DNA from: Pseudoduganella sp.
Lineage (GTDB): Bacteria > Pseudomonadota > Gammaproteobacteria > Burkholderiales > Burkholderiaceae_D
NCBI GenBank assembly: GCA_021323265.1
Contig: JAJTCO010000036.1
Span: forward strand, 1-64,000
Direction: 5' to 3'
DNA: 64,000 bases
The notes beneath the pieces are model-generated. The model was not told the origin of the DNA. It saw nothing but the letters and a program-made list of their open reading frames with translations, and did no database searches. The first letter of the stretch is position 1. The number at the start of each line of letters is the position of its first letter. Of the stretch, positions 1-64,000 are shown one piece after another. Made by a program: the position numbers and the translations under genes.

Positions 1-87
1 GAGCGCAAAGCGCTGCTGGAAGCCGAACGCGCCGCCATCGTGGCCGAACTGCCAGCGGACGAACCGCACCACAGCGACGAAGCGTAA
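1..87 (+). CDS. C-terminal end of an unidentified protein (5' truncated by window edge)
   Basis: Only the last 28 codons are present, ending in TAA at 85-87. The tail is charged and helical-looking (ERKALLEAERA...), then acidic with two histidines. It is too short to assign to a family. A strong hairpin with a T-run follows 17 bases later, which supports this being a real gene end. The function is unknown. Confidence 0.6.
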   Translation, partial: ERKALLEAERAAIVAELPADEPHHSDEA

Positions 88-104
88 GCTTCAGTCAGCG
101 AGCG

Positions 105-133
105 AAAACGCCACCTCCGGGTGGCGTTTTTTT
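105..133. terminator. Rho-independent terminator, probably bidirectional
   Basis: A perfect stem AACGCCACC / GGTGGCGTT (107-115 and 120-128) with a 4-base loop is followed by a run of T. A shorter A-run precedes the stem, so it could also act on the minus strand for the cupin gene that ends at 228. It lies just after the stop codon of the upstream gene. Confidence 0.85.
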
Positions 134-163
134 ATGCGCGCACGGTGCGTGCCGAGCACTGCC

Positions 164-210
164 GAGCCCGTGTCCACCTTGGGGTCAGACCCTTTGCTGG
201 ACACGGGCTC
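164..210. repeat. REP-like palindromic element, copy 1
   Basis: A 47-base element has 13-base perfect inverted arms (GAGCCCGTGTCCA / TGGACACGGGCTC) around a core containing GGGTCAGACCC. The same element occurs in opposite orientation at 753-799 and 1287-1333, with a close variant at 4854-4906. It resembles RAYT-mobilised REP sequences of Oxalobacteraceae, but no Y1 transposase gene is in the window. It sits between two convergent gene ends. Confidence 0.85.
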
Positions 211-227
211 AGGTGCTGGCCCAAGTG

Positions 228-665
228 CTATTTCTTCTCATCGTTAATGAAGTCGAACTTGGCGTTGGACGTCATGAAGAACTGGCACTCCGCGCCTGCC
301 GCGCAGCCGCTGATGTGCTTGTTGCCGCCGGCTTGCAGCAGGTAGGAACCGGGGCCCAGTTTGTTCTCCGTCCCGTTCTCCGCCTTATGGATGAGCGAGC
401 CGGAAATGATCACCAGCTTCAAGGCGTGGGTGTGGTGGTGCAAGGGATGCATCACGCCCGGATCGAACTTCACCAGCATGCCGAACGGACCGCCCTTCTT
501 CGAATCGCCCCACAGGGTGGCGAGCTTGGTGCCGGCCACCGGGCCAGCCTCCCATTTGATCGCCTCGGCAGGCCAGATTACATCCTGCTTGGCTTTGTCC
601 TTGGCCCAAGCGCCGCTGCCAAGCAGGGCGCACAGCGTCACTACGACTAATGCTGAGCTCTTCAT
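228..665 (-). CDS. Secreted cupin-domain protein (DUF4437-like)
   Basis: A 145-residue protein with a cleavable signal peptide (MKSSALVVV... GAWAKD). The cupin core has a histidine cluster HPLHHHTH, the usual metal-binding strand, and a late G.Y....G motif. The ATG at 665 is chosen over the longer frame because AGGAG lies 8 bases upstream and it begins the signal peptide. Proteins of this group are single-domain beta-barrels, often annotated DUF4437 or ChrR-like. The substrate is unknown. It is a single gene with a REP element just downstream and the shared terminator beyond that. Confidence 0.8.
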   Translation of the reverse strand: MKSSALVVVTLCALLGSGAWAKDKAKQDVIWPAEAIKWEAGPVAGTKLATLWGDSKKGGPFGMLVKFDPGVMHPLHHHTHALKLVIISGSLIHKAENGTENKLGPGSYLLQAGGNKHISGCAAGAECQFFMTSNAKFDFINDEKK

Positions 666-752
666 GGTGTGCTCCTGATGTGTTGAAATTATTGGGTGAA
701 GCACCTTTCAGCATAGTCGCCATGCCGAGCGATTCCAGCGGAATCTTCGGCA

Positions 753-799
753 GAGCCCGTGTCCACCAAAGGGTCTGACCCCAAGGTGGACACGGGCTC
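753..799. repeat. REP-like palindromic element, copy 2
   Basis: Same 47-base family as 164-210 but inverted: arms GAGCCCGTGTCCA / TGGACACGGGCTC with core GGGTCTGACCCC. It sits immediately 3' of the decayed oxidoreductase remnant on the minus strand. The reading frame running through it would encode an artefact peptide (PVSTLGSDP...). Confidence 0.85.
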
Positions 800-809
800 T
801 GCCATGGGC

Positions 810-966
810 CTATCTGGGCGTGGGCGCAATGCTCTGGGGTTGTCCGGGTCCCACTTGGCTTTGACTTCCTGCAGCTGGTCGTCGCTCTCGCCGAAGTAGC
901 CTTGCTGCCAGTCCTTGGATCCGGCGTTGACGTGGTTCTGGTGGTAGCGGTCGGTGAAGATCAATC
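810..966 (-). pseudogene. Remnant of an FAD-linked oxidoreductase (BBE-type C-terminus)
   Basis: The minus strand encodes a tail typical of berberine-bridge-enzyme-like oxidoreductases: a YHQNHVN segment, then W..GYFGES, a QLQEVK helix and WDPDN. After WDPDN the frame is lost. The expected ending (QSIAPTPR, stop at 810-812) is found one frame over, so there is an indel at about 840. Upstream there is a stop (TGA near 962) and no FAD-binding domain, so more than 90% of the gene is missing. A REP element lies just downstream. I read this as a deletion remnant; the family match is by motif recognition only. Confidence 0.6.
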
Positions 967-1286
967 CATACCGCCTCCTTCATACGCCTGCGGAAGCAGG
1001 AAATGGCCGCGAACATCTGTCGGTGCTGCGCTTGTCATGCCGGTTCTCCTCAGGAGTTCAGCGCTTTCAGCTTAGCCAGATGAAAGGGGGCAGTGTTGAT
1101 CTTGGTCATTTGGCTAAGCCTCCCGTGTGCTGAACGAAGCTGCGATCATGGGCAAGCGCGATGGCCTGCGCGGCCCGCGGTGCAACGGTATGGGTGGCTG
1201 GCTGTTGCCAGGCGGTGCCGATCTGGCCGCCAGCAAGAAACAACACCAATATGCCAGTTTCGTCCGCCGGACCGCCGAAACCGGCC
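967..1286. other. Intergenic decay region without a convincing gene
   Basis: On the minus strand there are only short frames: a 19-codon frame starting MTKINTAPF (ATG at about 1105) and a 26-codon frame starting MTSAAPTDV with a good AGGAG upstream. They lie in tandem before the oxidoreductase remnant. A third open stretch (1106-1277) ends GGLAK with its stop overlapping the next ATG. They look like the decayed 5' part of the same locus. None has a recognisable domain. Confidence 0.35.
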
Positions 1287-1333
1287 GAGCCCGTGTCCAC
1301 GAAAGGGTCTGACCCCAAGGTGGACACGGGCTC
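1287..1333. repeat. REP-like palindromic element, copy 3
   Basis: A 47-base copy with perfect 13-base arms (GAGCCCGTGTCCA / TGGACACGGGCTC) and core AAAGGGTCTGACCCC, same orientation as copy 2. It ends only 26 bases before the ATG of the AraC regulator, so it occupies the regulator's promoter or leader region. Confidence 0.85.
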
Positions 1334-1359
1334 AGCTGTAGGTGCGGCATAATGGGCCG

Positions 1360-2244
1360 ATGGAGAGCGTCGAGGAGCTTGAGCGGTGGTTCCGCATGGC
1401 GGGCGTGCAGTCGCTGCATGCTCGCATCGGGCCGCTTCCCGGGTCGGGGGCTGCGCTGGGGCGGTGGACCAGCGAGGGGCCGGACTCGGCCGTGCGCTCC
1501 GTCTGCCCGCATCCGGGCACCTATCGCCTGGCGCTGATGATGGAGCCGCTCGATGCGCGCATCTGGCATGGCGATACGCCGGTCTGGGGCGGCACCATCG
1601 GGGCCAACCGTTTCCGCCTTTGCCCGCCGGGCGAGCAGGGCCGCTGGAGCCAGTTGAGCGGTTGCGATATCGTGAACGTCTTCCTGCCGGTGCCGCTGCT
1701 GGACCGGCTGGCCGCGCAGCGCGGCGAGGAGCTTGATACGGCGCTGTCGGCAAGCCAGTTTACTTCGGACCGCATGGTCTTCGACCTGGTGCGCAAGATG
1801 CTCGACGGGCCTGCCCTGGCCGGTCCGCTGGCGGCGGAAATGTGCGACCACCTGGTCACCGCCCTGGCTTGCTACCTGCTCGAACATTACTCGCAACCTG
1901 CCGCGTCGGCGCCTTCCACCCTGGGCGGGGTGCGCCTGCGCCGGGTCTTGCGCCACATCGCCGAGCACCTGGACGCGCCATTGGCGAACGCGGAGCTGGC
2001 GGCGCTGTGCGGGATGAGCGCGGCGCACTTCTCGCGCGAGTTCCATCGGGCCGTCGGCCTGCCGCCGCACCGCTACGTGCTGACCCGGCGCCTGGCGCGG
2101 GCGCGGGCGGAACTGGCGCAGGGGGAGGCGCGCATCGCCGATATCGCGGAGGCGTTCGGCTTCCACAGCGCGAGCCATTTCACGCGTGCTTTCAGCGCGG
2201 CGTACGGGCAGTCGCCCGCCGTTTGGCGTGCACGCCACAAGTAA
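1360..2244 (+). CDS. AraC-family transcriptional regulator
   Basis: A 294-residue protein. The N-terminal ~170 residues look like a cupin-like sensor domain. The C-terminal ~100 residues hold the double helix-turn-helix of AraC proteins: first HTH around LANAELAALCGMSAAHFSREF, second around ARIADIAEAFGFHSASHFTRAF with the family signature. A GTG at 1342 in the same frame is an alternative start; neither has a strong ribosome site, and the ATG is preferred. A REP palindrome sits directly upstream. The next gene, the M64 peptidase, begins 110 bases downstream on the same strand and could be a target, but nothing proves this. Confidence 0.85.
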   Translation: MESVEELERWFRMAGVQSLHARIGPLPGSGAALGRWTSEGPDSAVRSVCPHPGTYRLALMMEPLDARIWHGDTPVWGGTIGANRFRLCPPGEQGRWSQLSGCDIVNVFLPVPLLDRLAAQRGEELDTALSASQFTSDRMVFDLVRKMLDGPALAGPLAAEMCDHLVTALACYLLEHYSQPAASAPSTLGGVRLRRVLRHIAEHLDAPLANAELAALCGMSAAHFSREFHRAVGLPPHRYVLTRRLARARAELAQGEARIADIAEAFGFHSASHFTRAFSAAYGQSPAVWRARHK

Positions 2245-2353
2245 CAATTGTTATTAGCAGGATTGTGCAATTTGCGCGCGTTTGTGCGCGCGCGCCGTCT
2301 GCCTTCGGCCACAGAATCTCCAGACCCTAACCACAACAAATGGAGAGACGAAG

Positions 2354-3964
2354 ATGGCATCACTACACAAGGCCGCGGCGCTGCTTGCGCTGCTGGCGGC
2401 AGGGGCGGCGCAGGCCGACAATATCTCGCTGCGCATCGGCTTCAGCGAGGGGCGCAGCGGGGCGGAGTTCAAGCCGCTGCACGCGGAGGTGGGCAAGTTC
2501 GCGGTGACGCCCAACGTGCGCCAGGGTGCGGAGGGCGACCAGTGGGTCGTGGTGGCGAAGGATGCGCAGGGCCGCGTGCTGCATGAGGTGAGCGTGAACA
2601 ATGGCTTGCGCCGCCACGTGGAGACCTTCAACCCGCGCACCGGCGCGATCGACCTGTCGACCACCGTGCAGCAGCGTGATGGCAGCTTCGAGGTGTCGCT
2701 GCCCTACGACCAGGCAACCGCCAGCGTGGAGGTGCTGCCGCGCCAGGGCGGGACGGCCAGCGCGAAATCGGCGGCGGCAACGGGGGCGGCGCCGCTGGCG
2801 CGCTTCGACCGTGGCGCACTGGACCTGGCAGTCAGCAACGCGCGCGCCGGGCGCAGCGCCAAGCTGGCCGCCACGCCTGCCGCGACCGCGACCACCGTCC
2901 TGAATACCGGCAGCTCGTCTGCGCGCATGGATTACGTCTTCATCGGCGATGGCTATACGGCGGCGGAGATGGACAAGTGGCGCGCGGACGCGCAGAAGGT
3001 GATCAACGGCTTCCTGGCCGATCCGCTGTTCAACGCCAATCGTGCGTCGATGAACATCCATCGCGTGGACGTGGCGAGTAACCAGTCCGGCGTCGATGAA
3101 CTCGACAAGGGCATCTATCGCGATACGGCGATGGACGGGGAGTTCGCCTGCTATAACATCGAGCGCCTGCTGTGCGTGAACAACACCAAGGCGACCAATA
3201 TCGCCGCTTCGGTGCTGGCGCCGGACGCGCGCGACGTGATCGTGGTCATCGCCAACTCGACGCGCTATGGCGGTTCGGGCGGTGCGGTGGCGACGCTGTC
3301 GATGCATGCGTCGTCGATCGAGGTGGCCTTGCATGAAATCGGCCACACGGCATTTGCGCTGGCCGACGAGTATGAGTACGGCACTTGCAGCACCAGCAGC
3401 GAGCCGACGGAAGTGAACGTGTCGCTGAACGGTACGCGTGCGGTGAAGTGGGGCGCGCTGATCGCGGGCAGCACGGCGGTGCCGACCGGCTTGGGGGCAT
3501 ATCCGAACGGCACGGTGGGGGCCTTCCAGGGTGGCCAGTACTGCATGACCGGCAAGTACCGGCCGACGGAGAACTCGCGCATGCGGACCTTGGGCTATCC
3601 TTGGCATGCGGTGAACGAGGGGGCGGTGCAGAAGGTGTTCGCCAAGTACACCGGCAGCGGGGTGACGCAGACCGGCACCCTGAGCAGCGGCGGCAGCGCG
3701 AATGCGCCGAGCGCATCGCCGGGCTATGTGTCGGCCGGCGCGGGGACCTTTGCACTGACCTTGAGCGGGCCGGCCAATGCGGACTTCGACCTGTTCCTGT
3801 TCAAGTGGTCCAACAATGCCTGGACCAAGGTCGCGGCCAGCGAGGGCAATACGTCGTCCGAGTCGATCAGCTACAACGGCACGGCAGGCTATTACTACGC
3901 GCAGGTGAAGTCGTATTCGGGCAGCGGCAGCTATACGCTGAACTACAGCTTCCCCAAGCCTTAG
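2354..3964 (+). CDS. Secreted M64-family (IgA-peptidase-like) zinc metallopeptidase
   Basis: A 536-residue protein. The signal peptide is at residues 1-20 (MASLHKAAALLALLAAGAAQA). An N-terminal beta-sandwich region follows (about 25-165), then the M64 catalytic domain beginning near MDYVFIGDGYT with the zinc motif HEIGH (H327-E328-H331) followed by ADEYEYG. The C-terminal ~90 residues match a bacterial pre-peptidase C-terminal (PPC) domain (FDLFLFKWS...YYAQVKSYSGSGSYTL). The start at 2354 is supported by GGAGAGACGAAG just upstream and the signal peptide; an upstream in-frame Met is ignored. Such proteins are extracellular proteases of unknown natural substrate. Confidence 0.85.
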   Translation: MASLHKAAALLALLAAGAAQADNISLRIGFSEGRSGAEFKPLHAEVGKFAVTPNVRQGAEGDQWVVVAKDAQGRVLHEVSVNNGLRRHVETFNPRTGAIDLSTTVQQRDGSFEVSLPYDQATASVEVLPRQGGTASAKSAAATGAAPLARFDRGALDLAVSNARAGRSAKLAATPAATATTVLNTGSSSARMDYVFIGDGYTAAEMDKWRADAQKVINGFLADPLFNANRASMNIHRVDVASNQSGVDELDKGIYRDTAMDGEFACYNIERLLCVNNTKATNIAASVLAPDARDVIVVIANSTRYGGSGGAVATLSMHASSIEVALHEIGHTAFALADEYEYGTCSTSSEPTEVNVSLNGTRAVKWGALIAGSTAVPTGLGAYPNGTVGAFQGGQYCMTGKYRPTENSRMRTLGYPWHAVNEGAVQKVFAKYTGSGVTQTGTLSSGGSANAPSASPGYVSAGAGTFALTLSGPANADFDLFLFKWSNNAWTKVAASEGNTSSESISYNGTAGYYYAQVKSYSGSGSYTLNYSFPKP

Positions 3965-4830
3965 TTGCGCGCTGAAGGCCCGCCGATGCGGGCCTTGACC
4001 AGCACCGGCAGGTGATCGGACGGGAAGCGGCCGTGACGGGAATCGGTCAGCGTCGCATAGCTCAGCACCTTGACCTGCGGGCTGACGAAGATGTAGTCGA
4101 TGCGCTCTTCCAGCGGGCTGTCGATCTTGAAGGCGTTGAAGGTGCCAATGGGGCCGTAAGCTGGCTTGGCGCTGATGTCGAAAGCGTCGGCCAGCGCAGT
4201 CTTCATGGTGGCGATCTGCTCCGTCTCCGGCACGGAATTGAAATCGCCCGCCACGATCACGGGTGCGGCGCCGGCGATTTCCTTCACTTTGCTTAGCATC
4301 AGCCTGGCCGATTCGCGGCGCGCGACCTGGCCTTCATGGTCGAAATGCACGGAGAAGAAGTAGAACTTGCGGCCGCTCTGGCGGTCCTGCAGGTGCGCCC
4401 AGGATGCAAGGCGGTGGCAGCACGTGGCATCCCAGCCCAGCGAGGGACGCTCCGGCGTCTGGCTCAACCAGAAATCGCCGGCGCGCAGCAGCGTGAAGCG
4501 CTGGCGCTTGTAGAAGATGGCGGAGTGCTCGCCGGCGTGCTGGCCATCGTCGCGGCCGACGCCGACGTGCGCGTATTCAGGCATGCCGTCCAGGTCGGCG
4601 ATCTGCTCGGGCAAGCCTTCCTGGGTCGCAAACACATCGAAGTCGTGGTAGCGCACCAGGCTCTTCACCAGTTCCTTGCGGTGCGGCCAGGCGTTGGCGC
4701 CGTCGCGCTCGGTGCTCATGCGCAGGTTGTAGGTGGCGATGTGCAAAGTCGCCTGCTGTTGCGCATGCGCGGCAGGCAGCAGCGCCAACAGGAAGGTCAG
4801 CAACAGCAATGGGCGGCGGACGGTCGTCAT
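3961..4830 (-). CDS. Exported endonuclease/exonuclease/phosphatase-family protein
   Basis: A 289-residue protein with signal peptide MTTVRRPLLLLTFLLALLPA and cleavage after AHA. It contains the full EEP signature in order: TYNLRM, the QEG metal-binding glutamate, HFDHEG, GDFNS, RIDYIFV and the terminal SDHLPV. The family includes DNase I-like nucleases and phosphodiesterases; the secreted short type is often a phosphoesterase of unknown substrate. Its 3' end overlaps the M64 peptidase gene by 4 bases, convergently. GAGGA precedes the chosen ATG; a second in-frame ATG 12 bases upstream overlaps that site and is less likely. Confidence 0.85.
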   Translation of the reverse strand: MTTVRRPLLLLTFLLALLPAAHAQQQATLHIATYNLRMSTERDGANAWPHRKELVKSLVRYHDFDVFATQEGLPEQIADLDGMPEYAHVGVGRDDGQHAGEHSAIFYKRQRFTLLRAGDFWLSQTPERPSLGWDATCCHRLASWAHLQDRQSGRKFYFFSVHFDHEGQVARRESARLMLSKVKEIAGAAPVIVAGDFNSVPETEQIATMKTALADAFDISAKPAYGPIGTFNAFKIDSPLEERIDYIFVSPQVKVLSYATLTDSRHGRFPSDHLPVLVKARIGGPSARN

Positions 4831-4853
4831 GTTTCCTCGCATGCATGGTTACG

Positions 4854-4906
4854 GCTGACCCCGTGTCCACCAAAGGGTCTGACCCCAAGGTGGACACGGG
4901 GTCAGC
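4854..4906. repeat. REP-like palindromic element, copy 4 (variant ends)
   Basis: A longer palindrome than copies 1-3: arms GCTGACCCCGTGTCCACC / GGTGGACACGGGGTCAGC around the same AAAGGGTCTGACCCCAA core. The right arm contains the TGA stop codon of the YjbR-family gene (4902-4904 on the minus strand), so the element forms that gene's 3' end. Confidence 0.85.
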
Positions 4907-5261
4907 TGGTGGAGAGTTCGCGCTGGCGCGCTTTGGGCAGGGCGCTGAAGGCTTTGTCGTAGGACCATTGCACCAGTTCGATCAGGTAGTCTTCCGGGAA
5001 GCGGCGCACGTCGACAATCGTGACCCAGTGGTAGCGCCCCATGTAGCGCGCCGGCTTCACGCCGGGCATGCCGGTGAGCTCGAGGAAGCGGTCGGGCGTG
5101 GCGCGCATGCTGAAGCGCCATTGCTCCGGCGCGCTGGTCTTGAAGTAGGCGAAGGTCTTGCCGCCGATCTTGTAACTGAGTACGTTGACCGGCGGCGCGT
5201 GGAGCAGGCTGTCTGCGCCGGGCAGACCGGCGCAGTGGGCTTTGAGCTGCTCCGTGTCCAT
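4902..5261 (-). CDS. MmcQ/YjbR-family DNA-binding-fold protein
   Basis: A 119-residue single-domain protein of the YjbR double-wing fold (CyaY-like). Visible features are a GADSLLHAPP segment, the KTFAYFK strand, and a final helix with YMGRYHWVTI and LIELVQWSYDKA. The biological role of the family is poorly known. Its ATG overlaps the TGA of the M16 peptidase gene (TGATG), so the two are translationally coupled, with the peptidase first. Its stop codon is supplied by the REP element at 4854-4906, which may have replaced the original C-terminus by a few residues. Confidence 0.85.
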   Translation of the reverse strand: MDTEQLKAHCAGLPGADSLLHAPPVNVLSYKIGGKTFAYFKTSAPEQWRFSMRATPDRFLELTGMPGVKPARYMGRYHWVTIVDVRRFPEDYLIELVQWSYDKAFSALPKARQRELSTS

Positions 5262-8032
5262 CAGTTCAAGGCCTTGCCGTCGGCGTCGAGGCGGATGATC
5301 TCGCCCCAGTTCAATTCGCGGATGCCCGCTTCGATCTTCTTGACGTCGCCCACCACCAGCCAGACCACCTCACCGGGCTTGATGTACTTCGGTGCGGCGG
5401 CGCCCAGCTGCTGTTCGGACAGGGCGCGGATGTTGCCTGCGTACTTGGCCCAGTGGTCTTCCGGCAGGTTCAGGTTGATCGATTGCAGGGCGGCGTTTTC
5501 CAGCGAGGCCAGGGTTTCGAAGCGGCCGGCCATGCGCGAGGTCATGTTGCGCATGATGCTCTTGTACTCTTCGCCTGCGATCGGGCGGGCGCCGGCGATG
5601 TCCTTGATCTCCTTGGCCAGTTCCAGCATCGATTCCTTGGTCTTGTTGGTCTGCACCGGGGCCTGGATGGCGAACGCGCGCTGGCCGCGCACGTTGGTCA
5701 GCATGCCTTGCACGCCGTAGCTCCAGTGCTTGTCCAGGCGCAGGTTGCGGTTCAGGCGCGAGGTGGCCATGCCGCCGAAGTTCTGCATCACCGGTTCCAT
5801 TGCCAGGTCTTCGGGCTGGCCCTGGGTCTGCGACAGGTGGGTGGCGATGATCACCGATTGCGGCGCGTCGGGCTTGTCGATCAGGTAGATGCGCTTGTTG
5901 GACAGGCTCTTGCCTGGCGCGACTTCCTTCTTCGGGGCGCTGCCGGCCGCCCACTTGCCAAAGGCCGCTTCCAGCATCGGCTTGAGCTTGTCCATCGTGG
6001 TGTCGCCGGCGACGACCAGGGTGGCGTTGCCGGGCTTGAACCAGTCGGCGTGCCATTTGGCCAGGTCGGCGCGGCTCAGGCTGTCAACGGTCTGTTCGCT
6101 GCCGCTGGCGGGGCGGCCGTAGGCGCTTGCGCTGCCGTAGGCGGCGTGCGCGGCCAGGCGTTGCGCCATGCTGAAGGGGTTGGCCTTCTCCTGGCCGATC
6201 TGCGCCATGCGGCGCTGCTTTTGCAGCTTGAACTGCTCTTCCGGGAAGCTCGGGTTCAGCGCCGCGTCGGCCATCAGTTCCAGCGATGCCTTCAGGTTGA
6301 GCGAGGTGGCCCCCAGGCGCACCAGCGACATGTCGGCGGTGGTGCCGGTCAGCAGGCGGGCGCCTTGCGATTCCAGGGCGTCCGACAGCTGGAAGGCGTC
6401 GCGCGTCTTGGTGCCCTTGTCCAGCAGGTCGAGCGTGAGCGAGGCCAGGCCGGCCTTGGCGGCGCTGTCGGCGGCGGCGCCGGCGTCCACCGCCAGCGTC
6501 ACGTTCACGATGGGGGCGCCGTGGCGTTCCATCAGGATGACCTTGAGGCCATTGGACAGCGTGGCGCGCTGCATGGCCGGGAAGCCGACGTCGGGCGCTT
6601 CGCCCAGCGCTGGCAGCACCTTGCGGTCGATGTTGGTCTTGCCCGCGGACAGCTTGGCGCTGGTGGTGACCGTCATGGTGTAGTGGTTGGCGCGCAGCCA
6701 TTTGTCGGCGCTGGCCTTCACTTCGGCCGGCGTGGCGTCGGCGGTCAGCTTCAGGTTCTTCAGGTAGGCGTCGGGCGAGCCGCCGTAGGTCATGGACTGG
6801 GCCAGCACGTCATTGCGGCCGCCGAAGCCGCCCAGGCGTTCGATGTCGCGCGAGAATTCGGCGAAGCTGGCAGTCTTCACGCGCGCCAGTTCGGCGGCGC
6901 TGGGGCCCTTGTCCAGCAGCTCTTTCATCACGGCGTCGATTTCGCGTTCGACTTCGTCCTGGTCGGCGCCCGGCTTGAGGGTGACGGTGACCTGGAAGAT
7001 GCCGGCGATCTCGGACGGCAGCGCGCCGGCGCTGACGCCGGTGGCCAGGCCCTTGTCGTACATCAGGCGCTTGTTCAGGCGTGCGCTCTTGGAGCCGGCC
7101 AGCACGTCGGCGAACAGCTGCAGGCGCTGGGCGTCGGCGCTGCCCCAGCCGGGCATGTGGTAGGCGCGGTAGATGCGCACTTGCGGCACCTGGTCTTCCA
7201 TGGTGTCGCGGATGTTGCGGTCCAGGGTCGGGATCCAGGTGTCGGTGCGGGCCAGGGCCGGGCCGGGCGGGATGCCGTCGAAGTATTTCTTCACCAGTTC
7301 CAGCGCGCGTTCGGGCGTGATGTCGCCGGACAGGGAGATCACCGCGTTGTTCGGGCCGTAGTAGGTGCGGTACCACTCCTTCACGTCTTCCAGCGTGGCG
7401 GCCTGCAGGTCTTCCATGTAGCCGATCACGGGCCAGGAGTACGGGTGCGAGTACGGGTACATGCGCTGCACGATCTCGCTGCGCGCGCGGCCGTAGGGCT
7501 GGTTCTCGCCCTGGCGCTTTTCGTTGGAGACGACGCCGCGTTCGCGCTCGAGCATGTCCTTGTTGATGTAGTTGCCCAGGAAGCCCATGCGGTCCGCTTC
7601 CAGGTACAGCGTGCGCTCGAGCGCCGACACCGGCACGTCTTCGAAGAAGTTGGTGCGGTCGTAGTTGGTGGTGCCGTTGCGGTTGGTGGCGCCCAGGTCG
7701 TCCATCGCTTCGCGGAAGCCGTGCGGGTAGTTCTCGGAACCGTTGAAGAAGAAGTGCTCGAACATGTGGGCGAAGCCGGTCTTGCCGCGCTTCTCGTTGC
7801 GCGAACCGACGTGGTACCACATGTTCACGCCCACCACTGGCACGCTGTGGTCGGTGTGCACGATCAGCGTCAGGCCGTTCTGCAGGGTGAATTTCTTGTA
7901 GGGAATGGTGTAAGGCTTGAGGTCGAAGGCCGGGGCGCTGGCGGCTGGCTTGGCGGCCGGGGCGCTGTAGGCGGGGGCGGCGACGGCGCCGGCCAATGCG
8001 GCGGCAACCGCAAGGCGGAGGATGTGGCTCAT
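5261..8032 (-). CDS. Secreted M16-family (pitrilysin-like) zinc peptidase, two-domain
   Basis: A 923-residue protein. The signal peptide is at residues 1-23. The first M16 domain (about 40-480) carries the inverted zinc motif HMFEH (H89, E92, H93) and downstream the ERGVVSNEKRQ helix that gives the third ligand. The second M16 domain (about 510-920) keeps the fold but lacks the zinc motif, as is usual for the non-catalytic half. The ATG at 8032 is chosen over a longer frame because it starts the signal peptide. Proteins of this type are periplasmic or outer-membrane-associated oligopeptidases. It is coupled to the YjbR gene and divergent from an HTH regulator 120 bases away. Confidence 0.92.
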   Translation of the reverse strand: MSHILRLAVAAALAGAVAAPAYSAPAAKPAASAPAFDLKPYTIPYKKFTLQNGLTLIVHTDHSVPVVGVNMWYHVGSRNEKRGKTGFAHMFEHFFFNGSENYPHGFREAMDDLGATNRNGTTNYDRTNFFEDVPVSALERTLYLEADRMGFLGNYINKDMLERERGVVSNEKRQGENQPYGRARSEIVQRMYPYSHPYSWPVIGYMEDLQAATLEDVKEWYRTYYGPNNAVISLSGDITPERALELVKKYFDGIPPGPALARTDTWIPTLDRNIRDTMEDQVPQVRIYRAYHMPGWGSADAQRLQLFADVLAGSKSARLNKRLMYDKGLATGVSAGALPSEIAGIFQVTVTLKPGADQDEVEREIDAVMKELLDKGPSAAELARVKTASFAEFSRDIERLGGFGGRNDVLAQSMTYGGSPDAYLKNLKLTADATPAEVKASADKWLRANHYTMTVTTSAKLSAGKTNIDRKVLPALGEAPDVGFPAMQRATLSNGLKVILMERHGAPIVNVTLAVDAGAAADSAAKAGLASLTLDLLDKGTKTRDAFQLSDALESQGARLLTGTTADMSLVRLGATSLNLKASLELMADAALNPSFPEEQFKLQKQRRMAQIGQEKANPFSMAQRLAAHAAYGSASAYGRPASGSEQTVDSLSRADLAKWHADWFKPGNATLVVAGDTTMDKLKPMLEAAFGKWAAGSAPKKEVAPGKSLSNKRIYLIDKPDAPQSVIIATHLSQTQGQPEDLAMEPVMQNFGGMATSRLNRNLRLDKHWSYGVQGMLTNVRGQRAFAIQAPVQTNKTKESMLELAKEIKDIAGARPIAGEEYKSIMRNMTSRMAGRFETLASLENAALQSINLNLPEDHWAKYAGNIRALSEQQLGAAAPKYIKPGEVVWLVVGDVKKIEAGIRELNWGEIIRLDADGKALN

Positions 8033-8088
8033 GGAGGTCCTTTTAAGAGGGATGGTTAAGGGCTTCGCGCATAAGCATGAATGTTTTC

Positions 8089-8102
8089 TTGTCAAATGAC
8101 AA
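8089..8102. promoter_or_regulatory. Candidate operator/promoter palindrome between the M16 peptidase and HTH regulator genes
   Basis: TTGTCA-AA-TGACAA is a perfect 6-base inverted repeat inside the 120-base divergent intergenic region, which is much more AT-rich than its surroundings. On the minus strand it also provides TTGACA, a consensus -35, with TATGCG 16 bases on as a weak -10 for the peptidase gene. A regulator bound here could control both directions. This is a sequence pattern only. Confidence 0.35.
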
Positions 8103-8152
8103 TGTCGAAATGTATCAACGGCGGCGGGAATGGTCATGCTAATATTTGGTCT

Positions 8153-8788
8153 ATGATCGCATCGGCCCTGTTTACTCCCGCCCAGCAAAAGCTGCTGGGT
8201 TTGTTATTTGTCCGCGTGAATGAGGGATTCCACCTCAATGAAATCATGCGCCTGACGGGGCTGGGCAGCGCCTCGGCGCAGCGCGAACTCAAGCGCCTGC
8301 ATGAGTCGGGCCTGATCGTGTCCGAGCGCATCGGCAACGTGCGCCAATTCCGCCCCAACAAGGACAATCTCGTCTATGCCGAGCTGGCCAGCCTGGTGAA
8401 GAAGACCTTCGGCCTGGTCAGCGTGCTGAACTCGGCCCTGGCGCCCATGCGCAAGCAGCTCAGCGTGGCGTTTGTGTATGGCACCACCGTCAAGGAGGCG
8501 GAAGACTCGACTGGCGCGGTGGAGCTGCTGCTGATCGGGGAGAATACCACCTATGGCGAATTGCTGAACCGCCTGCCGGTGGCCGAGCGCATCCTGCGCC
8601 GCAAGATCAATCCCAACCTGTATTCCGTGGACGACTTCCAGCGCCGCCTGCGCGAGCGCCAGCCGTTCATCCTCAAGATGCTGGAAGACCGCAAGGTATT
8701 CGTGCTGGGCGACGATACCGACCTCGATCATATCGTCCGGGATGTCCAACTGGAGGAAGAGCATGGAGCAGCGCTACGCGACGTTTAA
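8153..8788 (+). CDS. ArsR-type winged-helix regulator with degenerate nucleotidyltransferase-like C-terminus
   Basis: A 211-residue protein. Residues 1-75 form a winged-helix domain (FHLNEIMRLTG, then SASAQRELKRLHESGLI). Residues ~95-205 resemble a minimal nucleotidyltransferase: VYGTTVKEAEDS followed by VELLLIG replaces the usual GSxARGEA...S..DLL signature, with the catalytic Asp pair not evident. Such fusions occur as stand-alone transcription factors. The ATG at 8153 begins the conserved part; upstream ATGs in the frame have no better ribosome site. It lies divergent from the M16 peptidase gene and overlaps the DUF962 gene start by 26 bases. Confidence 0.75.
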   Translation: MIASALFTPAQQKLLGLLFVRVNEGFHLNEIMRLTGLGSASAQRELKRLHESGLIVSERIGNVRQFRPNKDNLVYAELASLVKKTFGLVSVLNSALAPMRKQLSVAFVYGTTVKEAEDSTGAVELLLIGENTTYGELLNRLPVAERILRRKINPNLYSVDDFQRRLRERQPFILKMLEDRKVFVLGDDTDLDHIVRDVQLEEEHGAALRDV

Positions 8789-9068
8789 AGAGTTCTATCC
8801 CTTCTACCTGCGCGAGCATGCCAACAGCACGTGCCGCCGCCTGCATTTTGTCGGCTCCAGCATCGTGCTGCTGTTGCTGGCGATGGTGCTGGTGACGGGG
8901 GAACTCAAGCTGCTGTGGCTGGTGCCGGTGGTGGGCTACGGCTTTGCCTGGGTCGGCCACTTCTTCTTCGAGCACAACCGCCCCGCCACCTTCAAGTATC
9001 CCTTGTTCAGCCTAATGGGCGACTGGGTAATGTTCCGCGATATGCTTACGGGCCGCGTGGCTTGGTGA
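8763..9068 (+). CDS. DUF962 / Mpo1-like small membrane protein
   Basis: A 101-residue protein with the family hallmarks: an N-terminal FKEFYPFYLREHAN segment, RRLHFVGSS, one or two hydrophobic segments (IVLLLLAMVLVTG, LLWLVPVVGYGFAWVGHFFFEHN) and the conserved histidines H28, H57 and H62. Yeast Mpo1 of this family is an Fe-dependent dioxygenase of 2-hydroxy fatty acids; whether this bacterial member does the same is unknown. The start is set by GGAGGAAGAGC immediately upstream. It is translationally overlapped with the regulator before it. Its last 57 bases are also coding on the other strand. Confidence 0.85.
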   Translation: MEQRYATFKEFYPFYLREHANSTCRRLHFVGSSIVLLLLAMVLVTGELKLLWLVPVVGYGFAWVGHFFFEHNRPATFKYPLFSLMGDWVMFRDMLTGRVAW

Positions 9069-10433
9069 GGCCGCGACGCGCGGCAGGCTGATCGACACCC
9101 GCGTGTAGCGGCCCGGCTCCGATTCGCAGGTGATCTCGCCACCGAAGGCGGTGACCACGCGTTTGCAGAAGGCCAGTCCCATGCCGGTGCCGCAACCGCT
9201 GCGGCGCGTGGTGTAGAACGGTTCGAACACGTGGGGCAGCACGTCGGGGGCGATGCCGTGGCCGGTGTCGGTCACCACCAGCCAGTTCTGCATGCCGCGC
9301 GAGTAGCACTCCAGGTCCACCGTGCCGCGCCCGTTGAGCTGCAGCGCCTGCAGCGCGTTCTTGAGCAGGTTGTACAGCACGAACATCAGCAGCACGTCCG
9401 ATCCGTAGAAGTCGAAGGCATTGTTGATCGTGACGCGCACCTGGGAACGTTCGGCGCCGGAGAAGGGGTAGCAGGCCATCGCTTCGTCCACGCATTCGGC
9501 CACCGAATGCACGGCGAAGGTTTCGCGCTGCATGGCGCCGTCGCGCGCCGACGCAAGCAGCATGTCGACGATGAAATTGGAGCGCGACACTTCGGCGTCG
9601 ATGCTGCGCGCCACTTCGCCCAGATACTCCAGCTGGCGGGCGCCCAGCGCCCCCTTGTGCTGCGGCTGGTAGCCGGCAATCAGCTCGGGCAGGCAGCGCG
9701 ACAGCATGCGGGTCTGGCTGCGGATGCTGGCCAGCGGCGTGCGCATCTCGTGCGCGATGGTGGCGGCCGCGGCCATCGGGTCGGCCAGGAGGTTGTGGCG
9801 CACCATGGCCTGCGCGATCAGGCCGAGCGAGGCGAGGATGAAGGCCACGCCCGGCGGGTACATTTCCCAGCCGTAGTTGCACAGGTAGTCGCTGGCCGCG
9901 CCGAAGTAGATCAGCACGCTGACCAGCACGTAGCGCAGGCGCGTGCGTTCGGTCGAGACGGCGCGCTGCTGGCGCTGGTACAGCAGCCAGACCGCGCGTC
10001 CGATCACCAGCACGGTCTGCGCCAGGTGCAAGGGATGCAGCCAGCCGGCCTTGGGGTAGGCGCCGTAGAAATAATGCTGCAGGCCGGACAGCACGGCGTC
10101 CGTGGTCGGCAGCAGCACGCCCAGGGCGCCGGCCAGCAGGTAGCTCAGGTAGAGGGCGGGGCGCTCCTCGTGGCTGCCGGTCAGCTCGATGATGAAGTGG
10201 TACAGCGTGGTCGGCAGGAACAGGATGGGCAGGTAGCCCAGGCGCGCCAGGGCCAGCGCCGTGGCGTCGTCGCGGGTCATGAACAGCAGGGCCCAGCTGG
10301 CCTGCCAGAAGAAGGTGGTGGCGCAGACGGCGAAAAAGACGAGGCCGCCCCGGTGCGGGCCGCGCGAGCGCAGGACGTACAGCCCATATCCGATAAACAG
10401 GGCTGAGACCAATGCCGGTATGAGCGAGTACAT
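9012..10433 (-). CDS. Membrane sensor histidine kinase with 7TM-type N-terminus
   Basis: A 473-residue protein. Residues 1-215 hold about six or seven hydrophobic helices, resembling the 7TM sensor domain of some histidine kinases. A dimerisation/phosphoacceptor helix follows with AHEMRTPLAS (His228). The ATPase domain then has the N-box NLLKNAL, G1 DTGHGI, F-box FEPFYTT and G2 GTGMGLAFC. No response regulator is adjacent, so it is an orphan kinase here. The thioesterase gene is divergent from it. GAGG seven bases before the ATG supports the start. The 3' end overlaps DUF962 convergently by 57 bases. The N-terminal fold is an inference. Confidence 0.85.
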   Translation of the reverse strand: MYSLIPALVSALFIGYGLYVLRSRGPHRGGLVFFAVCATTFFWQASWALLFMTRDDATALALARLGYLPILFLPTTLYHFIIELTGSHEERPALYLSYLLAGALGVLLPTTDAVLSGLQHYFYGAYPKAGWLHPLHLAQTVLVIGRAVWLLYQRQQRAVSTERTRLRYVLVSVLIYFGAASDYLCNYGWEMYPPGVAFILASLGLIAQAMVRHNLLADPMAAAATIAHEMRTPLASIRSQTRMLSRCLPELIAGYQPQHKGALGARQLEYLGEVARSIDAEVSRSNFIVDMLLASARDGAMQRETFAVHSVAECVDEAMACYPFSGAERSQVRVTINNAFDFYGSDVLLMFVLYNLLKNALQALQLNGRGTVDLECYSRGMQNWLVVTDTGHGIAPDVLPHVFEPFYTTRRSGCGTGMGLAFCKRVVTAFGGEITCESEPGRYTRVSISLPRVAASPSHAARKHIAEHYPVAH

Positions 10434-10578
10434 TGATATACCTCAGCGGTGGTGTTGATTCCTTACTAGCTTATTTGGTAAAAAATGGACAAGTATTGAG
10501 GAATATCAAGAATGCTGCGCGCCAATCGGAAAAAGTAGGGGCTGGCACACGCCGCTTACTTTTTAGGAGAAATGATTC

Positions 10579-11022
10579 ATGTACATGCATGCCCCCGCCG
10601 CCGATGCCTCTGCCGCCGCCGAGATGACTTTCCACCACAAGCTGTCGATTTTCCTGAAGGATTCCAATGCCTACGGCAATACCTACTTTGCACGGTATTT
10701 CGAGTGGCAAGGCGTGTGCCGGGAAAAGTGGTTCTACGAATGCATTTCGCGCGACATGCTGCAGACCGAGGGCGTGTTCATCACCAAGCATGCCCAGAAC
10801 GACTACCTGCAGGAGACCTTTCCCTTCCAGGAGGTCACCTGCGAAGTAAACACTTACGATGTGCGGCGCTGCTCGTTCTGGCTGGAGTTCCGCTTCTATG
10901 CCGACGGGCACCCGGTGTCGGTGGGCCGCCAGCAGATCGTGTTCGCCAACCACGCCAAGCAGATCACGCCGCTGCCGGAGATCGTGCTCAAGCGCATCAA
11001 GCGCTACGCGTTGAGGAAATAG
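10579..11022 (+). CDS. Hotdog-fold acyl-CoA thioesterase (FcbC/enediyne-thioesterase-like)
   Basis: A 147-residue single hotdog domain with the YGNTYFARYFEWQGVCREKWF segment typical of 4-hydroxybenzoyl-CoA-thioesterase-like enzymes, then a central helix and strands (SFWLEFRFY, GRQQIVFAN). The catalytic Asp usual at the start of the motif is Asn or shifted here (DSNAYGN), so activity should be checked. AGGAGA eight bases upstream fixes the start at 10579 rather than an out-of-frame ATG at 10572. It is monocistronic, divergent from the histidine kinase, with an AT-rich 145-base region between them. Confidence 0.75.
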   Translation: MYMHAPAADASAAAEMTFHHKLSIFLKDSNAYGNTYFARYFEWQGVCREKWFYECISRDMLQTEGVFITKHAQNDYLQETFPFQEVTCEVNTYDVRRCSFWLEFRFYADGHPVSVGRQQIVFANHAKQITPLPEIVLKRIKRYALRK

Positions 11023-11023
11023 G

Positions 11024-11749
11024 CTAGTCGTACAGGGTGCCGATGCCCAGCAGGCCGGGCAGCGGCACCACTTCCGCCTGCGCCGGCCAGTCGGCCAGGC
11101 GCACGGTGGCCACCTGGTACGGCCCCATCGAGCGGTTCTCGAACGGCAGGCCGGGCTGGGCGGCAATGCGCGCGCTGCTGCCGGCATGGCGCACTTCGAC
11201 CGCCGCGGCGGCGTCGCCGCGCGCGAAGATGAACTTGACCCCTTTGCATTCCTTGCCCAGCAGGCGCAGGCGGTAGCCCGACGCGCGCTGCGCCGAAATC
11301 AGCTGCTCGCATGCTTCGCGCAGCATGGCAAGCGGGTAGCGGCCATCCTCGCGCGGGCGGATCGAGTAGCGCCCGCTGAACTGGTAGTAGCCCTTGCGCC
11401 GGTTCAGGCGCAGCACCGCATCCTCATCGTAGGCTTGCTTGAGCATGGGCAGCGTGGCGCGTCCCAGCGCGTCGACGGGGATGTCGACCTGGGTGGTCGC
11501 GCCCTGCAGCTGGATGCGCAGGCCATCCAGCGGCGCGTCCTCCGTGTTGGGACGGATTTGCAGATGGGCCTGGATCAGCGGCCGCGTGGCGACGTAGGGG
11601 GCGAAGAAGCTGGCCGCCTTGTAGGCGTGGCGGTAGCTGTGCCACTCGGCGTCGGCCGGCGCCGGCACGTGCACGACGGGCATGTCTTCTCCGGCATGCG
11701 CGGCGCGCGCGGCCAGCAAGGCGAGGGTGAGCAGGGTTCGGCGGTTCAT
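11024..11749 (-). CDS. Secreted protein of unknown function
   Basis: A 241-residue protein with signal peptide MNRRTLLTLALLAARAAHAG. The rest looks like a soluble mixed alpha/beta protein with a basic central stretch (RLNRRKGYYQFSGRY) and a C-terminus rich in hydrophobic strands. I do not recognise the family with confidence; DUF2987-like proteins share this general plan but I cannot confirm it. The ATG at 11749 begins the signal peptide, with no clear ribosome site. It converges on the thioesterase gene with 1 base between them. Confidence 0.6.
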   Translation of the reverse strand: MNRRTLLTLALLAARAAHAGEDMPVVHVPAPADAEWHSYRHAYKAASFFAPYVATRPLIQAHLQIRPNTEDAPLDGLRIQLQGATTQVDIPVDALGRATLPMLKQAYDEDAVLRLNRRKGYYQFSGRYSIRPREDGRYPLAMLREACEQLISAQRASGYRLRLLGKECKGVKFIFARGDAAAAVEVRHAGSSARIAAQPGLPFENRSMGPYQVATVRLADWPAQAEVVPLPGLLGIGTLYD

Positions 11750-11874
11750 GAAGGCGCCATTGTAGTGCAGGCGCGGCGCCTCGCCCCTGCCGAAAGTCAT
11801 GCCCCGGCCGGCAAGCACTGCCGGCGGGCGCCCGGGGCGGTTAGAATTGCGGCGCCATTTACTTTTTGCTATCC

Positions 11875-13149
11875 ATGCCAGCCATCTTTCCCTCCCGCCT
11901 GCGTCCGGGCAGTGCCGCAGGCGTCACCCTGCTTGCCAGCCTGGCCGGCAGCGCCATCGAAATCCTGGTGCCCTGGCTGCTCGGCCCCGGCAGCGCCGAC
12001 CTGTTCAGCCCTGCCGGCGTCCTGGCGCGCACGCTGGCGGCCCGCTTCGAGGCGCCGGCCTCGCTGATCAGCGCCGGCAATGACCACGCCGTGCTGTCCC
12101 TGCGGATCTTCCTGGGGCTGGCGGCGCTGCTGTGCGCACTGTTCGTGGCCGCCGTGGTGCTGCGCCTGCGCGCGCGGCGCCTGGCCCCGCAGGCCGACGC
12201 TGCCCTGCTGGCCGTGCAGCTGGGGGCGGTCTGCGCCCTGCATTCGGTGGTGCTGTCCATGGCCCTGGCGGCCATGCTGCCCAGCCAGCTGGCGCCGCGC
12301 CGCGCGCTGCTGGCGCTGGCGGCGATGCTCGGCTTGAACACGCTGAGCATCGCCATCCTGGCCGTGCTGGCGCTGCAGGGGGAGCTGGCCACCAGCGACA
12401 GCAAGGCCACGGCAACGGTGCTGTACGTGCTGCTGGAACAGCTGGTGGTGCTGCTGACCTTCGGCCTGGGCTGGCTGGCGTCGCGCGAACGGCGCGCACG
12501 CCAGGCGCTGGCCGCCAAGCACGCGGAGCTGCTGGCGACGCAGGTGCTGCTGGCCGATACCATCCGCGAGTCGGAGCGCATGCGCATTGCGCGCGACCTG
12601 CACGATTCGACCGGCCATCACCTGACGGCGCTGAACCTGCACCTGGACCTGGCGCGGCGCAAGGCGGGCGAACAGGCCGACCCGTCGCTGCTGACCGCGC
12701 ACGGCCTGTCGCGCGACCTGCTGGCCCAGGTGCGCTCGGTGGTTGCCGCCGAGCGCGCGGCCGAAGGCGTCGACCTGCGGCTGGCGCTGCAGCGCCTGTG
12801 CGCGGGCATCCCGCAGCCGGCCATCACCCTGCGCATCGACGCCGAGCTGGCGCCGCCGGCGCCGGCCGTGGCGCACGCCATCTTCTGCTGCGTGCAGGAA
12901 GCCTTGAGCAACGCGGTGCGCCATGCCGGCGCGGCGCGCCTGACGATCGACATCGGCATGCGCGCCGGGCAGCTGCACGCCGTCATCGAGGATGACGGCT
13001 GCGGCCGCGGTACGGCGGCGGAAGGCAACGGCTTGCGCGGCATGCGCGAGCGGCTGGCCATGCTGGGCGGCGTGCTGGAGGCGGCCGACCTGCCGCGGCG
13101 CGGCTTCGGCCTGCGCATCGCGCTGCCGCAGGCGGGAGCGCAGCCATGA
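11875..13149 (+). CDS. NarL-type sensor histidine kinase (HisKA_3)
   Basis: A 424-residue protein. Residues 1-200 contain about five transmembrane helices without an obvious ligand domain. A short coiled coil follows, then the HisKA_3 helix RIARDLHDSTGHHLT (phospho-His243) and a compact HATPase domain (EALSNAVRHA, EDDGCGRG, GLRGMRERL). It is the first gene of an operon with its response regulator (ATGA overlap) and an outer-membrane-type protein. An in-frame TTG nine bases upstream is an unlikely alternative start. Confidence 0.9.
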   Translation: MPAIFPSRLRPGSAAGVTLLASLAGSAIEILVPWLLGPGSADLFSPAGVLARTLAARFEAPASLISAGNDHAVLSLRIFLGLAALLCALFVAAVVLRLRARRLAPQADAALLAVQLGAVCALHSVVLSMALAAMLPSQLAPRRALLALAAMLGLNTLSIAILAVLALQGELATSDSKATATVLYVLLEQLVVLLTFGLGWLASRERRARQALAAKHAELLATQVLLADTIRESERMRIARDLHDSTGHHLTALNLHLDLARRKAGEQADPSLLTAHGLSRDLLAQVRSVVAAERAAEGVDLRLALQRLCAGIPQPAITLRIDAELAPPAPAVAHAIFCCVQEALSNAVRHAGAARLTIDIGMRAGQLHAVIEDDGCGRGTAAEGNGLRGMRERLAMLGGVLEAADLPRRGFGLRIALPQAGAQP

Positions 13150-13769
13150 TCCGCGTGGTGCTGGTGGACGACCAGATGCTGGTGCGCAGCGGCATCCGCG
13201 GCCTGCTGGACATGACCCCCGATATCCGCGTGGTGGCCGAAGCGGCCGACGGCGCGCAGGCGGCGGCGTTGCTGGCCCGTACCGAGGCCGACGTGCTGCT
13301 GCTGGACGTGCGCATGCCGCATTGCTCGGGCATCGACCTGCTGCGCAGCGGCCAGGCGCTGCCGCCCGCCATCCTGCTCACCACCTTCGACGACGAGGAG
13401 GCGCTGTTCGAGGGCATGCGCGCGGGCGCGCGCGGTTTCCTGCTGAAGGACATTTCGCTCGAACGCCTGGCCGAAGGCATCCGCGCCGTGGCGCAAGGCG
13501 GCACGCTGTTCCGGCCGGCGCTGACCGAGCGTACGCGCGCCGCCTTCGAGAGCGCGCGCGGCGTGCCCGATTCCGGCAGCGTGCTCAGCGAACGCGAAAC
13601 GGAAGTGCTGGCGCTGATGGCGGCCGGCTTGAGCAATGCGGAGATCGCGGCGGCGCTGGCGCTCAGCGAGGGCACGGTCAAGAACCATGTGTCGAGCATC
13701 CTGGCCAAGCTGGGCGTGCGCGACCGCGTGCGCGCCGTGCTGCACGGCCTGGAAATGGGACTGATCTGA
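13146..13769 (+). CDS. NarL/LuxR-family response regulator
   Basis: A 207-residue protein. The receiver domain has the acidic pair DD at 8-9, phospho-acceptor Asp54 (LLLDVRMP), Thr in LLTTFDD and Lys in FLLKD. The C-terminal LuxR-type HTH has SERETEVLALMAAGLSNAEI and EGTVKNHVSSILAKL. The start overlaps the kinase stop as ATGA, so the pair is co-translated. It is followed directly (TGATG) by the MipA-like gene, a likely target or output of the system. Confidence 0.93.
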   Translation: MIRVVLVDDQMLVRSGIRGLLDMTPDIRVVAEAADGAQAAALLARTEADVLLLDVRMPHCSGIDLLRSGQALPPAILLTTFDDEEALFEGMRAGARGFLLKDISLERLAEGIRAVAQGGTLFRPALTERTRAAFESARGVPDSGSVLSERETEVLALMAAGLSNAEIAAALALSEGTVKNHVSSILAKLGVRDRVRAVLHGLEMGLI

Positions 13770-14413
13770 TGCGCGGCCTGCTGCTGCTCCTGCTGGCGCT
13801 GGCCAGCCAGGCCCGCGCCCAGTCGCCGGTCACCCTGATGCCGGAAGGCAGCCGCGAAAGCTTGGTCGGCCTGGCGTATGGCGAGGCCTGGAAGCGGCAG
13901 GGCAGCAACGAGCGCCAGCGCTTCCTGTCCCCCTTCTTCTCCATCCACTGGAGCAACGGGGCCTTTGTCGAAGGCCTGTCGGGCGGCTGGATGCTGTCCA
14001 GCGATCCGCTGTTCCAGTATGGCCCGATCCTGGCGCTGCGCGGGCGGGACGATGGCGCCGGCGGGTCGCAGCTGGTGCCGGGCGGCTTCGTGCAGTGGCG
14101 CGTGCTGCACAACGTGGAGCTGGCCGCGCGCACCGGCATCGGCAGCAGGGATGGCAAGCCGCAGGCCGAGCTGGCGGCCTCCTGGTTCGCGCCCTTGTCC
14201 GCCGACCATACGCTGGTGCTGCGTGCCGCCACCGAACGCGCCGAGCTGTGGAGCAACCGGCTCGGCGCGCGCTGGCACTGGCGCGTGGGCCACGGCTACA
14301 CGCTGGTGAACGCCGTCACCGGCATCCGCCTGGCGGGCAGCAGCGCGCATGCGCCCGGTGTCCAGCGGCGCAGCAGCGTGGCCTGGAGCAGCGCGCTGCT
14401 GGTCGAATTCTAG
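13769..14413 (+). CDS. MipA/OmpV-like outer-membrane protein (probable)
   Basis: A 214-residue protein with signal peptide MRGLLLLLLALASQARAQ. It continues with alternating beta-strand patterns (FLSPFFSIHWSNGAFVEGL, YGPILALRGRDDG) that resemble the MipA/OmpV barrel, and ends in a hydrophobic-aromatic residue (LLVEF), as outer-membrane barrels do. The open frame extends far upstream inside the response-regulator gene, but the ATG at 13769 overlapping the regulator stop is the sensible start. Third gene of the two-component operon. The family call is by pattern and is moderate. Confidence 0.65.
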   Translation: MRGLLLLLLALASQARAQSPVTLMPEGSRESLVGLAYGEAWKRQGSNERQRFLSPFFSIHWSNGAFVEGLSGGWMLSSDPLFQYGPILALRGRDDGAGGSQLVPGGFVQWRVLHNVELAARTGIGSRDGKPQAELAASWFAPLSADHTLVLRAATERAELWSNRLGARWHWRVGHGYTLVNAVTGIRLAGSSAHAPGVQRRSSVAWSSALLVEF

Positions 14414-14961
14414 AAGCTGTATTTCAGGCCGGCGGAATAGCCGCCGCGGCCGAAATGGCCCTGCTTGACGCGGATACGGCCGAAGTGCTCGGCTTCCAGC
14501 GTCAGCGTGACCTTGTCCGTCAGCTTGTAACCGACGCCGATGCCCAGCAGCGGCGAGAAGCCGTTCTCGTTGCGCTGGCCGCTGTGCGGGTCGTCGATGC
14601 GGTAGCGCTGCGCGGACAGGCCGACGCGGCCGAATACTTCAAACGATTCGCCGAAATGGGCGGTAGCGCGTCCGGCCACGTACAGCGTGTCGGAGGAGAT
14701 GCGGATGTCGCCGCCCGGCGCCGCGAAGCGGTCCTGGTTGAAGCGCGCGTAGCCGCCCTCCAGCGCGAAGTGGTCGCTGTAGCGCATGCCGCCGTACAGC
14801 TTGAAGCGCAGCGGGTCGTTCCGGCTTTCCGTGCGCTGGCCCTGGACGTTGAGATGGGTGGCGCCCGGCGCGATGATGGCGGCGCCGGCGAAGTAGTCTT
14901 GAGCGTGTGCCGGAGCGAGGCCGGCGAGGAGGAGTGCGGTGATGCAGGTGAGGCGTTTCAT
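14410..14961 (-). CDS. Small outer-membrane beta-barrel protein (OmpA/OmpW-like fold)
   Basis: A 183-residue protein with signal peptide MKRLTCITALLLAGLAPAHA and about eight amphipathic strands (KLYGGMRYS, FALEGGYARF, LYVAGRATAHF, FEVFGRVGLS, LLGIGVGYKL, VTLTLEAEHF). It ends in LKYSF, the C-terminal aromatic signal for barrel assembly. There is no peptidoglycan-binding OmpA domain. AGGGA precedes the start. It overlaps the MipA-like gene by 4 bases, convergently. The function is unknown; it is likely a surface barrel of the OmpA-like transmembrane class. Confidence 0.8.
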   Translation of the reverse strand: MKRLTCITALLLAGLAPAHAQDYFAGAAIIAPGATHLNVQGQRTESRNDPLRFKLYGGMRYSDHFALEGGYARFNQDRFAAPGGDIRISSDTLYVAGRATAHFGESFEVFGRVGLSAQRYRIDDPHSGQRNENGFSPLLGIGVGYKLTDKVTLTLEAEHFGRIRVKQGHFGRGGYSAGLKYSF

Positions 14962-15049
14962 GGATTCCCTTTCGTGATGGACCGGTGCTGCGACCGGAAG
15001 CCATCACTGTAGGGAAGGCAGGGCGCGCGCGCACCTGCCGAAAGTCATG

Positions 15050-16867
15050 TTACTTCGCGCTGGCGATCCAGGCGTCGACCTTGTTTTCCAGCAGGGCCAG
15101 CGGCACCGTGCCGTCGCCCAGCACGATGGCGTGGAACTTGGCCAGCGTGAACTTGCTGCCCAGCGCCTTCTCGGCCTTGGCGCGCAGTTCCTGGATCTTC
15201 AGCGAACCGGTCTTGTAGGCCAGTGCCTGCGCCGGCCACACCATGTAGCGCTCGGTCTGGTTGCGCGCGACGGCTTCGTCGCCCAGGGTCTCGGTCATGT
15301 ATTTGATCGACTGCTCGCGGGTCCAGCCCTTGGCGTGCATGCCGGTGTCCACCACCAGGCGCACCGCGCGCAGCATCTCGTCGCTCAGGTGGCCGAAGTA
15401 CTGGGCCGGGTCTTCGAACATGCCCATTTCCTTGCCCAGGGTTTCGGCATACAGCGCCCAGCCTTCGGTGAAGGCGGTGTTGCCGCCGAATTTGCGGAAC
15501 TTGGGCATGTCCAGTTCCTGCATCAGGGCGATGTGGAAGTGGTGGCCCGGTTTGCCTTCATGCAGGAACAGGGTGTTCATGCCGGTGCTGCCGTACTTCT
15601 TCGGATCGGTGACCACGGACCAGAACACGCCCGGGCGCGAACCGTCCAGCGCCGGTGCGGTGTAATGGTCGGAGGCGGTGTCGCGGCTCAGTTCAGGCTC
15701 CAGGCGCAGGTCCAGCTTGGCCTTCGGGATCAGCGTGAACATGGCGGGCAGCTTGGTGTCCAGCACGTCGTTGAGCTTGTGGTACACGGCCTGCACTTCG
15801 TTTTCCGTCTTGAACGGGAAGAACTTGGGCTGCTGCGCCACCCAGGTCGGCAGGCCGGCGGCCGGGCCGTCGTAGCCCAGCTTGGGACCGAGCTTGGCGA
15901 ATTCCGCCTGGATGCGCGCCACTTCGCGCAGGCCGGTCTGGTGGATTTCTTCCGCGCTCTTGCTGGTGGTGGTGGAATCGGCGATGCGCACCTTGTACCA
16001 GGCGTCGCCGTTCGGCAGCGCGTTCCAGCCCGTGCTGGTGCGGCAGGCCGGGATGTATTCCTTCTCCACGAAGGCGGCCAGCTTGGCGATCGACGGATTG
16101 AGCTTGTCGGCCACGGTGGCGCGGTAGGCGGCGGCCAGGCGCTGCTTGTCGGCGTCGCTGAAGGCGGCCGGGAACTTGGTGGCCGGGGTGTAGTAGATGT
16201 TCTTTTCCGGCGTCTCGCTCACCAGCTTCTGGAACTGCGGCAGCGCGGCGAGCATGATGGCTTTCGGCTGGGTGATGCCCTTGGCCATGCCTTCCTTCAT
16301 GTTCGCGATGGCCTGGTCGATCCAGGCCGGCAGCTGGTTCAAGCGGTTCAGGTAAGCCTCGTATTCCTTGACCGTGGTCAGCGGCTGCGAGGCGTCGCCG
16401 CCGGAGAAGTTGGCCAGGGTGACCGGCATGCTGCTCATGTGGTCGATCGGCAGCAGGTGCTCGGGGAAGGGCTCGTAGGACAGGTAGGTCTTCAGTTCGA
16501 AGGCCATCACGTCGTAGCTGATGCGGTCGCCGCGGTTCAGCTGCGCGCGCGGGATCGCCTGCAGGCGCTTTGCGAAGGCGCGGTACAGCTCGAACTGGCG
16601 GGCGCGCGTGGCCGGCGCGATGGCGCTGCCGATCTGGTCGTCGAAGCGGTTGTCGCCATTCTGGGTGGCGCCCACCGGGTCGTATTTGGCGATGGCATCG
16701 TAGTACTCGTCGGCCAGCGCCCAGAACTGCTTCTTGGCCGCTTCGTTGCTCTTCGCGGGCGTCTTCTCCACGGCAGCCGGCTTGGCGGCGGCGGCATGGG
16801 CTTGGACGGGGGCGTAGGCGAGCAAGACGGCGGCGGCCAGCGCGCCGAGGGTAATCCGATGTTTCAT
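15050..16867 (-). CDS. Secreted DUF885-family metallopeptidase-like protein
   Basis: A 605-residue protein with signal peptide (MKHRITLGALAAAVLLAYAP...AHA). It is helical throughout and carries the DUF885 zinc-like motif HEGKPGHH (H436-E437, H441) followed downstream by FTEGWALYAE, the conserved glutamate motif. The family is related to M32-type carboxypeptidases and is generally exported. The start at 16867 is the first Met of the signal peptide; the open frame runs further upstream into the promoter and the divergent cupin gene. Confidence 0.85.
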   Translation of the reverse strand: MKHRITLGALAAAVLLAYAPVQAHAAAAKPAAVEKTPAKSNEAAKKQFWALADEYYDAIAKYDPVGATQNGDNRFDDQIGSAIAPATRARQFELYRAFAKRLQAIPRAQLNRGDRISYDVMAFELKTYLSYEPFPEHLLPIDHMSSMPVTLANFSGGDASQPLTTVKEYEAYLNRLNQLPAWIDQAIANMKEGMAKGITQPKAIMLAALPQFQKLVSETPEKNIYYTPATKFPAAFSDADKQRLAAAYRATVADKLNPSIAKLAAFVEKEYIPACRTSTGWNALPNGDAWYKVRIADSTTTSKSAEEIHQTGLREVARIQAEFAKLGPKLGYDGPAAGLPTWVAQQPKFFPFKTENEVQAVYHKLNDVLDTKLPAMFTLIPKAKLDLRLEPELSRDTASDHYTAPALDGSRPGVFWSVVTDPKKYGSTGMNTLFLHEGKPGHHFHIALMQELDMPKFRKFGGNTAFTEGWALYAETLGKEMGMFEDPAQYFGHLSDEMLRAVRLVVDTGMHAKGWTREQSIKYMTETLGDEAVARNQTERYMVWPAQALAYKTGSLKIQELRAKAEKALGSKFTLAKFHAIVLGDGTVPLALLENKVDAWIASAK

Positions 16868-16897
16868 TTGTCGGTCCGTTGAAATGAAGGAGCGACA

Positions 16898-16926
16898 AGG
16901 ATAGCCGAGCAAGGCCGCTGCTACAA
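16898..16926 (-). promoter_or_regulatory. Candidate sigma-70 promoter for the DUF885 gene
   Basis: Read on the minus strand: TTGTAG (16926-16921), 17 bases, TATCCT (16903-16898), 31 bases upstream of the start codon. Each hexamer matches the consensus at four of six positions. The same stretch read on the plus strand contains TACAAT, which could serve as a -10 for the cupin gene. Confidence 0.4.
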
Positions 16927-16963
16927 TGTTGCAAGATCGATAAACCAGCAGGGAGGAAGCCGC

Positions 16964-17434
16964 ATGTCGTATCCGCACATCGTCCGTAAAGCCGCCGCCG
17001 AGGAAGCGGAGGGCTCGTTCTCGCACCCGTGGAACCCGGCCTCGGAGATCACCGGTGCGCAGCTCTCGCGCATGGGTGGGCTCAAGCGCACGGGCGTCAG
17101 CATCGGCCGCCTGAAACCGGGCAAGGAATCCTTTGCCTACCACCTGCACCATAACGAGGAAGAGTGGGTCTACATCCTGTCCGGGCACGGCATCGCGCAC
17201 ATCGACGGCGAGGACTACGCCTTGGCGCCGGGCGACTTCGTCGGCTTCCCCGCGCCGTCCAAGGCGCACCAGATGATCAACCGGGGCAGCGAAGACCTGG
17301 TCTACCTGATGGGCGGCGAGAACCTCGACAGCGAAGTGGCAGACTTCCCGGCGCTGGACCGGCGCATGGTGCGCACGGGCGACAGGATCAAGGTCTATAA
17401 GCTGTCCGAAGGCAAGGACTTCGGCCCGCTATGA
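16964..17434 (+). CDS. Cupin-domain protein
   Basis: A 156-residue cytoplasmic single-cupin protein. Motif 1 is HLHHNEEEWVYILSG (metal-binding histidines and glutamate), and motif 2 contains PGDFVGFPAPSKAHQMIN. No signal peptide. GGAGGAA six bases before the ATG fixes the start. Its stop overlaps the start of the DUF3703 gene by 4 bases (ATGA), so they form an operon. The substrate is unknown; such proteins are often small dioxygenase- or isomerase-like. Confidence 0.85.
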   Translation: MSYPHIVRKAAAEEAEGSFSHPWNPASEITGAQLSRMGGLKRTGVSIGRLKPGKESFAYHLHHNEEEWVYILSGHGIAHIDGEDYALAPGDFVGFPAPSKAHQMINRGSEDLVYLMGGENLDSEVADFPALDRRMVRTGDRIKVYKLSEGKDFGPL

Positions 17435-18183
17435 GCTTCGCCACCGAGATCGCGGCCGCCCGCGGCCACATGGCGGCGGGGGAGCTCGATGCCGCCATGC
17501 TGCACCTGGAGCGCGCCCACGTGATCGGCCAGCTGCTGGTCTGGCCGCACGTGCTGTCGCACTGGCTGATGCTGAAGGTCGAGCTGCGCCGCGGTCGTTC
17601 GCTGGCGGTGCTGGGGCAGCTGGTGCGCATCGTGCTCGGCGCGCTGGGTTCGGCGGTGGGCGTGGTCCCGACCGGGAACACCGGCGGCAGCGACATCAGC
17701 ATGTTCGAGCGCCTGCCCGTGACGCCCGAACTGCAGCAGCAGATCGAAGCGCGGCCGCGCGGCAGGTACACGCTGCCACTGGTGCTGGCGCTGGTGGCGC
17801 TGCTGGTCCTGGCCGGCACGCTGGCCGGCTGCGCTGTGCCGCCGGCGCAACAGGCGGACTGCGGCCCGCGGCAGTTCGACGCTTTCCTGGCGCGCTTCAT
17901 GACCGACCGTCAGTTCGCGCTGGCGCACACGGTGCTGCCGCTGGAAACCCTCGACGCCGTGGCGCAAACGAAAAGCATGGTGACGCGCGAGGAGCTTGCT
18001 AAAGCGCCACTATTGGCGGATTACATCAGGACTCACCAGCTCTCGACCAGCCAGGTGGCCACGCCGGGCGCGCTGCAACTGCACGTATTCCGGCCCGATG
18101 CCGACTCGCACGTTTACTATTATCGATTCCGGCAGCAGAATGGATGCTGGTACCTGTGGCAAGTTGAAGATTCATCCCTTTAA
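17431..18183 (+). CDS. DUF3703 domain fused through a membrane segment to a DUF4348-like domain
   Basis: A 250-residue protein. Residues 1-112 match DUF3703: LERAHVIGQLLVWPHV, HWLMLKVELRR, GQLVRIVLGALGS, then the PTGNTGGSDISMFERL ending. After this a hydrophobic stretch (about 113-132, TLPLVLALVALLVLAGTLAG) resembles a transmembrane or lipoprotein-type segment ending in GC. The C-terminal ~115 residues (FDAFLARFMTDRQFALAHTVLPLE ... YYRFRQQNGCWYLWQVED) resemble DUF4348. DUF3703 proteins usually stop at ~120 residues, so this is a fusion. It is co-translated with the cupin. The orientation would put the C-terminal domain in the periplasm (inference). Confidence 0.7.
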   Translation: MSFATEIAAARGHMAAGELDAAMLHLERAHVIGQLLVWPHVLSHWLMLKVELRRGRSLAVLGQLVRIVLGALGSAVGVVPTGNTGGSDISMFERLPVTPELQQQIEARPRGRYTLPLVLALVALLVLAGTLAGCAVPPAQQADCGPRQFDAFLARFMTDRQFALAHTVLPLETLDAVAQTKSMVTREELAKAPLLADYIRTHQLSTSQVATPGALQLHVFRPDADSHVYYYRFRQQNGCWYLWQVEDSSL

Positions 18184-18198
18184 GTAAGGAATACTGTA

Positions 18199-18828
18199 AT
18201 GCGAGGCCTGTTCCTGGCAGCCCTGTTGGCTGCCGCCCCATTTGCGCAGGCCGAAGTGGCCCTGGTGGGGGCCATGAAAGAAAAAGCGCTGCTGTCGGTG
18301 AATGGCGGCCCGCCGCGCACCTTTGCCGTGGGCGCAAGCCTGCCCGATGGCAGCAAGCTGGTGGCGGTGACGTCCAGTTCGGCCACCATCGAGGAGAAGG
18401 GCCAGCGCTACACCGTGCGCCTGGGCGAGTTCGCCGCGGCCAGCGCGCCTGGCGGCGGCGGCTCCATGGTGCTCTCGCCGGATTCGAACGGGCACTATTC
18501 GGTGGCTGGCGAAATCAATGGCTTCCCTGTCAACATGCTGCTCGACACGGGCGCCTCGCTGGTGGCGATCCCGGCGCCGCTGGCGCGCAAGTTCGGCATC
18601 GACTACCGCACCAAGGGCCGCCGCGCCTTTACGCAGACGGCCGCCGGCCTGGCCGAAGTGTGGATCGTCAAGCTGGACCGCATCCGCGTTGGCGAATTCG
18701 AATTCGCCAACGTGGAAGCCACCATCAACGAAGCCGGCCTGCCGGTGATCCTGCTCGGCAATTCCGTCCTCAAGCGGCTCGATATGAAGACTGAGTCGGG
18801 GATGCTGACGCTGACAAAGCGTTTCTAG
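18199..18828 (+). CDS. Periplasmic retropepsin-like aspartic protease (TIGR02281 type)
   Basis: A 209-residue protein with signal peptide MRGLFLAALLAAAPFAQA. An N-terminal ~75-residue region precedes a retropepsin domain with the active-site motif MLLDTGAS (Asp116), the VWIVKLDRIRVG strand and the closing LLGNSVLKRLDM motif. The clan AA single-domain type is membrane or periplasmic and acts as a dimer. AAGGA nine bases upstream supports the start. It follows the DUF3703 gene by 15 bases. Its last 59 bases overlap the HPP gene on the other strand. Confidence 0.85.
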   Translation: MRGLFLAALLAAAPFAQAEVALVGAMKEKALLSVNGGPPRTFAVGASLPDGSKLVAVTSSSATIEEKGQRYTVRLGEFAAASAPGGGGSMVLSPDSNGHYSVAGEINGFPVNMLLDTGASLVAIPAPLARKFGIDYRTKGRRAFTQTAAGLAEVWIVKLDRIRVGEFEFANVEATINEAGLPVILLGNSVLKRLDMKTESGMLTLTKRF

Positions 18829-19960
18829 CGTATAGCGCGGCCACCACGTCCGACTGGGTCACGATGCCGGCGAAGCGGTCCTCGTGGTCGAGGATCGGAA
18901 TGTGGTGGAAACCGGCATCGGCCATCAGCGGCACCAGCTCGGTGATCGGCGTGTCGACGCGCGCCGTGCGCGGGTGCTTCACCATGATCTGTCCCACCAC
19001 TTCCGGTTTTTCCGAATGCGTGGTGCCGGAAGGGCGCAGGAATTCCTTCAGCTGGCGCCGCATGCCGTGATAGTCGTCCAGGCCGCCGTGCGTCATGAAG
19101 TCGCTGGTGGTGACGATGCCGATCACGCGCCGCACCCGGTTCAGCACCGGCACCGCGGCCACCCGGTGGCGCCGCATCTCGCGCCAGGCGTCGGCCAGCG
19201 GCGTGGCGAATTCCGCCGTCACCACGTCCTTCGACATGATGTCGCCGCAGGTGATGATGCCGAAGCGGCGCTGGTAGGCGCGCTCCTCGGTTTTCAGGAA
19301 CAGCGATTCCAGGTCGTCGCGGCTGATGTCCAGCACCTGGTTGTACTGGCGCAGCACGGCGTCCAGGTCCTCCGGCTGGAAGCCGAAGCGCACGGTCGGC
19401 ACTTCATCCCTCGTGGCGTGCGGGTTCGGGTGTGCCGCCTGCTGCGCATGCGGATAGCGGCGGCCGGTCAGGTTGTTGTAGGCGATGGCGGCGAGCACCA
19501 TCAGCACGCTGTCCAGCAATACCGGGCCGAGCGCGAAGCCAAAGCCCATGGCATGGATGGCCGGGCCGCCGATGACGGCCATGAGGGCCGTGGCGCCGCC
19601 CGGCGGGTGCAGGCAGCGCAGTGCAAACATGGCGGCAATGGCGAGCGGTGTGGCCAGCGCCGCCGCCAGCGGCCCGCTGCCGGCGTACTGCACGCAGGCG
19701 GCACCCACCAGCCCCGACACCACGTTGCCGCCGATGACGGACCAGGGCTGGGCCAGCGGGCTGGCGGGAAGGCAGAACAGCAGCACGGCGGTGGCGCCCA
19801 TCGGCGCCACCAGCCAGATGGCCTGGTCGCCCAGCAGGTAATGGGCGGCCAGGCTGGTCAGCGCCAGGCCGAGGAGTGCGCCGGCGCTGGCGCGCAGGCG
19901 TTCGCGCTGGGACGTGTTGCTGCGCGCGGGTAGCAAGGATGACAACCAGGATTTCAGCAT
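18770..19960 (-). CDS. HPP-family membrane protein with tandem CBS domains
   Basis: A 396-residue protein. Residues ~25-170 form the HPP domain with about four membrane helices and the signature LRCLHPPGGATAL. Residues ~240-375 carry two CBS modules (CGDIMSKDVVTAEF... and VGQIMVKHPRTARVD... with HHIPILD and GIVTQSDV). HPP proteins are thought to be anion (nitrite) transporters in plants; the bacterial role is not established. The ATG at 19960 begins the protein proper; upstream in-frame residues are rejected. The 3' end runs 59 bases into the antisense of the aspartic protease gene. Confidence 0.88.
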   Translation of the reverse strand: MLKSWLSSLLPARSNTSQRERLRASAGALLGLALTSLAAHYLLGDQAIWLVAPMGATAVLLFCLPASPLAQPWSVIGGNVVSGLVGAACVQYAGSGPLAAALATPLAIAAMFALRCLHPPGGATALMAVIGGPAIHAMGFGFALGPVLLDSVLMVLAAIAYNNLTGRRYPHAQQAAHPNPHATRDEVPTVRFGFQPEDLDAVLRQYNQVLDISRDDLESLFLKTEERAYQRRFGIITCGDIMSKDVVTAEFATPLADAWREMRRHRVAAVPVLNRVRRVIGIVTTSDFMTHGGLDDYHGMRRQLKEFLRPSGTTHSEKPEVVGQIMVKHPRTARVDTPITELVPLMADAGFHHIPILDHEDRFAGIVTQSDVVAALYARNALSASASPTQSSYRAA

Positions 19961-19991
19961 CCCGCCATTATCCCATGGACGGGCGCGATTC

Positions 19992-20477
19992 TCAGGCGCC
20001 GGCGCCGTGCGACACCAGGTCAAGCGGCAGGCTGGTGGTGTACTTGATCTGCTCCATCGAGAACGCCGACGAGACGCCGGTCAATTGGGCAGCCTTGATC
20101 AGCTTCTTGTAAAAACGGTCATATCCTTCAATGTCCGTGGTGACCACCTTCAGCAGGTAATCCACGTCGCCGCTCATGCGGTGGAACTCCTGCACTTCCG
20201 GCAAGGCCACCACGGCCGCGGCAAAGCGCGCCAGCCACTTCTCGTCGTGCTGGCTGGTGCGCACGCTGACAAACACCGTCACCGGCAAACCGGCCTTGCG
20301 GCGGTTGACGATCGCCACGCGGCGGTCGAAATAGCCATCCTCTTCCAGCCGCTTCAGGCGCTTCCAGCAGGGCGTGCTCGACAAGCCCACCTTTTCCGCC
20401 AGCTCTGCCACGGAGAGCGTGCCGTCCACCTGTAGCGCCCCCAGGATGGCGTAGTCGTAACGGTCGAGATTGTTCAT
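19992..20477 (-). CDS. Lrp/AsnC-family regulator, DecR-like
   Basis: A 161-residue protein. The N-terminal HTH (LSVAELAEKVGLSSTPCWKR) and C-terminal RAM/ligand domain end in FSMEQIKYTTSLPL. The TPCWKRLKRLEEDG helix and this ending are close to E. coli DecR (YbaO), which activates cysteine detoxification genes. It is divergent from the cysteine desulfurase-rhodanese fusion, with a short AT-rich region between them, so regulation of that gene in response to cysteine is a strong contextual inference. Confidence 0.9.
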   Translation of the reverse strand: MNNLDRYDYAILGALQVDGTLSVAELAEKVGLSSTPCWKRLKRLEEDGYFDRRVAIVNRRKAGLPVTVFVSVRTSQHDEKWLARFAAAVVALPEVQEFHRMSGDVDYLLKVVTTDIEGYDRFYKKLIKAAQLTGVSSAFSMEQIKYTTSLPLDLVSHGAGA

Positions 20478-20485
20478 TTTGCTTT

Positions 20486-20508
20486 ATAAGGATAGTTGGA
20501 ATGCTTAT
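20486..20508. promoter_or_regulatory. Candidate Lrp/DecR-like operator
   Basis: ATAAG-13 bases-CTTAT forms a short inverted repeat in the AT-rich gap between the regulator and the desulfurase fusion gene. The size and AT-rich centre fit Lrp-family sites. The match is weak on its own and rests mostly on position. Confidence 0.3.
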
Positions 20509-20577
20509 TCTACATTACTGCAGTTTTGAGGTAATTTTGGAATGGGCAATTCGGCGCAATTTCGTAAACTATCCAGC

Positions 20578-22539
20578 ATGAGCAAAGAAATCTACCTCGA
20601 CGGGAACGCCACCACCTGCGTACTGCCGGCTGCGATCGACGCGGCGGTGCAGGCCATGCGCGAGTGCTACGGCAATCCCAGCAGCACCCATGCCACCGGC
20701 CTGAAGGCCAAGGCCATGATGGACACCGTGCGCCAGCGCGCGAAACGCCTGCTGGGCGTGGGCGGCGGCCGCATCATGTTCAACAGCGGCGCCACGGAAG
20801 GCATCCAGACCGCCGTGCTGTCGGCGCTGTGCGCCCTGCGCGAGCGGCGCGCCAACGGCGAGGCGACCGGCAGCCTGCTGGTGTACGGCGCCACCGAACA
20901 CAAGGCGGTGCCGGAAGCCCTGGCGCACTGGAACCGCTTGCTGGGCCTGCACCTGGAACTGACCAAACTGCCGGTGGGCAGCGACGGCCGCCACGACCTG
21001 GACGCCTTGCGCGCGCTGGCGCCGCGGGCCGCCTTTGTCTGCACCATGGCCGCCAACAATGAAACCGGCGTCGTGTCCGACCTGGCCGGCATCGCCGCCG
21101 CGCTGGAAGGCAGTCCGGCGCTGTGGATGGTCGACTGCGTGCAGGGCCTGGGCAAGCTGACCCTGGACCTGGGCAATACCCGCATCGATTACGCCCCGTT
21201 TTCCGGCCACAAGCTGTATGCGCCGAAAGGCATCGGCATGCTGTACGTGCGCGAAGGCGCGCCCTACACCCCGCTGGTGATGGGCGGCGGCCAGGAAGCC
21301 GGCCTGCGCTCGGGTACGGAAAACATGGCCGGCATCGCCGCCCTGGGCGCCGTGCTGGCCGCGTTGGAGCAGGGCGGCACGTTCCGTTCGCCGGCCGAAC
21401 TGCATGGCTTCCGCGAGCAACTGGCGGCCAGCCTGCGCGCCGCCTTGCCCGGCATCGTCTTCAATGCCCCGTTCGAAACTGCGCTGCCGACCACCCTGAA
21501 TTTCTCGGTGCCGGGCGTGTCGAGCAAGGAGTTGCTGGACGTGTTCGACGCGGCCAGCGTGCGCGTCAGCGCCGGCAGCGCCTGTTCCGCCGCCAAGGCC
21601 GCGCCCAGCTACGTGCTGGACGCCATGGGCTTGCCGACCTGGCGCAGCAGCAGCGCCGTGCGCATGTCCTTCGGCCCGCTGGTCAGCGCCGACACCATCG
21701 CCGAAGCCTGCGCGCGCATCGTGCGCTGCGGCCAGGCATTGCGCGACGCCGGCTTGCTGGACACGCCGACCGCCGGCGCCGCCGTGCCGGAAGGCGTGCT
21801 GCAACTGAGCCTGGGCGGCAACCACACGTGGCTGCTGCTGGACGCCGCGGCGCGCCAGTGCATCGTGATCGACCACCAGGCCGAACTCGGGGAACGCATC
21901 GACAGCCTGCTGCGCAGCCACGGCTACCAGCTAGCCGCGCGGCTTAGCACGCGCGACGGCCAGGCCTGGCCGGCCGCCGGCGACAGCCTCGCGTTCGGCC
22001 AGCACACGCTGCGCCGCGTGGCGCTGGATGGCAGCCAGGCGGCTTACCTGCTGTGCAAGGGGGAGCAAGTGGAGTACGCCTTCACTGGCCTGGCCCCGCT
22101 GGCCGGGCTGGCGGGCAAGGTGCCGGCCGATGCCCTGCTGTGCACCGGCCGCGAAGCATTGAATGCCTGCTGCACCAGCTTGCGCGCCGAAGCGCAGCCG
22201 GTGGCCGCGAGTGCGGAAATGAACCTGGACAGCATTACCCTGGCGCGCCTGCTGGAGTCGTATCCGCAGGCCGTGCTGGTCGATGTGCGTGAAGCGTATG
22301 AGCAGGCCGCCTGCATCCCGGGCGGACGCACGGCGCAGAGCGTGCCCCTGAGCCGCCTGGCCGGTTTCGTGCCGCGCTGGCTGGACGCCGCCGAGCAACC
22401 GCCGCTGGTGTTCTTCTGCCGCAGCGGCAACCGCAGCGCCAAAGCCGCGCACTGCCTGCGCCGCCTGGGCTACCGCAACGCCTACCACCTGAGCGGAGGC
22501 ATCGCCCTCGCCGCCCCGGCGCTCGCCCTGGCAGCCTGA
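20578..22539 (+). CDS. Cysteine desulfurase fused to a degenerate metallo-beta-lactamase-like domain and a rhodanese
   Basis: A 653-residue protein. Residues 1-385 form a NifS/IscS-type class V PLP enzyme: YLDGNATT start, FNSGATEGIQ, Lys212 in SGHKLYAPKG for PLP, and catalytic-loop Cys336 in SAGSACSAAK. Residues ~405-545 resemble a metallo-beta-lactamase fold (WLLLDAAARQCIVIDHQAEL) but the zinc motif THxHxDH is replaced near residue 456 by STRDGQAW. Residues ~550-653 are a rhodanese with active Cys614 in FFCRSGNRS. It probably converts cysteine sulfur to enzyme-bound persulfide and passes it to the rhodanese. An in-frame ATG at 20542 is an alternative start; 20578 fits the family N-terminus. 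It is followed by a terminator. Confidence 0.85.
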   Translation: MSKEIYLDGNATTCVLPAAIDAAVQAMRECYGNPSSTHATGLKAKAMMDTVRQRAKRLLGVGGGRIMFNSGATEGIQTAVLSALCALRERRANGEATGSLLVYGATEHKAVPEALAHWNRLLGLHLELTKLPVGSDGRHDLDALRALAPRAAFVCTMAANNETGVVSDLAGIAAALEGSPALWMVDCVQGLGKLTLDLGNTRIDYAPFSGHKLYAPKGIGMLYVREGAPYTPLVMGGGQEAGLRSGTENMAGIAALGAVLAALEQGGTFRSPAELHGFREQLAASLRAALPGIVFNAPFETALPTTLNFSVPGVSSKELLDVFDAASVRVSAGSACSAAKAAPSYVLDAMGLPTWRSSSAVRMSFGPLVSADTIAEACARIVRCGQALRDAGLLDTPTAGAAVPEGVLQLSLGGNHTWLLLDAAARQCIVIDHQAELGERIDSLLRSHGYQLAARLSTRDGQAWPAAGDSLAFGQHTLRRVALDGSQAAYLLCKGEQVEYAFTGLAPLAGLAGKVPADALLCTGREALNACCTSLRAEAQPVAASAEMNLDSITLARLLESYPQAVLVDVREAYEQAACIPGGRTAQSVPLSRLAGFVPRWLDAAEQPPLVFFCRSGNRSAKAAHCLRRLGYRNAYHLSGGIALAAPALALAA

Positions 22540-22560
22540 TTGAAAGTTGTATCCTGTTTG

Positions 22561-22587
22561 CGGCGGCCCTCGGGTCGCCGTTTTTTT
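22561..22587 (+). terminator. Rho-independent terminator of the desulfurase fusion gene
   Basis: Stem CGGCGGCCC / GGGTCGCCG with a TC loop and one G-T pair, followed by seven T. It lies 21 bases after the stop codon at 22539 and also separates the convergent TonB-dependent receptor gene. Confidence 0.85.
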
Positions 22588-22614
22588 ATGCGCGATCGCT
22601 GCGCAGACCGGGGT

Positions 22615-24771
22615 TTAAAGCTTCACCTCCAGCATCGCCCGCAGCTGCACGGTGGTTGGATTGATGGTCGTATCGCTGCGGTAGCTGGAGCCGGTCACGT
22701 AGCGCGACTGGTTGACGTTATCCTGGTGCAGCATATTGGACGCCGACACGCGCAGCTGGGTCTTCGGCGTGAACTTCCACAAGCCATACATGTCCAGCGC
22801 GCGCTTCGGCACCGAGTACGCGTACTGCTCGGTCGAAATGCGCACCTCGCCACCGCCCTGGTAGCTGAAGGAACCGCCCAGGGTCAGCGGCATGGTGTCC
22901 AGCTTCCAGTCGGCGCCGATGGTGCCGCTGATCGGCACTTGCTGGTCGAGGCGGTTGTTCGGACCCGGCACGGTATCGAGCTTGGACCAGCTGCGGGTCA
23001 GGTTGGCGCGCATCTCCACGCCCGGCGCATCCTTCATCAGCGAGCGCAGCGGCAGCTTGGCTTCCAGCTCGATGCCATAGGTGTTGGCGGTACCGGCATT
23101 GACCGGGCGCGAGACCCAGCTGCCGCCGATGAAATCGACGCGGCGGCGCGTAATGTCCTCGATGCGGCGCGCATAGGAGCTGGCGGTCAGCAGGCCGGCG
23201 CCTTCACCCAGGTAGTGCTCGAACGCCAGGTCCAGGCCCCAGGCCAGTTCCGGCTTCAGGTTCGGGTTGCCCATGAAGTCCGGCGACGTTTCCGAATTGT
23301 TGTTGGAAGTGAAGCGGCGCGGAATCAGGTCGCCCACACCCGGCGCCTTGTAGGTACGGGTCAGGCCGAAACGCACCTGGTCCTTCTTCTTCTCGCCCAG
23401 CTTGTACAGCGTCTGGAACAGCGGGCTCAGGACGTTCGAGTTGTTGTCGATGCTGCCGTAGTCGGTGCCCGTGCTCTTGATGTTCACGCCTTCCCAGCGC
23501 AGGCCGAAATATACGGACCAGCGGTCGGTGACGTTCCATTCGTCCTGCGCGTAGGCTGCCAGGCGGGTGACGTCGGCCGAGAACACCTCGTCCAGGTTCT
23601 GCGGCGTGAGCTGCTTCGGCGCGCGCAGGTAGGTCTCGCGCTGGATGCGGTCTTCATCGCGCTTGCTGTAACCGATGTCCCAGCCGGTGGCCAGGGCGTG
23701 GCCCGGGATCAGCGGGCTGGAATACTTGCCGGTGGTGGTGAAGCCCTTGTCGCTGGCAGAAGAGGTCACGTTGCGGCTGCGCTCGTACACCGTGCCGCTC
23801 TGGCGGCTCGGCGCCTCCGCGCTGCGGTGGTTATAGTTGAAGCCCGCCTTCATGTCGATCTTGGCGCCCTCGCCCAGCGGGTGCGCCCAGCTCAGGTCCG
23901 TACGGAACATCTCCGCTTCCGAGCGGATGTTCAGGTCCTGCGTGCTGAACATCGGGTCGGCGCCGGCGAGCGTGGTGATGCGTTCGGTGTTGGTCGCGTT
24001 GAAGCGGTTGACCGCGATGAAGGTCTGCGAAGTGATCACGTCGCCCGGCTTGATGGCGTAGTTGACGCGCGGCGCCAGGTTGAAACTGCGGAACCTGCCC
24101 TCGCTGGTGGAGGCGCCATGGTGCAGCAATGGCGCGGCGCCGCCCGCTTCGGTCATGCCACGGCTTGGGCGGTCGAATTCGCCATGCATGATGCCGCCGC
24201 CGATGGAGTAGGACCATGGTCCCTTGCGGTCCGACATCTGCAGGTTGACGTTGATGCCGGGTTGGCCGTTGTCCGTCTGCAGGCCGGTTTTGATCTCGGT
24301 CTGGGCGGTGGTGATGGCCTTCTTCAGCACGATGTTGATGCCGCCGGCAATGGCCTGCGTGCTGAATTCGGCAGTGGCGGCGCGCATCACCTCGATGCGC
24401 TCGATCATGTCCGGCGTCAGCGAGTCGAGCGAGAAGCCCGGCGGCGCCGGCTCGCCGTTCAGCATGATCGAAGTGTAGCCCGCACCCAGGCCGCGCATGC
24501 GGATATTGCCGCCGCGACCCTGCACGCCATCCATGGTCACGCCCGGCAGGCGCTTCAGTACTTCGCCGATGCTGGTATCGCCATTCTTCAGGATTTCCTC
24601 CTGCGTCACCACGATCTTGGTGGCGGTGTCGTTGCGGCGGATATCCATGGCCGCGCTGCCCTTCACCTCCACCTTCGGCATGACTTTTTCAGTGGCCGGG
24701 GGGGCTTCCTGGGCGTAGGCGGTATTCAGGGCTTGGACGATCAGCAAGAGGGGCAGGGCAGTTTTCTTCAT
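22615..24771 (-). CDS. TonB-dependent outer-membrane receptor
   Basis: A 718-residue protein. The signal peptide (MKKTALPLLLIVQALNTAYA) is followed by a plug domain with the usual order: VTQEEILKNGDTSIGEVLKRLPGV, GRGGNIRMRGLG, IMLNGEPAPPG and IERIEVMRAATAEFSTQAIAGGINIV. A ~22-strand barrel follows (for example NPNLKPELAWGLDLAFEHYL) and the protein ends in LEVKL. The plug style (short, with TATKIVV) is that of ferric-siderophore or oligosaccharide receptors; the ligand cannot be told. The ATG at 24777, two codons upstream, is equally possible. It is divergent from the cyclic glucan synthase. Confidence 0.92.
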   Translation of the reverse strand: MKKTALPLLLIVQALNTAYAQEAPPATEKVMPKVEVKGSAAMDIRRNDTATKIVVTQEEILKNGDTSIGEVLKRLPGVTMDGVQGRGGNIRMRGLGAGYTSIMLNGEPAPPGFSLDSLTPDMIERIEVMRAATAEFSTQAIAGGINIVLKKAITTAQTEIKTGLQTDNGQPGINVNLQMSDRKGPWSYSIGGGIMHGEFDRPSRGMTEAGGAAPLLHHGASTSEGRFRSFNLAPRVNYAIKPGDVITSQTFIAVNRFNATNTERITTLAGADPMFSTQDLNIRSEAEMFRTDLSWAHPLGEGAKIDMKAGFNYNHRSAEAPSRQSGTVYERSRNVTSSASDKGFTTTGKYSSPLIPGHALATGWDIGYSKRDEDRIQRETYLRAPKQLTPQNLDEVFSADVTRLAAYAQDEWNVTDRWSVYFGLRWEGVNIKSTGTDYGSIDNNSNVLSPLFQTLYKLGEKKKDQVRFGLTRTYKAPGVGDLIPRRFTSNNNSETSPDFMGNPNLKPELAWGLDLAFEHYLGEGAGLLTASSYARRIEDITRRRVDFIGGSWVSRPVNAGTANTYGIELEAKLPLRSLMKDAPGVEMRANLTRSWSKLDTVPGPNNRLDQQVPISGTIGADWKLDTMPLTLGGSFSYQGGGEVRISTEQYAYSVPKRALDMYGLWKFTPKTQLRVSASNMLHQDNVNQSRYVTGSSYRSDTTINPTTVQLRAMLEVKL

Positions 24772-24882
24772 ACACATGGCGATAGCTTTTTTTGGAAACG
24801 CGACAGGATACACCGCAAGGCGGCGCAGCCGGTCAGTTAAGAAGGTGCAGATACAAACGGATAACATCCCGACTGTATATAA

Positions 24883-24897
24883 CGGCAACTGTTGCCG
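24883..24897. promoter_or_regulatory. Palindrome in the TonB receptor / glucan synthase intergenic region
   Basis: CGGCAAC-T-GTTGCCG is a perfect 7-base inverted repeat directly next to TATATAA (24876-24882), a possible -10 element. The surrounding 297-base region (24772-25068) is divergent and otherwise without a gene; I see no convincing second promoter or RNA in it. It is a candidate operator for either gene. Confidence 0.35.
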
Positions 24898-25068
24898 CAC
24901 ATCAAATGCGACAGACGGTCGGATTCGGGGGATCAGTTGCGCCGTGCCCGGTCCAGTCGTCCTCGGCTATGTACGCTAACGAACAGTCACCTGCCGTGCG
25001 CCTGCCTAACATTGCTTGGAACATACTGCCCGTCTGCGCGGCAGTTCTAAGAATAATGTGAGGCCACC

Positions 25069-28000
25069 TTGAAAGAGCATCATTACCTATGGCCGGCCGC
25101 AAGTGCCGGGTTCAAGGAATCGGAATCGGGATCCCTGGAAAGAGGGGCCGGCGGGGAAGACGATTTGCCCTTGCGCGCGGAACTGTTCAGCGCGCAGCAG
25201 ATGGAACACCATGGGCGGGCCCTGGCCGCCAGCCATGAATTGAGCAAGCGCGGCGGCGGCGACCGCCTGCTGGCACGGCTGAGCGAGAACGCGGCGCTCA
25301 TCGGCACCACCTGCGAAGGGTTGACGGAGGCGGTGAAGGATGGCCGCCAGGTCACGCCCGCGTCCGAATGGTTGCTGGACAACTTCTACCTGATCGAAGA
25401 CCAGATCCGCACCGCGCGGCGCCACTTGCCAAAAGACTACAGCAAGGAGCTGCCGCGCCTGGCGAAAGGCGCGCCGGAAGGCACGCCGCGCGTCTACCAG
25501 ATCGCGCTGGAAATCATCGCCCACGGCGATGGGCGCGTCGATCCGGAAAGCCTGTGCCGCTTCGTCGAAGCGTACCAGGAGGTGGCCACGCTGAAGCTGG
25601 GCGAGCTGTGGGCCATTCCCATCATGCTGCGCCTGGCGCTCATCGAGAACCTGCGCCGCGTGGCGGCGCGCGTGGCGGAGAACCGCTTCCAGCGCGACCT
25701 GGCCAACAGCTGGGCCGACCAGTTCCTGGAAATCGCCGACAAGAATCCGAGCGGCCTGATCCTCCTGGTGGCCGACATGGCGCGCTCCGATCCGCCCATC
25801 AGCAGCGCCTTCGTGGCGGAGCTGACGCGCCGCCTGCAGGGCCAGAGCCCGGTGCTGACCCTGGCGCTGAACTGGATCACCTACCGCCTGGCCGAATCGG
25901 GCCAGACGGTGGAGCAGCAAATCCAGGCGGAAATCCATATGCAGGCGGCCGAGCAGGTGTCGATCGCCAACAGCATCGGCAGCCTGCGCTTCCTGGGCAC
26001 CATGGATTGGCAGGAATTCGTCGAAACCATGAGCGTGGTGGAGCAGGTGCTGCGGCAGGACCCGTCGGGCACCTATCCGGACATGGACTTCGCCACGCGC
26101 GACCAGTACCGCCACTGCGTGGAGCGCATGGCGCGCTATGCGCCCGTGTCGGAGGCGGAAGTGGCGCAGCAGGCGCTGGAGCTGGCGCGGGCGCGCGCCG
26201 CCGACCTCGATTCCCGCCTGCACCATGTCGGCTATTACCTGATCGGCGACGGGGCGCTGCTGCTGGAGCGCCAGGTTGGCGTGCGCCTGCCGCCCGTGCG
26301 TTCGCTGAAGCGCACCTTGCGCACCTCGCCCCTGCTGTCCTACCTGGGCGCGATCGGCGCGCTGTCCGTGATCGCCACGGCCCTGATGCTGGAACGCGCC
26401 TGGCGCGACGGCGTCGAGCCGTGGGCGCTGGTGGTGCTGGCCATCCTCGGCCTGATGGGCAGCAGCCAGCTGGCGCTGGCGCTGGTGAATTGGGCCGCCA
26501 CGCTGTTCGTCGAGCCGCGCCCCTTGCCGCGCATGGATTTCCGCAACGGCGTGCCGGCCGATGCGCGCACCATGGTGGTGGTGCCGACCCTCCTGTTCAG
26601 CAAGGAGAACGTGGACGAGCAGTGCGAGCAGCTGGAAGTGCGCTTCCTTGCCAACCGCGACGAAAACCTGCGCTTTTGCCTGCTGACCGACTTTGCCGAT
26701 GCGCAGGAGGAGACCCTGCCGACCGACGCGGCGCTGACCGAACGCGCCGCCGCCAACATCGCGCGCCTGAACCTGAAGTACACGGAGCAGGGCGGGGCCG
26801 CGCCCTTCCTGCTGCTGCACCGCCCGCGCCGCTGGAATCCGTCGGAACGGGCCTGGATGGGCGAGGAACGCAAGCGCGGCAAGCTGTCCGACCTGAACCG
26901 CTTCCTGCGCGGCGGGGCGGGACACGCCTTCTCGCTGATCGTGGGCGACATTGGCGACCTGAACACCTTCAAGTACGTCATCACGCTCGACAGCGACACC
27001 CAGCTGCCGCGCGACGCGGCGCGCCGCTTCATCGCCACCATGCGCCACCCGCTCAACCTGCCGCGCATCGACCAGCGCCTGCGGCGCGTGGTGGCCGGCT
27101 ACGGCATCCTGCAGCCGCGCGTGGCGGTCAGCCTGCCGAGCGAGGACGCCTCGCGCTATGAAAAATTGTGCGGCGGCGAGCCGGGCATCGACCCCTATAC
27201 CCGTACCGTGTCCGACGTCTACCAGGACGTGTTCGCGGAAGGTTCCTTTGTCGGCAAGGGCATTTACGACGTGGACGTGTTCGAGGATGTGCTGGGCGAG
27301 CGCCTGCCGGACAACCGCATCCTGAGCCACGACCTGCTGGAAGGCTGCTACCTGCGCGCCGGCCTGCTGAGCGACGCGCAATTGTACGAACACTACCCGG
27401 CGCGCTACCGCGACGACGTGAGCCGGCGCCAGCGCTGGGTGCGCGGCGACTGGCAGCTGCTGCCGTGGTTGCTGCGCCGCGTGCCGCTGCGCGGCGGCCG
27501 GCGCGAAGCGAATCCGCTGTCCGCCCTGTCGCGCTGGAAGCTGTTCGACAACCTGCGCCGCAGCCTGGTGGCGCCGGTCTTGACGCTGTCGCTGCTGATG
27601 GCCTTTGCCACGCTGCCCCACCCCTGGTTCTGGGCCTGCGCGGTCCTGGCGATCATCTTCCTGCCGCCGCTGGTGAGCGCCGTATACGACCTGCTGCGCA
27701 AGCCGCAGGACACGCTGTGGAGCCAGCACGTGCCGGCCTCGCTGGGGCGCAGCGGCCTGCACTTCTCGCATGCCTGCCTGACGCTGGTGTTCCTGCCGTA
27801 CGAAGCCTACGTCAGCCTGGACGCCATCGTGCGCACCGCCTGGCGCCTAATGGTGTCGCGCCGCCGCCTGCTGCAGTGGCGCGCTTCGGCGCTGTCGCGC
27901 TCGGGCACCAGCCTGGCCAGCAACTGGCGCACGATGTGGATTTCGCCCGTGCTGGCGCTGGGCGCCGGCGTCGGCCTGGCCATGCTGCGCCCGCGCGCCT

Positions 28001-31000
28001 TCGAGGCGGCGCTGATCTTCCTGGTGGCCTGGTTCGCCGCGCCGCTGGTGGCGTGGTGGATCAGCCTGCCCATCGCGCGCGTGCAGCACGCGCTGGACCA
28101 GGAGCAGAACCAGTTCCTGCACAAGCTGGCGCGCAAGACCTGGCTCTGGTTCGAGACCTTCGTCGGACCGGAAGACAACTGGCTGCCGCCGGACAATATG
28201 CAGGAGCATCCGACCCAGGTGGTTGCGCACCGCACCTCGCCCACCAACATGGGCATGGCGTTGCTGGCCAACCTGACGGCCTTCGACTTCGGCTATATCA
28301 CTGCCACGCAGCTGGCGGCACGCACCGCCAGCACGCTGGACAGCATGGCGCAGCTGGAGCGCCACCTCGGCCACTTCTACAACTGGTACGACACCCAGTC
28401 CATGCAGCCGCTGCACCCGGTGTATATCTCCACGGTCGACAGCGGCAACCTGGCGGGCCACCTGCTCACCCTGCAGGCCGGCCTGGTGGCGGCGGGCGAC
28501 ATGCCGATCGTGCATCCGAACCTGGCGCGCGGCCTGGCCACGACCTTCGCCCTGGTGCGCGAGGCGGCGGTGGCCGCCGGCGGCATGGCGCCCGAGGTGC
28601 TGGCCACGCTGGAGGCCGCGCTGGCCCCGCCGCCGCCGGTGCAGCCGTCCAGCCTGCGCGAGCAGCGTGCCTGGCTGGCGCGCGCCTGCGCCGGCTGCGA
28701 GCAGTTCCTGCGCAACGCCTCCGTTCCGCTCGACCCGCAGCTGGCCGCATGGAGCGCAGCGCTGCACGGGCAATGCCGGGCGGCGCTGGACGAACTGGAT
28801 GAACTGGCGCCCTGGATCACGGCGGCGCTGGGCGCGCAGCACGACAGCGTGCTCGATCGCGTGCCGACCCTGCGCGAACTGGCCGGCTGGCCGCTGCCCG
28901 GCGCGGCGCAAAGCGACCTGGCGCCGGACGAACGCGAACGGCAGCAACAGGTGGCGGCCCTGGTGGAGCAGGGCGCGGCCCGGGCGCGCGAGCGGCTCGA
29001 CATGCTGAACCGCCTGTCGCACCAGGCCAACGGCTTTGCCCAGGTCGACTATGGCTTCCTGTTCAACCCGACCACCAAGCTGCTGGCCATCGGCTACAAC
29101 CTGAGCGAGCGCCGCCTCGACGCCAGCTGCTATGACCTGCTGGCCTCCGAAGTGCGCCTGGCCAGCTTTGTCGCCGTGGCGCAGGGCCAGCTGCCGCAGG
29201 AGCATTGGTTCGCCATGGGGCGCCAGCTGTGCATCGTGCACGGCCAGCCTGTGCTGCTGTCGTGGAGCGGCTCCATGTTCGAGTACCTGATGCCGCTGCT
29301 GGTGATGCCGACCTACCCCAACACCTTGCTGGACCAGACCTACCAGTCGGTGGTGGCGGCGCAGATCGAATATGCGAAGCAGCGCAACGTGCCGTGGGGA
29401 ATCTCCGAGTCCGGCTACAACACCACCGACGCGGCGCTGAACTACCAGTACCGCGCCTTTGGCGTGCCGGGCATCGGCCTCAAACGCGGCCTGGCGGAGG
29501 ACCTGGTGGTGGCGCCTTATGCCACCATGCTGGGCCTGATGGTCGATCCGGATGCGTCGTGCCAGAACCTGCAGAAGATGGCGGACATGGGCTTCATGGG
29601 CCGCTACGGCTTCTACGAGGCGATCGACTACACGGCGGCGCGCCTGCCGCGCGGCCAGTCCTACGCCATCGTCAAATCCTTCATGGTGCACCACCAGGGC
29701 ATGGGCTTGCTGGCGCTGAGCTATGTGCTGAACGACCGCCCGATGCAGCGCCGCTTCGAGTCCGATCCGCTGCTGCAATCGACCCTGCTGGTGCTGCAGG
29801 AGCGCAGCCCGCGCATCGGCGCCTTCCATTCCGCCAGCGCCGAGCAGGCGGCGGTGCGCAGCGCGGTGCCGGAACAGGCCGCGCCGATGCGCATCCTGAA
29901 CCAGCACACGCAGCCGGTGCCGGAAACCCAGCTGCTGTCCAATGGCCGCTACCATGTGATGGTGAGCAGCGCCGGCGGCAGCTACAGCCGCTGGAACAAC
30001 CTGTCCGTCACGCGCTGGCGCGAGGACTGCACGCGCGACAACTGGGGCCAGTTCTGCTATGTGCAGGACGTGGAGGACGGCAGCTTCTGGTCCACCACCT
30101 ACCAGCCGACGCTGGCCGAGCCGCAGCGCCTGGAAGTGATCTTCTCCGAGGGCCGCGCCGAGTTCCGCCGCAGCGACCACGAGATCGAGCTGTACACGGA
30201 AATGGTGGTCTCGCCCGAGGACGATATCGAGATGCGCCGCACGCGCATCACCAACCATTCGGAGCGCCGCCGCATCATCGAGGTGACCAGCTTTGCCGAA
30301 GTGGTGATGGCGCCGGCGCCGGCCGACGCCGCGCACCCGGCGTTCAGCAAGCTGTTCGTGCAGACCGAGATCGTGGCCGACGAAAGCGCCATCCTGTGCA
30401 CGCGCCGCCCGCGCGGCAAGGGCGAGCAGACGCCTTACCTGCTGCACGTGATGACGGCGCACGACGCCCAGGTGCAGCACGTGTCGTATGAGACCGACCG
30501 CGCACGCTTCATCGGGCGCGGCAACACGGCGCAGATGCCGGCGGCGCTGCAGGAGCCGGGCCCGCTGTCGGGCAGCCAGGGCTCGGTGCTCGATCCGGTG
30601 GTGGCGATCCGCTACCGCATCGCGCTCGAACCGGGACAGGTGTCGGTGGTGGACGTGGTGACCGGCATGACCGACACGCGCGAAGCGGCGCAATACCTGA
30701 TCGACAAGTACCAGGACCGCCACATGGCCGACCGCGTCTATGAGCTGGCCTGGACGCACAGCCAGGTGGTGCTGCGCCAGCTCAACGCCAGCGAAGCCGA
30801 GGCGCAGCTGTACGCGCGCCTGGCCAACCACGTGATCTACCCCAACGCCGCCCTGCGCGCCGACACCGGCGTCCTGGTGCGCAACCAGCGCGGCCAGTCC
30901 GGCTTGTGGGCCTACGCCATTTCGGGCGACCTGCCCATCGTGCTGATGGAGATCCGCGACGGCGCCAACATCGAGCTGGCGCGCCAGCTGGTGCAGGCGC

Positions 31001-32439
31001 ACGCCTACTGGCGCCTGAAGGGCCTGGTGGTGGACCTGGTGATCTGGTACGAGGACCGTTCCGGCTACCGCCAGGCGCTGCACGACCAGATCATGGGCCT
31101 GATCGCCTCCGGCATCGACGCCCAGGCGATCGACCGGCCGGGCGGCATCTTCGTGCGGCCGACCGAAGGCATCGCGCCGGAAGACCGGGTACTGCTGCAG
31201 ACGGTGGCGCGCGCGGTGCTGAGCGACGAACGCGGCACCCTGGCCGAACAGCTGAAGCGCGCCGCGGCGCCGTCGTTGCGCATGCCGCCGCTGCTGGCCG
31301 AGCCGCGCGCCGAGGCGGCCGAGCGCGACATCGCCGCCGCGGCCGGCGTAGCGCTGCCGACGGACCTGCTGCTGTACAACGGCCTGGGCGGCTTCTCGCC
31401 GGACGGCAAGCAATACGTGATCTCCAGCGCCGCCGGCAGGCGCACGCCGCTGCCGTGGTCGAACGTGCTGGCCAATCCGCAGTTCGGCAGCGTGGTGTCG
31501 GAAAGCGGGCAAGCCTACACCTGGCAGGAGAACGCGCACGAGTTCCGCCTGACGCCGTGGCACAACGACCCGGTGTCGGACCTGAGCGGGGAGGCCTTCT
31601 ACCTGCGCGACGAGACCAGCGGCCGCTTCTGGTCGCCCTGCGCGCTGCCGGCGCCAGGCGTGGGCAACTACCTGACGCGCCATGGCTTCGGCTACAGCAC
31701 CTTCGAGTACGCGGAGGCGGGCATCGGCAGCAGCATGACCACCTTTGTCGCGCTCGACGCGCCGGTGCGCTACACGGTGATCCGCGTGCGCAACCAGTCG
31801 GAGGTGCCGCGCAAGCTGTCGGTGACCGGCTACGTCGAATGGGTGCTGGGCGACATGCGCTCCAAGTCGGGCATGCACATCGTGACCGAGATCGACCCCG
31901 TCACCGGCGCGCTGTTCGCGCGCAACGCCTACAACACCGAATTCTCCGGCCGCGTGGCCTTCTTCAACGCCGACGCCTCGGTGCGCACGGTCACCTGCGA
32001 CCGCAGCGAATTCATCGGCCGCAACGGCAGCCTGGCACGGCCGGCCGCGCTGCGCCGCGTGCGCCTGTCCGGCAAGGCCGGCGCCGGGCTGGACGCCTGC
32101 GCGGCGATCCAGGCGCCGTTCGAGCTGCAGCCGGGCCAGGAGCGCGAGATCGTGTTCGTGCTGGGCATGGGCGGCCGGCGCAATGCCGACGCCACGAACG
32201 TCGTGCAGCGGCACGGCGGGCGCGGCGCGGCCATGCAGGCCCTGTCCGAAGTCCATGCGTACTGGGACAAGGTGCTGGGCGCGGTGCAGGTGCACACGCC
32301 GGAACCTGAACTGGACGTGCTGGTCAACGGCTGGCTGATGTACCAGACCATCGCCTGCCGCATGTGGGCGCGCAGCGGCTACTACCAGAGCGGCGGCGCG
32401 TTCGGCTTCCGCGACCAGACATCCTGCGCGAGCACCTGA
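25069..32439 (+). CDS. Cyclic beta-1,2-glucan synthase (NdvB/ChvB type), frameshifted near its 3' end
   Basis: The frame encodes 2456 residues; an intact relative would be about 2,880. It includes an N-terminal region, two membrane blocks (about 421-475 and 830-1005), a GT84 glycosyltransferase between them with TLDSDTQLPR (near residue 640), a middle glycosidase-like ring-closing region (NLSERRLDAS near 1345), and two GH94-type beta-sandwich modules (from about 1607 and 2103). At FRDQ (residues 2447-2450) a short deletion shifts the frame and the protein ends after TSCAST. The TTG start has GAGG five bases upstream. The product would be a periplasmic osmoregulated glucan made at the inner membrane. 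Confidence 0.85.
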   Translation: MKEHHYLWPAASAGFKESESGSLERGAGGEDDLPLRAELFSAQQMEHHGRALAASHELSKRGGGDRLLARLSENAALIGTTCEGLTEAVKDGRQVTPASEWLLDNFYLIEDQIRTARRHLPKDYSKELPRLAKGAPEGTPRVYQIALEIIAHGDGRVDPESLCRFVEAYQEVATLKLGELWAIPIMLRLALIENLRRVAARVAENRFQRDLANSWADQFLEIADKNPSGLILLVADMARSDPPISSAFVAELTRRLQGQSPVLTLALNWITYRLAESGQTVEQQIQAEIHMQAAEQVSIANSIGSLRFLGTMDWQEFVETMSVVEQVLRQDPSGTYPDMDFATRDQYRHCVERMARYAPVSEAEVAQQALELARARAADLDSRLHHVGYYLIGDGALLLERQVGVRLPPVRSLKRTLRTSPLLSYLGAIGALSVIATALMLERAWRDGVEPWALVVLAILGLMGSSQLALALVNWAATLFVEPRPLPRMDFRNGVPADARTMVVVPTLLFSKENVDEQCEQLEVRFLANRDENLRFCLLTDFADAQEETLPTDAALTERAAANIARLNLKYTEQGGAAPFLLLHRPRRWNPSERAWMGEERKRGKLSDLNRFLRGGAGHAFSLIVGDIGDLNTFKYVITLDSDTQLPRDAARRFIATMRHPLNLPRIDQRLRRVVAGYGILQPRVAVSLPSEDASRYEKLCGGEPGIDPYTRTVSDVYQDVFAEGSFVGKGIYDVDVFEDVLGERLPDNRILSHDLLEGCYLRAGLLSDAQLYEHYPARYRDDVSRRQRWVRGDWQLLPWLLRRVPLRGGRREANPLSALSRWKLFDNLRRSLVAPVLTLSLLMAFATLPHPWFWACAVLAIIFLPPLVSAVYDLLRKPQDTLWSQHVPASLGRSGLHFSHACLTLVFLPYEAYVSLDAIVRTAWRLMVSRRRLLQWRASALSRSGTSLASNWRTMWISPVLALGAGVGLAMLRPRAFEAALIFLVAWFAAPLVAWWISLPIARVQHALDQEQNQFLHKLARKTWLWFETFVGPEDNWLPPDNMQEHPTQVVAHRTSPTNMGMALLANLTAFDFGYITATQLAARTASTLDSMAQLERHLGHFYNWYDTQSMQPLHPVYISTVDSGNLAGHLLTLQAGLVAAGDMPIVHPNLARGLATTFALVREAAVAAGGMAPEVLATLEAALAPPPPVQPSSLREQRAWLARACAGCEQFLRNASVPLDPQLAAWSAALHGQCRAALDELDELAPWITAALGAQHDSVLDRVPTLRELAGWPLPGAAQSDLAPDERERQQQVAALVEQGAARARERLDMLNRLSHQANGFAQVDYGFLFNPTTKLLAIGYNLSERRLDASCYDLLASEVRLASFVAVAQGQLPQEHWFAMGRQLCIVHGQPVLLSWSGSMFEYLMPLLVMPTYPNTLLDQTYQSVVAAQIEYAKQRNVPWGISESGYNTTDAALNYQYRAFGVPGIGLKRGLAEDLVVAPYATMLGLMVDPDASCQNLQKMADMGFMGRYGFYEAIDYTAARLPRGQSYAIVKSFMVHHQGMGLLALSYVLNDRPMQRRFESDPLLQSTLLVLQERSPRIGAFHSASAEQAAVRSAVPEQAAPMRILNQHTQPVPETQLLSNGRYHVMVSSAGGSYSRWNNLSVTRWREDCTRDNWGQFCYVQDVEDGSFWSTTYQPTLAEPQRLEVIFSEGRAEFRRSDHEIELYTEMVVSPEDDIEMRRTRITNHSERRRIIEVTSFAEVVMAPAPADAAHPAFSKLFVQTEIVADESAILCTRRPRGKGEQTPYLLHVMTAHDAQVQHVSYETDRARFIGRGNTAQMPAALQEPGPLSGSQGSVLDPVVAIRYRIALEPGQVSVVDVVTGMTDTREAAQYLIDKYQDRHMADRVYELAWTHSQVVLRQLNASEAEAQLYARLANHVIYPNAALRADTGVLVRNQRGQSGLWAYAISGDLPIVLMEIRDGANIELARQLVQAHAYWRLKGLVVDLVIWYEDRSGYRQALHDQIMGLIASGIDAQAIDRPGGIFVRPTEGIAPEDRVLLQTVARAVLSDERGTLAEQLKRAAAPSLRMPPLLAEPRAEAAERDIAAAAGVALPTDLLLYNGLGGFSPDGKQYVISSAAGRRTPLPWSNVLANPQFGSVVSESGQAYTWQENAHEFRLTPWHNDPVSDLSGEAFYLRDETSGRFWSPCALPAPGVGNYLTRHGFGYSTFEYAEAGIGSSMTTFVALDAPVRYTVIRVRNQSEVPRKLSVTGYVEWVLGDMRSKSGMHIVTEIDPVTGALFARNAYNTEFSGRVAFFNADASVRTVTCDRSEFIGRNGSLARPAALRRVRLSGKAGAGLDACAAIQAPFELQPGQEREIVFVLGMGGRRNADATNVVQRHGGRGAAMQALSEVHAYWDKVLGAVQVHTPEPELDVLVNGWLMYQTIACRMWARSGYYQSGGAFGFRDQTSCAST

Positions 32440-33689
32440 TCCTGTGCGCGGCGCACCAGTTCGTGGAAGGCGACGTGCAGCACTGGTGGCACCCGCCGTC
32501 GGACCGCGGCGTGCGCACGCACTGCTCGGACGACTACCTGTGGCTGCCGCTTGCGGCCTGGCGCTACGTGTTCAGCACCGGCGACATGACGGTGCTGGAC
32601 GAACAGGCGCACTACCTGGAAGGGCGCCCGGTGGCGCCGGAAGAGGATTCCTACTACGACATGCCGAGCCGCTCCGCGCATGCGGGCGACCTGTACGAGC
32701 ACTGCGTGCGCGCCATCCGCAACGGCCTGCGCTTCGGCGAGCATGGCTTGCCCCTGATCGGTTCCTGCGACTGGAACGACGGCATGGACAAGGTGGGCGA
32801 GCACGGCAAGGGCGAGAGCGTGTGGCTGGCCTGGTTCCTGATCGAAGTGCTGCAGCGCTTTGCCGAAGTGGCGGAACGGCGCGACGATGCCGACTTCGCC
32901 GCCGAATGCCGCGCCCAGGCCAAGCAGTTGGCGGCCAATATCGAAGCCAACGCCTGGGATGGCCAGTGGTACCGCCGCGCCTATTTCGACGACGGCACGC
33001 CGCTCGGTTCGGCGCAGAACGAGGAATGCCAGATCGACTCGATCTCACAAAGCTGGGGCGTGCTGACCGGCGCCGCCGATCCGGTGCGGGTGGAAGGGGC
33101 GATGGAGCAGGTGGAAGCGCGCCTGGTGCGGCGCAACTTCGGCCTGATCCAGCTGCTCGACCCGCCGTTCGACAAGGCCGACCTCAATCCCGGCTATATC
33201 CGCGGCTACGTGCCGGGGGTGCGCGAGAACGGCGGCCAGTACACCCACGCCGCCATCTGGACCGTGATGGCCTTCGCCCGCCTGGGCGACGTGGAGCGGG
33301 CCTGGGAACTGATGCGCATGATCAATCCGGTGCGCCACGGCGCCGACCCCGAAGGCTGCGCGCGCTACAAGGTCGAACCATACGTGGTGACGGCCGACGT
33401 GTACGCGGTCGAGCCGCACGTGGGGCGCGGCGGCTGGAGCTGGTACACCGGCTCCTCCGGCTGGATGTACCGCCTGCTGCTCGAATCGCTGCTCGGCCTG
33501 ACGCGCCAGGCCGACAAGCTGCTGCTGGCGCCGCGCCTGCCGGCCGCCTGGCCCGGCTTCGAGCTGCAGTACCGCCACGGCAGCAGCACCTACCTGCTGC
33601 GCATCACGCGCGGCCAGGCGCCCGCCGAGCCGGTCGAGATTGCCCTGGTCGATGACGGCGCCACGTACGAGATCGACATCAAGGCTTGA
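32418..33689 (+). pseudogene. C-terminal GH94 phosphorylase part of the cyclic glucan synthase, out of frame
   Basis: From GAC at 32418 the continuation of the glucan synthase is readable in another frame for about 423 residues: DILREHLILCAAHQFVEGDV, QHWWHPPSDRGVRT, GLPLIGSCDWNDGMDKVG, ESVWLAWFLIEVL, and the closing GWSWYTGSSGWMYR. This is the alpha/alpha-barrel of the GH94 phosphorylase domain that sets chain length. Against the family pattern FRDQLQD...P..LREH about a dozen residues are missing at the junction. There is no ribosome site or plausible start, so it should be untranslated unless the break is a sequence error. Confidence 0.85.
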
Positions 33690-33737
33690 TTTCGTGGTGT
33701 GCTATCCTCTGCGCGCTTGTAACCACAGAGAGGTGCC

Positions 33738-35579
33738 ATGATCCGACTGTCATTGACTGCGGCAGCGCTGGCTGCAGCGTTCGCGCTGCCCGCCTGGGCG
33801 CAGGATCCGCTGAGTTTTGCGCGCTACGACCAGGTGCGCACCACCGACCTGCGCCTGGACCTGAAAGCCGACTTTGCGCGCAAGACGCTGGATGGCTTTG
33901 CCGAGCTGTCGCTGAACTGGATCGACAAGTCGGCGCGCACCCTGGTGCTCGACACCCGCCAGTTGAAGATCGCGCGCGTGCAGGTGCAGCGCCCGGACGG
34001 CAGCTGGGCGCCAGCCTCCTTCATGCTCGACAAGGCCCATGCCAGGAAGGGCCGCGCGCTGCGCATTTCGCTGCAGACGCAGCCTGAGAAAGTGCGCGTG
34101 TACTACCGCACCGCCCCCACTGCCAGCGCGCTGCAGTGGATGACGCCGGCGCAAACCCTGTCGGGCAAGCGCCCCTTCATGTTCAGCCAGTCGCAGGCCA
34201 TCGAGGCGCGCTCCTGGGCGCCGCTGCAGGACACGCCGGCCGTGCGCTTCACCTACAGCGCGCGCATCGACGCCCCGGCCGGCCTGCGCGTGGTGATGAG
34301 CGCGGAAGGCGACCAGCGCGCCACCGGCGCCGGCGGCTGGAAGTTCCGCATGCCGCAGCCCATCCCGTCCTACCTGCTGGCCATTGCCATCGGCGAGATC
34401 GAGCTGCGCAACCTGGGGCCGCGCACCGCGGTGTACGCGGAGCCGGGCCGCATCGAGGCGGCGGCCTACGAACTGGCCGATACCGAAAAGATGGTGCACG
34501 CGGCCGAGGCGCTGTACGGCCCCTATCGCTGGGGGCGCTACGACATGCTGGTGCTGCCGCCGTCGTTCCCCATCGGCGGCATGGAAAATCCGCGCATGAC
34601 CTTCCTGACGCCGACCATGATCGCCGGCGACCGCAGCCTGAACGACCTGATCGCGCACGAGCTGGCGCACAGCTGGTCGGGCAACCTGGTCACCAACGCC
34701 TCCTGGAAGCACTGGTGGCTCAACGAAGGTTTCACCACCTACGTCACCACGCGCATCCTGGAAAGCCTGTACGGCAAGGAAGTGGCGGAGCTGAACCTGC
34801 AGGTGGAGCAGGCCGAAGCCATCGCCTCGCTGAAGGATATTGCGCCCGCCAAACAGGCCCTGCTGACCAAGGACCCCGACACCAATCCGGACACCTACAC
34901 CGACGAAGGCCTGGCCTATCCGAAAGGCGCCTGGCTGCTGCACACGCTGGAGCAGCGCGCCGGCCGCGAGCTGTTTGATCCCTTCCTGCGCGGCTGGTTC
35001 GACCAGCACGCCTTCCAGTCGGTGACGACCGAGGAATTCCTCGACTACCTGCGCAAGAACCTGCTGGCGAAGAAGCCCGACATCATGGCCGACGCGGAGC
35101 TTGACGAGTGGCTGTACGGCAGCGCCATCCCGGCCAGCGCGCAGCGCGTCAATTCGCCGCGCCTGGCGGCGCTGGACGCCAAGCGCGAAGCCTGGCTCAA
35201 GGGCGAGCTGGCCGCCGGCGCGCTGGAACCGCAAGGCTGGATCGCGTTGGAGTGGATGCACTTCCTGAACGGCATCGACAGCAAGGCCAATGCCGCGCAG
35301 ATGAAGGAGCTGGACGAAGCGTTCAAGCTGCGCAGCACCCGCAACAACGAGATCGGCTTCCGCTTCTTCCTGGCGTCCGTGCACGCGGGCTACGACGTGC
35401 GCGAACCGCTCAACGCATTCCTCATGAGCGTGGGACGCCAGAAGTTCGTGGTGCCGCTGTACAAGGCGCTGCTGGCCAACCCGAACGAAGCGGCCTGGGC
35501 GCGCAGCGTATACGCCAAGGCCCGCCCGCGCTACCACCCCGAAACCCAGGGTTCCGTCGACAAACTGCTGAAGAAGTGA
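33738..35579 (+). CDS. Secreted M1-family aminopeptidase (leukotriene A4 hydrolase-like)
   Basis: A 613-residue protein with signal peptide MIRLSLTAAALAAAFALPAWA. The M1 domain order is complete: N-terminal beta-saddle, GGMENPRMTF exopeptidase motif, zinc motif HELAHSWSG (H307, E308, H311) and third ligand Glu330 in NEGFTTY, then a C-terminal helical domain of the LTA4-hydrolase type. It removes N-terminal residues from peptides in the periplasm or outside the cell. AGAGAGGTGCC precedes the start. It is followed after 2 bases by a serine hydrolase gene, probably an operon. Confidence 0.93.
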   Translation: MIRLSLTAAALAAAFALPAWAQDPLSFARYDQVRTTDLRLDLKADFARKTLDGFAELSLNWIDKSARTLVLDTRQLKIARVQVQRPDGSWAPASFMLDKAHARKGRALRISLQTQPEKVRVYYRTAPTASALQWMTPAQTLSGKRPFMFSQSQAIEARSWAPLQDTPAVRFTYSARIDAPAGLRVVMSAEGDQRATGAGGWKFRMPQPIPSYLLAIAIGEIELRNLGPRTAVYAEPGRIEAAAYELADTEKMVHAAEALYGPYRWGRYDMLVLPPSFPIGGMENPRMTFLTPTMIAGDRSLNDLIAHELAHSWSGNLVTNASWKHWWLNEGFTTYVTTRILESLYGKEVAELNLQVEQAEAIASLKDIAPAKQALLTKDPDTNPDTYTDEGLAYPKGAWLLHTLEQRAGRELFDPFLRGWFDQHAFQSVTTEEFLDYLRKNLLAKKPDIMADAELDEWLYGSAIPASAQRVNSPRLAALDAKREAWLKGELAAGALEPQGWIALEWMHFLNGIDSKANAAQMKELDEAFKLRSTRNNEIGFRFFLASVHAGYDVREPLNAFLMSVGRQKFVVPLYKALLANPNEAAWARSVYAKARPRYHPETQGSVDKLLKK

Positions 35580-35581
35580 AC

Positions 35582-37186
35582 ATGCTGAACAAACCTCTTG
35601 CCACCCTGCTGGCGCTGGCCTTCGCCGCCGGCGCCGCCATCAACGCACCCGCCAGCGCCGCGCCGGAAGGCGCGCCCGCCGCCAGCGTGGCCAGCGTCCC
35701 CGCCTTCGAGCTGGCGCGCGACGTCAACCTGGCCCTGAAGACCTTCGACGTGCCGGGCATCGCCATCGCCATCGTCAAGGACGGCAAGGTGGTGGCCACG
35801 CAGGGCTTCGGCGTGCGCAAGCTGGGCGACGCGGCGCCGGTAACCGGCAAGACGCTGTTCGAGATCGCCTCCAACTCCAAGGCCTTCACCGCCGCCGCGC
35901 TGGCGCAGCTGGTGGACGAGGGCAAGCTGGGTTGGGACGATCCCGTCACCAAGCACCTGCCAAGCTTCCAGATGGCCGATCCCTACGTCACCCATGCCAT
36001 GACCGTGCGCGACCTGCTGGTGCACCGCAGCGGCCTGGGCCTGGGGGCCGGCGACCTGCTGTGGTGGCCGACCACCACCTTCAGCACCGACGAAATCATC
36101 GACCGCCTGCGCCACGTGAAGCTGGCCACCAGCTTCCGCAACAACTACGCCTACGACAACCTGCTCTACATCGTGGCGGGCAAGATCATCGCGCAGAAGT
36201 CCGGCAAGAGCTGGGAGGAGGCGACGCGCGAACGCCTGCTGGCGCCGCTGGGCATGCACGGTTCCACCACCAGCGTGGACGACATGCTGAAGGCGGCCGA
36301 CTACGCGGCCCCGCACAGCAAGATCAACGGCAAGGCTGCCGTGGTCAAGCCGATGCCGGTGCAGAACGCGGTGGGCGCGGTGGGCGTCCAGACCAATGCC
36401 GAGGACATCGCCAAGTGGATGCAGCTGCTGCTCAACGAAGGCAAGATGGACGACGGCAAGCAGCTGTTCAGCGTGAAGCAGGCGCGCGAGATGTGGACGC
36501 AGCAGACGCCGATGAAGATCAGCGAACCGAAACCGCCGCTGGCCGCCACCAAGCCCAATTTCGCCGCCTACGGCCTGGGCTTCCAGCTGCGCGACTACCG
36601 CGGCCGCAAGCTGGCCATGCATGGCGGCGCGCTGCAAGGCTTCTATTCGCGCATCGTGCTGGTGCCGGAGGAAAAGCTGGGCGTGGCCATCTTCACCAAT
36701 GCCGAGAACGGCCCGGCCATGACGGCGCTGCAGTGGCGCATCCTGGACCACTACATGGGCGTCGCGCCGACCGACTGGATCAAGGCCTACGCCGAGATGG
36801 AAGCCGAGATGCACAAGGAGGAAATGGCGCGCCAGGGCAAGCTGACGGCCGCGCGCGTGGCGGCATCCAAGCCTTCGCTGCCGCTGGCCGCCTACAACGG
36901 CGACTACAACGACGCCTGGTACGGCACGGTGCGCATCGGCCAGGAGGGCGGCAAGCAGCGCATGACCTTCAGCCGCACGCCGGACCTGGTGGGCACGCTC
37001 GAGCATTTCCAGCACGACACGTTCATCGTCCGCTGGAAAGAGCGCAACTTCAATGCCGACGCCTACGTGACGTTCTCGCTGAATCCCGATGGCACGATCG
37101 ACAAGATGAAGATGGCGCCGGTGTCCAAGGAAACGGACTTCAGCTACGACTTTGCGGACTTGTCCTTTACGCCAGTGAAGAAGTGA
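35582..37186 (+). CDS. Secreted serine hydrolase, class C beta-lactamase fold with DUF3471
   Basis: A 534-residue protein with signal peptide ending near ASA. The beta-lactamase/esterase domain (about 35-400) has the nucleophile motif SNSK (Ser97, Lys100), the Tyr motif YAYDN and the third-box equivalent HGGALQG. The C-terminal ~110 residues (YNGDYNDAWYGTVRI...) form a DUF3471 lipocalin-like domain, often found in penicillin-binding-protein-like peptidases and esterases. It starts 2 bases after the M1 peptidase stop, so the two secreted enzymes are probably co-expressed. A D-aminopeptidase or esterase role is likely; beta-lactam resistance is not implied. Confidence 0.9.
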   Translation: MLNKPLATLLALAFAAGAAINAPASAAPEGAPAASVASVPAFELARDVNLALKTFDVPGIAIAIVKDGKVVATQGFGVRKLGDAAPVTGKTLFEIASNSKAFTAAALAQLVDEGKLGWDDPVTKHLPSFQMADPYVTHAMTVRDLLVHRSGLGLGAGDLLWWPTTTFSTDEIIDRLRHVKLATSFRNNYAYDNLLYIVAGKIIAQKSGKSWEEATRERLLAPLGMHGSTTSVDDMLKAADYAAPHSKINGKAAVVKPMPVQNAVGAVGVQTNAEDIAKWMQLLLNEGKMDDGKQLFSVKQAREMWTQQTPMKISEPKPPLAATKPNFAAYGLGFQLRDYRGRKLAMHGGALQGFYSRIVLVPEEKLGVAIFTNAENGPAMTALQWRILDHYMGVAPTDWIKAYAEMEAEMHKEEMARQGKLTAARVAASKPSLPLAAYNGDYNDAWYGTVRIGQEGGKQRMTFSRTPDLVGTLEHFQHDTFIVRWKERNFNADAYVTFSLNPDGTIDKMKMAPVSKETDFSYDFADLSFTPVKK

Positions 37187-37277
37187 CAAATTTCAGACAA
37201 AGTTGAAACCAATGGTGAGACTCTTTCATGTGCGCATGCAGCATAATGCTGTCAGCAATGCGCATAGGGGAGAGTGA

Positions 37278-37376
37278 ATGAATAGTCTGATCTTGTCGAT
37301 TGCCGCGGTGTGCGGCGGCCTGTCTGTCGCCGTGTATGGCTTTGTCACCTTGATGAGCCACCTGCAGTCGCGCTAG
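37278..37376 (+). CDS. Small membrane protein of 32 residues
   Basis: ATG at 37278 is preceded by GGGGAGAGTGA, a very strong ribosome site, and is followed by 32 codons to TAG. The peptide is one hydrophobic helix (LILSIAAVCGGLSVAVYGFV) with a short polar tail ending SHLQSR. The strength of the ribosome site and the helix make it likely to be real. Its last 32 bases overlap the end of the solute-binding-like gene on the other strand. No family is recognised. Confidence 0.6.
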   Translation: MNSLILSIAAVCGGLSVAVYGFVTLMSHLQSR

Positions 37377-38184
37377 GCAGCGCCAGTTCGAACACCTTGC
37401 GCTTGCGCGCCGCGATCTCCGCCTGGGCGCGCCGGAAAGCCGGATAGCCATTCAATAGCTTGTCGAAACTGCCATCGGCCATCGCCAGCTTCAAGCCCTT
37501 TTCCACCCGCTGCGCCATCGCCCGGTTGTCCCGGCTGACGAAGAAATAAAACGGCACCCGATAGTGCAGCAGGATGGTCGGCTCGACCATCAATCCATCC
37601 TTGCCATGCTGCTGCTCCTCGGCCCAGGCTTCGTGCACGCCGCGCGGCAGGTAATCGAAGCGTCGCGCCTTCAGCATCGGGAACAGCGAGCTGTAGTTGA
37701 TGGCTGTCTCCACCTTCAGGCCATTGTGCCGCAGCACCGCCACCGAGGGCCAGTTCATGCCGCCGCCTGCGGTCAGCTGGCGCAGGTCGTCCAGCGAGCG
37801 CACGGCGCGGAAACGCGCCTCGTCCTCCTTGCGGATCAGGAATACCCGGTAGTCGTTCAGGTCGCGCACCAGCGAAATGCGGATCGGCAGCAGCTCGCGC
37901 TCGCGCCGGGCGTCGGTACCGTCCCACATGATGTTGATGACGCCATTGCGCTGGATCTCCAGCGCGCGGCGCGGGCTGGTCAGCTCGTGCCGGTAGAACT
38001 CGATAGTGAAGGGGCCTTCCGTCTTTTCCAGCGCCAGGCGCAGCAGCTGGGGGAAGTAATTCGCCTGCGCCTCCGCGCCGGGCGTGACCGAGGGCAGGAT
38101 GAAGCGCATCGCCGCCGCATCGGCGGCCAGTGAGAGGGTGGATGCTGCCGCCAGCAGCAGGCCGGCGGCAGCGCGTTGCAGCAT
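37345..38184 (-). CDS. Periplasmic solute-binding-protein-like (SBP_bac_3 fold)
   Basis: A 279-residue protein with signal peptide MLQRAAAGLLLAAASTLSLA. The sequence follows the family-3 binding-protein plan: an early strand (MRFILPS), IEFYRHELTSPRRALEIQ, the SLDDLRQLTAGGG hinge and FYFFVSRDN near the end. No ABC permease or histidine kinase is adjacent, so it may be a stand-alone sensor-type protein rather than a transporter part. The ATG at 38184 is preferred over a GTG three codons upstream. It follows the methyltransferase gene by 9 bases, likely one transcript. Confidence 0.75.
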   Translation of the reverse strand: MLQRAAAGLLLAAASTLSLAADAAAMRFILPSVTPGAEAQANYFPQLLRLALEKTEGPFTIEFYRHELTSPRRALEIQRNGVINIMWDGTDARRERELLPIRISLVRDLNDYRVFLIRKEDEARFRAVRSLDDLRQLTAGGGMNWPSVAVLRHNGLKVETAINYSSLFPMLKARRFDYLPRGVHEAWAEEQQHGKDGLMVEPTILLHYRVPFYFFVSRDNRAMAQRVEKGLKLAMADGSFDKLLNGYPAFRRAQAEIAARKRKVFELALPSATAGGSSR

Positions 38185-38193
38185 GCTTGGCAC

Positions 38194-39009
38194 TTACTGG
38201 GGCTTGACGAACTTCAGGGTCATGCGGTCGCTTTCGCCGATGGCGGCGTACTTGGCGCGGTCCTTGTCCTTGTTGGTCAGGGTTGGCGGCAGGGCCCAGA
38301 CGCCGTTCTCATGGTTCGCGGTGTCCTTGGCATTGGCGTTCACTTCCGACTTGGCCACCAGCTTGAAGCCGGCCTGCTCGGCCATCTTGATCACATAAGC
38401 TTCGTGCATGTAGCCGGTGCTGGCCTTGGCGTCCTGCGTCATGGCGGCGGGCAGGCGGTGTTCTTCCACGCCAAAGACGCCGCCCGGCTTCAGGCTGTCG
38501 TAAATGCTGGCCATCAGCTTTTTCATGTTCTCCTCGCCGGTACCGATCCAGTTGTGGATGTTGCGGAAGGTGACCACCATGTCGGCGCTGCCCTTGGGCG
38601 CGAAGTTGTACACGCCGTTGGACGGTTCGAAGGCGCCCAGCACGACCTTGTCGCGGCCCGGCTGCTTGGCCAGGAAGTCCTGGAAGCGCTCGGCCGACTT
38701 GCGCACGCGCTCGTCGCCCGACTGCGGGGTGGCGCCGGCGGTGATCAGCTTGCCGTGCTCGCGCAGGTAGGGCGCCAGGATTTCCGTATACCAGCCACCG
38801 CCGGGCGACAGTTCCACCACGGTCATGTTCGGCTTGATGCCGAAGAAGGTCAGGGTTTCATAGGGGTGGCGATACTGGTCGCGCTTGACGTTGTCTGCAT
38901 TGCGGGTCGGGCTGGCGATGGCCGCCTTGAGGGAGGGATCGGCCAATGCTGCGCCGGAGAAACTGGTGAAGCCGACGGCCAACAGGCCGGCCAGGACGTA
39001 CTGTTTCAT
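38194..39009 (-). CDS. Exported SAM-dependent methyltransferase-fold protein
   Basis: A 271-residue protein. A clear signal peptide (MKQYVLAGLLAVGFTSFSGA, cleavage ALA-DP) precedes a Rossmann methyltransferase domain with motif I VVELSPGGGWYTEILAPYL, a GAFEPSNGVYNF segment and a late LKPGGVFGVEEH strand. GAGGAG nine bases before the start fixes the ATG at 39009. Exported methyltransferase-like proteins of this class are widespread but puzzling, because SAM is cytoplasmic. It is upstream of and probably co-transcribed with the binding-protein-like gene. Confidence 0.85.
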   Translation of the reverse strand: MKQYVLAGLLAVGFTSFSGAALADPSLKAAIASPTRNADNVKRDQYRHPYETLTFFGIKPNMTVVELSPGGGWYTEILAPYLREHGKLITAGATPQSGDERVRKSAERFQDFLAKQPGRDKVVLGAFEPSNGVYNFAPKGSADMVVTFRNIHNWIGTGEENMKKLMASIYDSLKPGGVFGVEEHRLPAAMTQDAKASTGYMHEAYVIKMAEQAGFKLVAKSEVNANAKDTANHENGVWALPPTLTNKDKDRAKYAAIGESDRMTLKFVKPQ

Positions 39010-39096
39010 GCGGTAAGTCTCCTCTTTTCGTTGGACAGAGCGACGCGGCGGGTCCGGTCGCCCGAACTTGATGATCGTGCAAGCTGAGCGCCCGGT

Positions 39097-39130
39097 CAAG
39101 TGTCCGCGCGGACAGTCGCGCGGACACTTG
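39097..39130. repeat. Perfect inverted repeat near the methyltransferase promoter
   Basis: CAAGTGTCCGCGCG (39097-39110) and its exact complement CGCGCGGACACTTG (39117-39130) are separated by 6 bases. It lies about 90 bases upstream of the methyltransferase start and abuts a second palindrome. It may be an operator or a REP-like structure. Confidence 0.7.
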
Positions 39131-39145
39131 GCGGACGCCGGAATT

Positions 39146-39210
39146 CGGGGTCAGCTCTGTCAATCGGACATTTCGCTGCGCAAAATGTCCGATTGACAGA
39201 GCTGACCCCG
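39146..39210. repeat. Long REP-like hairpin upstream of the first TldD gene
   Basis: Arms of about 28 bases are near-perfect: CGGGGTCAGCTCTGTCAATC...ACATTT at 39146-39173 and its complement ending GAGCTGACCCCG at 39210, with an 8-base loop. The outer GGGTCAGC part matches the arms of the element at 4854-4906, so it belongs to the same broad family. It lies between the methyltransferase and TldD copy 1. Confidence 0.75.
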
Positions 39211-39224
39211 ACTTTGTTTCAGCT

Positions 39225-39253
39225 TTGTACAAGCTTTACACAATGGCATAAAT
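39225..39253 (+). promoter_or_regulatory. Possible promoter of the TldD/E block
   Basis: TTGTAC (39225-39230), 16-17 bases, then CATAAAT (39247-39253) in an AT-rich stretch 62 bases upstream of the TldD copy 1 start. The hexamers are only moderate matches; position and base composition are the main support. A good GGAGAG ribosome site follows. Confidence 0.35.
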
Positions 39254-39314
39254 ATTGCGTAGGATTGGACTTCTGCAAGCTGTCTTAGGTAATAACGATA
39301 ACCCTGGAGAGACT

Positions 39315-40949
39315 ATGGAACGACGTGCATTCCTCAATCTGAGCGGCGGGGCAATGGCCGCCATGATGATGCCATTTGGCCAAGCCATCGCGGCCGACGA
39401 GCTGATCAAGCCCGTGGAAATGAAGTTCAAGAAGATGCTGGCGGATACCGCCCTGACGGCGGCGACCCAGGCCGGCGCCAGCTATTGCGATGTGCGCATC
39501 GGCCGCTACCTGAACCAGTTCATCACCACCCGCGACCTGAACATCGAGAACGTCACCAATACCGAATCGGCTGGTGTCGGCGTGCGCGTGATCGCCAACG
39601 GCGCGTACGGCTTTGCCGCCACCAGCGACATGTCGCCGGACGGCGTGGCCGGCGCGGCGCGCCAGGCGGTCGCCATCGCCAAGGCCAATGCCAAGCTGCA
39701 GGCAGCGGGCGTGCAGCTGGCCCCGACCCCGGGCGTGGGCGAAGTCTCTTGGGCCACGCCGATCAAGAAGGATTGGCGCACCGTGCCGATCAAGGAAAAG
39801 GCCGACCTGCTGATCACGGCCAACAAGGGGGCGCTGGAAGCGGGTGCTTCCTTCATCCAGTCGTTGCTGTTCCAGGTCAACCAGCAGAAGTATTTCGCCT
39901 CGACCGACGGTTCCTATATCGACCAGGACCTGCACCGCCTGTGGGTGCCGTTCTTCGCCACCGCCGTCGACAAGTCGACCGGCAAGTTCCGCAGCCGCTC
40001 CGACCTGGGTACGCCGGTCGGCATGGGCTACGAATACCTGGACGGCCGCAAGGAAGACAAGATCAGGGCAGCGGGCGGTGTCGCCACGCTGTACAACCGT
40101 TCCTATGACCTGATCGAGGACGCCAAGGCCGCCGGCCGCCAGGCCAAGGAAAAGCTGACCGCCAAGTCGGTCGAGCCGGGCAAGTACGACCTGGTGCTCT
40201 CGCCTGAACACATGTGGCTGACCATCCACGAGTCGGTCGGCCACCCGACCGAGCTCGATCGCGTGCTGGGCTACGAGGCGAACTTCGCCGGCACCTCCTT
40301 CGCCACCCTGGACAAGCAGCAGTCGAAGAAGTTCAAGTACGGCGCCGACATCGTCAACATCGAAGCGGACAAGGTGATCCCGGGCTCGCTGGGCGCGGTG
40401 GGCTACGACGACGAGGGCGTCAAGTGCAAGAAGTGGGACATCATCAAGGACGGCATCCTGGTCAACTACCAGGCCACGCGCGACCAGGCGGCGGTGATCG
40501 GCGAGAAGGAATCGCACGGCTGCTCCTACGCGGACTCCTGGAGCAACGTGCAGTTCCAGCGCATGCCCAACGTCTCGCTCAAGGCGGGCAAGAAAAAGCT
40601 CACGCCGGACGAACTGGTGAAGGACGTCAAGAAAGGCATCTACATCGTGGGCGCCGGTTCCTTCTCGATCGACCAGCAGCGCTACAACTTCCAGTTTGGC
40701 GGCCAGATGTTCTACGAGATCAAGGACGGCAAGATCGGCCAGATGCTGGAGGACGTCGCCTACCAGTCGAACACCCAGGAATTCTGGAACGCCTGCACTG
40801 CCATGTGCGACGAGCGCGATTGGCGCATGGGCGGCTCCTTCTTCGACGGCAAGGGCCAGCCGATGCAGGTGAGCGCGGTGTCGCACGGTTCGTCGACCAC
40901 CCGCTTCAACGGCATCAACGTGATCAACACTGCCCGCAAGATCGGCTGA
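39315..40949 (+). CDS. TldD-type metalloprotease subunit with twin-arginine signal peptide, copy 1
   Basis: A 544-residue protein. Residues 1-27 form a Tat signal: MERRAFLNL with RR at 3-4, a mildly hydrophobic core and an AIAA cleavage site. The mature part is TldD: N-terminal domain with ASYCDVRIGRY, then the zinc motif HESVGH (H305, E306, H310) followed by PTELDRVLGYE, and the C-terminal GEKESHGCSYADSW and SFFDGKGQP segments. E. coli TldD is cytoplasmic and acts with TldE (PmbA) as a heterodimeric peptidase, so export is unusual. TGGAGAG precedes the ATG. It is followed 16 bases later by its TldE partner. Confidence 0.9.
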   Translation: MERRAFLNLSGGAMAAMMMPFGQAIAADELIKPVEMKFKKMLADTALTAATQAGASYCDVRIGRYLNQFITTRDLNIENVTNTESAGVGVRVIANGAYGFAATSDMSPDGVAGAARQAVAIAKANAKLQAAGVQLAPTPGVGEVSWATPIKKDWRTVPIKEKADLLITANKGALEAGASFIQSLLFQVNQQKYFASTDGSYIDQDLHRLWVPFFATAVDKSTGKFRSRSDLGTPVGMGYEYLDGRKEDKIRAAGGVATLYNRSYDLIEDAKAAGRQAKEKLTAKSVEPGKYDLVLSPEHMWLTIHESVGHPTELDRVLGYEANFAGTSFATLDKQQSKKFKYGADIVNIEADKVIPGSLGAVGYDDEGVKCKKWDIIKDGILVNYQATRDQAAVIGEKESHGCSYADSWSNVQFQRMPNVSLKAGKKKLTPDELVKDVKKGIYIVGAGSFSIDQQRYNFQFGGQMFYEIKDGKIGQMLEDVAYQSNTQEFWNACTAMCDERDWRMGGSFFDGKGQPMQVSAVSHGSSTTRFNGINVINTARKIG

Positions 40950-40965
40950 GCGTAAAGGATAAAGG

Positions 40966-42299
40966 ATGAAGATTCTGAATCAGGAAGAGACCAAGCGCAT
41001 CGCCGACAAGGTCATGTCGTTGAGCAAGGCCGACGAATGCATCGTCACCATCAACGGCAGCCGCACCGGCAACATCCGCTACGCGCGCAACGCAGTGTCG
41101 ACGGCGGGCCTGGTGGAAAACACCCAGCTGGCGGTGGCTGTTGCCTTCGGCAAGAAGCAGGGTACCGCCATCATCAACGAGTTCGACGACAAGTCGCTGG
41201 CCAAGGCCGTGCAGCGCGCCGAGGAACTGGCGCGCCTGGCGCCGGAGAATCCGGAGTTCATGCCGACGCCAAGCAGGCGTTCAAGGCGTCCAACACGTTC
41301 AGCAAGTCGACCGACGCCATCGACCCCGCCTACCGCGCCCAGGTGGCGGCCTACAGCATCGAGGCCTGCAAGAAAAAGGGCCTGGTCGCCGCCGGCTTCT
41401 TCACCGACCAGTCCTCCTTTGAAACCGTGGCCAACTCGCGTGGCGTATTCGGTCACCAGAGCCAGACCGGCATCGACTTCACCTGCACCGTGCGCACCGA
41501 AGACGGCCGCGGTTCGGGCTGGGTGCGCCGTGACGCCAACGACGTGAACAGGTTCGACCCGCGCGCCGCGGCGGAAGTGGCGATGGAAAAGGCCATCCGT
41601 TCGGCCGAAGCGAAGGCGCTGGAGCCGGGCCGCTACACCGTGATCCTGGAGCCCGCCGCGACGTCCGACCTGCTGGCGTACATGTTCAACAGCTTCGACG
41701 CGCGTTCGGCCGACGAGGGCCGCAGCTTCCTGGCCAAGAAGGGCGGCGGCAACCGCATGGGCGAGAAGCTGTTCGACGAGCAGGTCAACGTGTGGGCCGA
41801 CCCATGGGACAAGGACGTTCCCGTCCTGCCGTGGGACAACCAGTCCTTGCTGGCGCGCGAGCGCATGGACATCATCAAGAACGGCAAGATCGCCTCGATG
41901 TACTACTCGCCGTTCTGGGCCAAGAAGCAGGGCCAGCGCGCGGTGGGCCTGCCGGGCAACATCATCATGACCGGCGGCTCCAAGTCGACCGAGGAGCTGA
42001 TTGCCTCGACCAAGAAGGGCATCCTGGTGACCCGCACCTGGTACATCCGCATGGTCGACCCGCAGACCGTGCTGCTGACCGGGCTGACGCGCGACGGCAC
42101 CTTCTACATCGAGAACGGCAAGATCAAGCATCCGGTGAAGAACTTCCGCTTCAATGAGAGCCCGGTGTCGATGCTGAACAACATCGAAGAACTGGGCCGT
42201 CCGGAAGTGCTGGCGGGCGACGAGTCGCAATACCAGCTGCTCATTCCGGCCATGAAGGTGCGCGACTTCAACTTCACCTCTTTGTCCGACGCAGTGTAA
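40966..42299 (+). pseudogene. TldE/PmbA-type subunit, copy 1, frameshifted
   Basis: The gene begins normally (MKILNQEETKRIADKV, ribosome site AAAGGATAAAGG) and runs in frame to EFMP at about 41265. It then continues one frame over (KQAFKASNTFSKS...) to the conserved end FNFTSLSDAV at 42299. Against copy 2, the nine bases coding AVG before AAGCAG are replaced by five here (ACGCC), a net loss of four bases. Translation in the first frame would run to 41547 as nonsense. No homopolymer marks the spot. Either a true inactivation or a sequencing error. It has no signal peptide. If intact it would be about 445 residues. Confidence 0.85.
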
Positions 42300-42312
42300 A
42301 CCCGGCAGGGCA

Positions 42313-42336
42313 GGGTCTGACCCAAGGGTCAGACCC
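42313..42336. repeat. Short REP-like palindrome between the two TldD/E pairs
   Basis: GGGTCTGACCC-AA-GGGTCAGACCC, the core of the larger elements at 164-210 and others, sits in the 73-base gap between pair 1 and pair 2. Confidence 0.75.
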
Positions 42337-42372
42337 GGTTTTCCGGGGTCAAAAGTATCTGGAGCAACACAA

Positions 42373-44010
42373 TTGGAACGTAGATCCTTCCTGAAAGTCG
42401 CCGCCGCCACCAGCGGCAGCATGCTGGTCCCCGTCTTCGGCAACGCCATCGCCGCCGAAGACCTGATGAATCCGATGGCACGCAAGTTCAAGAAAGAACT
42501 GGCCGACGCCGCCCTGAACGCCGCCACCAAGGCCGGCGCCAGCTATTGCGACGTGCGCATCGGGCGCTACCTGAACCAGTTCATCACCACCCGCGACACG
42601 CGCGTCGAAAACATCGTCAACACCGAATCGACCGGTGTCGGCGTGCGCGTGATCGCCAATGGCGCCTATGGCTTCGCCGCCACCAATGCGCTAAGCGTGG
42701 ACGCGGTGGCCGACGCCGCGCGCCAGGCAGTGGCCATTGCGCGCGCCAACGCCCGTCTGCAGACGGCGCCGGTGCAGCTGGCGCCGGTCAAGGGCGTGGG
42801 CGAAGTGGCATGGCAGACGCCTTTCAAGAAGGACTGGCGCGCCGTGCCGGTCAAGGAAAAGGCCGACATGCTGCTGGCCGCGAACAAGGCGGGCCTGGAG
42901 GCCGGCGCGTCGTTCATGACGTCCAGCCTGTTCCAGGTCAACCAGCAGAAGTACTTCGCTTCCACCGACGGCTCCTACATCGACCAGGACGTGCACCGCC
43001 TGTGGTCCCCGTTCACCGCCACCGCCGTGGACAAGGCCAGCGGCAAGTTCCGCACGCGCGACGGCCTGTCCTCGCCGGCCGGCATGGGCTTCGAGTTCTT
43101 CGACGCCAGGCCGGAACACAAGGTGCGTGCGGCGGGCGGCGTGACGCAGCTGTACAACGGCGGCTACGACATCATCGAAGACGCCAGGGCCGCCGGCAAG
43201 CAGGCGCGCGAAAAGCTGTCGGCCAAGTCGGTCGAGCCGGGCAAGTACGACCTGGTGCTCTCGCCGGAACACCTGTTCCTGACCATTCACGAGAACGTCG
43301 GCCACGCCACGGAGCTGGACCGCGTACTGGGCTATGAAGCCAACTACGCCGGCACCTCGTTCGCCACGCTGGACAAGTGGAAGGGCAAGAACTTCAAGTA
43401 CGGCGCCGACATCGTCAATTTCTTCGCCGACAAAACCACGCCCGGTTCGCTGGGCAACGTGGGCTACGACGACGAGGGTGTGGCGTCGAAGAAATGGGAC
43501 ATCATCCGCAACGGCGTGCTGGTGAACTACCAGGCCACGCGCGACCAGGCCCACATCATCGGCGAGAAGGAATCGCACGGCTGCTCCTACGCCGATTCCT
43601 GGAGCAGCGTGCAGTTCCAGCGCATGCCCAACATTTCGCTGGAAGCGGGCAAGAAGGCCATGACGCCGGACGACATGGTCAAGGACGTGAAGAAGGGCAT
43701 CTACATCCTGGGCCGCGGCTCCTATTCGATCGACCAGCAGCGCTACAACTTCCAGTTCGGCGGCCAGCTGTTCTACGAAATCAAGGACGGCAAGGTCGGC
43801 CAGATGCTCAACGACGTGGCCTACCAGTCGAACACGCAGGAATTCTGGAATTCCTGCTCGGCCATCTGCGACCAGCGCGACTGGCGCATGGGCGGCTCGT
43901 TCTTCGACGGCAAAGGCCAGCCAAGCCAGGTCAGTGCCGTATCGCACGGTTCCTCGACCACCCGCTTCAACGGCATCAATGTGATCAATACTGCCCGCAA
44001 GATTGACTAA
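42373..44010 (+). CDS. TldD-type metalloprotease subunit with twin-arginine signal peptide, copy 2
   Basis: A 545-residue protein, a close paralogue of the copy at 39315, aligning end to end with conserved zinc motif HENVGH (H306, E307, H311). The N-terminus ERRSFLKVAAA is a perfect Tat consensus (RRxFLK) with an AIAAED cleavage region. The start is a TTG, supported by GGAG eight bases upstream and by alignment with copy 1. It is followed 9 bases later by an intact TldE partner. The differences from copy 1 are spread along the length, so the duplication is not recent. Confidence 0.9.
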   Translation: MERRSFLKVAAATSGSMLVPVFGNAIAAEDLMNPMARKFKKELADAALNAATKAGASYCDVRIGRYLNQFITTRDTRVENIVNTESTGVGVRVIANGAYGFAATNALSVDAVADAARQAVAIARANARLQTAPVQLAPVKGVGEVAWQTPFKKDWRAVPVKEKADMLLAANKAGLEAGASFMTSSLFQVNQQKYFASTDGSYIDQDVHRLWSPFTATAVDKASGKFRTRDGLSSPAGMGFEFFDARPEHKVRAAGGVTQLYNGGYDIIEDARAAGKQAREKLSAKSVEPGKYDLVLSPEHLFLTIHENVGHATELDRVLGYEANYAGTSFATLDKWKGKNFKYGADIVNFFADKTTPGSLGNVGYDDEGVASKKWDIIRNGVLVNYQATRDQAHIIGEKESHGCSYADSWSSVQFQRMPNISLEAGKKAMTPDDMVKDVKKGIYILGRGSYSIDQQRYNFQFGGQLFYEIKDGKVGQMLNDVAYQSNTQEFWNSCSAICDQRDWRMGGSFFDGKGQPSQVSAVSHGSSTTRFNGINVINTARKID

Positions 44011-44019
44011 GGACGCGAC

Positions 44020-45354
44020 ATGAAACTTCTGAGCAAGGACGAAGCAAAAAGCATCTGCGACAAAGTGATGGCCATGTCCAAGGCCGACGAATGCCGCATC
44101 AACCTGAGCGGCAGCCGCAAGGGCAACGTGCGTTACGCGAACAACAGCGTATCGACCGCCGGCCAGATCGAGGACACGACCCTGGTGGTGAGCGTCGCCT
44201 TCGGCAAGAAGCAGGGCTCTGCCACCTGCAACCAGTTCGACGCCAAGTCCCTGGAAGCGGCCGTGCGCCGCGCGGAGGAAGTGGCGCGCCTGGCGCCGGA
44301 AAATCCCGAGTTCATGCCGGCCGTCGGCAAGCAGGACTTCAAGGCCAGCAACACCTTCAACCGCAATGCCGACGCGTTCAATCCGGATTTCCGCGCCGAC
44401 GTCGCCTTCGCCAGCATCGATGCGGCAAAGAAGGCGGGCCTGCAGGCTGCGGGCTTCTTCAACGACAGCATGGGCTTTGACTGCATCGCCAACTCCAACG
44501 GCGTGTTCGGCTACCAGCAGCTGGCGGGCATGAACTTCACCGTGACCACGCGCACCAACGACGGCCGTGGTTCGGGCTGGGTGAGCCGCGCCGCTTACGA
44601 TCCCAAGGCCTTCGACGCGCGCGCCGTATCGGACATCGCGATCGAGAAGGCGCTGCGTTCGGTCGACGCCAAGGCGCTGGAGCCGGGCCGCTACACGGTG
44701 GTGATGGAACCGGCCGCCACCAACGACCTGCTGAACTTCATGTTCAACGCCTTCGACGCGCGTTCCGCCGACGAGGGCCGCAGCTTCCTGTCCAAGAAGG
44801 GCGGCGCCAACCGCCTGGGCGACAAGCTGTTCGACGAGCAGGTCAACGTCTGGACCGACCCGTGGGACGCCAACGCGCCCGTGCTGCCGTGGGACCAGGG
44901 CTCGATGCAGGCGCGCGCGCGCCGCGACCTGATCAAGGGCGGCGTGATCACTTCGCTCGACTACAACCGTTACTGGGCGCAGAAGCAGGGCAAGGCCGCC
45001 ACGCCGCCGGCGGGCAACATCATCATGGCCGGCGGTTCGCGCTCGACCGAGGAGCTGATTGCCTCGACCAAGAAGGGCATCCTGGTGACCCGCACCTGGT
45101 ACATCCGCATGGTGGACCCGCAATCGGTGGCGCTGACCGGCCTGACCCGCGACGGCACCTTCTACATCGAGAACGGCAAGATCAAGCACCCGATCAAGAA
45201 CTTCCGCTTCAACGACAGCCCGGTGTCGATGCTGAACAACATCGACGAGCTGGGCCGCCCGGTGCTGATCGGCGACACCGACGCGCGCAAGCTGATGATT
45301 CCGGCCATGAAGGTGCGCGACTTTAACTTTACGTCGTTGTCGGATGCGGTGTAA
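44020..45354 (+). CDS. TldE/PmbA-type subunit, copy 2 (intact)
   Basis: A 444-residue protein with the same ends as copy 1: MKLLSKDEAKSICDKV at the start and FNFTSLSDAV at the end. It has the PmbA-type central region DARSADEGRSFL and GDKLFDEQVNVWTDPW, and the late IMAGGSRSTEELIASTKKGILV segment. It lacks the zinc motif, as TldE proteins do, and has no signal peptide. AAGGA precedes the ATG. It is presumably the non-catalytic partner of the TldD encoded just upstream; export would require riding with that Tat-tagged subunit. Confidence 0.9.
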   Translation: MKLLSKDEAKSICDKVMAMSKADECRINLSGSRKGNVRYANNSVSTAGQIEDTTLVVSVAFGKKQGSATCNQFDAKSLEAAVRRAEEVARLAPENPEFMPAVGKQDFKASNTFNRNADAFNPDFRADVAFASIDAAKKAGLQAAGFFNDSMGFDCIANSNGVFGYQQLAGMNFTVTTRTNDGRGSGWVSRAAYDPKAFDARAVSDIAIEKALRSVDAKALEPGRYTVVMEPAATNDLLNFMFNAFDARSADEGRSFLSKKGGANRLGDKLFDEQVNVWTDPWDANAPVLPWDQGSMQARARRDLIKGGVITSLDYNRYWAQKQGKAATPPAGNIIMAGGSRSTEELIASTKKGILVTRTWYIRMVDPQSVALTGLTRDGTFYIENGKIKHPIKNFRFNDSPVSMLNNIDELGRPVLIGDTDARKLMIPAMKVRDFNFTSLSDAV

Positions 45355-45364
45355 CGCCGGTAAA

Positions 45365-45396
45365 CCAGTGTCAGACCCACGGGGTCCGACACTTGG
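45365..45396. repeat. REP-like palindrome after the TldD/E block, first of two
   Basis: CCAGTGTCAGACCC...GGGGTCCGACACTTGG, an imperfect inverted repeat with the GTCAGACCC core of the family, begins 10 bases after the TldE stop. Confidence 0.75.
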
Positions 45397-45414
45397 CCCG
45401 CGACCGCCGCTGAC

Positions 45415-45443
45415 CAGTGTCTGACCCTGTGGGTCAGACACTG
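45415..45443. repeat. REP-like palindrome after the TldD/E block, second of two
   Basis: CAGTGTCTGACCC-TGT-GGGTCAGACACTG is a perfect inverted repeat of the same core, 17 bases before the DUF4159 gene. Together with the element at 45365 it may act as a weak terminator or an RNA-stabilising structure inside the cluster. Confidence 0.8.
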
Positions 45444-45460
45444 CCTTACCGGGTTAAAAG

Positions 45461-46081
45461 ATGCCAGCCTACGATTTCTACTTCACCCGCCTGACCTACG
45501 AGTCAGGCGACTGGGACGTCGACATACGCATGCCGAGCAACGTGCTCAACTCCCTGGTCGAATACACGACCCTGAAAGTTGACCCCGTCGAGCGCATCGT
45601 CGCGCTGTCCGACCCGAAGATGCTGGAAGCGCCGTTCTGCTACCTGGCCGGCCACAAGCTGGTGCAGTTCACGCCGGCCGAACGGAAGAACTTCGAGCGC
45701 TACGTGAAGGGCGGCGGCTTCGTCTTCGTCGACGACTGCAACCACGACATCGACGGCCTGTTCGCGAAGTCGTTCGAAGCGGAAGTGGCAAGGATCTTCG
45801 GCGCCAAGGCGCTGCACAAGATCCCGAACAACCACCCGTTGTACTCGGCCTTCTTCAAGTTCGACGGCCCGCCCAACACCGGGATGGAGCTCAATGGCTG
45901 GGGCGACGACCTGGTGCACGACTACCTGAAGGCCGTGGAGTTCAACGGCCGCATCAGGCTTTTGTATAGCAACAAGGACTATGGCTGCGAGTGGGACTAT
46001 GACTTTCGCAACAAGCGCTGGCTGGCGATCGACAACACGCGCTTCGCAGTCAACATCATTCAATACGCGTTGGGAGCATGA
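45461..46081 (+). CDS. DUF4159-domain protein
   Basis: A 206-residue protein covering one DUF4159 domain: FYFTRLTYESGDWDVDI at the start, the APFCYLAGH strand, GGGFVFVDDCNHD in the middle and WLAIDNTRFAVNIIQYALG at the end. The fold is class I glutamine-amidotransferase-like without its catalytic triad, as far as can be seen. There is no signal peptide or membrane segment here, although many family members have one. Its stop overlaps the MoxR start by 4 bases. First gene of the tight MoxR operon. Confidence 0.88.
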   Translation: MPAYDFYFTRLTYESGDWDVDIRMPSNVLNSLVEYTTLKVDPVERIVALSDPKMLEAPFCYLAGHKLVQFTPAERKNFERYVKGGGFVFVDDCNHDIDGLFAKSFEAEVARIFGAKALHKIPNNHPLYSAFFKFDGPPNTGMELNGWGDDLVHDYLKAVEFNGRIRLLYSNKDYGCEWDYDFRNKRWLAIDNTRFAVNIIQYALGA

Positions 46082-47079
46082 CCGTGGCTGAAAGCGGCTG
46101 GAGCGAGAACGAAATCGGCGTACTGCACGCCAGGATCAAGGCACTGAAGGCCAGCATGGGCCGTGTCATCATCGGCCAGGAGGAGGTGGTCGATTCGCTG
46201 ATCATCTGCCTGCTGGGCGGCGGCCACGCCTTGGTGGAAGGCGTGCCGGGGTTGGGCAAGACGCTGCTGGTGAAGTCGCTGGCGCAGGCCACCGACATGC
46301 AGTTCCGCCGCGTGCAGTTCACGCCGGACCTGATGCCGTCCGATATCGTCGGCACCGAGATCCTGGAAGAGGACCATGCGACGAAGAAGCGCGAGTTCCG
46401 CTTCCAGCAAGGCCCGGTGTTCACCCAGGTGCTGCTGGCGGACGAGATCAACCGCGCCCCGCCCAAGACGCAATCGGCGCTGCTCGAAGCGATGCAGGAG
46501 CGCTCGGTGACCTTCGCCGGCCAGACGCACAAGCTGCCGCGCCCCTTCTTCGTACTGGCGACGCAGAATCCGATCGAGCAGGCCGGCACCTACCCGCTGC
46601 CCGAAGCGCAGCTGGACCGCTTCCTGCTCCACATCGACGTCGGCTACCCGACCGAAGACGAGGAGATCGCCATGGTGTCGGCCACCACGCACGCCGGCCT
46701 GAAGGACGCCGAGCCGGCCATGGACGTGGAGACCCTGCTGCGCCTGCAGGCGCTGGTGCGCGACATTGAGATCGGCGAGCACCTGCTGCGCTACGCGACG
46801 CGTCTGGTGCGCGCCACCCGGCCGCGCGAAACCTCGGTCGAGGCCGTGAAGAAGCACGTCGGATGGGGCGCCGGTCCCCGCGCCGGCCAGGCGCTGGTGC
46901 TCGCCTCCAAGGCGCGCGCGCTGATGCAGGGCCGCCTGGCGGTAACGCGCGAAGACATCGGCCACATGCTGCTGCCGGTGCTGGCGCACCGCGTGCTGCG
47001 CAACTTCGAGGCGGAAGCGGACGGCATCGCCATTGCCGACATCCTGGCCGCACTGCGCGACGCGATCAAGCCCGAATAA
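46078..47079 (+). CDS. MoxR-family AAA+ ATPase
   Basis: A 333-residue protein with Walker A GVPGLGKT (residues 55-62), Walker B LLADEINRAPPKTQ, sensor 1 LATQNPIEQAGTYPLPEAQLDRF and a C-terminal lid domain. MoxR ATPases act as chaperones that insert metals or mature enzyme complexes, working with VWA-domain partners. The start overlaps the DUF4159 gene (ATGA) and the DUF58 gene follows after 4 bases. Position next to TldD/E suggests the protease complex as a client (inference). Confidence 0.93.
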   Translation: MTVAESGWSENEIGVLHARIKALKASMGRVIIGQEEVVDSLIICLLGGGHALVEGVPGLGKTLLVKSLAQATDMQFRRVQFTPDLMPSDIVGTEILEEDHATKKREFRFQQGPVFTQVLLADEINRAPPKTQSALLEAMQERSVTFAGQTHKLPRPFFVLATQNPIEQAGTYPLPEAQLDRFLLHIDVGYPTEDEEIAMVSATTHAGLKDAEPAMDVETLLRLQALVRDIEIGEHLLRYATRLVRATRPRETSVEAVKKHVGWGAGPRAGQALVLASKARALMQGRLAVTREDIGHMLLPVLAHRVLRNFEAEADGIAIADILAALRDAIKPE

Positions 47080-47083
47080 GCCG

Positions 47084-47974
47084 ATGCTGGAAACACCTGC
47101 GCTGCTGGCGCATTCCGCCGACCTTGAGCTGGTGATCCGCCACGTGCTGGCCGGTCTTGGCCATGGCATCCATGCGGGCCGCGAACGCGGCGCCGGCGTC
47201 GAGTTCTCCGAGTACCGTGCCTACGCGCCCGGCGACGAATGGCGCCGCGTGGACTGGAAGCTGCTCGCGCGCGCCGACCGCTATTACGTGCGCGAGGCGG
47301 AGCGCGACAGCCATGTCGCGACCTGGCTGGTGCTGGACGCCACGGCCTCGATGGCCGAACCGAGCCGCCGCGTGGACGGCTTGAGCAAGCACTGGTACGC
47401 GCGCACGGCGCTGGCCTGCGTGGCCGCCATTGCCCAGCGCCAGGGCGACGCCTTCGGATTGCTGGTGCTGTCCGGTGGCCGGGTCGAGTTCACGCCGGCG
47501 TCGCGCGGGCCGCGCCACCTGCAGCGCGTGCTGGCCGCGCTGCAAAGGGCCACGCCTTCCGGCGAGCTGCCGGACGCGGAGACGCTGCGCGCCAGCCTGC
47601 ACTTCGCGCGCGCGCAAAGCATGGTGTTCGCCGCCAGCGACGCGCTGGACTGGCCGTCGCCGCTGGGCGAGGCGCTGATCCGCCTGCGCCACATGCGGCA
47701 CGACGTGCGGCTGCTGGCCTTGCGCACCGAAGCCGAAGTGGCGGCGGAGTTACCCGCCGGTCACGCCTATCGCGATCCAGAGAAGGGCGCCGGCCTGCAT
47801 AGCTTCAGCCGCGCCGTGCGCGACGATTACCGCACGGCGCTCGAAGCCCACTTCGAGGCCGTGCGCACTGCCTGCCGCCAGCACGACGTGCCCCTGTGCG
47901 AGGCGCAGGTCGAGCAGCCGCTGGGCGAAGTGCTGCGCGCCTGGCTGCGCAACCCGGAGGCGCGCCGCCCATGA
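47084..47974 (+). CDS. DUF58-domain protein (VWA-like MoxR partner)
   Basis: A 296-residue protein. The DUF58 signature is present: GRERGAGVEFSEYRAYAPGDEWRRVDWKLLAR, then a VWA-like strand with VLDATASM (MIDAS-type DxTxS). It is the usual companion of MoxR. Soluble, with no membrane segment evident. The ATG at 47084 follows the MoxR stop by 4 bases. Its stop overlaps the next gene (ATGA). Confidence 0.9.
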   Translation: MLETPALLAHSADLELVIRHVLAGLGHGIHAGRERGAGVEFSEYRAYAPGDEWRRVDWKLLARADRYYVREAERDSHVATWLVLDATASMAEPSRRVDGLSKHWYARTALACVAAIAQRQGDAFGLLVLSGGRVEFTPASRGPRHLQRVLAALQRATPSGELPDAETLRASLHFARAQSMVFAASDALDWPSPLGEALIRLRHMRHDVRLLALRTEAEVAAELPAGHAYRDPEKGAGLHSFSRAVRDDYRTALEAHFEAVRTACRQHDVPLCEAQVEQPLGEVLRAWLRNPEARRP

Positions 47975-48960
47975 CGAGCATGCAGCCATTGTGGTGGTTC
48001 GCCTTGCCGGTGCTGCTGCTGCCCGTGTGGTGGCACATGCGCAAGCGCGAGCGCACGCGCACCGACCTGCTGGCCACGGCCCGCTTCCTGCCGGCCGCCG
48101 CGCCGCAGCAGCAGCGCATCCCGCGCTGGTCCGACGTGCTGCTGCTGTTGACGCGCCTGGCCCTGCTGGCCGTGCTGATCGCATGGCTGGCGGTGCTGAC
48201 CATGCCGTGGAAGGGCGATACGGTGTTCGTCGCCGCCGGCCTGGAACGCACGGAATGGGCCGAACGGCAGATCCGATCGGCAGGCATGGACGGCGCGGCG
48301 CGCCAGCCGCTGCCGGCCGACGTGTGGAACTGGCTGGCCCGCAACGAACACGAATGGCGTCCCGGCGCGCGCCTGCTCATCCTGGCCCCGCACGCCGCCA
48401 TGCCCGCCTTGCCGCCGCGCCTGGCCCACGACGCCGAACTGCGCCTGGCGCCCGCGCCATCGGCCGCCCCGGCGGCGCCGCGCGAACGGCACGTGGTGGT
48501 CGTGGCGCCGGCCGAGCGCATGGCGCGCTGGCAGGCCTTGTTCGCCGCATTCGCTACCGCAGGCGAAGGCGCCCAGCGCTACATCCTCGGCGACTCGCCG
48601 ACGCCGGCCACGGAACTGATCGTGTGGGACAAGCCCGATGCCCAGGCACCGGCAGACTGGAAAGCACCCCTCTGGTGGCGCACCGCAAGCACCGAAGGGG
48701 AGACGCAGGGCAAGCAAGGTCTCACCTGGACTGCGCCGCAATGGCCGCTGCAGGACGTGGACGCCGCACGCGCCCTGTACGAGCGCTGGCAGGCCGCGAC
48801 AGCCCGTCCCGCCGCCTACCCGATGCCTGCGCAGGCGATCAAGGCCGCGCGCCGCGCCGCGCTGCCGGCGCCGCTGGCCCGTTCCCCGGAATGGCTTGCC
48901 ATCGCCCTGCTGGCGCTGTTCGCACTTGAAAGGACCCTGAGCCATGTCCGCCGCCGCTGA
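47971..48960 (+). CDS. BatA-like N-terminal membrane protein without a VWA domain
   Basis: A 329-residue protein. The N-terminus matches the aerotolerance-regulator BatA region: MQPLWWFALPVLLLPVWWHMRKRERTR with a helix, then RIPRWSDVLLLLTRLALLAVLIAWLAVL as a second helix. A periplasmic or cytosolic domain of about 200 residues follows without the DxSxS motif of VWA proteins, and a last helix lies at 305-320 (WLAIALLALFALE). It may scaffold the complex at the membrane. ATGA overlap with DUF58; the next gene starts 17 bases before its stop. Confidence 0.75.
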   Translation: MTSMQPLWWFALPVLLLPVWWHMRKRERTRTDLLATARFLPAAAPQQQRIPRWSDVLLLLTRLALLAVLIAWLAVLTMPWKGDTVFVAAGLERTEWAERQIRSAGMDGAARQPLPADVWNWLARNEHEWRPGARLLILAPHAAMPALPPRLAHDAELRLAPAPSAAPAAPRERHVVVVAPAERMARWQALFAAFATAGEGAQRYILGDSPTPATELIVWDKPDAQAPADWKAPLWWRTASTEGETQGKQGLTWTAPQWPLQDVDAARALYERWQAATARPAAYPMPAQAIKAARRAALPAPLARSPEWLAIALLALFALERTLSHVRRR

Positions 48961-51013
48961 CCAACTGGCCGGCGTGCGCCAGCGCATGCTGCAAGCCCTG
49001 ATCCGGCGCCGCGCCGCGAGCTGGCTGCTGCCGCTGCTGCCGGCGGCGGCGCTGGGCGCGGCCATCCTTGCCGGGACCGGGGCATTGCCGCTGACGGTGC
49101 CGCTCGCATTGGCCGCGGCGGTGCTGCTGTGGGCCGCCGCCGACTTCGCCTTCTGGCGCGCGCGCCTGGAACGCCAGCTGCCCGCATGGCTGAACGACGC
49201 CGTGCCCGAGCTGGAAGACAGCAGCGCCATGCTGGCCGCCGCGCCAGCCACGCCCCTGGGCGCGCTGCAGCGCCAACGCCTGCTGGCGCGCGTCGACACC
49301 GCGCTGGACGACGAGCGCCTGCGCGCCATCGCCGTGCGGAAGGCCCGTTTCAACGCCATCCCGCTTGCCCTGGCCGCCGTGGCGGCCGCCGGCGCATGGG
49401 CCTACGGCGCCGCGCATTCGCCGCAGCGCATCGCTACGCCCGGCGGCAGCGAAGCGGCCAAGGCCGCCATCGCCCGGGCCGGCATCAGCCTGCACGCCAT
49501 GCCGCCCGCCTACACCGGCGCCAAGCCAAGCGAAGGCGCGCCGCGCGACCTGCAAGTGCCGCAGCACAGCAAGCTGCTCTGGTGCGCCCACGGCGCCGAT
49601 GCCGTGATCGAACTGAGCGACGGCCGCGTGCTGCAGGCGGCGCAGGGCGCATGCGCCGAGCTGCAGGCCAGCGACTCCATCTTCTGGCGCAGCCGCAAGG
49701 AGCCGGGTAACCGCTACACGGTCCGCGTCACGCCGGACCAGGCGCCGCAAGTGGCGATCACCACGCCGGGCGAATCGGTCACCGTCCTCAAGCCCGATGC
49801 GCAAAGCGCGCAGATCGCTGTCAGCGTCAGCGACGACTACGCCATCACCCGTGCCACGCTGCACATGACGCTGGCGCGCGGCAGCGGAGAGAACATCCGT
49901 TTCACCGACAAGGAAAGCCCGCTGCCGGCGTCGGCCGATCCGCGCAAGCGCAGCTGGAACCGGCAATGGATGCTGAAGGAGCTCGGCATGGAGCCGGGCG
50001 ATGAACTGTACTTCTTCGTGCGCGCCAGCGACAACGCGCCGGTGCCGCACATTGCCCAGTCGCCGACCTACACGCTGCGCCTGCCCGGCACGCAGGGCGA
50101 AGCGCTGGAATCGACCGCGCTGCCCTCGATGGTGAAGCCGGAGAACCTGCGCAGCCAGCGCCAGATCATCATCGATACCGAACAGCTGGTGGCCGACATG
50201 CCGCGCCTCGCGGCGGCCGAACTGCGCGCCCGCAGCGAGAAGATCGCCGGCGACCAGGCCAAGCTGCGCCTGCGCTACGGCCAGTTCCTGGGCGAGGAGT
50301 CTTCCCTGTTCGGCGAAGAGGAGCACAGCGAGGGCGACGGCCACGAGCACGGCGGCGGCGGGGCAGGCGGCCCGACGCAGGGTGCGGGCGGCTTCGGCAC
50401 GGGCGACATTGCCGCGCAGTTCGGTCATGCCCACGACCAGGAAGGCAACGCCACCATCTTCGACCCCGCCACCAAGGAAGTGCTGCGGCGTGCCCTGGCC
50501 GCCATGTGGGACGCGGAGAAGCAGTTGCGCGCGATCGCGCCCAAGCCGGCACTGCCGCCGGAATACAAGGCACTGGGCGCCATCAAGGAGTTGCAGCAGG
50601 CCGAGCGCGTCTACCTGCACCGCACGGCTTTCGTGCCGCCGGCCATCAAGGAAGAGAAGCGCATGAGCGGCGACATGGCAGGCGCCGCGAGCTACCGCCG
50701 CGCGCAGGGCACCGCCAGCGAGTTCGTGCCGGCCGACGTGCGCGAGCTGGTGCAGGCGCTCGGTGGCGACGGCGCGCTGCCGGCGCTGTGGAGCAAGCCG
50801 GCGCGTGCGGCAGTGGCCCGCCTCGCCGATGAAGAACAACGACTGGCCGCGCAGGCTGCGGTGCAGGATGTGGCCGACGGTTGCCAGCCCTGCCGCGCGA
50901 AGCTGCGCGCCTGGCTGCGCGCAACGGTGCAGCAGCCGGCCGTGCTGCTGCAGGCGCGTCCGCAGGCGCAGACGCGTTTTGGCCAGGCCTTGCAAGGGAA
51001 GGGAGCGCCGTGA
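48944..51013 (+). CDS. DUF4175-family membrane protein
   Basis: A 689-residue protein. Two N-terminal hydrophobic segments (about residues 28-70) and a third near 140-160 precede a large extracytoplasmic region: a beta domain (YTVRVTPDQAPQVAITTPGE...) and a helix-rich part with SEKIAGDQAKLRLRYGQFLGEE. A low-complexity His/Gly/Glu-rich insert follows (EGDGHEHGGGGAGG), which could bind metal. DUF4175 proteins belong to MoxR/BatA neighbourhoods; the function is unknown. The start overlaps the previous gene by 17 bases. Confidence 0.8.
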   Translation: MSAAADQLAGVRQRMLQALIRRRAASWLLPLLPAAALGAAILAGTGALPLTVPLALAAAVLLWAAADFAFWRARLERQLPAWLNDAVPELEDSSAMLAAAPATPLGALQRQRLLARVDTALDDERLRAIAVRKARFNAIPLALAAVAAAGAWAYGAAHSPQRIATPGGSEAAKAAIARAGISLHAMPPAYTGAKPSEGAPRDLQVPQHSKLLWCAHGADAVIELSDGRVLQAAQGACAELQASDSIFWRSRKEPGNRYTVRVTPDQAPQVAITTPGESVTVLKPDAQSAQIAVSVSDDYAITRATLHMTLARGSGENIRFTDKESPLPASADPRKRSWNRQWMLKELGMEPGDELYFFVRASDNAPVPHIAQSPTYTLRLPGTQGEALESTALPSMVKPENLRSQRQIIIDTEQLVADMPRLAAAELRARSEKIAGDQAKLRLRYGQFLGEESSLFGEEEHSEGDGHEHGGGGAGGPTQGAGGFGTGDIAAQFGHAHDQEGNATIFDPATKEVLRRALAAMWDAEKQLRAIAPKPALPPEYKALGAIKELQQAERVYLHRTAFVPPAIKEEKRMSGDMAGAASYRRAQGTASEFVPADVRELVQALGGDGALPALWSKPARAAVARLADEEQRLAAQAAVQDVADGCQPCRAKLRAWLRATVQQPAVLLQARPQAQTRFGQALQGKGAP

Positions 51014-52716
51014 GCGTGGACATCAACCTGCTGTGCGGCGGCGCCGCCGTGGCCGGGGCGCTGAGCGCCCTGCTGTATGGGCGCCGCAAGCGCTGGCCCG
51101 AAGCCGCGCTGGCTGCCGTGGCGGGCCTGTCGCTGGCGGCAGTGCTGGCCGCGCCGGCCACCCAGGGCGGTGCGGGCGGCGCAGTCGTCATCGACAGCGA
51201 AGCGTGGAACCAGGCGGGCGATGCATCGGCATCCGTGGCGCCGGGCGACGGACTGGCCGCGGCGCTGGCGGCCTTACCGCAGGCGCCGGCGGTGCAAGTC
51301 AAGGGCCACGGCCTGTACGAAGCGCAATGGCGCGACGTACCGGCGCGTGCGCTGCAATGGCAGCCGTCGCAGGATGGTTTGCTGTGGCTGGAATTTCCGC
51401 GCGCGCTGCCGCTGGGCCGCAGCTTCGCGCTGACGGCGCGGCGCGGGGGCCAGGCGCAGCCGGGCTGGCGCTTGCAGCTGCTGGCGGAGAATGGACAGGT
51501 GCTGGCCGAGGCGCGCGCCACGCTGGCGGCAGCGGCGCTGACCGTGCAGTGGCAGCCGCCGATGGCCGAATCGATGGTGCTGCAGGCGCGCTTGCTGGAC
51601 AAGGACGGCAAGAGCATCGCGCAAGGCCCGGTGCCCCTGCGCGTGCTGGAGGCGGTGCCGCTGCAGGTGCAGGGGCGCTTCGGCGCGCCGTCGTTCGACA
51701 CGCGCGCGCTGAACCAGCTGCTGACCGACTCGGGCGCGATCGTCGACTGGCAGACCACGCTGGGTAAGTCGCTTACCCGCAGCGAGGAGGCGCGCGCGCC
51801 GCTGGCGCAGCCGAACGCCTTGCTGGCCGATGCGGCGTGGCTAGAACGGGGCGGCCTGCGCGCCGCGCTGGCGCAGGTGGCGCACGGCGTGCCGCTGCTG
51901 GTCCTGGGCGGCAATGCCGACGATGCGCCGTTCTGGCAGCGAGAGCTGGGGCTGCGCCTTGCCGCGCAATCGGCCACCACGGAACAGGAGGACGTACGCC
52001 ACGTGGCGCACGGTGCGGCCACGCTGGCCCTGGCGCCGGGCGCGCAGTTGCCGGTGGCCGGCGGCGGCGCCGGCTGGCAGATAGCGGCGCGCGACAAGGA
52101 CGGCAAGCCATGGCTGTGGCAGCGCGACTGGCAGCGCGGACGCATCGTGTGGCTGGGCGTGCGTGACTGGCATCGTCATGCCATCAGCGAACCGGCGGCG
52201 CTGGGCGCCTGGTGGCAGCAGGTGATGGATTTGGCCGCAACCGGCAGCGAACAGAAGGTGCGCTGGATCGATGCGCAGCCGATGCCGCTGGCCGGCCTGC
52301 GCGGCGAAGTATGTGCGCAGGGTGTGGCAAGCGGCGCCGCGGTCAGCGTGGGACAGGAAACCTTGCGCTGGCAGGCGCGCAGCGAACGCGCCGACGCGGC
52401 GTGCGTCGCAGTCTGGCCGCGCAAGGCCGGCTGGATGCAGCTTGCCAGCGGCGAGGCACACAGCGAGATGTACGTGTTCGGCGCGCAGGACTGGCCGGCA
52501 TGGCAGGCGGCCCAGCGGCATGACGCGACGGCGCGCCATGCCGCCCGCGCCGCGCAGCCTGTCGCGCAGGCGCGGGCGCCGGAAGCCGCTTCGGCGGCAG
52601 GGCAAGCCGCGGCAAGCGCCTGGCTGGCACCGCTGGCCGGAGCGTTGCCGCGTTGGCTGCTGGCGCTGGCCTTCATGGCCAGCATGCTGGCGCTGTGGTG
52701 GCGCGAGCGACGCTGA
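51010..52716 (+). CDS. Membrane protein of unknown function, last gene of the MoxR operon
   Basis: A 568-residue protein starting at GTG 51010, overlapping the DUF4175 stop (GTGA), with AAGGGAAGGGAG as ribosome site. Two helices near the N-terminus (about 5-50), a large beta-rich and Rossmann-like middle (VLGGNADDAPFW, reminiscent of glutamine-amidotransferase-like domains in similar operons), and a single C-terminal helix (LALAFMASMLALWW) followed by RERR. No motif gives an enzyme activity. Downstream genes are unrelated. Confidence 0.7.
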   Translation: MSVDINLLCGGAAVAGALSALLYGRRKRWPEAALAAVAGLSLAAVLAAPATQGGAGGAVVIDSEAWNQAGDASASVAPGDGLAAALAALPQAPAVQVKGHGLYEAQWRDVPARALQWQPSQDGLLWLEFPRALPLGRSFALTARRGGQAQPGWRLQLLAENGQVLAEARATLAAAALTVQWQPPMAESMVLQARLLDKDGKSIAQGPVPLRVLEAVPLQVQGRFGAPSFDTRALNQLLTDSGAIVDWQTTLGKSLTRSEEARAPLAQPNALLADAAWLERGGLRAALAQVAHGVPLLVLGGNADDAPFWQRELGLRLAAQSATTEQEDVRHVAHGAATLALAPGAQLPVAGGGAGWQIAARDKDGKPWLWQRDWQRGRIVWLGVRDWHRHAISEPAALGAWWQQVMDLAATGSEQKVRWIDAQPMPLAGLRGEVCAQGVASGAAVSVGQETLRWQARSERADAACVAVWPRKAGWMQLASGEAHSEMYVFGAQDWPAWQAAQRHDATARHAARAAQPVAQARAPEAASAAGQAAASAWLAPLAGALPRWLLALAFMASMLALWWRERR

Positions 52717-52742
52717 GCCGAAAGCTATGCTAATGTCGGGCC

Positions 52743-53531
52743 ATGAAAGCGATCGACGAATTCAGGGCCGGGGACGGCTTCAAATTGCGCGACAAGGACG
52801 CCCAGGCCCGCGGTGAGCCGGACAAGGAGCGTCTCGACCAGCTGCTCGATGAGATTTCCGACCTGCAGGAGATGTTGTACGCCGAGCGCCAACGCAAGGT
52901 GCTGATCGTCCTGCAAGGCATGGACACTTCCGGCAAGGACGGGACCCTGCGCTCGCTGTTTAGCAAGATCAATCCCATGGGACTGCGCGCCACGGCCTTC
53001 AAGGCGCCCACCGAGATCGAGGCAGGCCACGATTTCCTGTGGCGCGTGCACCGCGAAGTGCCGAAGGCCGGCGAGATTGGCGTCTTTAACCGCAGCCATT
53101 ACGAGGACGTGCTGATCACGCGCGTGCTGGGCCAGGTCACGCCGGCCGAATGCAAGCGCCGCTACGCGCAGATCCGCGATTTCGAACGCATGCTGGCCGA
53201 AAGCGGCACCACCATCGTCAAGCTCTTCCTGCACATTTCGAAGGACGAACAGCGGGAACGCCTGCAGGCGCGCGCCGACAATCCGAAAAAGCACTGGAAG
53301 TTCGACCCGTCCGACATGAAGCAGCGCGAACACTGGGGCGCCTACCAGAAAGCCTACGCGGACGCCATCGCGGCGACCGACGCCGCCCATGCGCCCTGGT
53401 ACGTGGTGCCGGCCGACTCTAAGCCCTACCGCAACGAGGTCGTGGCGCGCCTGGTGCTGGAAACCCTGCGCGGCATGAAGCTGGACTGGCCGCCGCCCGA
53501 CAAGCGCCTGCTCAAGCTCAAGGTGCGCTGA
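52743..53531 (+). CDS. PPK2-family polyphosphate kinase
   Basis: A 262-residue protein with Walker A QGMDTSGKDG (residues 58-67), the Walker-B-like FNRSHYEDVLITRV segment, the lid KKHWKFDPSDMKQREHWGAY and the closing PWYVVPADSKPYRNEVVARLV. Length and motifs fit the single-domain PPK2 group that phosphorylates AMP or ADP from polyphosphate. No ribosome site is obvious. It ends 14 bases inside the convergent PNPOx-fold gene. Confidence 0.92.
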   Translation: MKAIDEFRAGDGFKLRDKDAQARGEPDKERLDQLLDEISDLQEMLYAERQRKVLIVLQGMDTSGKDGTLRSLFSKINPMGLRATAFKAPTEIEAGHDFLWRVHREVPKAGEIGVFNRSHYEDVLITRVLGQVTPAECKRRYAQIRDFERMLAESGTTIVKLFLHISKDEQRERLQARADNPKKHWKFDPSDMKQREHWGAYQKAYADAIAATDAAHAPWYVVPADSKPYRNEVVARLVLETLRGMKLDWPPPDKRLLKLKVR

Positions 53532-54165
53532 CCCAGTCGCGCACGTAGGCCGGCGCCGGCGCTTCGCAGGCGGGGTCCGGCACGGGCGCCATGCGCTGCT
53601 GTGCGAAGGGCAGCTCGCCCACCCAGGCCGCAATGTCCATGTCTTCCTCGTCGTCATTCGGCCCGCCGCTGCGCACCTTGCACGCCGCCTCGTCCAGCGC
53701 GATGCGCAGCACCGTGGTGGCGGCATGCTCCTTGTCGTTGCCGCCCCGCACGTCGTTGTTGCGGCCCGGCGCCAGGTGCTCCATGAAGGCATCGAGCGAG
53801 CGGCGCTGCGCGGCCTCGTCGACCGCCTCGAAGCGGCCGTAGATCATGACCGAACGGTAGTTCATTGTGTGGTTGAAGGCCGAGCGTGCCAGCACCAGGC
53901 CGTCCAGGTGGGTGATGGTGACGCAGGCATCCTGCGCCATGAGTTGCTTGAGCATGCGGCTGCCGTTGGAGCCATGGATGTACAGGTGCTCGCCTTCGCG
54001 CCAGCAGGCGGTCGGGATGCAGTGCGCGCCCTGGCCGTCGCTGAAGGCGATATGGCAGATATAGGCGGCATCGACGATGGCGCGTACCAGCTCAGGGTCG
54101 TAGGCGGCGTTGCCGGCTCCTCGCCGCACGCGGGTGCGGTCCGATGGGGGATGTGATGTTTTCAT
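53518..54165 (-). CDS. Pyridoxamine 5'-phosphate oxidase-family flavoprotein
   Basis: A 215-residue protein with the FMN split-barrel pattern: YICHIAFSDGQGAHCIPTACWREGEHLYIHGSNGSRMLKQL, then VTITHLDGLVLARSAFNHTMNYRSVMIYGRFEAVDE. It lacks the C-terminal motif of true PdxH, so it is more likely a flavin- or haem-binding relative. It is divergent from a MocR-type regulator, a common arrangement in which the regulator controls the neighbouring gene in response to PLP. Confidence 0.88.
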   Translation of the reverse strand: MKTSHPPSDRTRVRRGAGNAAYDPELVRAIVDAAYICHIAFSDGQGAHCIPTACWREGEHLYIHGSNGSRMLKQLMAQDACVTITHLDGLVLARSAFNHTMNYRSVMIYGRFEAVDEAAQRRSLDAFMEHLAPGRNNDVRGGNDKEHAATTVLRIALDEAACKVRSGGPNDDEEDMDIAAWVGELPFAQQRMAPVPDPACEAPAPAYVRDWVSAP

Positions 54166-54175
54166 GGCAACGGAC

Positions 54176-54181
54176 TATAAT
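54176..54181 (+). promoter_or_regulatory. Candidate -10 element in the PNPOx/MocR gap
   Basis: A perfect TATAAT at 54176-54181 lies 55 bases upstream of the MocR start. The -35 region is poor (GTGATG at the correct spacing), which would suit an activated or autoregulated promoter. The overlapping complement TATAGT could serve the opposite gene. Confidence 0.4.
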
Positions 54182-54183
54182 CA

Positions 54184-54220
54184 TTTGCTGGCCCCGGCAA
54201 CAGGTCCAGGGGCTGGCAAA
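54184..54220. promoter_or_regulatory. Imperfect palindrome, candidate MocR operator
   Basis: TTTGCTGGCCCC (54184-54195) and GGGGCTGGCAAA (54209-54220) form 12-base inverted arms with two mismatches and a 13-base spacer, directly downstream of TATAAT. Bound regulator would block or shape transcription of the MocR gene. Confidence 0.5.
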
Positions 54221-54236
54221 ACCATGGAGCCACGTT

Positions 54237-55721
54237 TTGGATTATTCGCTGCTGATTTCGAACTTCACCGCTACGCACGGGCACCACGGCTGGCCGCGCC
54301 AGCGCCTGCTGCATGAATGCCTGCGCGCCGCCATCCGCGACGGCACGCTGGCGCCGGGTACACGCCTGGTGGCCACGCGCGCCCTGGCGGCGGAACTGGG
54401 CGTGGCGCGCAACACCGTGCTGTATGCCTATGAGCAGCTGGCCAGCGAGGGCTATGTGGCAACAGACCGCAGCGGCACGGTGGTGGCCGCACTGGCGTGC
54501 CAGCGCCCGCGCCAGGCCAGCACCGTGCTGCCGTACCGCGGCCTGTCGCAGCGCGTGCAGAACCTGCGCAACCGCACCGTGTCCGCTGCGCTCGGGACCC
54601 CTTTCGTGCCGGGCGTGCCGGACCTGCCCAGCTTTCCCATCGGCTTGTGGCGGCGCATGCTGGAGCGCGCCTGGCGCACGCTGCCGATGGAAAAGCTCAA
54701 CTACGGCGACCCGTGCGGCGAACCGGTGCTGCGCGAAGCCATCGCCGACTACCTGCGCGCCTCGCGCGGCGTGGTGTGCGAGCCGGCGCAGGTGTTCATC
54801 ACGGACGGCAGTCAGAGCAGCCTGGACCTGTGCGGGCGCGCCTGCGCCGACGCCGGCGAAACCCTGTGGATGGAAAACCCCGGCTACGGCGGCGCCATGG
54901 CCGCCTTCCGCGCGGCCAGCCTGAAGCTGGAGCCGATCGACGTCGACCTGGATGGCATCGCGCCGCGCCCGGAGGACTGGAAGGAGCGTCCGCCGCGCCT
55001 GATCTACACGACGCCCTCGCACCAGTACCCGACCGGCACCGTGCTCTCGCTGGCGCGCCGCATCGCCCTGATCGAGGGGGCGCGCGCCTGCGGCGCCCTG
55101 ATCATCGAAGACGACTACGACAGCGAATTCCGCCACGACGGCCCGCCGCTGGCATCCATGCAGGGCCTGCAGCCGGATGCCCCGGTGCTGTACTGCGGCA
55201 CCTTCAGCAAGACCATGTTCCCCGGCCTGCGCATCGGCTACCTGGTGGTGCCGCCCTGGCTGGTGCAGCCGCTGGCGGCCATGCGCCAGCAATCGGCGTC
55301 GCGCGGCCGCGCGGCCGACCAGCTGGCGCTGGCCGAGTTCCTGCGCAGCGGGCAGTTCGCGCTGCACCTGCGGCGCATGCGCCGCCTGTATCGGGAGCGG
55401 CGCGACGCCCTGGCCGCGGCCCTGCACACGCACCTGGGCAGCATCGCCAGCGTGGAGGGCGCCTCGGCCGGCATGCACCTGTCGCTGCGCTGGCACGATC
55501 CGCGCCTGTCCGACGTGGAGATCAGCCGGCGCGCGCGCGAGACGGAAGACATCGTCGCCAATGCGCTCAGCGTGCACGCGGTGGCCGGCAGCAGCAACTG
55601 GCAAGGGCTGGCGCTGGGCTATGGCCAGGTGGCGCCGGCGCAGATCGATGGCCTGGTGCGCCGCCTGGCAAGTGTTGTACATCTGACGGCGTACGAAAAT
55701 TTCCACCGAAAGTTCAAATAG
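54237..55721 (+). CDS. MocR-family PLP-dependent transcriptional regulator
   Basis: A 494-residue protein. Residues ~15-80 form a GntR-type winged helix (QRLLHECLRAAIRDGTLAPGTRLVATRALAAELGVARNTVLYAYEQL). The rest is a fold-type I aminotransferase domain with PLP-binding Lys in GTFSKTMFPGLRIGY and the DDYDSEF segment. Start choice: TTG at 54237, with GGAG seven bases upstream and the family start LDYSLL. ATGs further upstream would run into the PNPOx gene on the other strand. It likely senses PLP and controls that divergent gene. Confidence 0.88.
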   Translation: MDYSLLISNFTATHGHHGWPRQRLLHECLRAAIRDGTLAPGTRLVATRALAAELGVARNTVLYAYEQLASEGYVATDRSGTVVAALACQRPRQASTVLPYRGLSQRVQNLRNRTVSAALGTPFVPGVPDLPSFPIGLWRRMLERAWRTLPMEKLNYGDPCGEPVLREAIADYLRASRGVVCEPAQVFITDGSQSSLDLCGRACADAGETLWMENPGYGGAMAAFRAASLKLEPIDVDLDGIAPRPEDWKERPPRLIYTTPSHQYPTGTVLSLARRIALIEGARACGALIIEDDYDSEFRHDGPPLASMQGLQPDAPVLYCGTFSKTMFPGLRIGYLVVPPWLVQPLAAMRQQSASRGRAADQLALAEFLRSGQFALHLRRMRRLYRERRDALAAALHTHLGSIASVEGASAGMHLSLRWHDPRLSDVEISRRARETEDIVANALSVHAVAGSSNWQGLALGYGQVAPAQIDGLVRRLASVVHLTAYENFHRKFK

Positions 55722-55813
55722 TTGATTAAGTCGTCGTGCCCCTTGTTTTTACAATGAACTGAATCTGGCCTGACCGGATGTAGTGAAAAACAATAAAACA
55801 CAACTGGGGCGCA

Positions 55814-56437
55814 ATGAATCAGCATTTCTTAAAACTGCGGCAACATTACAAAGCCGACATGATGGCGCGCTACGCCGTCGACGAAAAACTCTTTGACGAA
55901 ACCAGCCAGTGCATCGCGTCGCTGGCGGTGCCCTTTGCCGCGCGCCGCGGCGAGCTGCTGCAGCGCGTGGGCCATACCGCGCGCGAAGTCTTCTGGCTGA
56001 CCGGCGGCGTGGCGCGCGTCGGTTACGTGAGCCAGGGCGGCAACGAAGTGACGATGCGCTTCGCCACCGAAAGCCATATCGCGAACGCGTACGAGGATTT
56101 GCTGGAGTACCGCGGCGACCAGCCTGCGCGCTCCTTCATCGTGGCCGAAACGTCGGTGCAGGGCTTCCGTTTCGATTGGGAGCAGATGAGCATGGCGCGC
56201 GCCAGGCATCCGGTGCTGACGGCCTACATGACGCGCATGCTGGAGTTTGCCGTTGCCAGCCAGGCGCGCCGCTTCATCACGCACACCGCGTCCAGCGCCG
56301 AAGAGCGCCTGGCCGGTTTCCGCGAAGAGTATCCGAACCTGGAACGCCGCATTTCGCAAAAGGTGCTGGCGTCCTACCTGCAGATCACGCCGGCCTACCT
56401 GTCGCAGCTGATGCGCCGCGAGCAGGAAGCAGCTTGA
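55814..56437 (+). CDS. Crp/Fnr-family regulator, paralogue A
   Basis: A 207-residue protein with a cyclic-nucleotide-binding-type beta-roll (residues ~25-120, ARRGELLQRVGHTAREVFWLTGG) and a C-terminal helical region with ERRISQKVLASYLQITPAYLSQLMRRE as the DNA-binding helix-turn-helix. The arginine that binds cAMP in CRP is not evident, so another signal or none is used. It faces the paralogue at 56478 across a shared hairpin. Confidence 0.85.
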   Translation: MNQHFLKLRQHYKADMMARYAVDEKLFDETSQCIASLAVPFAARRGELLQRVGHTAREVFWLTGGVARVGYVSQGGNEVTMRFATESHIANAYEDLLEYRGDQPARSFIVAETSVQGFRFDWEQMSMARARHPVLTAYMTRMLEFAVASQARRFITHTASSAEERLAGFREEYPNLERRISQKVLASYLQITPAYLSQLMRREQEAA

Positions 56438-56444
56438 GCAAGGC

Positions 56445-56477
56445 GGGGACGGAAAAACGTGTTACGTCCCCGATTTT
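56445..56477. terminator. Shared hairpin terminator between two convergent Crp/Fnr genes
   Basis: GGGGACG (56445-56451) and CGTCCCC (56465-56471) enclose a loop with AAAAACGTGTTA, followed by ATTTTT. It acts as a plus-strand terminator; an A-run in the loop may help the other direction. GGGGACGTAACAC-like palindromes are also a REP style in this bacterial group, so it could double as a mobile repeat. Confidence 0.7.
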
Positions 56478-57095
56478 TCAAGCCTGTTGCTGGCGCAGCA
56501 GCGTCGACATGTATTGCGGGGTGATGCCCAGGAACGATGCCAGCGCTTTCTGCGAGATGCGCTGCTCCAGGTGGGGGTAGTGCTCGCGGAAGGCTTCCAG
56601 GCGGCAGTTGGCGGAGGTCATGCTGCGGATCAGGCAGCTTTGCGAGTAGCGGCGGATCGAGTGTTCCGATACCTTCAGGTAGTACTCGCGCATGATGTGG
56701 TGCTCTTCGCGCAGGCGGGCCAGCGTGGCCCACTCCACCCGGACTGCCGTCACGGGCGTCTCGGCCACGATGAATTCCTGCGCCGGCTGGCCGTCCTGGG
56801 CCGCCAGCAGGTCGTGGTGCGAACCGCAGGAATCGCCTTCCGCCGAAAATGCCATCGTCACGTCGGTGCCGTCCCGGGTCAGCATGGCGCGCCGCGCGAC
56901 GCCGCGGTACAGCCAGTAGGCGACCGTCGCGGGCACCCCGGCCCGTTGCAGGTACTCTCCCTTACGGAAGTGCAAATGGGTCACGTGGGGCGCCAGTAAA
57001 CGATTGAATTCGTCGAACAGTTCGCGCGACACGCCGATGCGCCGCATCGTGTACTCGCTGAACTCTTCGCGTTGCTGTAGGAATACGTCGGACAT
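56478..57095 (-). CDS. Crp/Fnr-family regulator, paralogue B
   Basis: A 205-residue protein, a clear paralogue of the one at 55814: the same beta-roll plan (FRKGEYLQRAGVPATVAYWLYRGVARR), EFIVAETPVTAVRVEW, and the HTH EQRISQKALASFLGITPQYMSTLLRQQQ. The ATG at 57095 is used; a longer frame upstream has no support. It converges on paralogue A with 40 bases between the stops. The pair looks like an inverted duplication that has diverged. Confidence 0.85.
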   Translation of the reverse strand: MSDVFLQQREEFSEYTMRRIGVSRELFDEFNRLLAPHVTHLHFRKGEYLQRAGVPATVAYWLYRGVARRAMLTRDGTDVTMAFSAEGDSCGSHHDLLAAQDGQPAQEFIVAETPVTAVRVEWATLARLREEHHIMREYYLKVSEHSIRRYSQSCLIRSMTSANCRLEAFREHYPHLEQRISQKALASFLGITPQYMSTLLRQQQA

Positions 57096-57458
57096 CGCGC
57101 TTGCTCTTGGTCTTTCTGACAATATTGTTTCCGTTCCGAAACAACGGCCCCGCAATATAAACCAGCCGGAAGGCGGCCGCAATGCCGCTGGGCAGAGTGT
57201 TGCACAGATCGCGCCGATTTTGTAAGTGGTTGAATATCTTCAACTATTTAAACGAATAGCACGGTCGTGTGTAGCTATACTACGCGGCTACGCGCGACAA
57301 TTCCACTGAATGTTGAGGAACAATCGCGACAATCTGGTGAGTATTGGTTGTGTGCGCGACAACACCGGCGGGTTGCCTGCTGTGCGCGCGCACGGCTGGC
57401 GCGGGCTGCCTGCGCCTGGCGGGCGGAATGCCGGCAGGCGGGAGGGGTAAGCGTTTTC
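57096..57458. other. Gene-free AT-rich region with a palindrome and three spaced repeats
   Basis: A 363-base gap. It holds GTTGAA-TATC-TTCAAC at 57229-57244, a TATACT box at 57276-57281, and the octamer CGCGACAA three times, at 57293, 57325 and 57355 (spacing 32 and 30 bases, about three helical turns). GTTTC-N6-GAAAC lies at 57126-57141, close to the Crp/Fnr gene start. The only plus-strand frame (46 codons from 57310) lacks a ribosome site. It looks regulatory. Confidence 0.45.
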
Positions 57459-58211
57459 CTAGCTGGCCATCCAGTCGCGCAATCCGTCCACCCACGGACG
57501 GGCGTCCAGGTTCATGGTTTTGCGGATTTGCGCGGCGCGTTCGTACAGGACCGAGAAGTCGATCGAGGGCGCGCGCTTGAAGGCGATGACGACGATGTTG
57601 GCGTCGTGGACTTCGGGCAGCCAGACCACGGCGTCGAAGGCTTGCTCCATGTGTTCCAGGTTCTTGCCGTAGTTGTCGAAGTCGCCGAACACATTGGTGG
57701 TCATGATGCCGTCCGGGCCCAGGCAGGCGGCGCAGGCCTGGTAGAACTCGGGCGTGTCGAGCACGGGGCCGCGCGCTTCCTCGTCGTACAGGTCGACCTG
57801 CAGCACGTCCAGCGTGCCGTGGTTGCGCGGGTCGAGCACGAAGTCGAGCGCGTTCATCTGGCGCACGTCGAGGCGCTCGTCATTGGGCGGCAGCGCGAAG
57901 CGCGACTCGCACACGGCGATCACGTTGGGATTGAGTTCGATGGCGCTGACGCGCGCCTTGGGGAAGTGGCGATAGCAGAACTTGGTGAGGGCGGCGCTGC
58001 CCAGGCCAAGTTGCACGATGTGGCGCGGGGCCGGCAGGAACAGGGTCCACATCATCATCATGCGCACGTATTCGAGCTCGATCAGGTCGGGCTTGGCGAT
58101 GCGCATGGCGCCCTGCACCCAGGACGTGCCCAGGTGCAGCGAACGGACGCCTTCAAACTCGGTGATGGTGGCGGGAGGGAAACCGGGCTGGTCAAATTTT
58201 CGGGATGGCAT
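57459..58211 (-). CDS. Spermidine-synthase-like protein
   Basis: A 250-residue protein with the SpeE-like Rossmann core: ELEYVRMMMMWTLFLP, the SAM-binding strand HIVQLGLGSAALTKFCYRHFP, AIELNPNVIAVC, and DVLQVDLYDEEARGP. It lacks the N-terminal beta-domain of true polyamine synthases, so the substrate is unclear; such proteins are usually annotated spermidine synthase-like. Its start lies 20 bases inside the end of the PEP-CTERM gene, so the two are probably co-transcribed. Confidence 0.8.
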   Translation of the reverse strand: MPSRKFDQPGFPPATITEFEGVRSLHLGTSWVQGAMRIAKPDLIELEYVRMMMMWTLFLPAPRHIVQLGLGSAALTKFCYRHFPKARVSAIELNPNVIAVCESRFALPPNDERLDVRQMNALDFVLDPRNHGTLDVLQVDLYDEEARGPVLDTPEFYQACAACLGPDGIMTTNVFGDFDNYGKNLEHMEQAFDAVVWLPEVHDANIVVIAFKRAPSIDFSVLYERAAQIRKTMNLDARPWVDGLRDWMAS

Positions 58212-58731
58212 GCCGGTAGTTTACCAGCCTGGCCGCGCCCACCACCACCAGCCCCGCCAGCAGCAGCGTGGCCAGCGAGGGTTCCGGCACCGCGCTGATG
58301 TTCAGCGTGCCGGCGTAGCTGGCGGAAGCGGGGCCCATGCTGCCCGGCGCATCGACATAGCCCATCACGCTCAGTACCAGCGGCCCCATGATCGTGGTCG
58401 GCGCCAGGAAACCATACTCGAAGATGCCGGGCCCGGTGAGCGACATGGCATAGCCGTTGACGGTGGCCGACGTGAACGTGACGTCGGCGGTCGGCAGGAA
58501 GCCGATGGTCACCAGGCTGGCGTCGACCATGAAGCTGCCGTTGCTGGGGGTGAAGTTGAAGGTGTCGGTGAAGCTGCCCAGCTCGATGTGGGTGACGCCG
58601 AAGGGCGCCGACTGGTTGCTGGCGCTGCCACCCAGGTTGACGTTGCTGGTCAGGTTGTCGGCGTTGGCGGCGCCGGCCGCGGCCAATATGGCCGCCAGCG
58701 CAGTGGCGGATAAGTAGGTGCGCATTGTCAT
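58192..58731 (-). CDS. PEP-CTERM sorting-domain protein
   Basis: A 179-residue protein: signal peptide MTMRTYLSATALAAILAAAGAANA, a secreted beta-rich, Ser/Thr/Gly-rich middle (SNVNLGGSASNQSAPFG), and the C-terminal sorting signal VPEPS followed by a hydrophobic helix (LATLLLAGLVVVGAA) and a basic tail. Exosortase processes such tails before surface delivery; no exosortase gene is in the window. GAGGAG nine bases upstream fixes the start. It overlaps the next gene by 20 bases. Confidence 0.9.
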   Translation of the reverse strand: MTMRTYLSATALAAILAAAGAANADNLTSNVNLGGSASNQSAPFGVTHIELGSFTDTFNFTPSNGSFMVDASLVTIGFLPTADVTFTSATVNGYAMSLTGPGIFEYGFLAPTTIMGPLVLSVMGYVDAPGSMGPASASYAGTLNISAVPEPSLATLLLAGLVVVGAARLVNYRHAIPKI

Positions 58732-58867
58732 GATCGTGCTCCTCAGAAGCGCAGGCCGGGTTGCCTGCATCCTGTAAGCTAGGCCGCACGGCTGGCTTTT
58801 GTCGGCGCTTCGCGCCTGCGCTTGATGCGGATCAAAACACGTGCGGGCAAATAGAGCTTGAGTTCGC

Positions 58868-60171
58868 TTAGCCCAGGGGCAGGATCATGGTCACCGCCAG
58901 GCCGCCGCCTTCGCGGTTGGCCAGCGTGATGCGGCCGCCGTGCGCTTCGGCGATTTCGCGCGCCAGCGCCAGGCCCAGGCCGGTTCCGCTGCGCTTGGTG
59001 GAGTAGAAGGGCACCAGGGCGTTGGCCAGCACCGCATCGCTCATGCCGGGCCCGCGGTCCTGTACTTCGATGCGCAGCACGCCCTGCAGGCGGCGCAGTT
59101 CCAGCGCCACGTCCTGCGGCGGCGAGCCGCTTTCGTGGGCGTTCTTCAGCAGGTTCAGCAGCGCCTGCTCCATCTGTGCCGCGTCGAAGGCGTGCGCTTC
59201 GTCCGGCACCTCGCCCAGCAGCTTGAACTGCACCTGCTCCGCCAGCGCGGCCAGGAAGGCGTCCCAGCGCTGCGCATCGAGGCGCGGCGTCGGCAGCTTG
59301 GCGAAGCGCGCGTAGCCGAGGATGAAGGTTTCCAGGTGGCGCGTGCGCTCTTCGATGGTGGCCAGGATCTGCGGCAGGCGTTCGGTCTGGCCGCGCCGCA
59401 CCAGCTCGGCGCCCGAATGGGCCAGCGAGGTCAGCGGCGCGAGCGAGTTGTTCAGTTCGTGGCTGATGACGCGGATCACTTTCTTCCACGTCTGCACTTC
59501 CTGCCGCCGCAATTCCTGCGTGAGCTGGCGCAGCAGCAGCAATTCGTGCGGCCGGCCGTTCAGGCTGAAGCTGCGGCGCGCCAGGTGGAATACTTCTTCC
59601 TCCTCGCTGTCGCCGATGGTGAACAGGCCGTCGCCGCCGCGCGCCATGGCGTCGCGCAGGGCCGGTTGCACGCCGGCCATCAGCTCGGCCAGGTGCAAGC
59701 CTTCCAGCTTGCGCCCTTGGTTGACCAGCTGGCGCGCCGCCATGTTGGCGAACACGATGGCGCCGCCGTCGGCCACCAGCAGCATGGCCACGGGCGTGTG
59801 CTGCACCATGGTGTCGAGCAGCAGCTCGCGCTGCACCAGGCCCAGGCGCTGTTCGCGCAGGACCTGGCCCAGCTCGTTGTGCGCCGCCACCAGGTCGCTC
59901 AGTTCATCGTTGTGCGGCCAGTGCAGGCTGAAGGAGAAGTCGCCGTCGTGGTAGCTGGCGACGGTGCCGGTCAGCGCGCGGTACAGCGAGAGCTGGCGCT
60001 GCAGCTGCACGCGCAGGGTGATGACGGCCAGCGGCACCAGGCACAACAGGGAAATGCCGAGCACGATGGTCGGCTGGTCGGGCAACAAATGGTCCAGGCC
60101 CAGCGCGAGCAGGATGCCGGTGGCCGTCAGGGTGCCCACCAGCGCCGACCAGCGCGTCAGGAGCGACAGCC

Positions 60172-60175
<4 letters not shown>
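58868..60175 (-). CDS. NtrY-like sensor histidine kinase
   Basis: A 435-residue protein. Two N-terminal membrane helices (about 10-55), a HAMP-like linker (LTGTVASYHDGDFSFSL), a PAS-like sensor region (HTPVAMLLVADGGAIVFANMAA) and then the kinase core: phospho-His239 in VISHELNNSLAPL, N-box NLLKNAHESG, DRGPGM and GTGLGLALAREI. It is translated with its response regulator (ATGA overlap) and lies downstream of it. Confidence 0.9.
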
Positions 60176-61524
<1,349 letters not shown>

Positions 61525-61583
61525 CCCGGCAGGATACAGGAAAACCGCGCACACGGCTTGCCTGTCCTGCCGTGATGGCGGCG

Positions 61584-62330
61584 CTATTTGCTGACGGCGA
61601 TGGCGCGGCCGTTGAGCGGCTGCACCGGGCGCGCGTTCATGGCGTACAGCTTGCGGAACGCTGCCAGCTGGCCCTTGGAAATTTCCGCTGTCGTCTGCAG
61701 CACCTGCCAGTGCACGCCTTCGCTGCAGGGCGGCGTGGTGAGCGAACCCATGTAGGCGTAGTAGCCGCGCTGCGCGGGCAGCATGGCTGCCGGGTTGAAG
61801 TCGTCCGCCAGGGCGTGCGCCTCGCCGGCCTTGGCCGGCAGGGCCGCGAACACCGGTTGCAGGGCGCGGTTCGCATGGCCTTGCTTGAACAGCACGGCCA
61901 CCACCGCCAGCGCGCCGGCGTCATTCTTGTGCACCAGGTGGGCCACCAGCGGATAGCGCTTGCCGTTGACCTTTTCCTCGCTCGGCGTGTGGAAATGGAA
62001 CTGCACCAGCTTGTATTCGCCCGAGGCCAGCTTGATGGTGCCGCCGTTGCCGAGGTTGACCTGCACGGTGTGGCCGTTGTTGACGATCTCGGCCGGGCTG
62101 CCGGTGTAGGCAAAGCCGATCGGCGCCAGCGCTTCCGCCTTGGCGCCGCGGATGTCGATCGGCGACTGCTCCTTGCCCAGCTTGCAGGCCGTAAAGCCCT
62201 GGTCCAGCTCCGCCCAGTGCGCGCTGCCTGCCTTGCCGGCGTACGCCCAGTGCGGCGCATGGTCGGCCGCCTGCACGCACGCCGCAGCGCCCAACATCGC
62301 CACCGCCACCATTGCCTTCTTCAACATCAT
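61584..62330 (-). CDS. Periplasmic alpha-carbonic anhydrase
   Basis: A 248-residue protein with signal peptide ending CVQA. It has the alpha-class signature: WAELDQGFTACKLGKEQSPIDI, zinc ligands in QFHFHTPSE (His112, His114) and AHLVH (His131), and the terminal SLTTPPCSEGVHW and MNARPVQPLNGR motifs. It hydrates CO2 in the periplasm. AGAGG precedes the start; the second Met is an alternative. It lies between the ABC permeases and the two-component genes on the same strand. Confidence 0.95.
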   Translation of the reverse strand: MMLKKAMVAVAMLGAAACVQAADHAPHWAYAGKAGSAHWAELDQGFTACKLGKEQSPIDIRGAKAEALAPIGFAYTGSPAEIVNNGHTVQVNLGNGGTIKLASGEYKLVQFHFHTPSEEKVNGKRYPLVAHLVHKNDAGALAVVAVLFKQGHANRALQPVFAALPAKAGEAHALADDFNPAAMLPAQRGYYAYMGSLTTPPCSEGVHWQVLQTTAEISKGQLAAFRKLYAMNARPVQPLNGRAIAVSK

Positions 62331-62418
62331 AACGTCCTCTCTGATTAGCCGCCTTGTGCGGAGAACCGGCAGGCTAACAAGGGCGGCGTTAAGATTTCGT
62401 TAAAGGCCGGCAAGCGGT

Positions 62419-63651
62419 TCAGGCGGAACGCGTGGCCAGGGCCGGCGAGGTGGAGGCGGCGCGCCAGGCCGGCCCATAGACGGCGGCGATGCCCAGCGCC
62501 CAGAACGCGGCGGCACCGATCACCATGTACTCGGCGGGCAGGCGCGCCAGTTCCAGCTTGGAGACCAGCAGCTGGTTCAGCGCCAGGGCGCCCAGCAGGC
62601 CGCCGGCGATGCCGGTGGTGGTGATGAGCACGTTCTCGGTGATGAAGTAGCGCAGGATGTCGAGCTTGCGCGCGCCCAGGGCACGCCGCACGCCGATCTG
62701 CTTGCGCCGCTGCGTGACCCACAGGCTGGCCATGCCGACGATGCCGCTGGCAGTGACCATCATCAGCAGGCCGCTCACGGTGATCAGCATCCAGGCCAGC
62801 GCGTTGTCGGCCTTGTAGCGGTTGGTGCGGTCTTCCAGCATGGTGCGCGTGCGTGCCACCACCTGCCCGTTGTGCACCTTGCGGATGGCCGCCTGCGCGT
62901 CCTGCATCACGCGGTCGATCTGGCCCGCTTCGGCGCGGATCGCGTACTGGGTGCGGCCGTTGAAGGTCTGGCGCGCCGGCAGCATGGTCGAGTATTCGCC
63001 GCTGTCGAGCGCGGCGCCCGGCGTCTGCAGCCGTTCCAGCACGCCGATCACCGTTGCCGGCCGGCCTTCGCCGCCAAAGCCGAAGAAGATGGTCTTGCCG
63101 ACGAAGCTGGTGGCGTCCGGCCACACCTTCTCGGCCAGGGCCTTGGTGATGATCACGCCGCGCGGTTTCAGCTCGCTGGTGCGCTGGTCCACCACCTGGT
63201 AGTCGTCGGCGTTGAAGTCGCGCCCTTCCAGCAGCTTCAGGCCGTAGGTCTTCACCAGCGAATCGGCCGTGACGTAGGCGGCGGCGTTGGCGCTTTGCTT
63301 GGTCTGTTCCTGGCGCGCGGCCATGCTGTTGTAGTTGCCGGAGGACGACAGCGGCAGCTGGTTGGTGGTGGCCACCGACACCACGCCGGGCACCGCGCGC
63401 AGGGCCGCCACTTCCATCTGCTGCACGGCGAGCTGCTCCTCATGGCCGCCGGGCTTGAGCGACTGGGCGCGCAGGCTGAACATCTCCTGCTCGGCGCTCA
63501 CGCCGGTCGGGCGGGCGGCAACCGCCTGGCGCACGTTGACGATGTGCAGGGCGTTGGTCAGGATGGCCAGGCTCAGCGCCACTTGTACGGCCACCAGGAT
63601 GGGGCCGGTCCGGTTGCGCATCAGCGCGGCAAAGATCGGTTTGATTTCCAT
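62419..63651 (-). CDS. MacB-type ABC transporter permease
   Basis: A 410-residue protein with the FtsX/MacB plan: one N-terminal helix (GPILVAVQVALSLAILTNAL), a ~220-residue periplasmic MacB_PCD domain (EGRDFNADDY, GKTIFFGFGGEGRPATVIGVL), then three C-terminal helices with the coupling motif QIGVRRALGARKLDILRYFI. The ribosome site GAGG overlaps the TGA of the preceding permease gene, so the two are coupled. Substrate unknown; such pairs export peptides, lipids or antibiotics. Confidence 0.92.
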   Translation of the reverse strand: MEIKPIFAALMRNRTGPILVAVQVALSLAILTNALHIVNVRQAVAARPTGVSAEQEMFSLRAQSLKPGGHEEQLAVQQMEVAALRAVPGVVSVATTNQLPLSSSGNYNSMAARQEQTKQSANAAAYVTADSLVKTYGLKLLEGRDFNADDYQVVDQRTSELKPRGVIITKALAEKVWPDATSFVGKTIFFGFGGEGRPATVIGVLERLQTPGAALDSGEYSTMLPARQTFNGRTQYAIRAEAGQIDRVMQDAQAAIRKVHNGQVVARTRTMLEDRTNRYKADNALAWMLITVSGLLMMVTASGIVGMASLWVTQRRKQIGVRRALGARKLDILRYFITENVLITTTGIAGGLLGALALNQLLVSKLELARLPAEYMVIGAAAFWALGIAAVYGPAWRAASTSPALATRSA

Positions 63652-63658
63652 GATTACC

Positions 63659-64000
63659 TCATTGCGATTTCAGTTGCATGGCGGGCGTCACCTGGCAGGC
63701 GCGCCAGGTTGGCAGCAGGCCGGCCACGATGGCGGAAGCGACCGACAGCGCGAACGTCACGCACAGCATGACCCAGTCCATCTGCGCGGTCACGGCCAGC
63801 TGCTTGGAGATGCTGCCGATCAGCGCCAGGGCGCCCAGCGCGAGCGTGAGCCCGAGTACGCCGCCGACCAGGCCGATCACCGCGCTCTCGGTCAGGAACT
63901 GGGCGAAGATGTCCTTGCGCGAGGCGCCGAGTGCGCGCCGTACGCCCACTTCCGGTGCCCGCACGGAGAACTTGGCCAGCAGCAGGCCGATGGTGTTGAC
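63659..64000 (-). CDS. MacB-type ABC transporter permease (5' part beyond the window)
   Basis: The last 113 residues of a second FtsX-type permease: the coupling motif EVGVRRALGASRKDIFAQFL, two or three helices (AVIGLVGGVLGLTLALGALAL, MLCVTFALSVASAIVAGLL) and the closing PTWRACQVTPAMQLKSQ. The frame is open to the right edge. It is the upstream partner of the permease at 62419, so the complex is a heterodimer; the ATPase gene is presumably further upstream outside the window. Confidence 0.92.
   Translation of the reverse strand, partial: VNTIGLLLAKFSVRAPEVGVRRALGASRKDIFAQFLTESAVIGLVGGVLGLTLALGALALIGSISKQLAVTAQMDWVMLCVTFALSVASAIVAGLLPTWRACQVTPAMQLKSQ

Follow-up and report, generated by a model that had tools for sequence, protein, structure and literature searches.

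TldD and TldE form the cytoplasmic peptidase behind several RiPPs. The alphaproteobacterial operon of the RL3499-RL3502 type presumably has the gene content MoxR-DUF58-DUF4159. The E. coli TldD/TldE pair degrades unfolded peptides, according to a passage of PMC5810440, and Bat operons encode DUF58, VWA and TPR domains, according to a passage of PMC11834572. A passage of PMC7688217 describes an operon of S. maltophilia (NIPOLPBK_01784-01792) that encodes two TldD, one putative protease, one MoxR-like ATPase and one membrane protein as well as three hypothetical proteins; part of the operon was down in biofilm in all isolates, and it is called uncharacterised there. In the open-licence full texts of PMC, a collection outside which most subscription papers lie, DUF4159 was not found, and modulator of DNA gyrase and twin-arginine were not found together.

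The stretch of DNA analysed here (the window, 64,000 nucleotides of Pseudoduganella sp.) carries an operon (Table 1) whose conserved, uncharacterised set of eight gene families, judged from their sequences, points to a dedicated peptide-cutting machine of the cell envelope. Within the window, Pfam identified three PmbA/TldD domains in each of TldD1, TldD2 and TldE2, as well as DUF4159 (E value 4e-49), MoxR/AAA_3 (1e-65), DUF58 (4e-34) and the BatA N-terminal domain (6e-6). The TldE partners had been described as signal-less in a first-pass annotation of this DNA, in agreement with the start of both proteins directly at the domain; a break of tldE1 in the assembly, with domain 1 in one frame and domains 2 and 3 in another (Pfam, ORFs) rather than in a single open frame, had been overlooked. 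Both TldE copies are unbroken in all eight relatives fetched (8/8). The six overlapping genes that had been reported downstream are in the right order and overlap at four of the five junctions between DUF4159 and the last gene, whereas the MoxR/DUF58 junction is either an overlap or a gap of a few bases, depending on the start chosen for DUF58. Promoter and terminator scans of positions 39000-53000 gave nothing above chance. A separate canonical TldD is also encoded in the same genome (contig C21).

Table 1. Genes of the operon, with positions in the window.
Gene or product	Position	Strand	Features
tldD1	39315..40949	+	Tat signal MERRAFLN; three PmbA/TldD domains; HESVGH
tldE1	40966..42299	+	TldE-type partner, signal-less; frame broken once in assembly
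tldD2	42373..44010	+	TTG start; Tat signal ERRSFLK; HENVGH; Asp512 aligned with E. coli TldD zinc ligand Cys454
tldE2	44020..45354	+	Partner without HExxxH and without signal
DUF4159, stand-alone	45461..46081	+	206 residues; window copy without signal
MoxR AAA+ ATPase	46078..47079	+	No transmembrane segment found
DUF58 (vWA-like)	47084..47974	+	No transmembrane segment found; alternative TTG start 47033
BatA-like membrane protein	47971..48960	+	Hydrophobic segments: two N-terminal, one C-terminal; periplasmic body predicted
DUF4175 membrane protein	48944..51013	+	Predicted periplasmic body: beta domains, low-confidence His-containing loop, HxH (H495, H497)
Orphan membrane protein	51010..52716	+	Ig-like part and GATase1/ThuA-like domain (model residues ~215-414); periplasmic body predicted

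We propose that the operon encodes a periplasmic TldD/E protease that folds in the cytoplasm with the assistance of MoxR, is exported by the Tat system and trims peptides in the envelope, a reading to which we give an even chance. TldD would be loaded with metal and closed on TldE before leaving the cytoplasm. MoxR and DUF58, in which no membrane segments were found, may help or proof-read the assembly there; that TldD/E is the target of MoxR is a guess. The folded pair would then be exported by Tat, with TldE hitchhiking, as would DUF4159 in Oxalobacteraceae. On the periplasmic side of the inner membrane, the pair would lie next to the BatA-like, DUF4175 and orphan proteins, whose bodies are predicted to be periplasmic. 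There, the His-containing loop of DUF4175 may supply or sense zinc, and the chamber would trim unfolded peptides or protein stretches, a task that E. coli TldD/E performs in the cytoplasm. We infer both this substrate class (unfolded envelope peptides) and the role of MoxR. The first-pass interpretation, a complex assembled with MoxR help, exported by hitchhiking and anchored or regulated by the BatA/DUF4175 proteins, is thereby partly supported. A cross-membrane, ATP-driven machine, in which MoxR and DUF58 on the inside act via the BatA-like, DUF4175 and orphan proteins to load the outer TldD/E chamber with zinc or to gate it, seems unlikely; if true, it would be an energy-controlled protease for the ATP-free periplasm.

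The identity of the DUF4175 protein stands as first annotated: it scored 40.5 bits against PF13779 in the genome search (cut-off 27.3), and 19 of the 40 aligned orthologue sequences matched this family at E 0.01. A hmmscan of the window protein alone gave no match, and the verdict drawn from that blank, that DUF4175 was unsupported, was overturned by the orthologues and the genome search. The motif HxH[DEG] occurs in 63/63 operon DUF4175s versus 1/24 others (excluding two of 65 frames, cut or short, and one of 25 comparison loci, L253-L277), and the maximum number of His per 60 residues is 3-14 in the former and 1-4 in the latter, with slight overlap. The structure model of DUF4175 has a pTM of 0.49. 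By the positive-inside rule, the bodies of the BatA-like, DUF4175 and orphan proteins are predicted to be periplasmic, with the segments taken from alignment-averaged hydropathy, as single-sequence hydropathy missed some. The orphan protein had no Pfam family above cut-off, and sensible Foldseek matches were obtained only for its GATase1/ThuA-like and Ig-like parts; whole-chain matches were rejected as weak (query-length TM-score 0.11-0.25 among the 50 matches listed). No VWA or TPR match was found in the BatA-like, DUF4175 or last proteins scanned.

This operon is found again in members of the Oxalobacteraceae, the Gammaproteobacteria and the Bacteroidota. As the earlier reading required, the TldD/E pair accompanies the MoxR operon in distant as well as related genomes: in 66 of 79 named loci, the Tld genes precede DUF4159, MoxR and DUF58 in the same orientation. 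These loci come from the best 80 of at least 585 confirmed stretches and are biased to close relatives. The recurrence of order, motif and linkage in two phyla argues against chance. There are exceptions: in 3 of 17 sampled Bacteroidota genomes with a TldD match of at least 62%, no operon gene was present within the fetched region, and operon genes were absent from the fetched region of both of two divergent Tat members. A viral origin was rejected, as viral contigs scanned with the TldD alignment gave 33 pattern matches and zero relatives.

Stand-alone DUF4159 is present in exactly 13 of 397 Pseudomonadota genomes, the same 13 that have close relatives of the window TldD. A second stand-alone type occurs in the Bacteroidota genomes checked, and the exclusive pairing of stand-alone DUF4159 with Tat-TldD is therefore limited to the Pseudomonadota sample. 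In the other 113 of the 126 DUF4159-positive genomes of this sample, DUF4159 lies inside frames of 578-1253 residues and a close Tat-TldD is lacking, as would be expected if the locus were at heart a MoxR operon for envelope integrity, like RL3499-RL3502, with the exported TldD/E as client or accessory and not as its purpose. The same is suggested by a Rhizobium operon linked to cell morphology and envelope integrity, to judge from a title cited in PMC4287336, and by the Bacteroidota genome G457, where all genes from DUF4159 onwards are present, with no Tld genes within the 17 kb fetched. However, stand-alone DUF4159 never occurs without Tat-TldD in the Pseudomonadota sample and the HxH motif of DUF4175 accompanies the TldD operon, so that we regard this explanation as rather doubtful. 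Several RiPP leaders are removed by TldD/E that are not encoded in their clusters (a passage of PMC10885120), and the exported pair might mature a secreted ribosomal peptide whose gene lies elsewhere, trimming its leader after export; this is quite improbable, as the constant partners in many unrelated families speak, if weakly, for a general task (the ORF listing covers five loci and frames of at least 70 residues).

Tat signals had been assigned to both TldDs, ahead of complete protease domains, and both window proteins indeed start with (M/L)ERRxFL and contain the three Pfam domains. Signals were called by motif scan and reading by eye, as RRxF(L/I) followed by an uncharged stretch. This motif is present in all 33 TldD copies listed from 20 loci, and its conservation in orthologues, set beforehand as a refutation test, was found under the strict pattern in 129 of 132 copies of the named loci (best 80 of at least 585 confirmed stretches). 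The same genome encodes TatC (E 8.8e-68). The signals of Tat-type TldD are short, many Bacteroidota copies miss a clear AxA site and in some RK replaces RR. Tat export of TldD is likely. TldE starts at the domain, with no Tat motif, in 115/115 copies of the named loci (again from the best 80 of at least 585) and in 27/27 copies of further loci; a Tat motif or N-terminal extension was seen in 0/142 copies, as was HExxxH (0/142). Because TldE is always signal-less while TldD nearly always carries the Tat motif, the hitchhiking of TldE on TldD that had been suggested earlier is supported at the level of sequence.

The zinc-protease assignment holds insofar as HExxxH is kept (HExxGH in 165/165 TldD matches among those listed), but the third ligand differs from that of E. 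coli TldD, which the first-pass annotation had overlooked. The position of E. coli Cys454 is Asp in 161/161 Tat-clade rows covering it (4 of the 165 being too short to reach the ligand) and in 37/37 further rows. As the named-locus and further sets partly overlap (L042 and L135 are both on 80834-nt contigs), distinct sequences were counted, with Asp in 196/196 from the Tat clade. Asp is a usual third ligand in some metallopeptidases. The same position is Cys in 58/58 non-Tat rows, a set that comprises only the matches listed as loci (30/61 in one search, likewise in another) and for which absence of a signal was called from the motif pattern. Matches of TldD, TldE or DUF4159 below 60% of the query and alignments below 200 (TldD) or 380 (TldE) columns were excluded. 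In a quick tree (no bootstrap, two shortened rows excluded, long-branch warning including L075 and L188), the Tat-clade TldD form one branch, which suggests that signal and ligand switch reflect a single retained event. Five distant non-Tat rows (L239-L243), poorly aligned at the ligand column, have Cys there, and at least some of them start with Sec-like leaders; Cys may therefore be compatible with a location outside the cytoplasm; the ligand switch appears to track the Tat clade and not export as such. For this reason our confidence in an exported TldD/E protease goes no higher than stated above. Two findings that the first-pass interpretation did not contain lend it additional support, namely this switch of ligand and the HxH motif in the operon DUF4175s.

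If the Tat-like N-terminus were only a tether to the inner membrane face, with the complex cytoplasmic, the short n-regions and weak cleavage sites of the Bacteroidota copies would be accounted for, and the redox argument is weakened by Cys at the ligand column of distant relatives that look Sec-exported. We nevertheless consider such a tether very unlikely, given that the ligand switch is found only in the Tat clade, that the partner membrane proteins have predicted periplasmic bodies and that most Pseudomonadota DUF4159 proteins from outside Oxalobacteraceae have a leader of their own, Tat-like or other, which implies the same compartment as TldD. Least probable of all is that the enzyme hydrolyses or N-deacetylates envelope material instead of cutting peptides, which would suit the altered third ligand across the whole Tat clade, the TldD/TldE N-deacetylases named in a review title and the GATase1/ThuA-like domain of the orphan protein, but not the retention of HExxxH and all three domains, nor the use of Asp by some metallopeptidases.

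The exported TldD/E protease with its own operon conserved in two phyla, if true, would give the periplasm one more protease, supply a natural example of Tat hitchhiking by a second subunit that never carries a signal, and offer a testable client for the MoxR, DUF58 and DUF4175 proteins. The Cys-to-Asp switch of the Tat clade is a checkable prediction on how a metal enzyme may adapt to another compartment.

Among known systems, E. coli TldD/TldE (PmbA; MEROPS M103; PDB 5NJ5) has in common with the window proteins the three PmbA/TldD domains and HExxxH in TldD only, whereas the window TldD has a Tat signal, Asp at the position of Cys454 and an operon with MoxR, DUF58 and membrane proteins. As Asp replaces Cys as third ligand, the window TldD is a variant and not a plain E. 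coli-type member of M103. The Bacteroidota Bat operon and MRP-type MoxR systems share MoxR, DUF58 and the BatA N-terminal domain; in contrast to the Bat operon, TldD/E, DUF4159 and DUF4175 are present here, and the operon proteins scanned included no separate VWA or TPR protein. With RL3499-RL3502 the operon shares the MoxR, DUF58 and DUF4159 families, but its DUF4159 is stand-alone and beside Tat-TldD/E, while 113 genomes have the long-frame DUF4159. Tat signals are not mentioned in the passage of PMC7688217 on NIPOLPBK_01784-01792; from the gene content given there, this S. maltophilia operon is probably the same system as that of the window.

The operon in the window consists of two tldD-tldE pairs and, behind them, six closely spaced genes. 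Using Pfam, we identified PmbA/TldD domains 1–3 in each of TldD1, TldD2 and TldE2, and the DUF4159, MoxR/AAA_3, DUF58 and BatA N-terminal domains downstream of the Tld genes. The DUF4175 call of the first-pass annotation holds despite a blank hmmscan of the window protein on its own, as the genome search scored 40.5 bits against a cut-off of 27.3 and 19 of 40 aligned sequences matched the family as well. The last protein of the operon matches no Pfam family above cut-off. The assembly (4.68 Mb, 149 contigs, estimated 83% complete; the window lies on contig C131) also encodes TatC and, on contig C21, a separate canonical TldD. The tldE1 gene is frame-broken in this assembly; both TldE copies are unbroken in 8/8 close relatives fetched. 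A palindrome around GGGTCTGACCC is dispersed, with 13 matches (both strands counted) vs. 1.4 expected. The divergent gene upstream of tldD1 adjoins the operon in 26/31 named Oxalobacteraceae loci (best 80 of at least 585 matches); contig ends truncate two of the other five.

Window coordinates of features in and around the operon
Feature	Position	Remarks
Palindrome around GGGTCTGACCC	181-193, 770-782, 1304-1316, 4874-4886, 42312-42337	one pair (42312-42337) between tldE1 and tldD2
Divergent gene upstream of tldD1	38194-39060	SAM-methyltransferase-like, label by eye
35-base inverted repeat	39142-39214	94% complementary, 3-base loop; about 100 bases upstream of tldD1
tldE1	40966-42299	

The operon is real and conserved. 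In 60 genomes of the same family (own genome included), TldD2 was matched in 22, of which nine carry close TldDs (at least 78%, two copies in each) and the remaining 13 only TldDs of 30–37% identity. Among 397 Pseudomonadota genomes (own genome included), TldD is present at ≥64% in 13 and at 43% in one more (G224); beyond these, none passes E 1e-65 for TldD. The placement of the TldD/E pair beside the MoxR operon, pointed out in the first-pass annotation, is borne out in 8/8 close relatives, which all have the ten genes in identical order, and in 12 fetched regions outside the family (11 genomes, TldD ≥64%), where, apart from genes lost at region ends, TldD, TldE, DUF4159, MoxR, DUF58 and DUF4175 occur together. 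In G224 the region (L075) contains TldD and TldE only. DUF4159 was found in 126/397 genomes, within longer frames (578–1253 residues) in 113 and stand-alone (207–299 residues) in 13, and the latter are exactly the 13 with a close Tat-TldD.

Scanning a single genome for each species yielded at least 598 pattern matches, at least 585 of them confirmed, and the best 80 (79 loci) were kept. These best 80 of at least 585 comprise Oxalobacteraceae, Gammaproteobacteria (including Luteimonas, Microbulbifer, Nevskia, Colwellia, and Alteromonas) and Bacteroidota (including Dyadobacter, Spirosoma, Pontibacter, Pedobacter, and Aquimarina). By tblastn, their 79 loci contain DUF4159 (69), MoxR (68), DUF58 (67), DUF4175 (65), the last gene (58) and the BatA-like gene (57). 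Within the same best 80, 67 loci have DUF4159, MoxR and DUF58, and in 66 of them the three share a strand and sit downstream of the Tld genes. Other genes may intervene: the Pontibacter loci L140 and L142 have some ahead of DUF58. DUF4159 is missing from 10/79 loci, five of which are on short contigs or contig ends (L088, L108, L139, L145, L158). The other five (L111, L116, L123, L125, L149) have TldD/TldE and no operon; four of these genomes carry DUF4159, MoxR and DUF58 in another region with its own TldD/TldE pair, and the fifth has DUF4159 through to the last gene as a block, with Tld genes absent from the 17 kb fetched.

Telluria antibiotica (L101) and Massilia rhizosphaerae (L102) have no second tldE at either locus, and three Luteimonas loci (L122, L141, L147) have two tldD genes followed by a single tldE; two TldDs may therefore share one TldE. 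One genome (G375; L068, L069) has an additional solo tldD at the operon's distal end, in reverse orientation.

In a Bacteroidota sample less biased than the named survey (198 genomes, centre genome included), TldD was found in 20. Of the 19 regions fetched (centre excluded), 17 have TldD at ≥62%: DUF4159 and MoxR are shown in 10, BatA, DUF4175 and the last gene stand in a different order in three, one has the last gene alone at the region edge (in that genome, some 8 kb separate DUF4159 from the closest TldD), and three have no operon genes. Operon genes were likewise not found in the regions of two divergent members (L173, L188; TldD 44–53%). A second, higher-scoring stand-alone DUF4159 type (E about 1e-64 to 1e-78) occurs in Bacteroidota (L161–L166, L192).

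The first-pass annotation had read twin-arginine signals on both TldDs and none on TldE, and both observations extend to the orthologues. RRxF(L/I) is present in 33/33 TldD copies (20 listed loci) and RRx[FL][LIVMAFC] in 129/132 copies of the named loci (best 80 of at least 585), the exceptions being RRxFN in two and KRKDFL in one; a few copies of further Bacteroidota regions have RK instead. TldE begins at its domain, without a Tat motif, in 115/115 named and 27/27 unnamed copies. DUF4159 also begins at its domain in Oxalobacteraceae and the listed Bacteroidota. Outside Oxalobacteraceae, the DUF4159 of most Pseudomonadota members starts with a hydrophobic leader, which may be a Tat or a Sec signal, since some carry an RRxFL-type motif and others a single arginine.

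His262, His267 and Cys454 coordinate the metal in the structure of E. coli TldD/E (PMC5810440). Whereas the third ligand of E. coli TldD is a cysteine, Tat-clade TldD has Asp at that position in 161/161 rows covering it. Asp is also found in 37/37 further rows, the divergent L173 and L188 among them (196 distinct Asp sequences in total). Cys occupies the position in 58/58 rows that lack a Tat motif; the closest non-Tat relative, L075, belongs here. Five of the 58 (L239–L243) are very distant and align poorly at the ligand; leaving them out, the count is 53/53. The ligand switch thus tracks the Tat clade. As several of the five start with Sec-like leaders, an extracytoplasmic TldD may tolerate Cys, which counts against a simple redox explanation. 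The five are distant Bacteroidota TldD-like proteins with the motif HEIFGH and may be another TldD branch, exported in its own right. In a quick tree with long branches flagged, one branch (support 97) sets the Tat rows apart, adjoined by L075, and the Pseudomonadota rows form a single group (support 99) among Bacteroidota rows. Because the Tat rows all fall on one side of one branch, the signal and the changed ligand look like a single joint event maintained ever since rather than repeated independent ones.

The reading best supported by these sequences is a periplasmic protease that would act in peptide trimming or quality control and would be assembled in the cytoplasm ahead of its periplasmic work. 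The component families are already known; what appears new is the predicted exported branch, with its changed ligand and constant partners. E. coli TldD/E cuts unfolded peptides and a RiPP leader (PMC5810440; PMC10885120). In the literature searched, as far as its text was available, no description as a system was found beyond a passage on Stenotrophomonas maltophilia, where an operon that encodes two TldDs, a putative protease and also a MoxR-like ATPase is termed not yet characterised, and some of its genes are less expressed in the biofilm of every isolate (PMC7688217); this putative counterpart is probably the same system. One of the clusters studied in a paper on protection against interbacterial antagonism, from Pseudomonas aeruginosa, encodes a MoxR-like ATPase and a VWF protein (PMC8926400); it may be unrelated.
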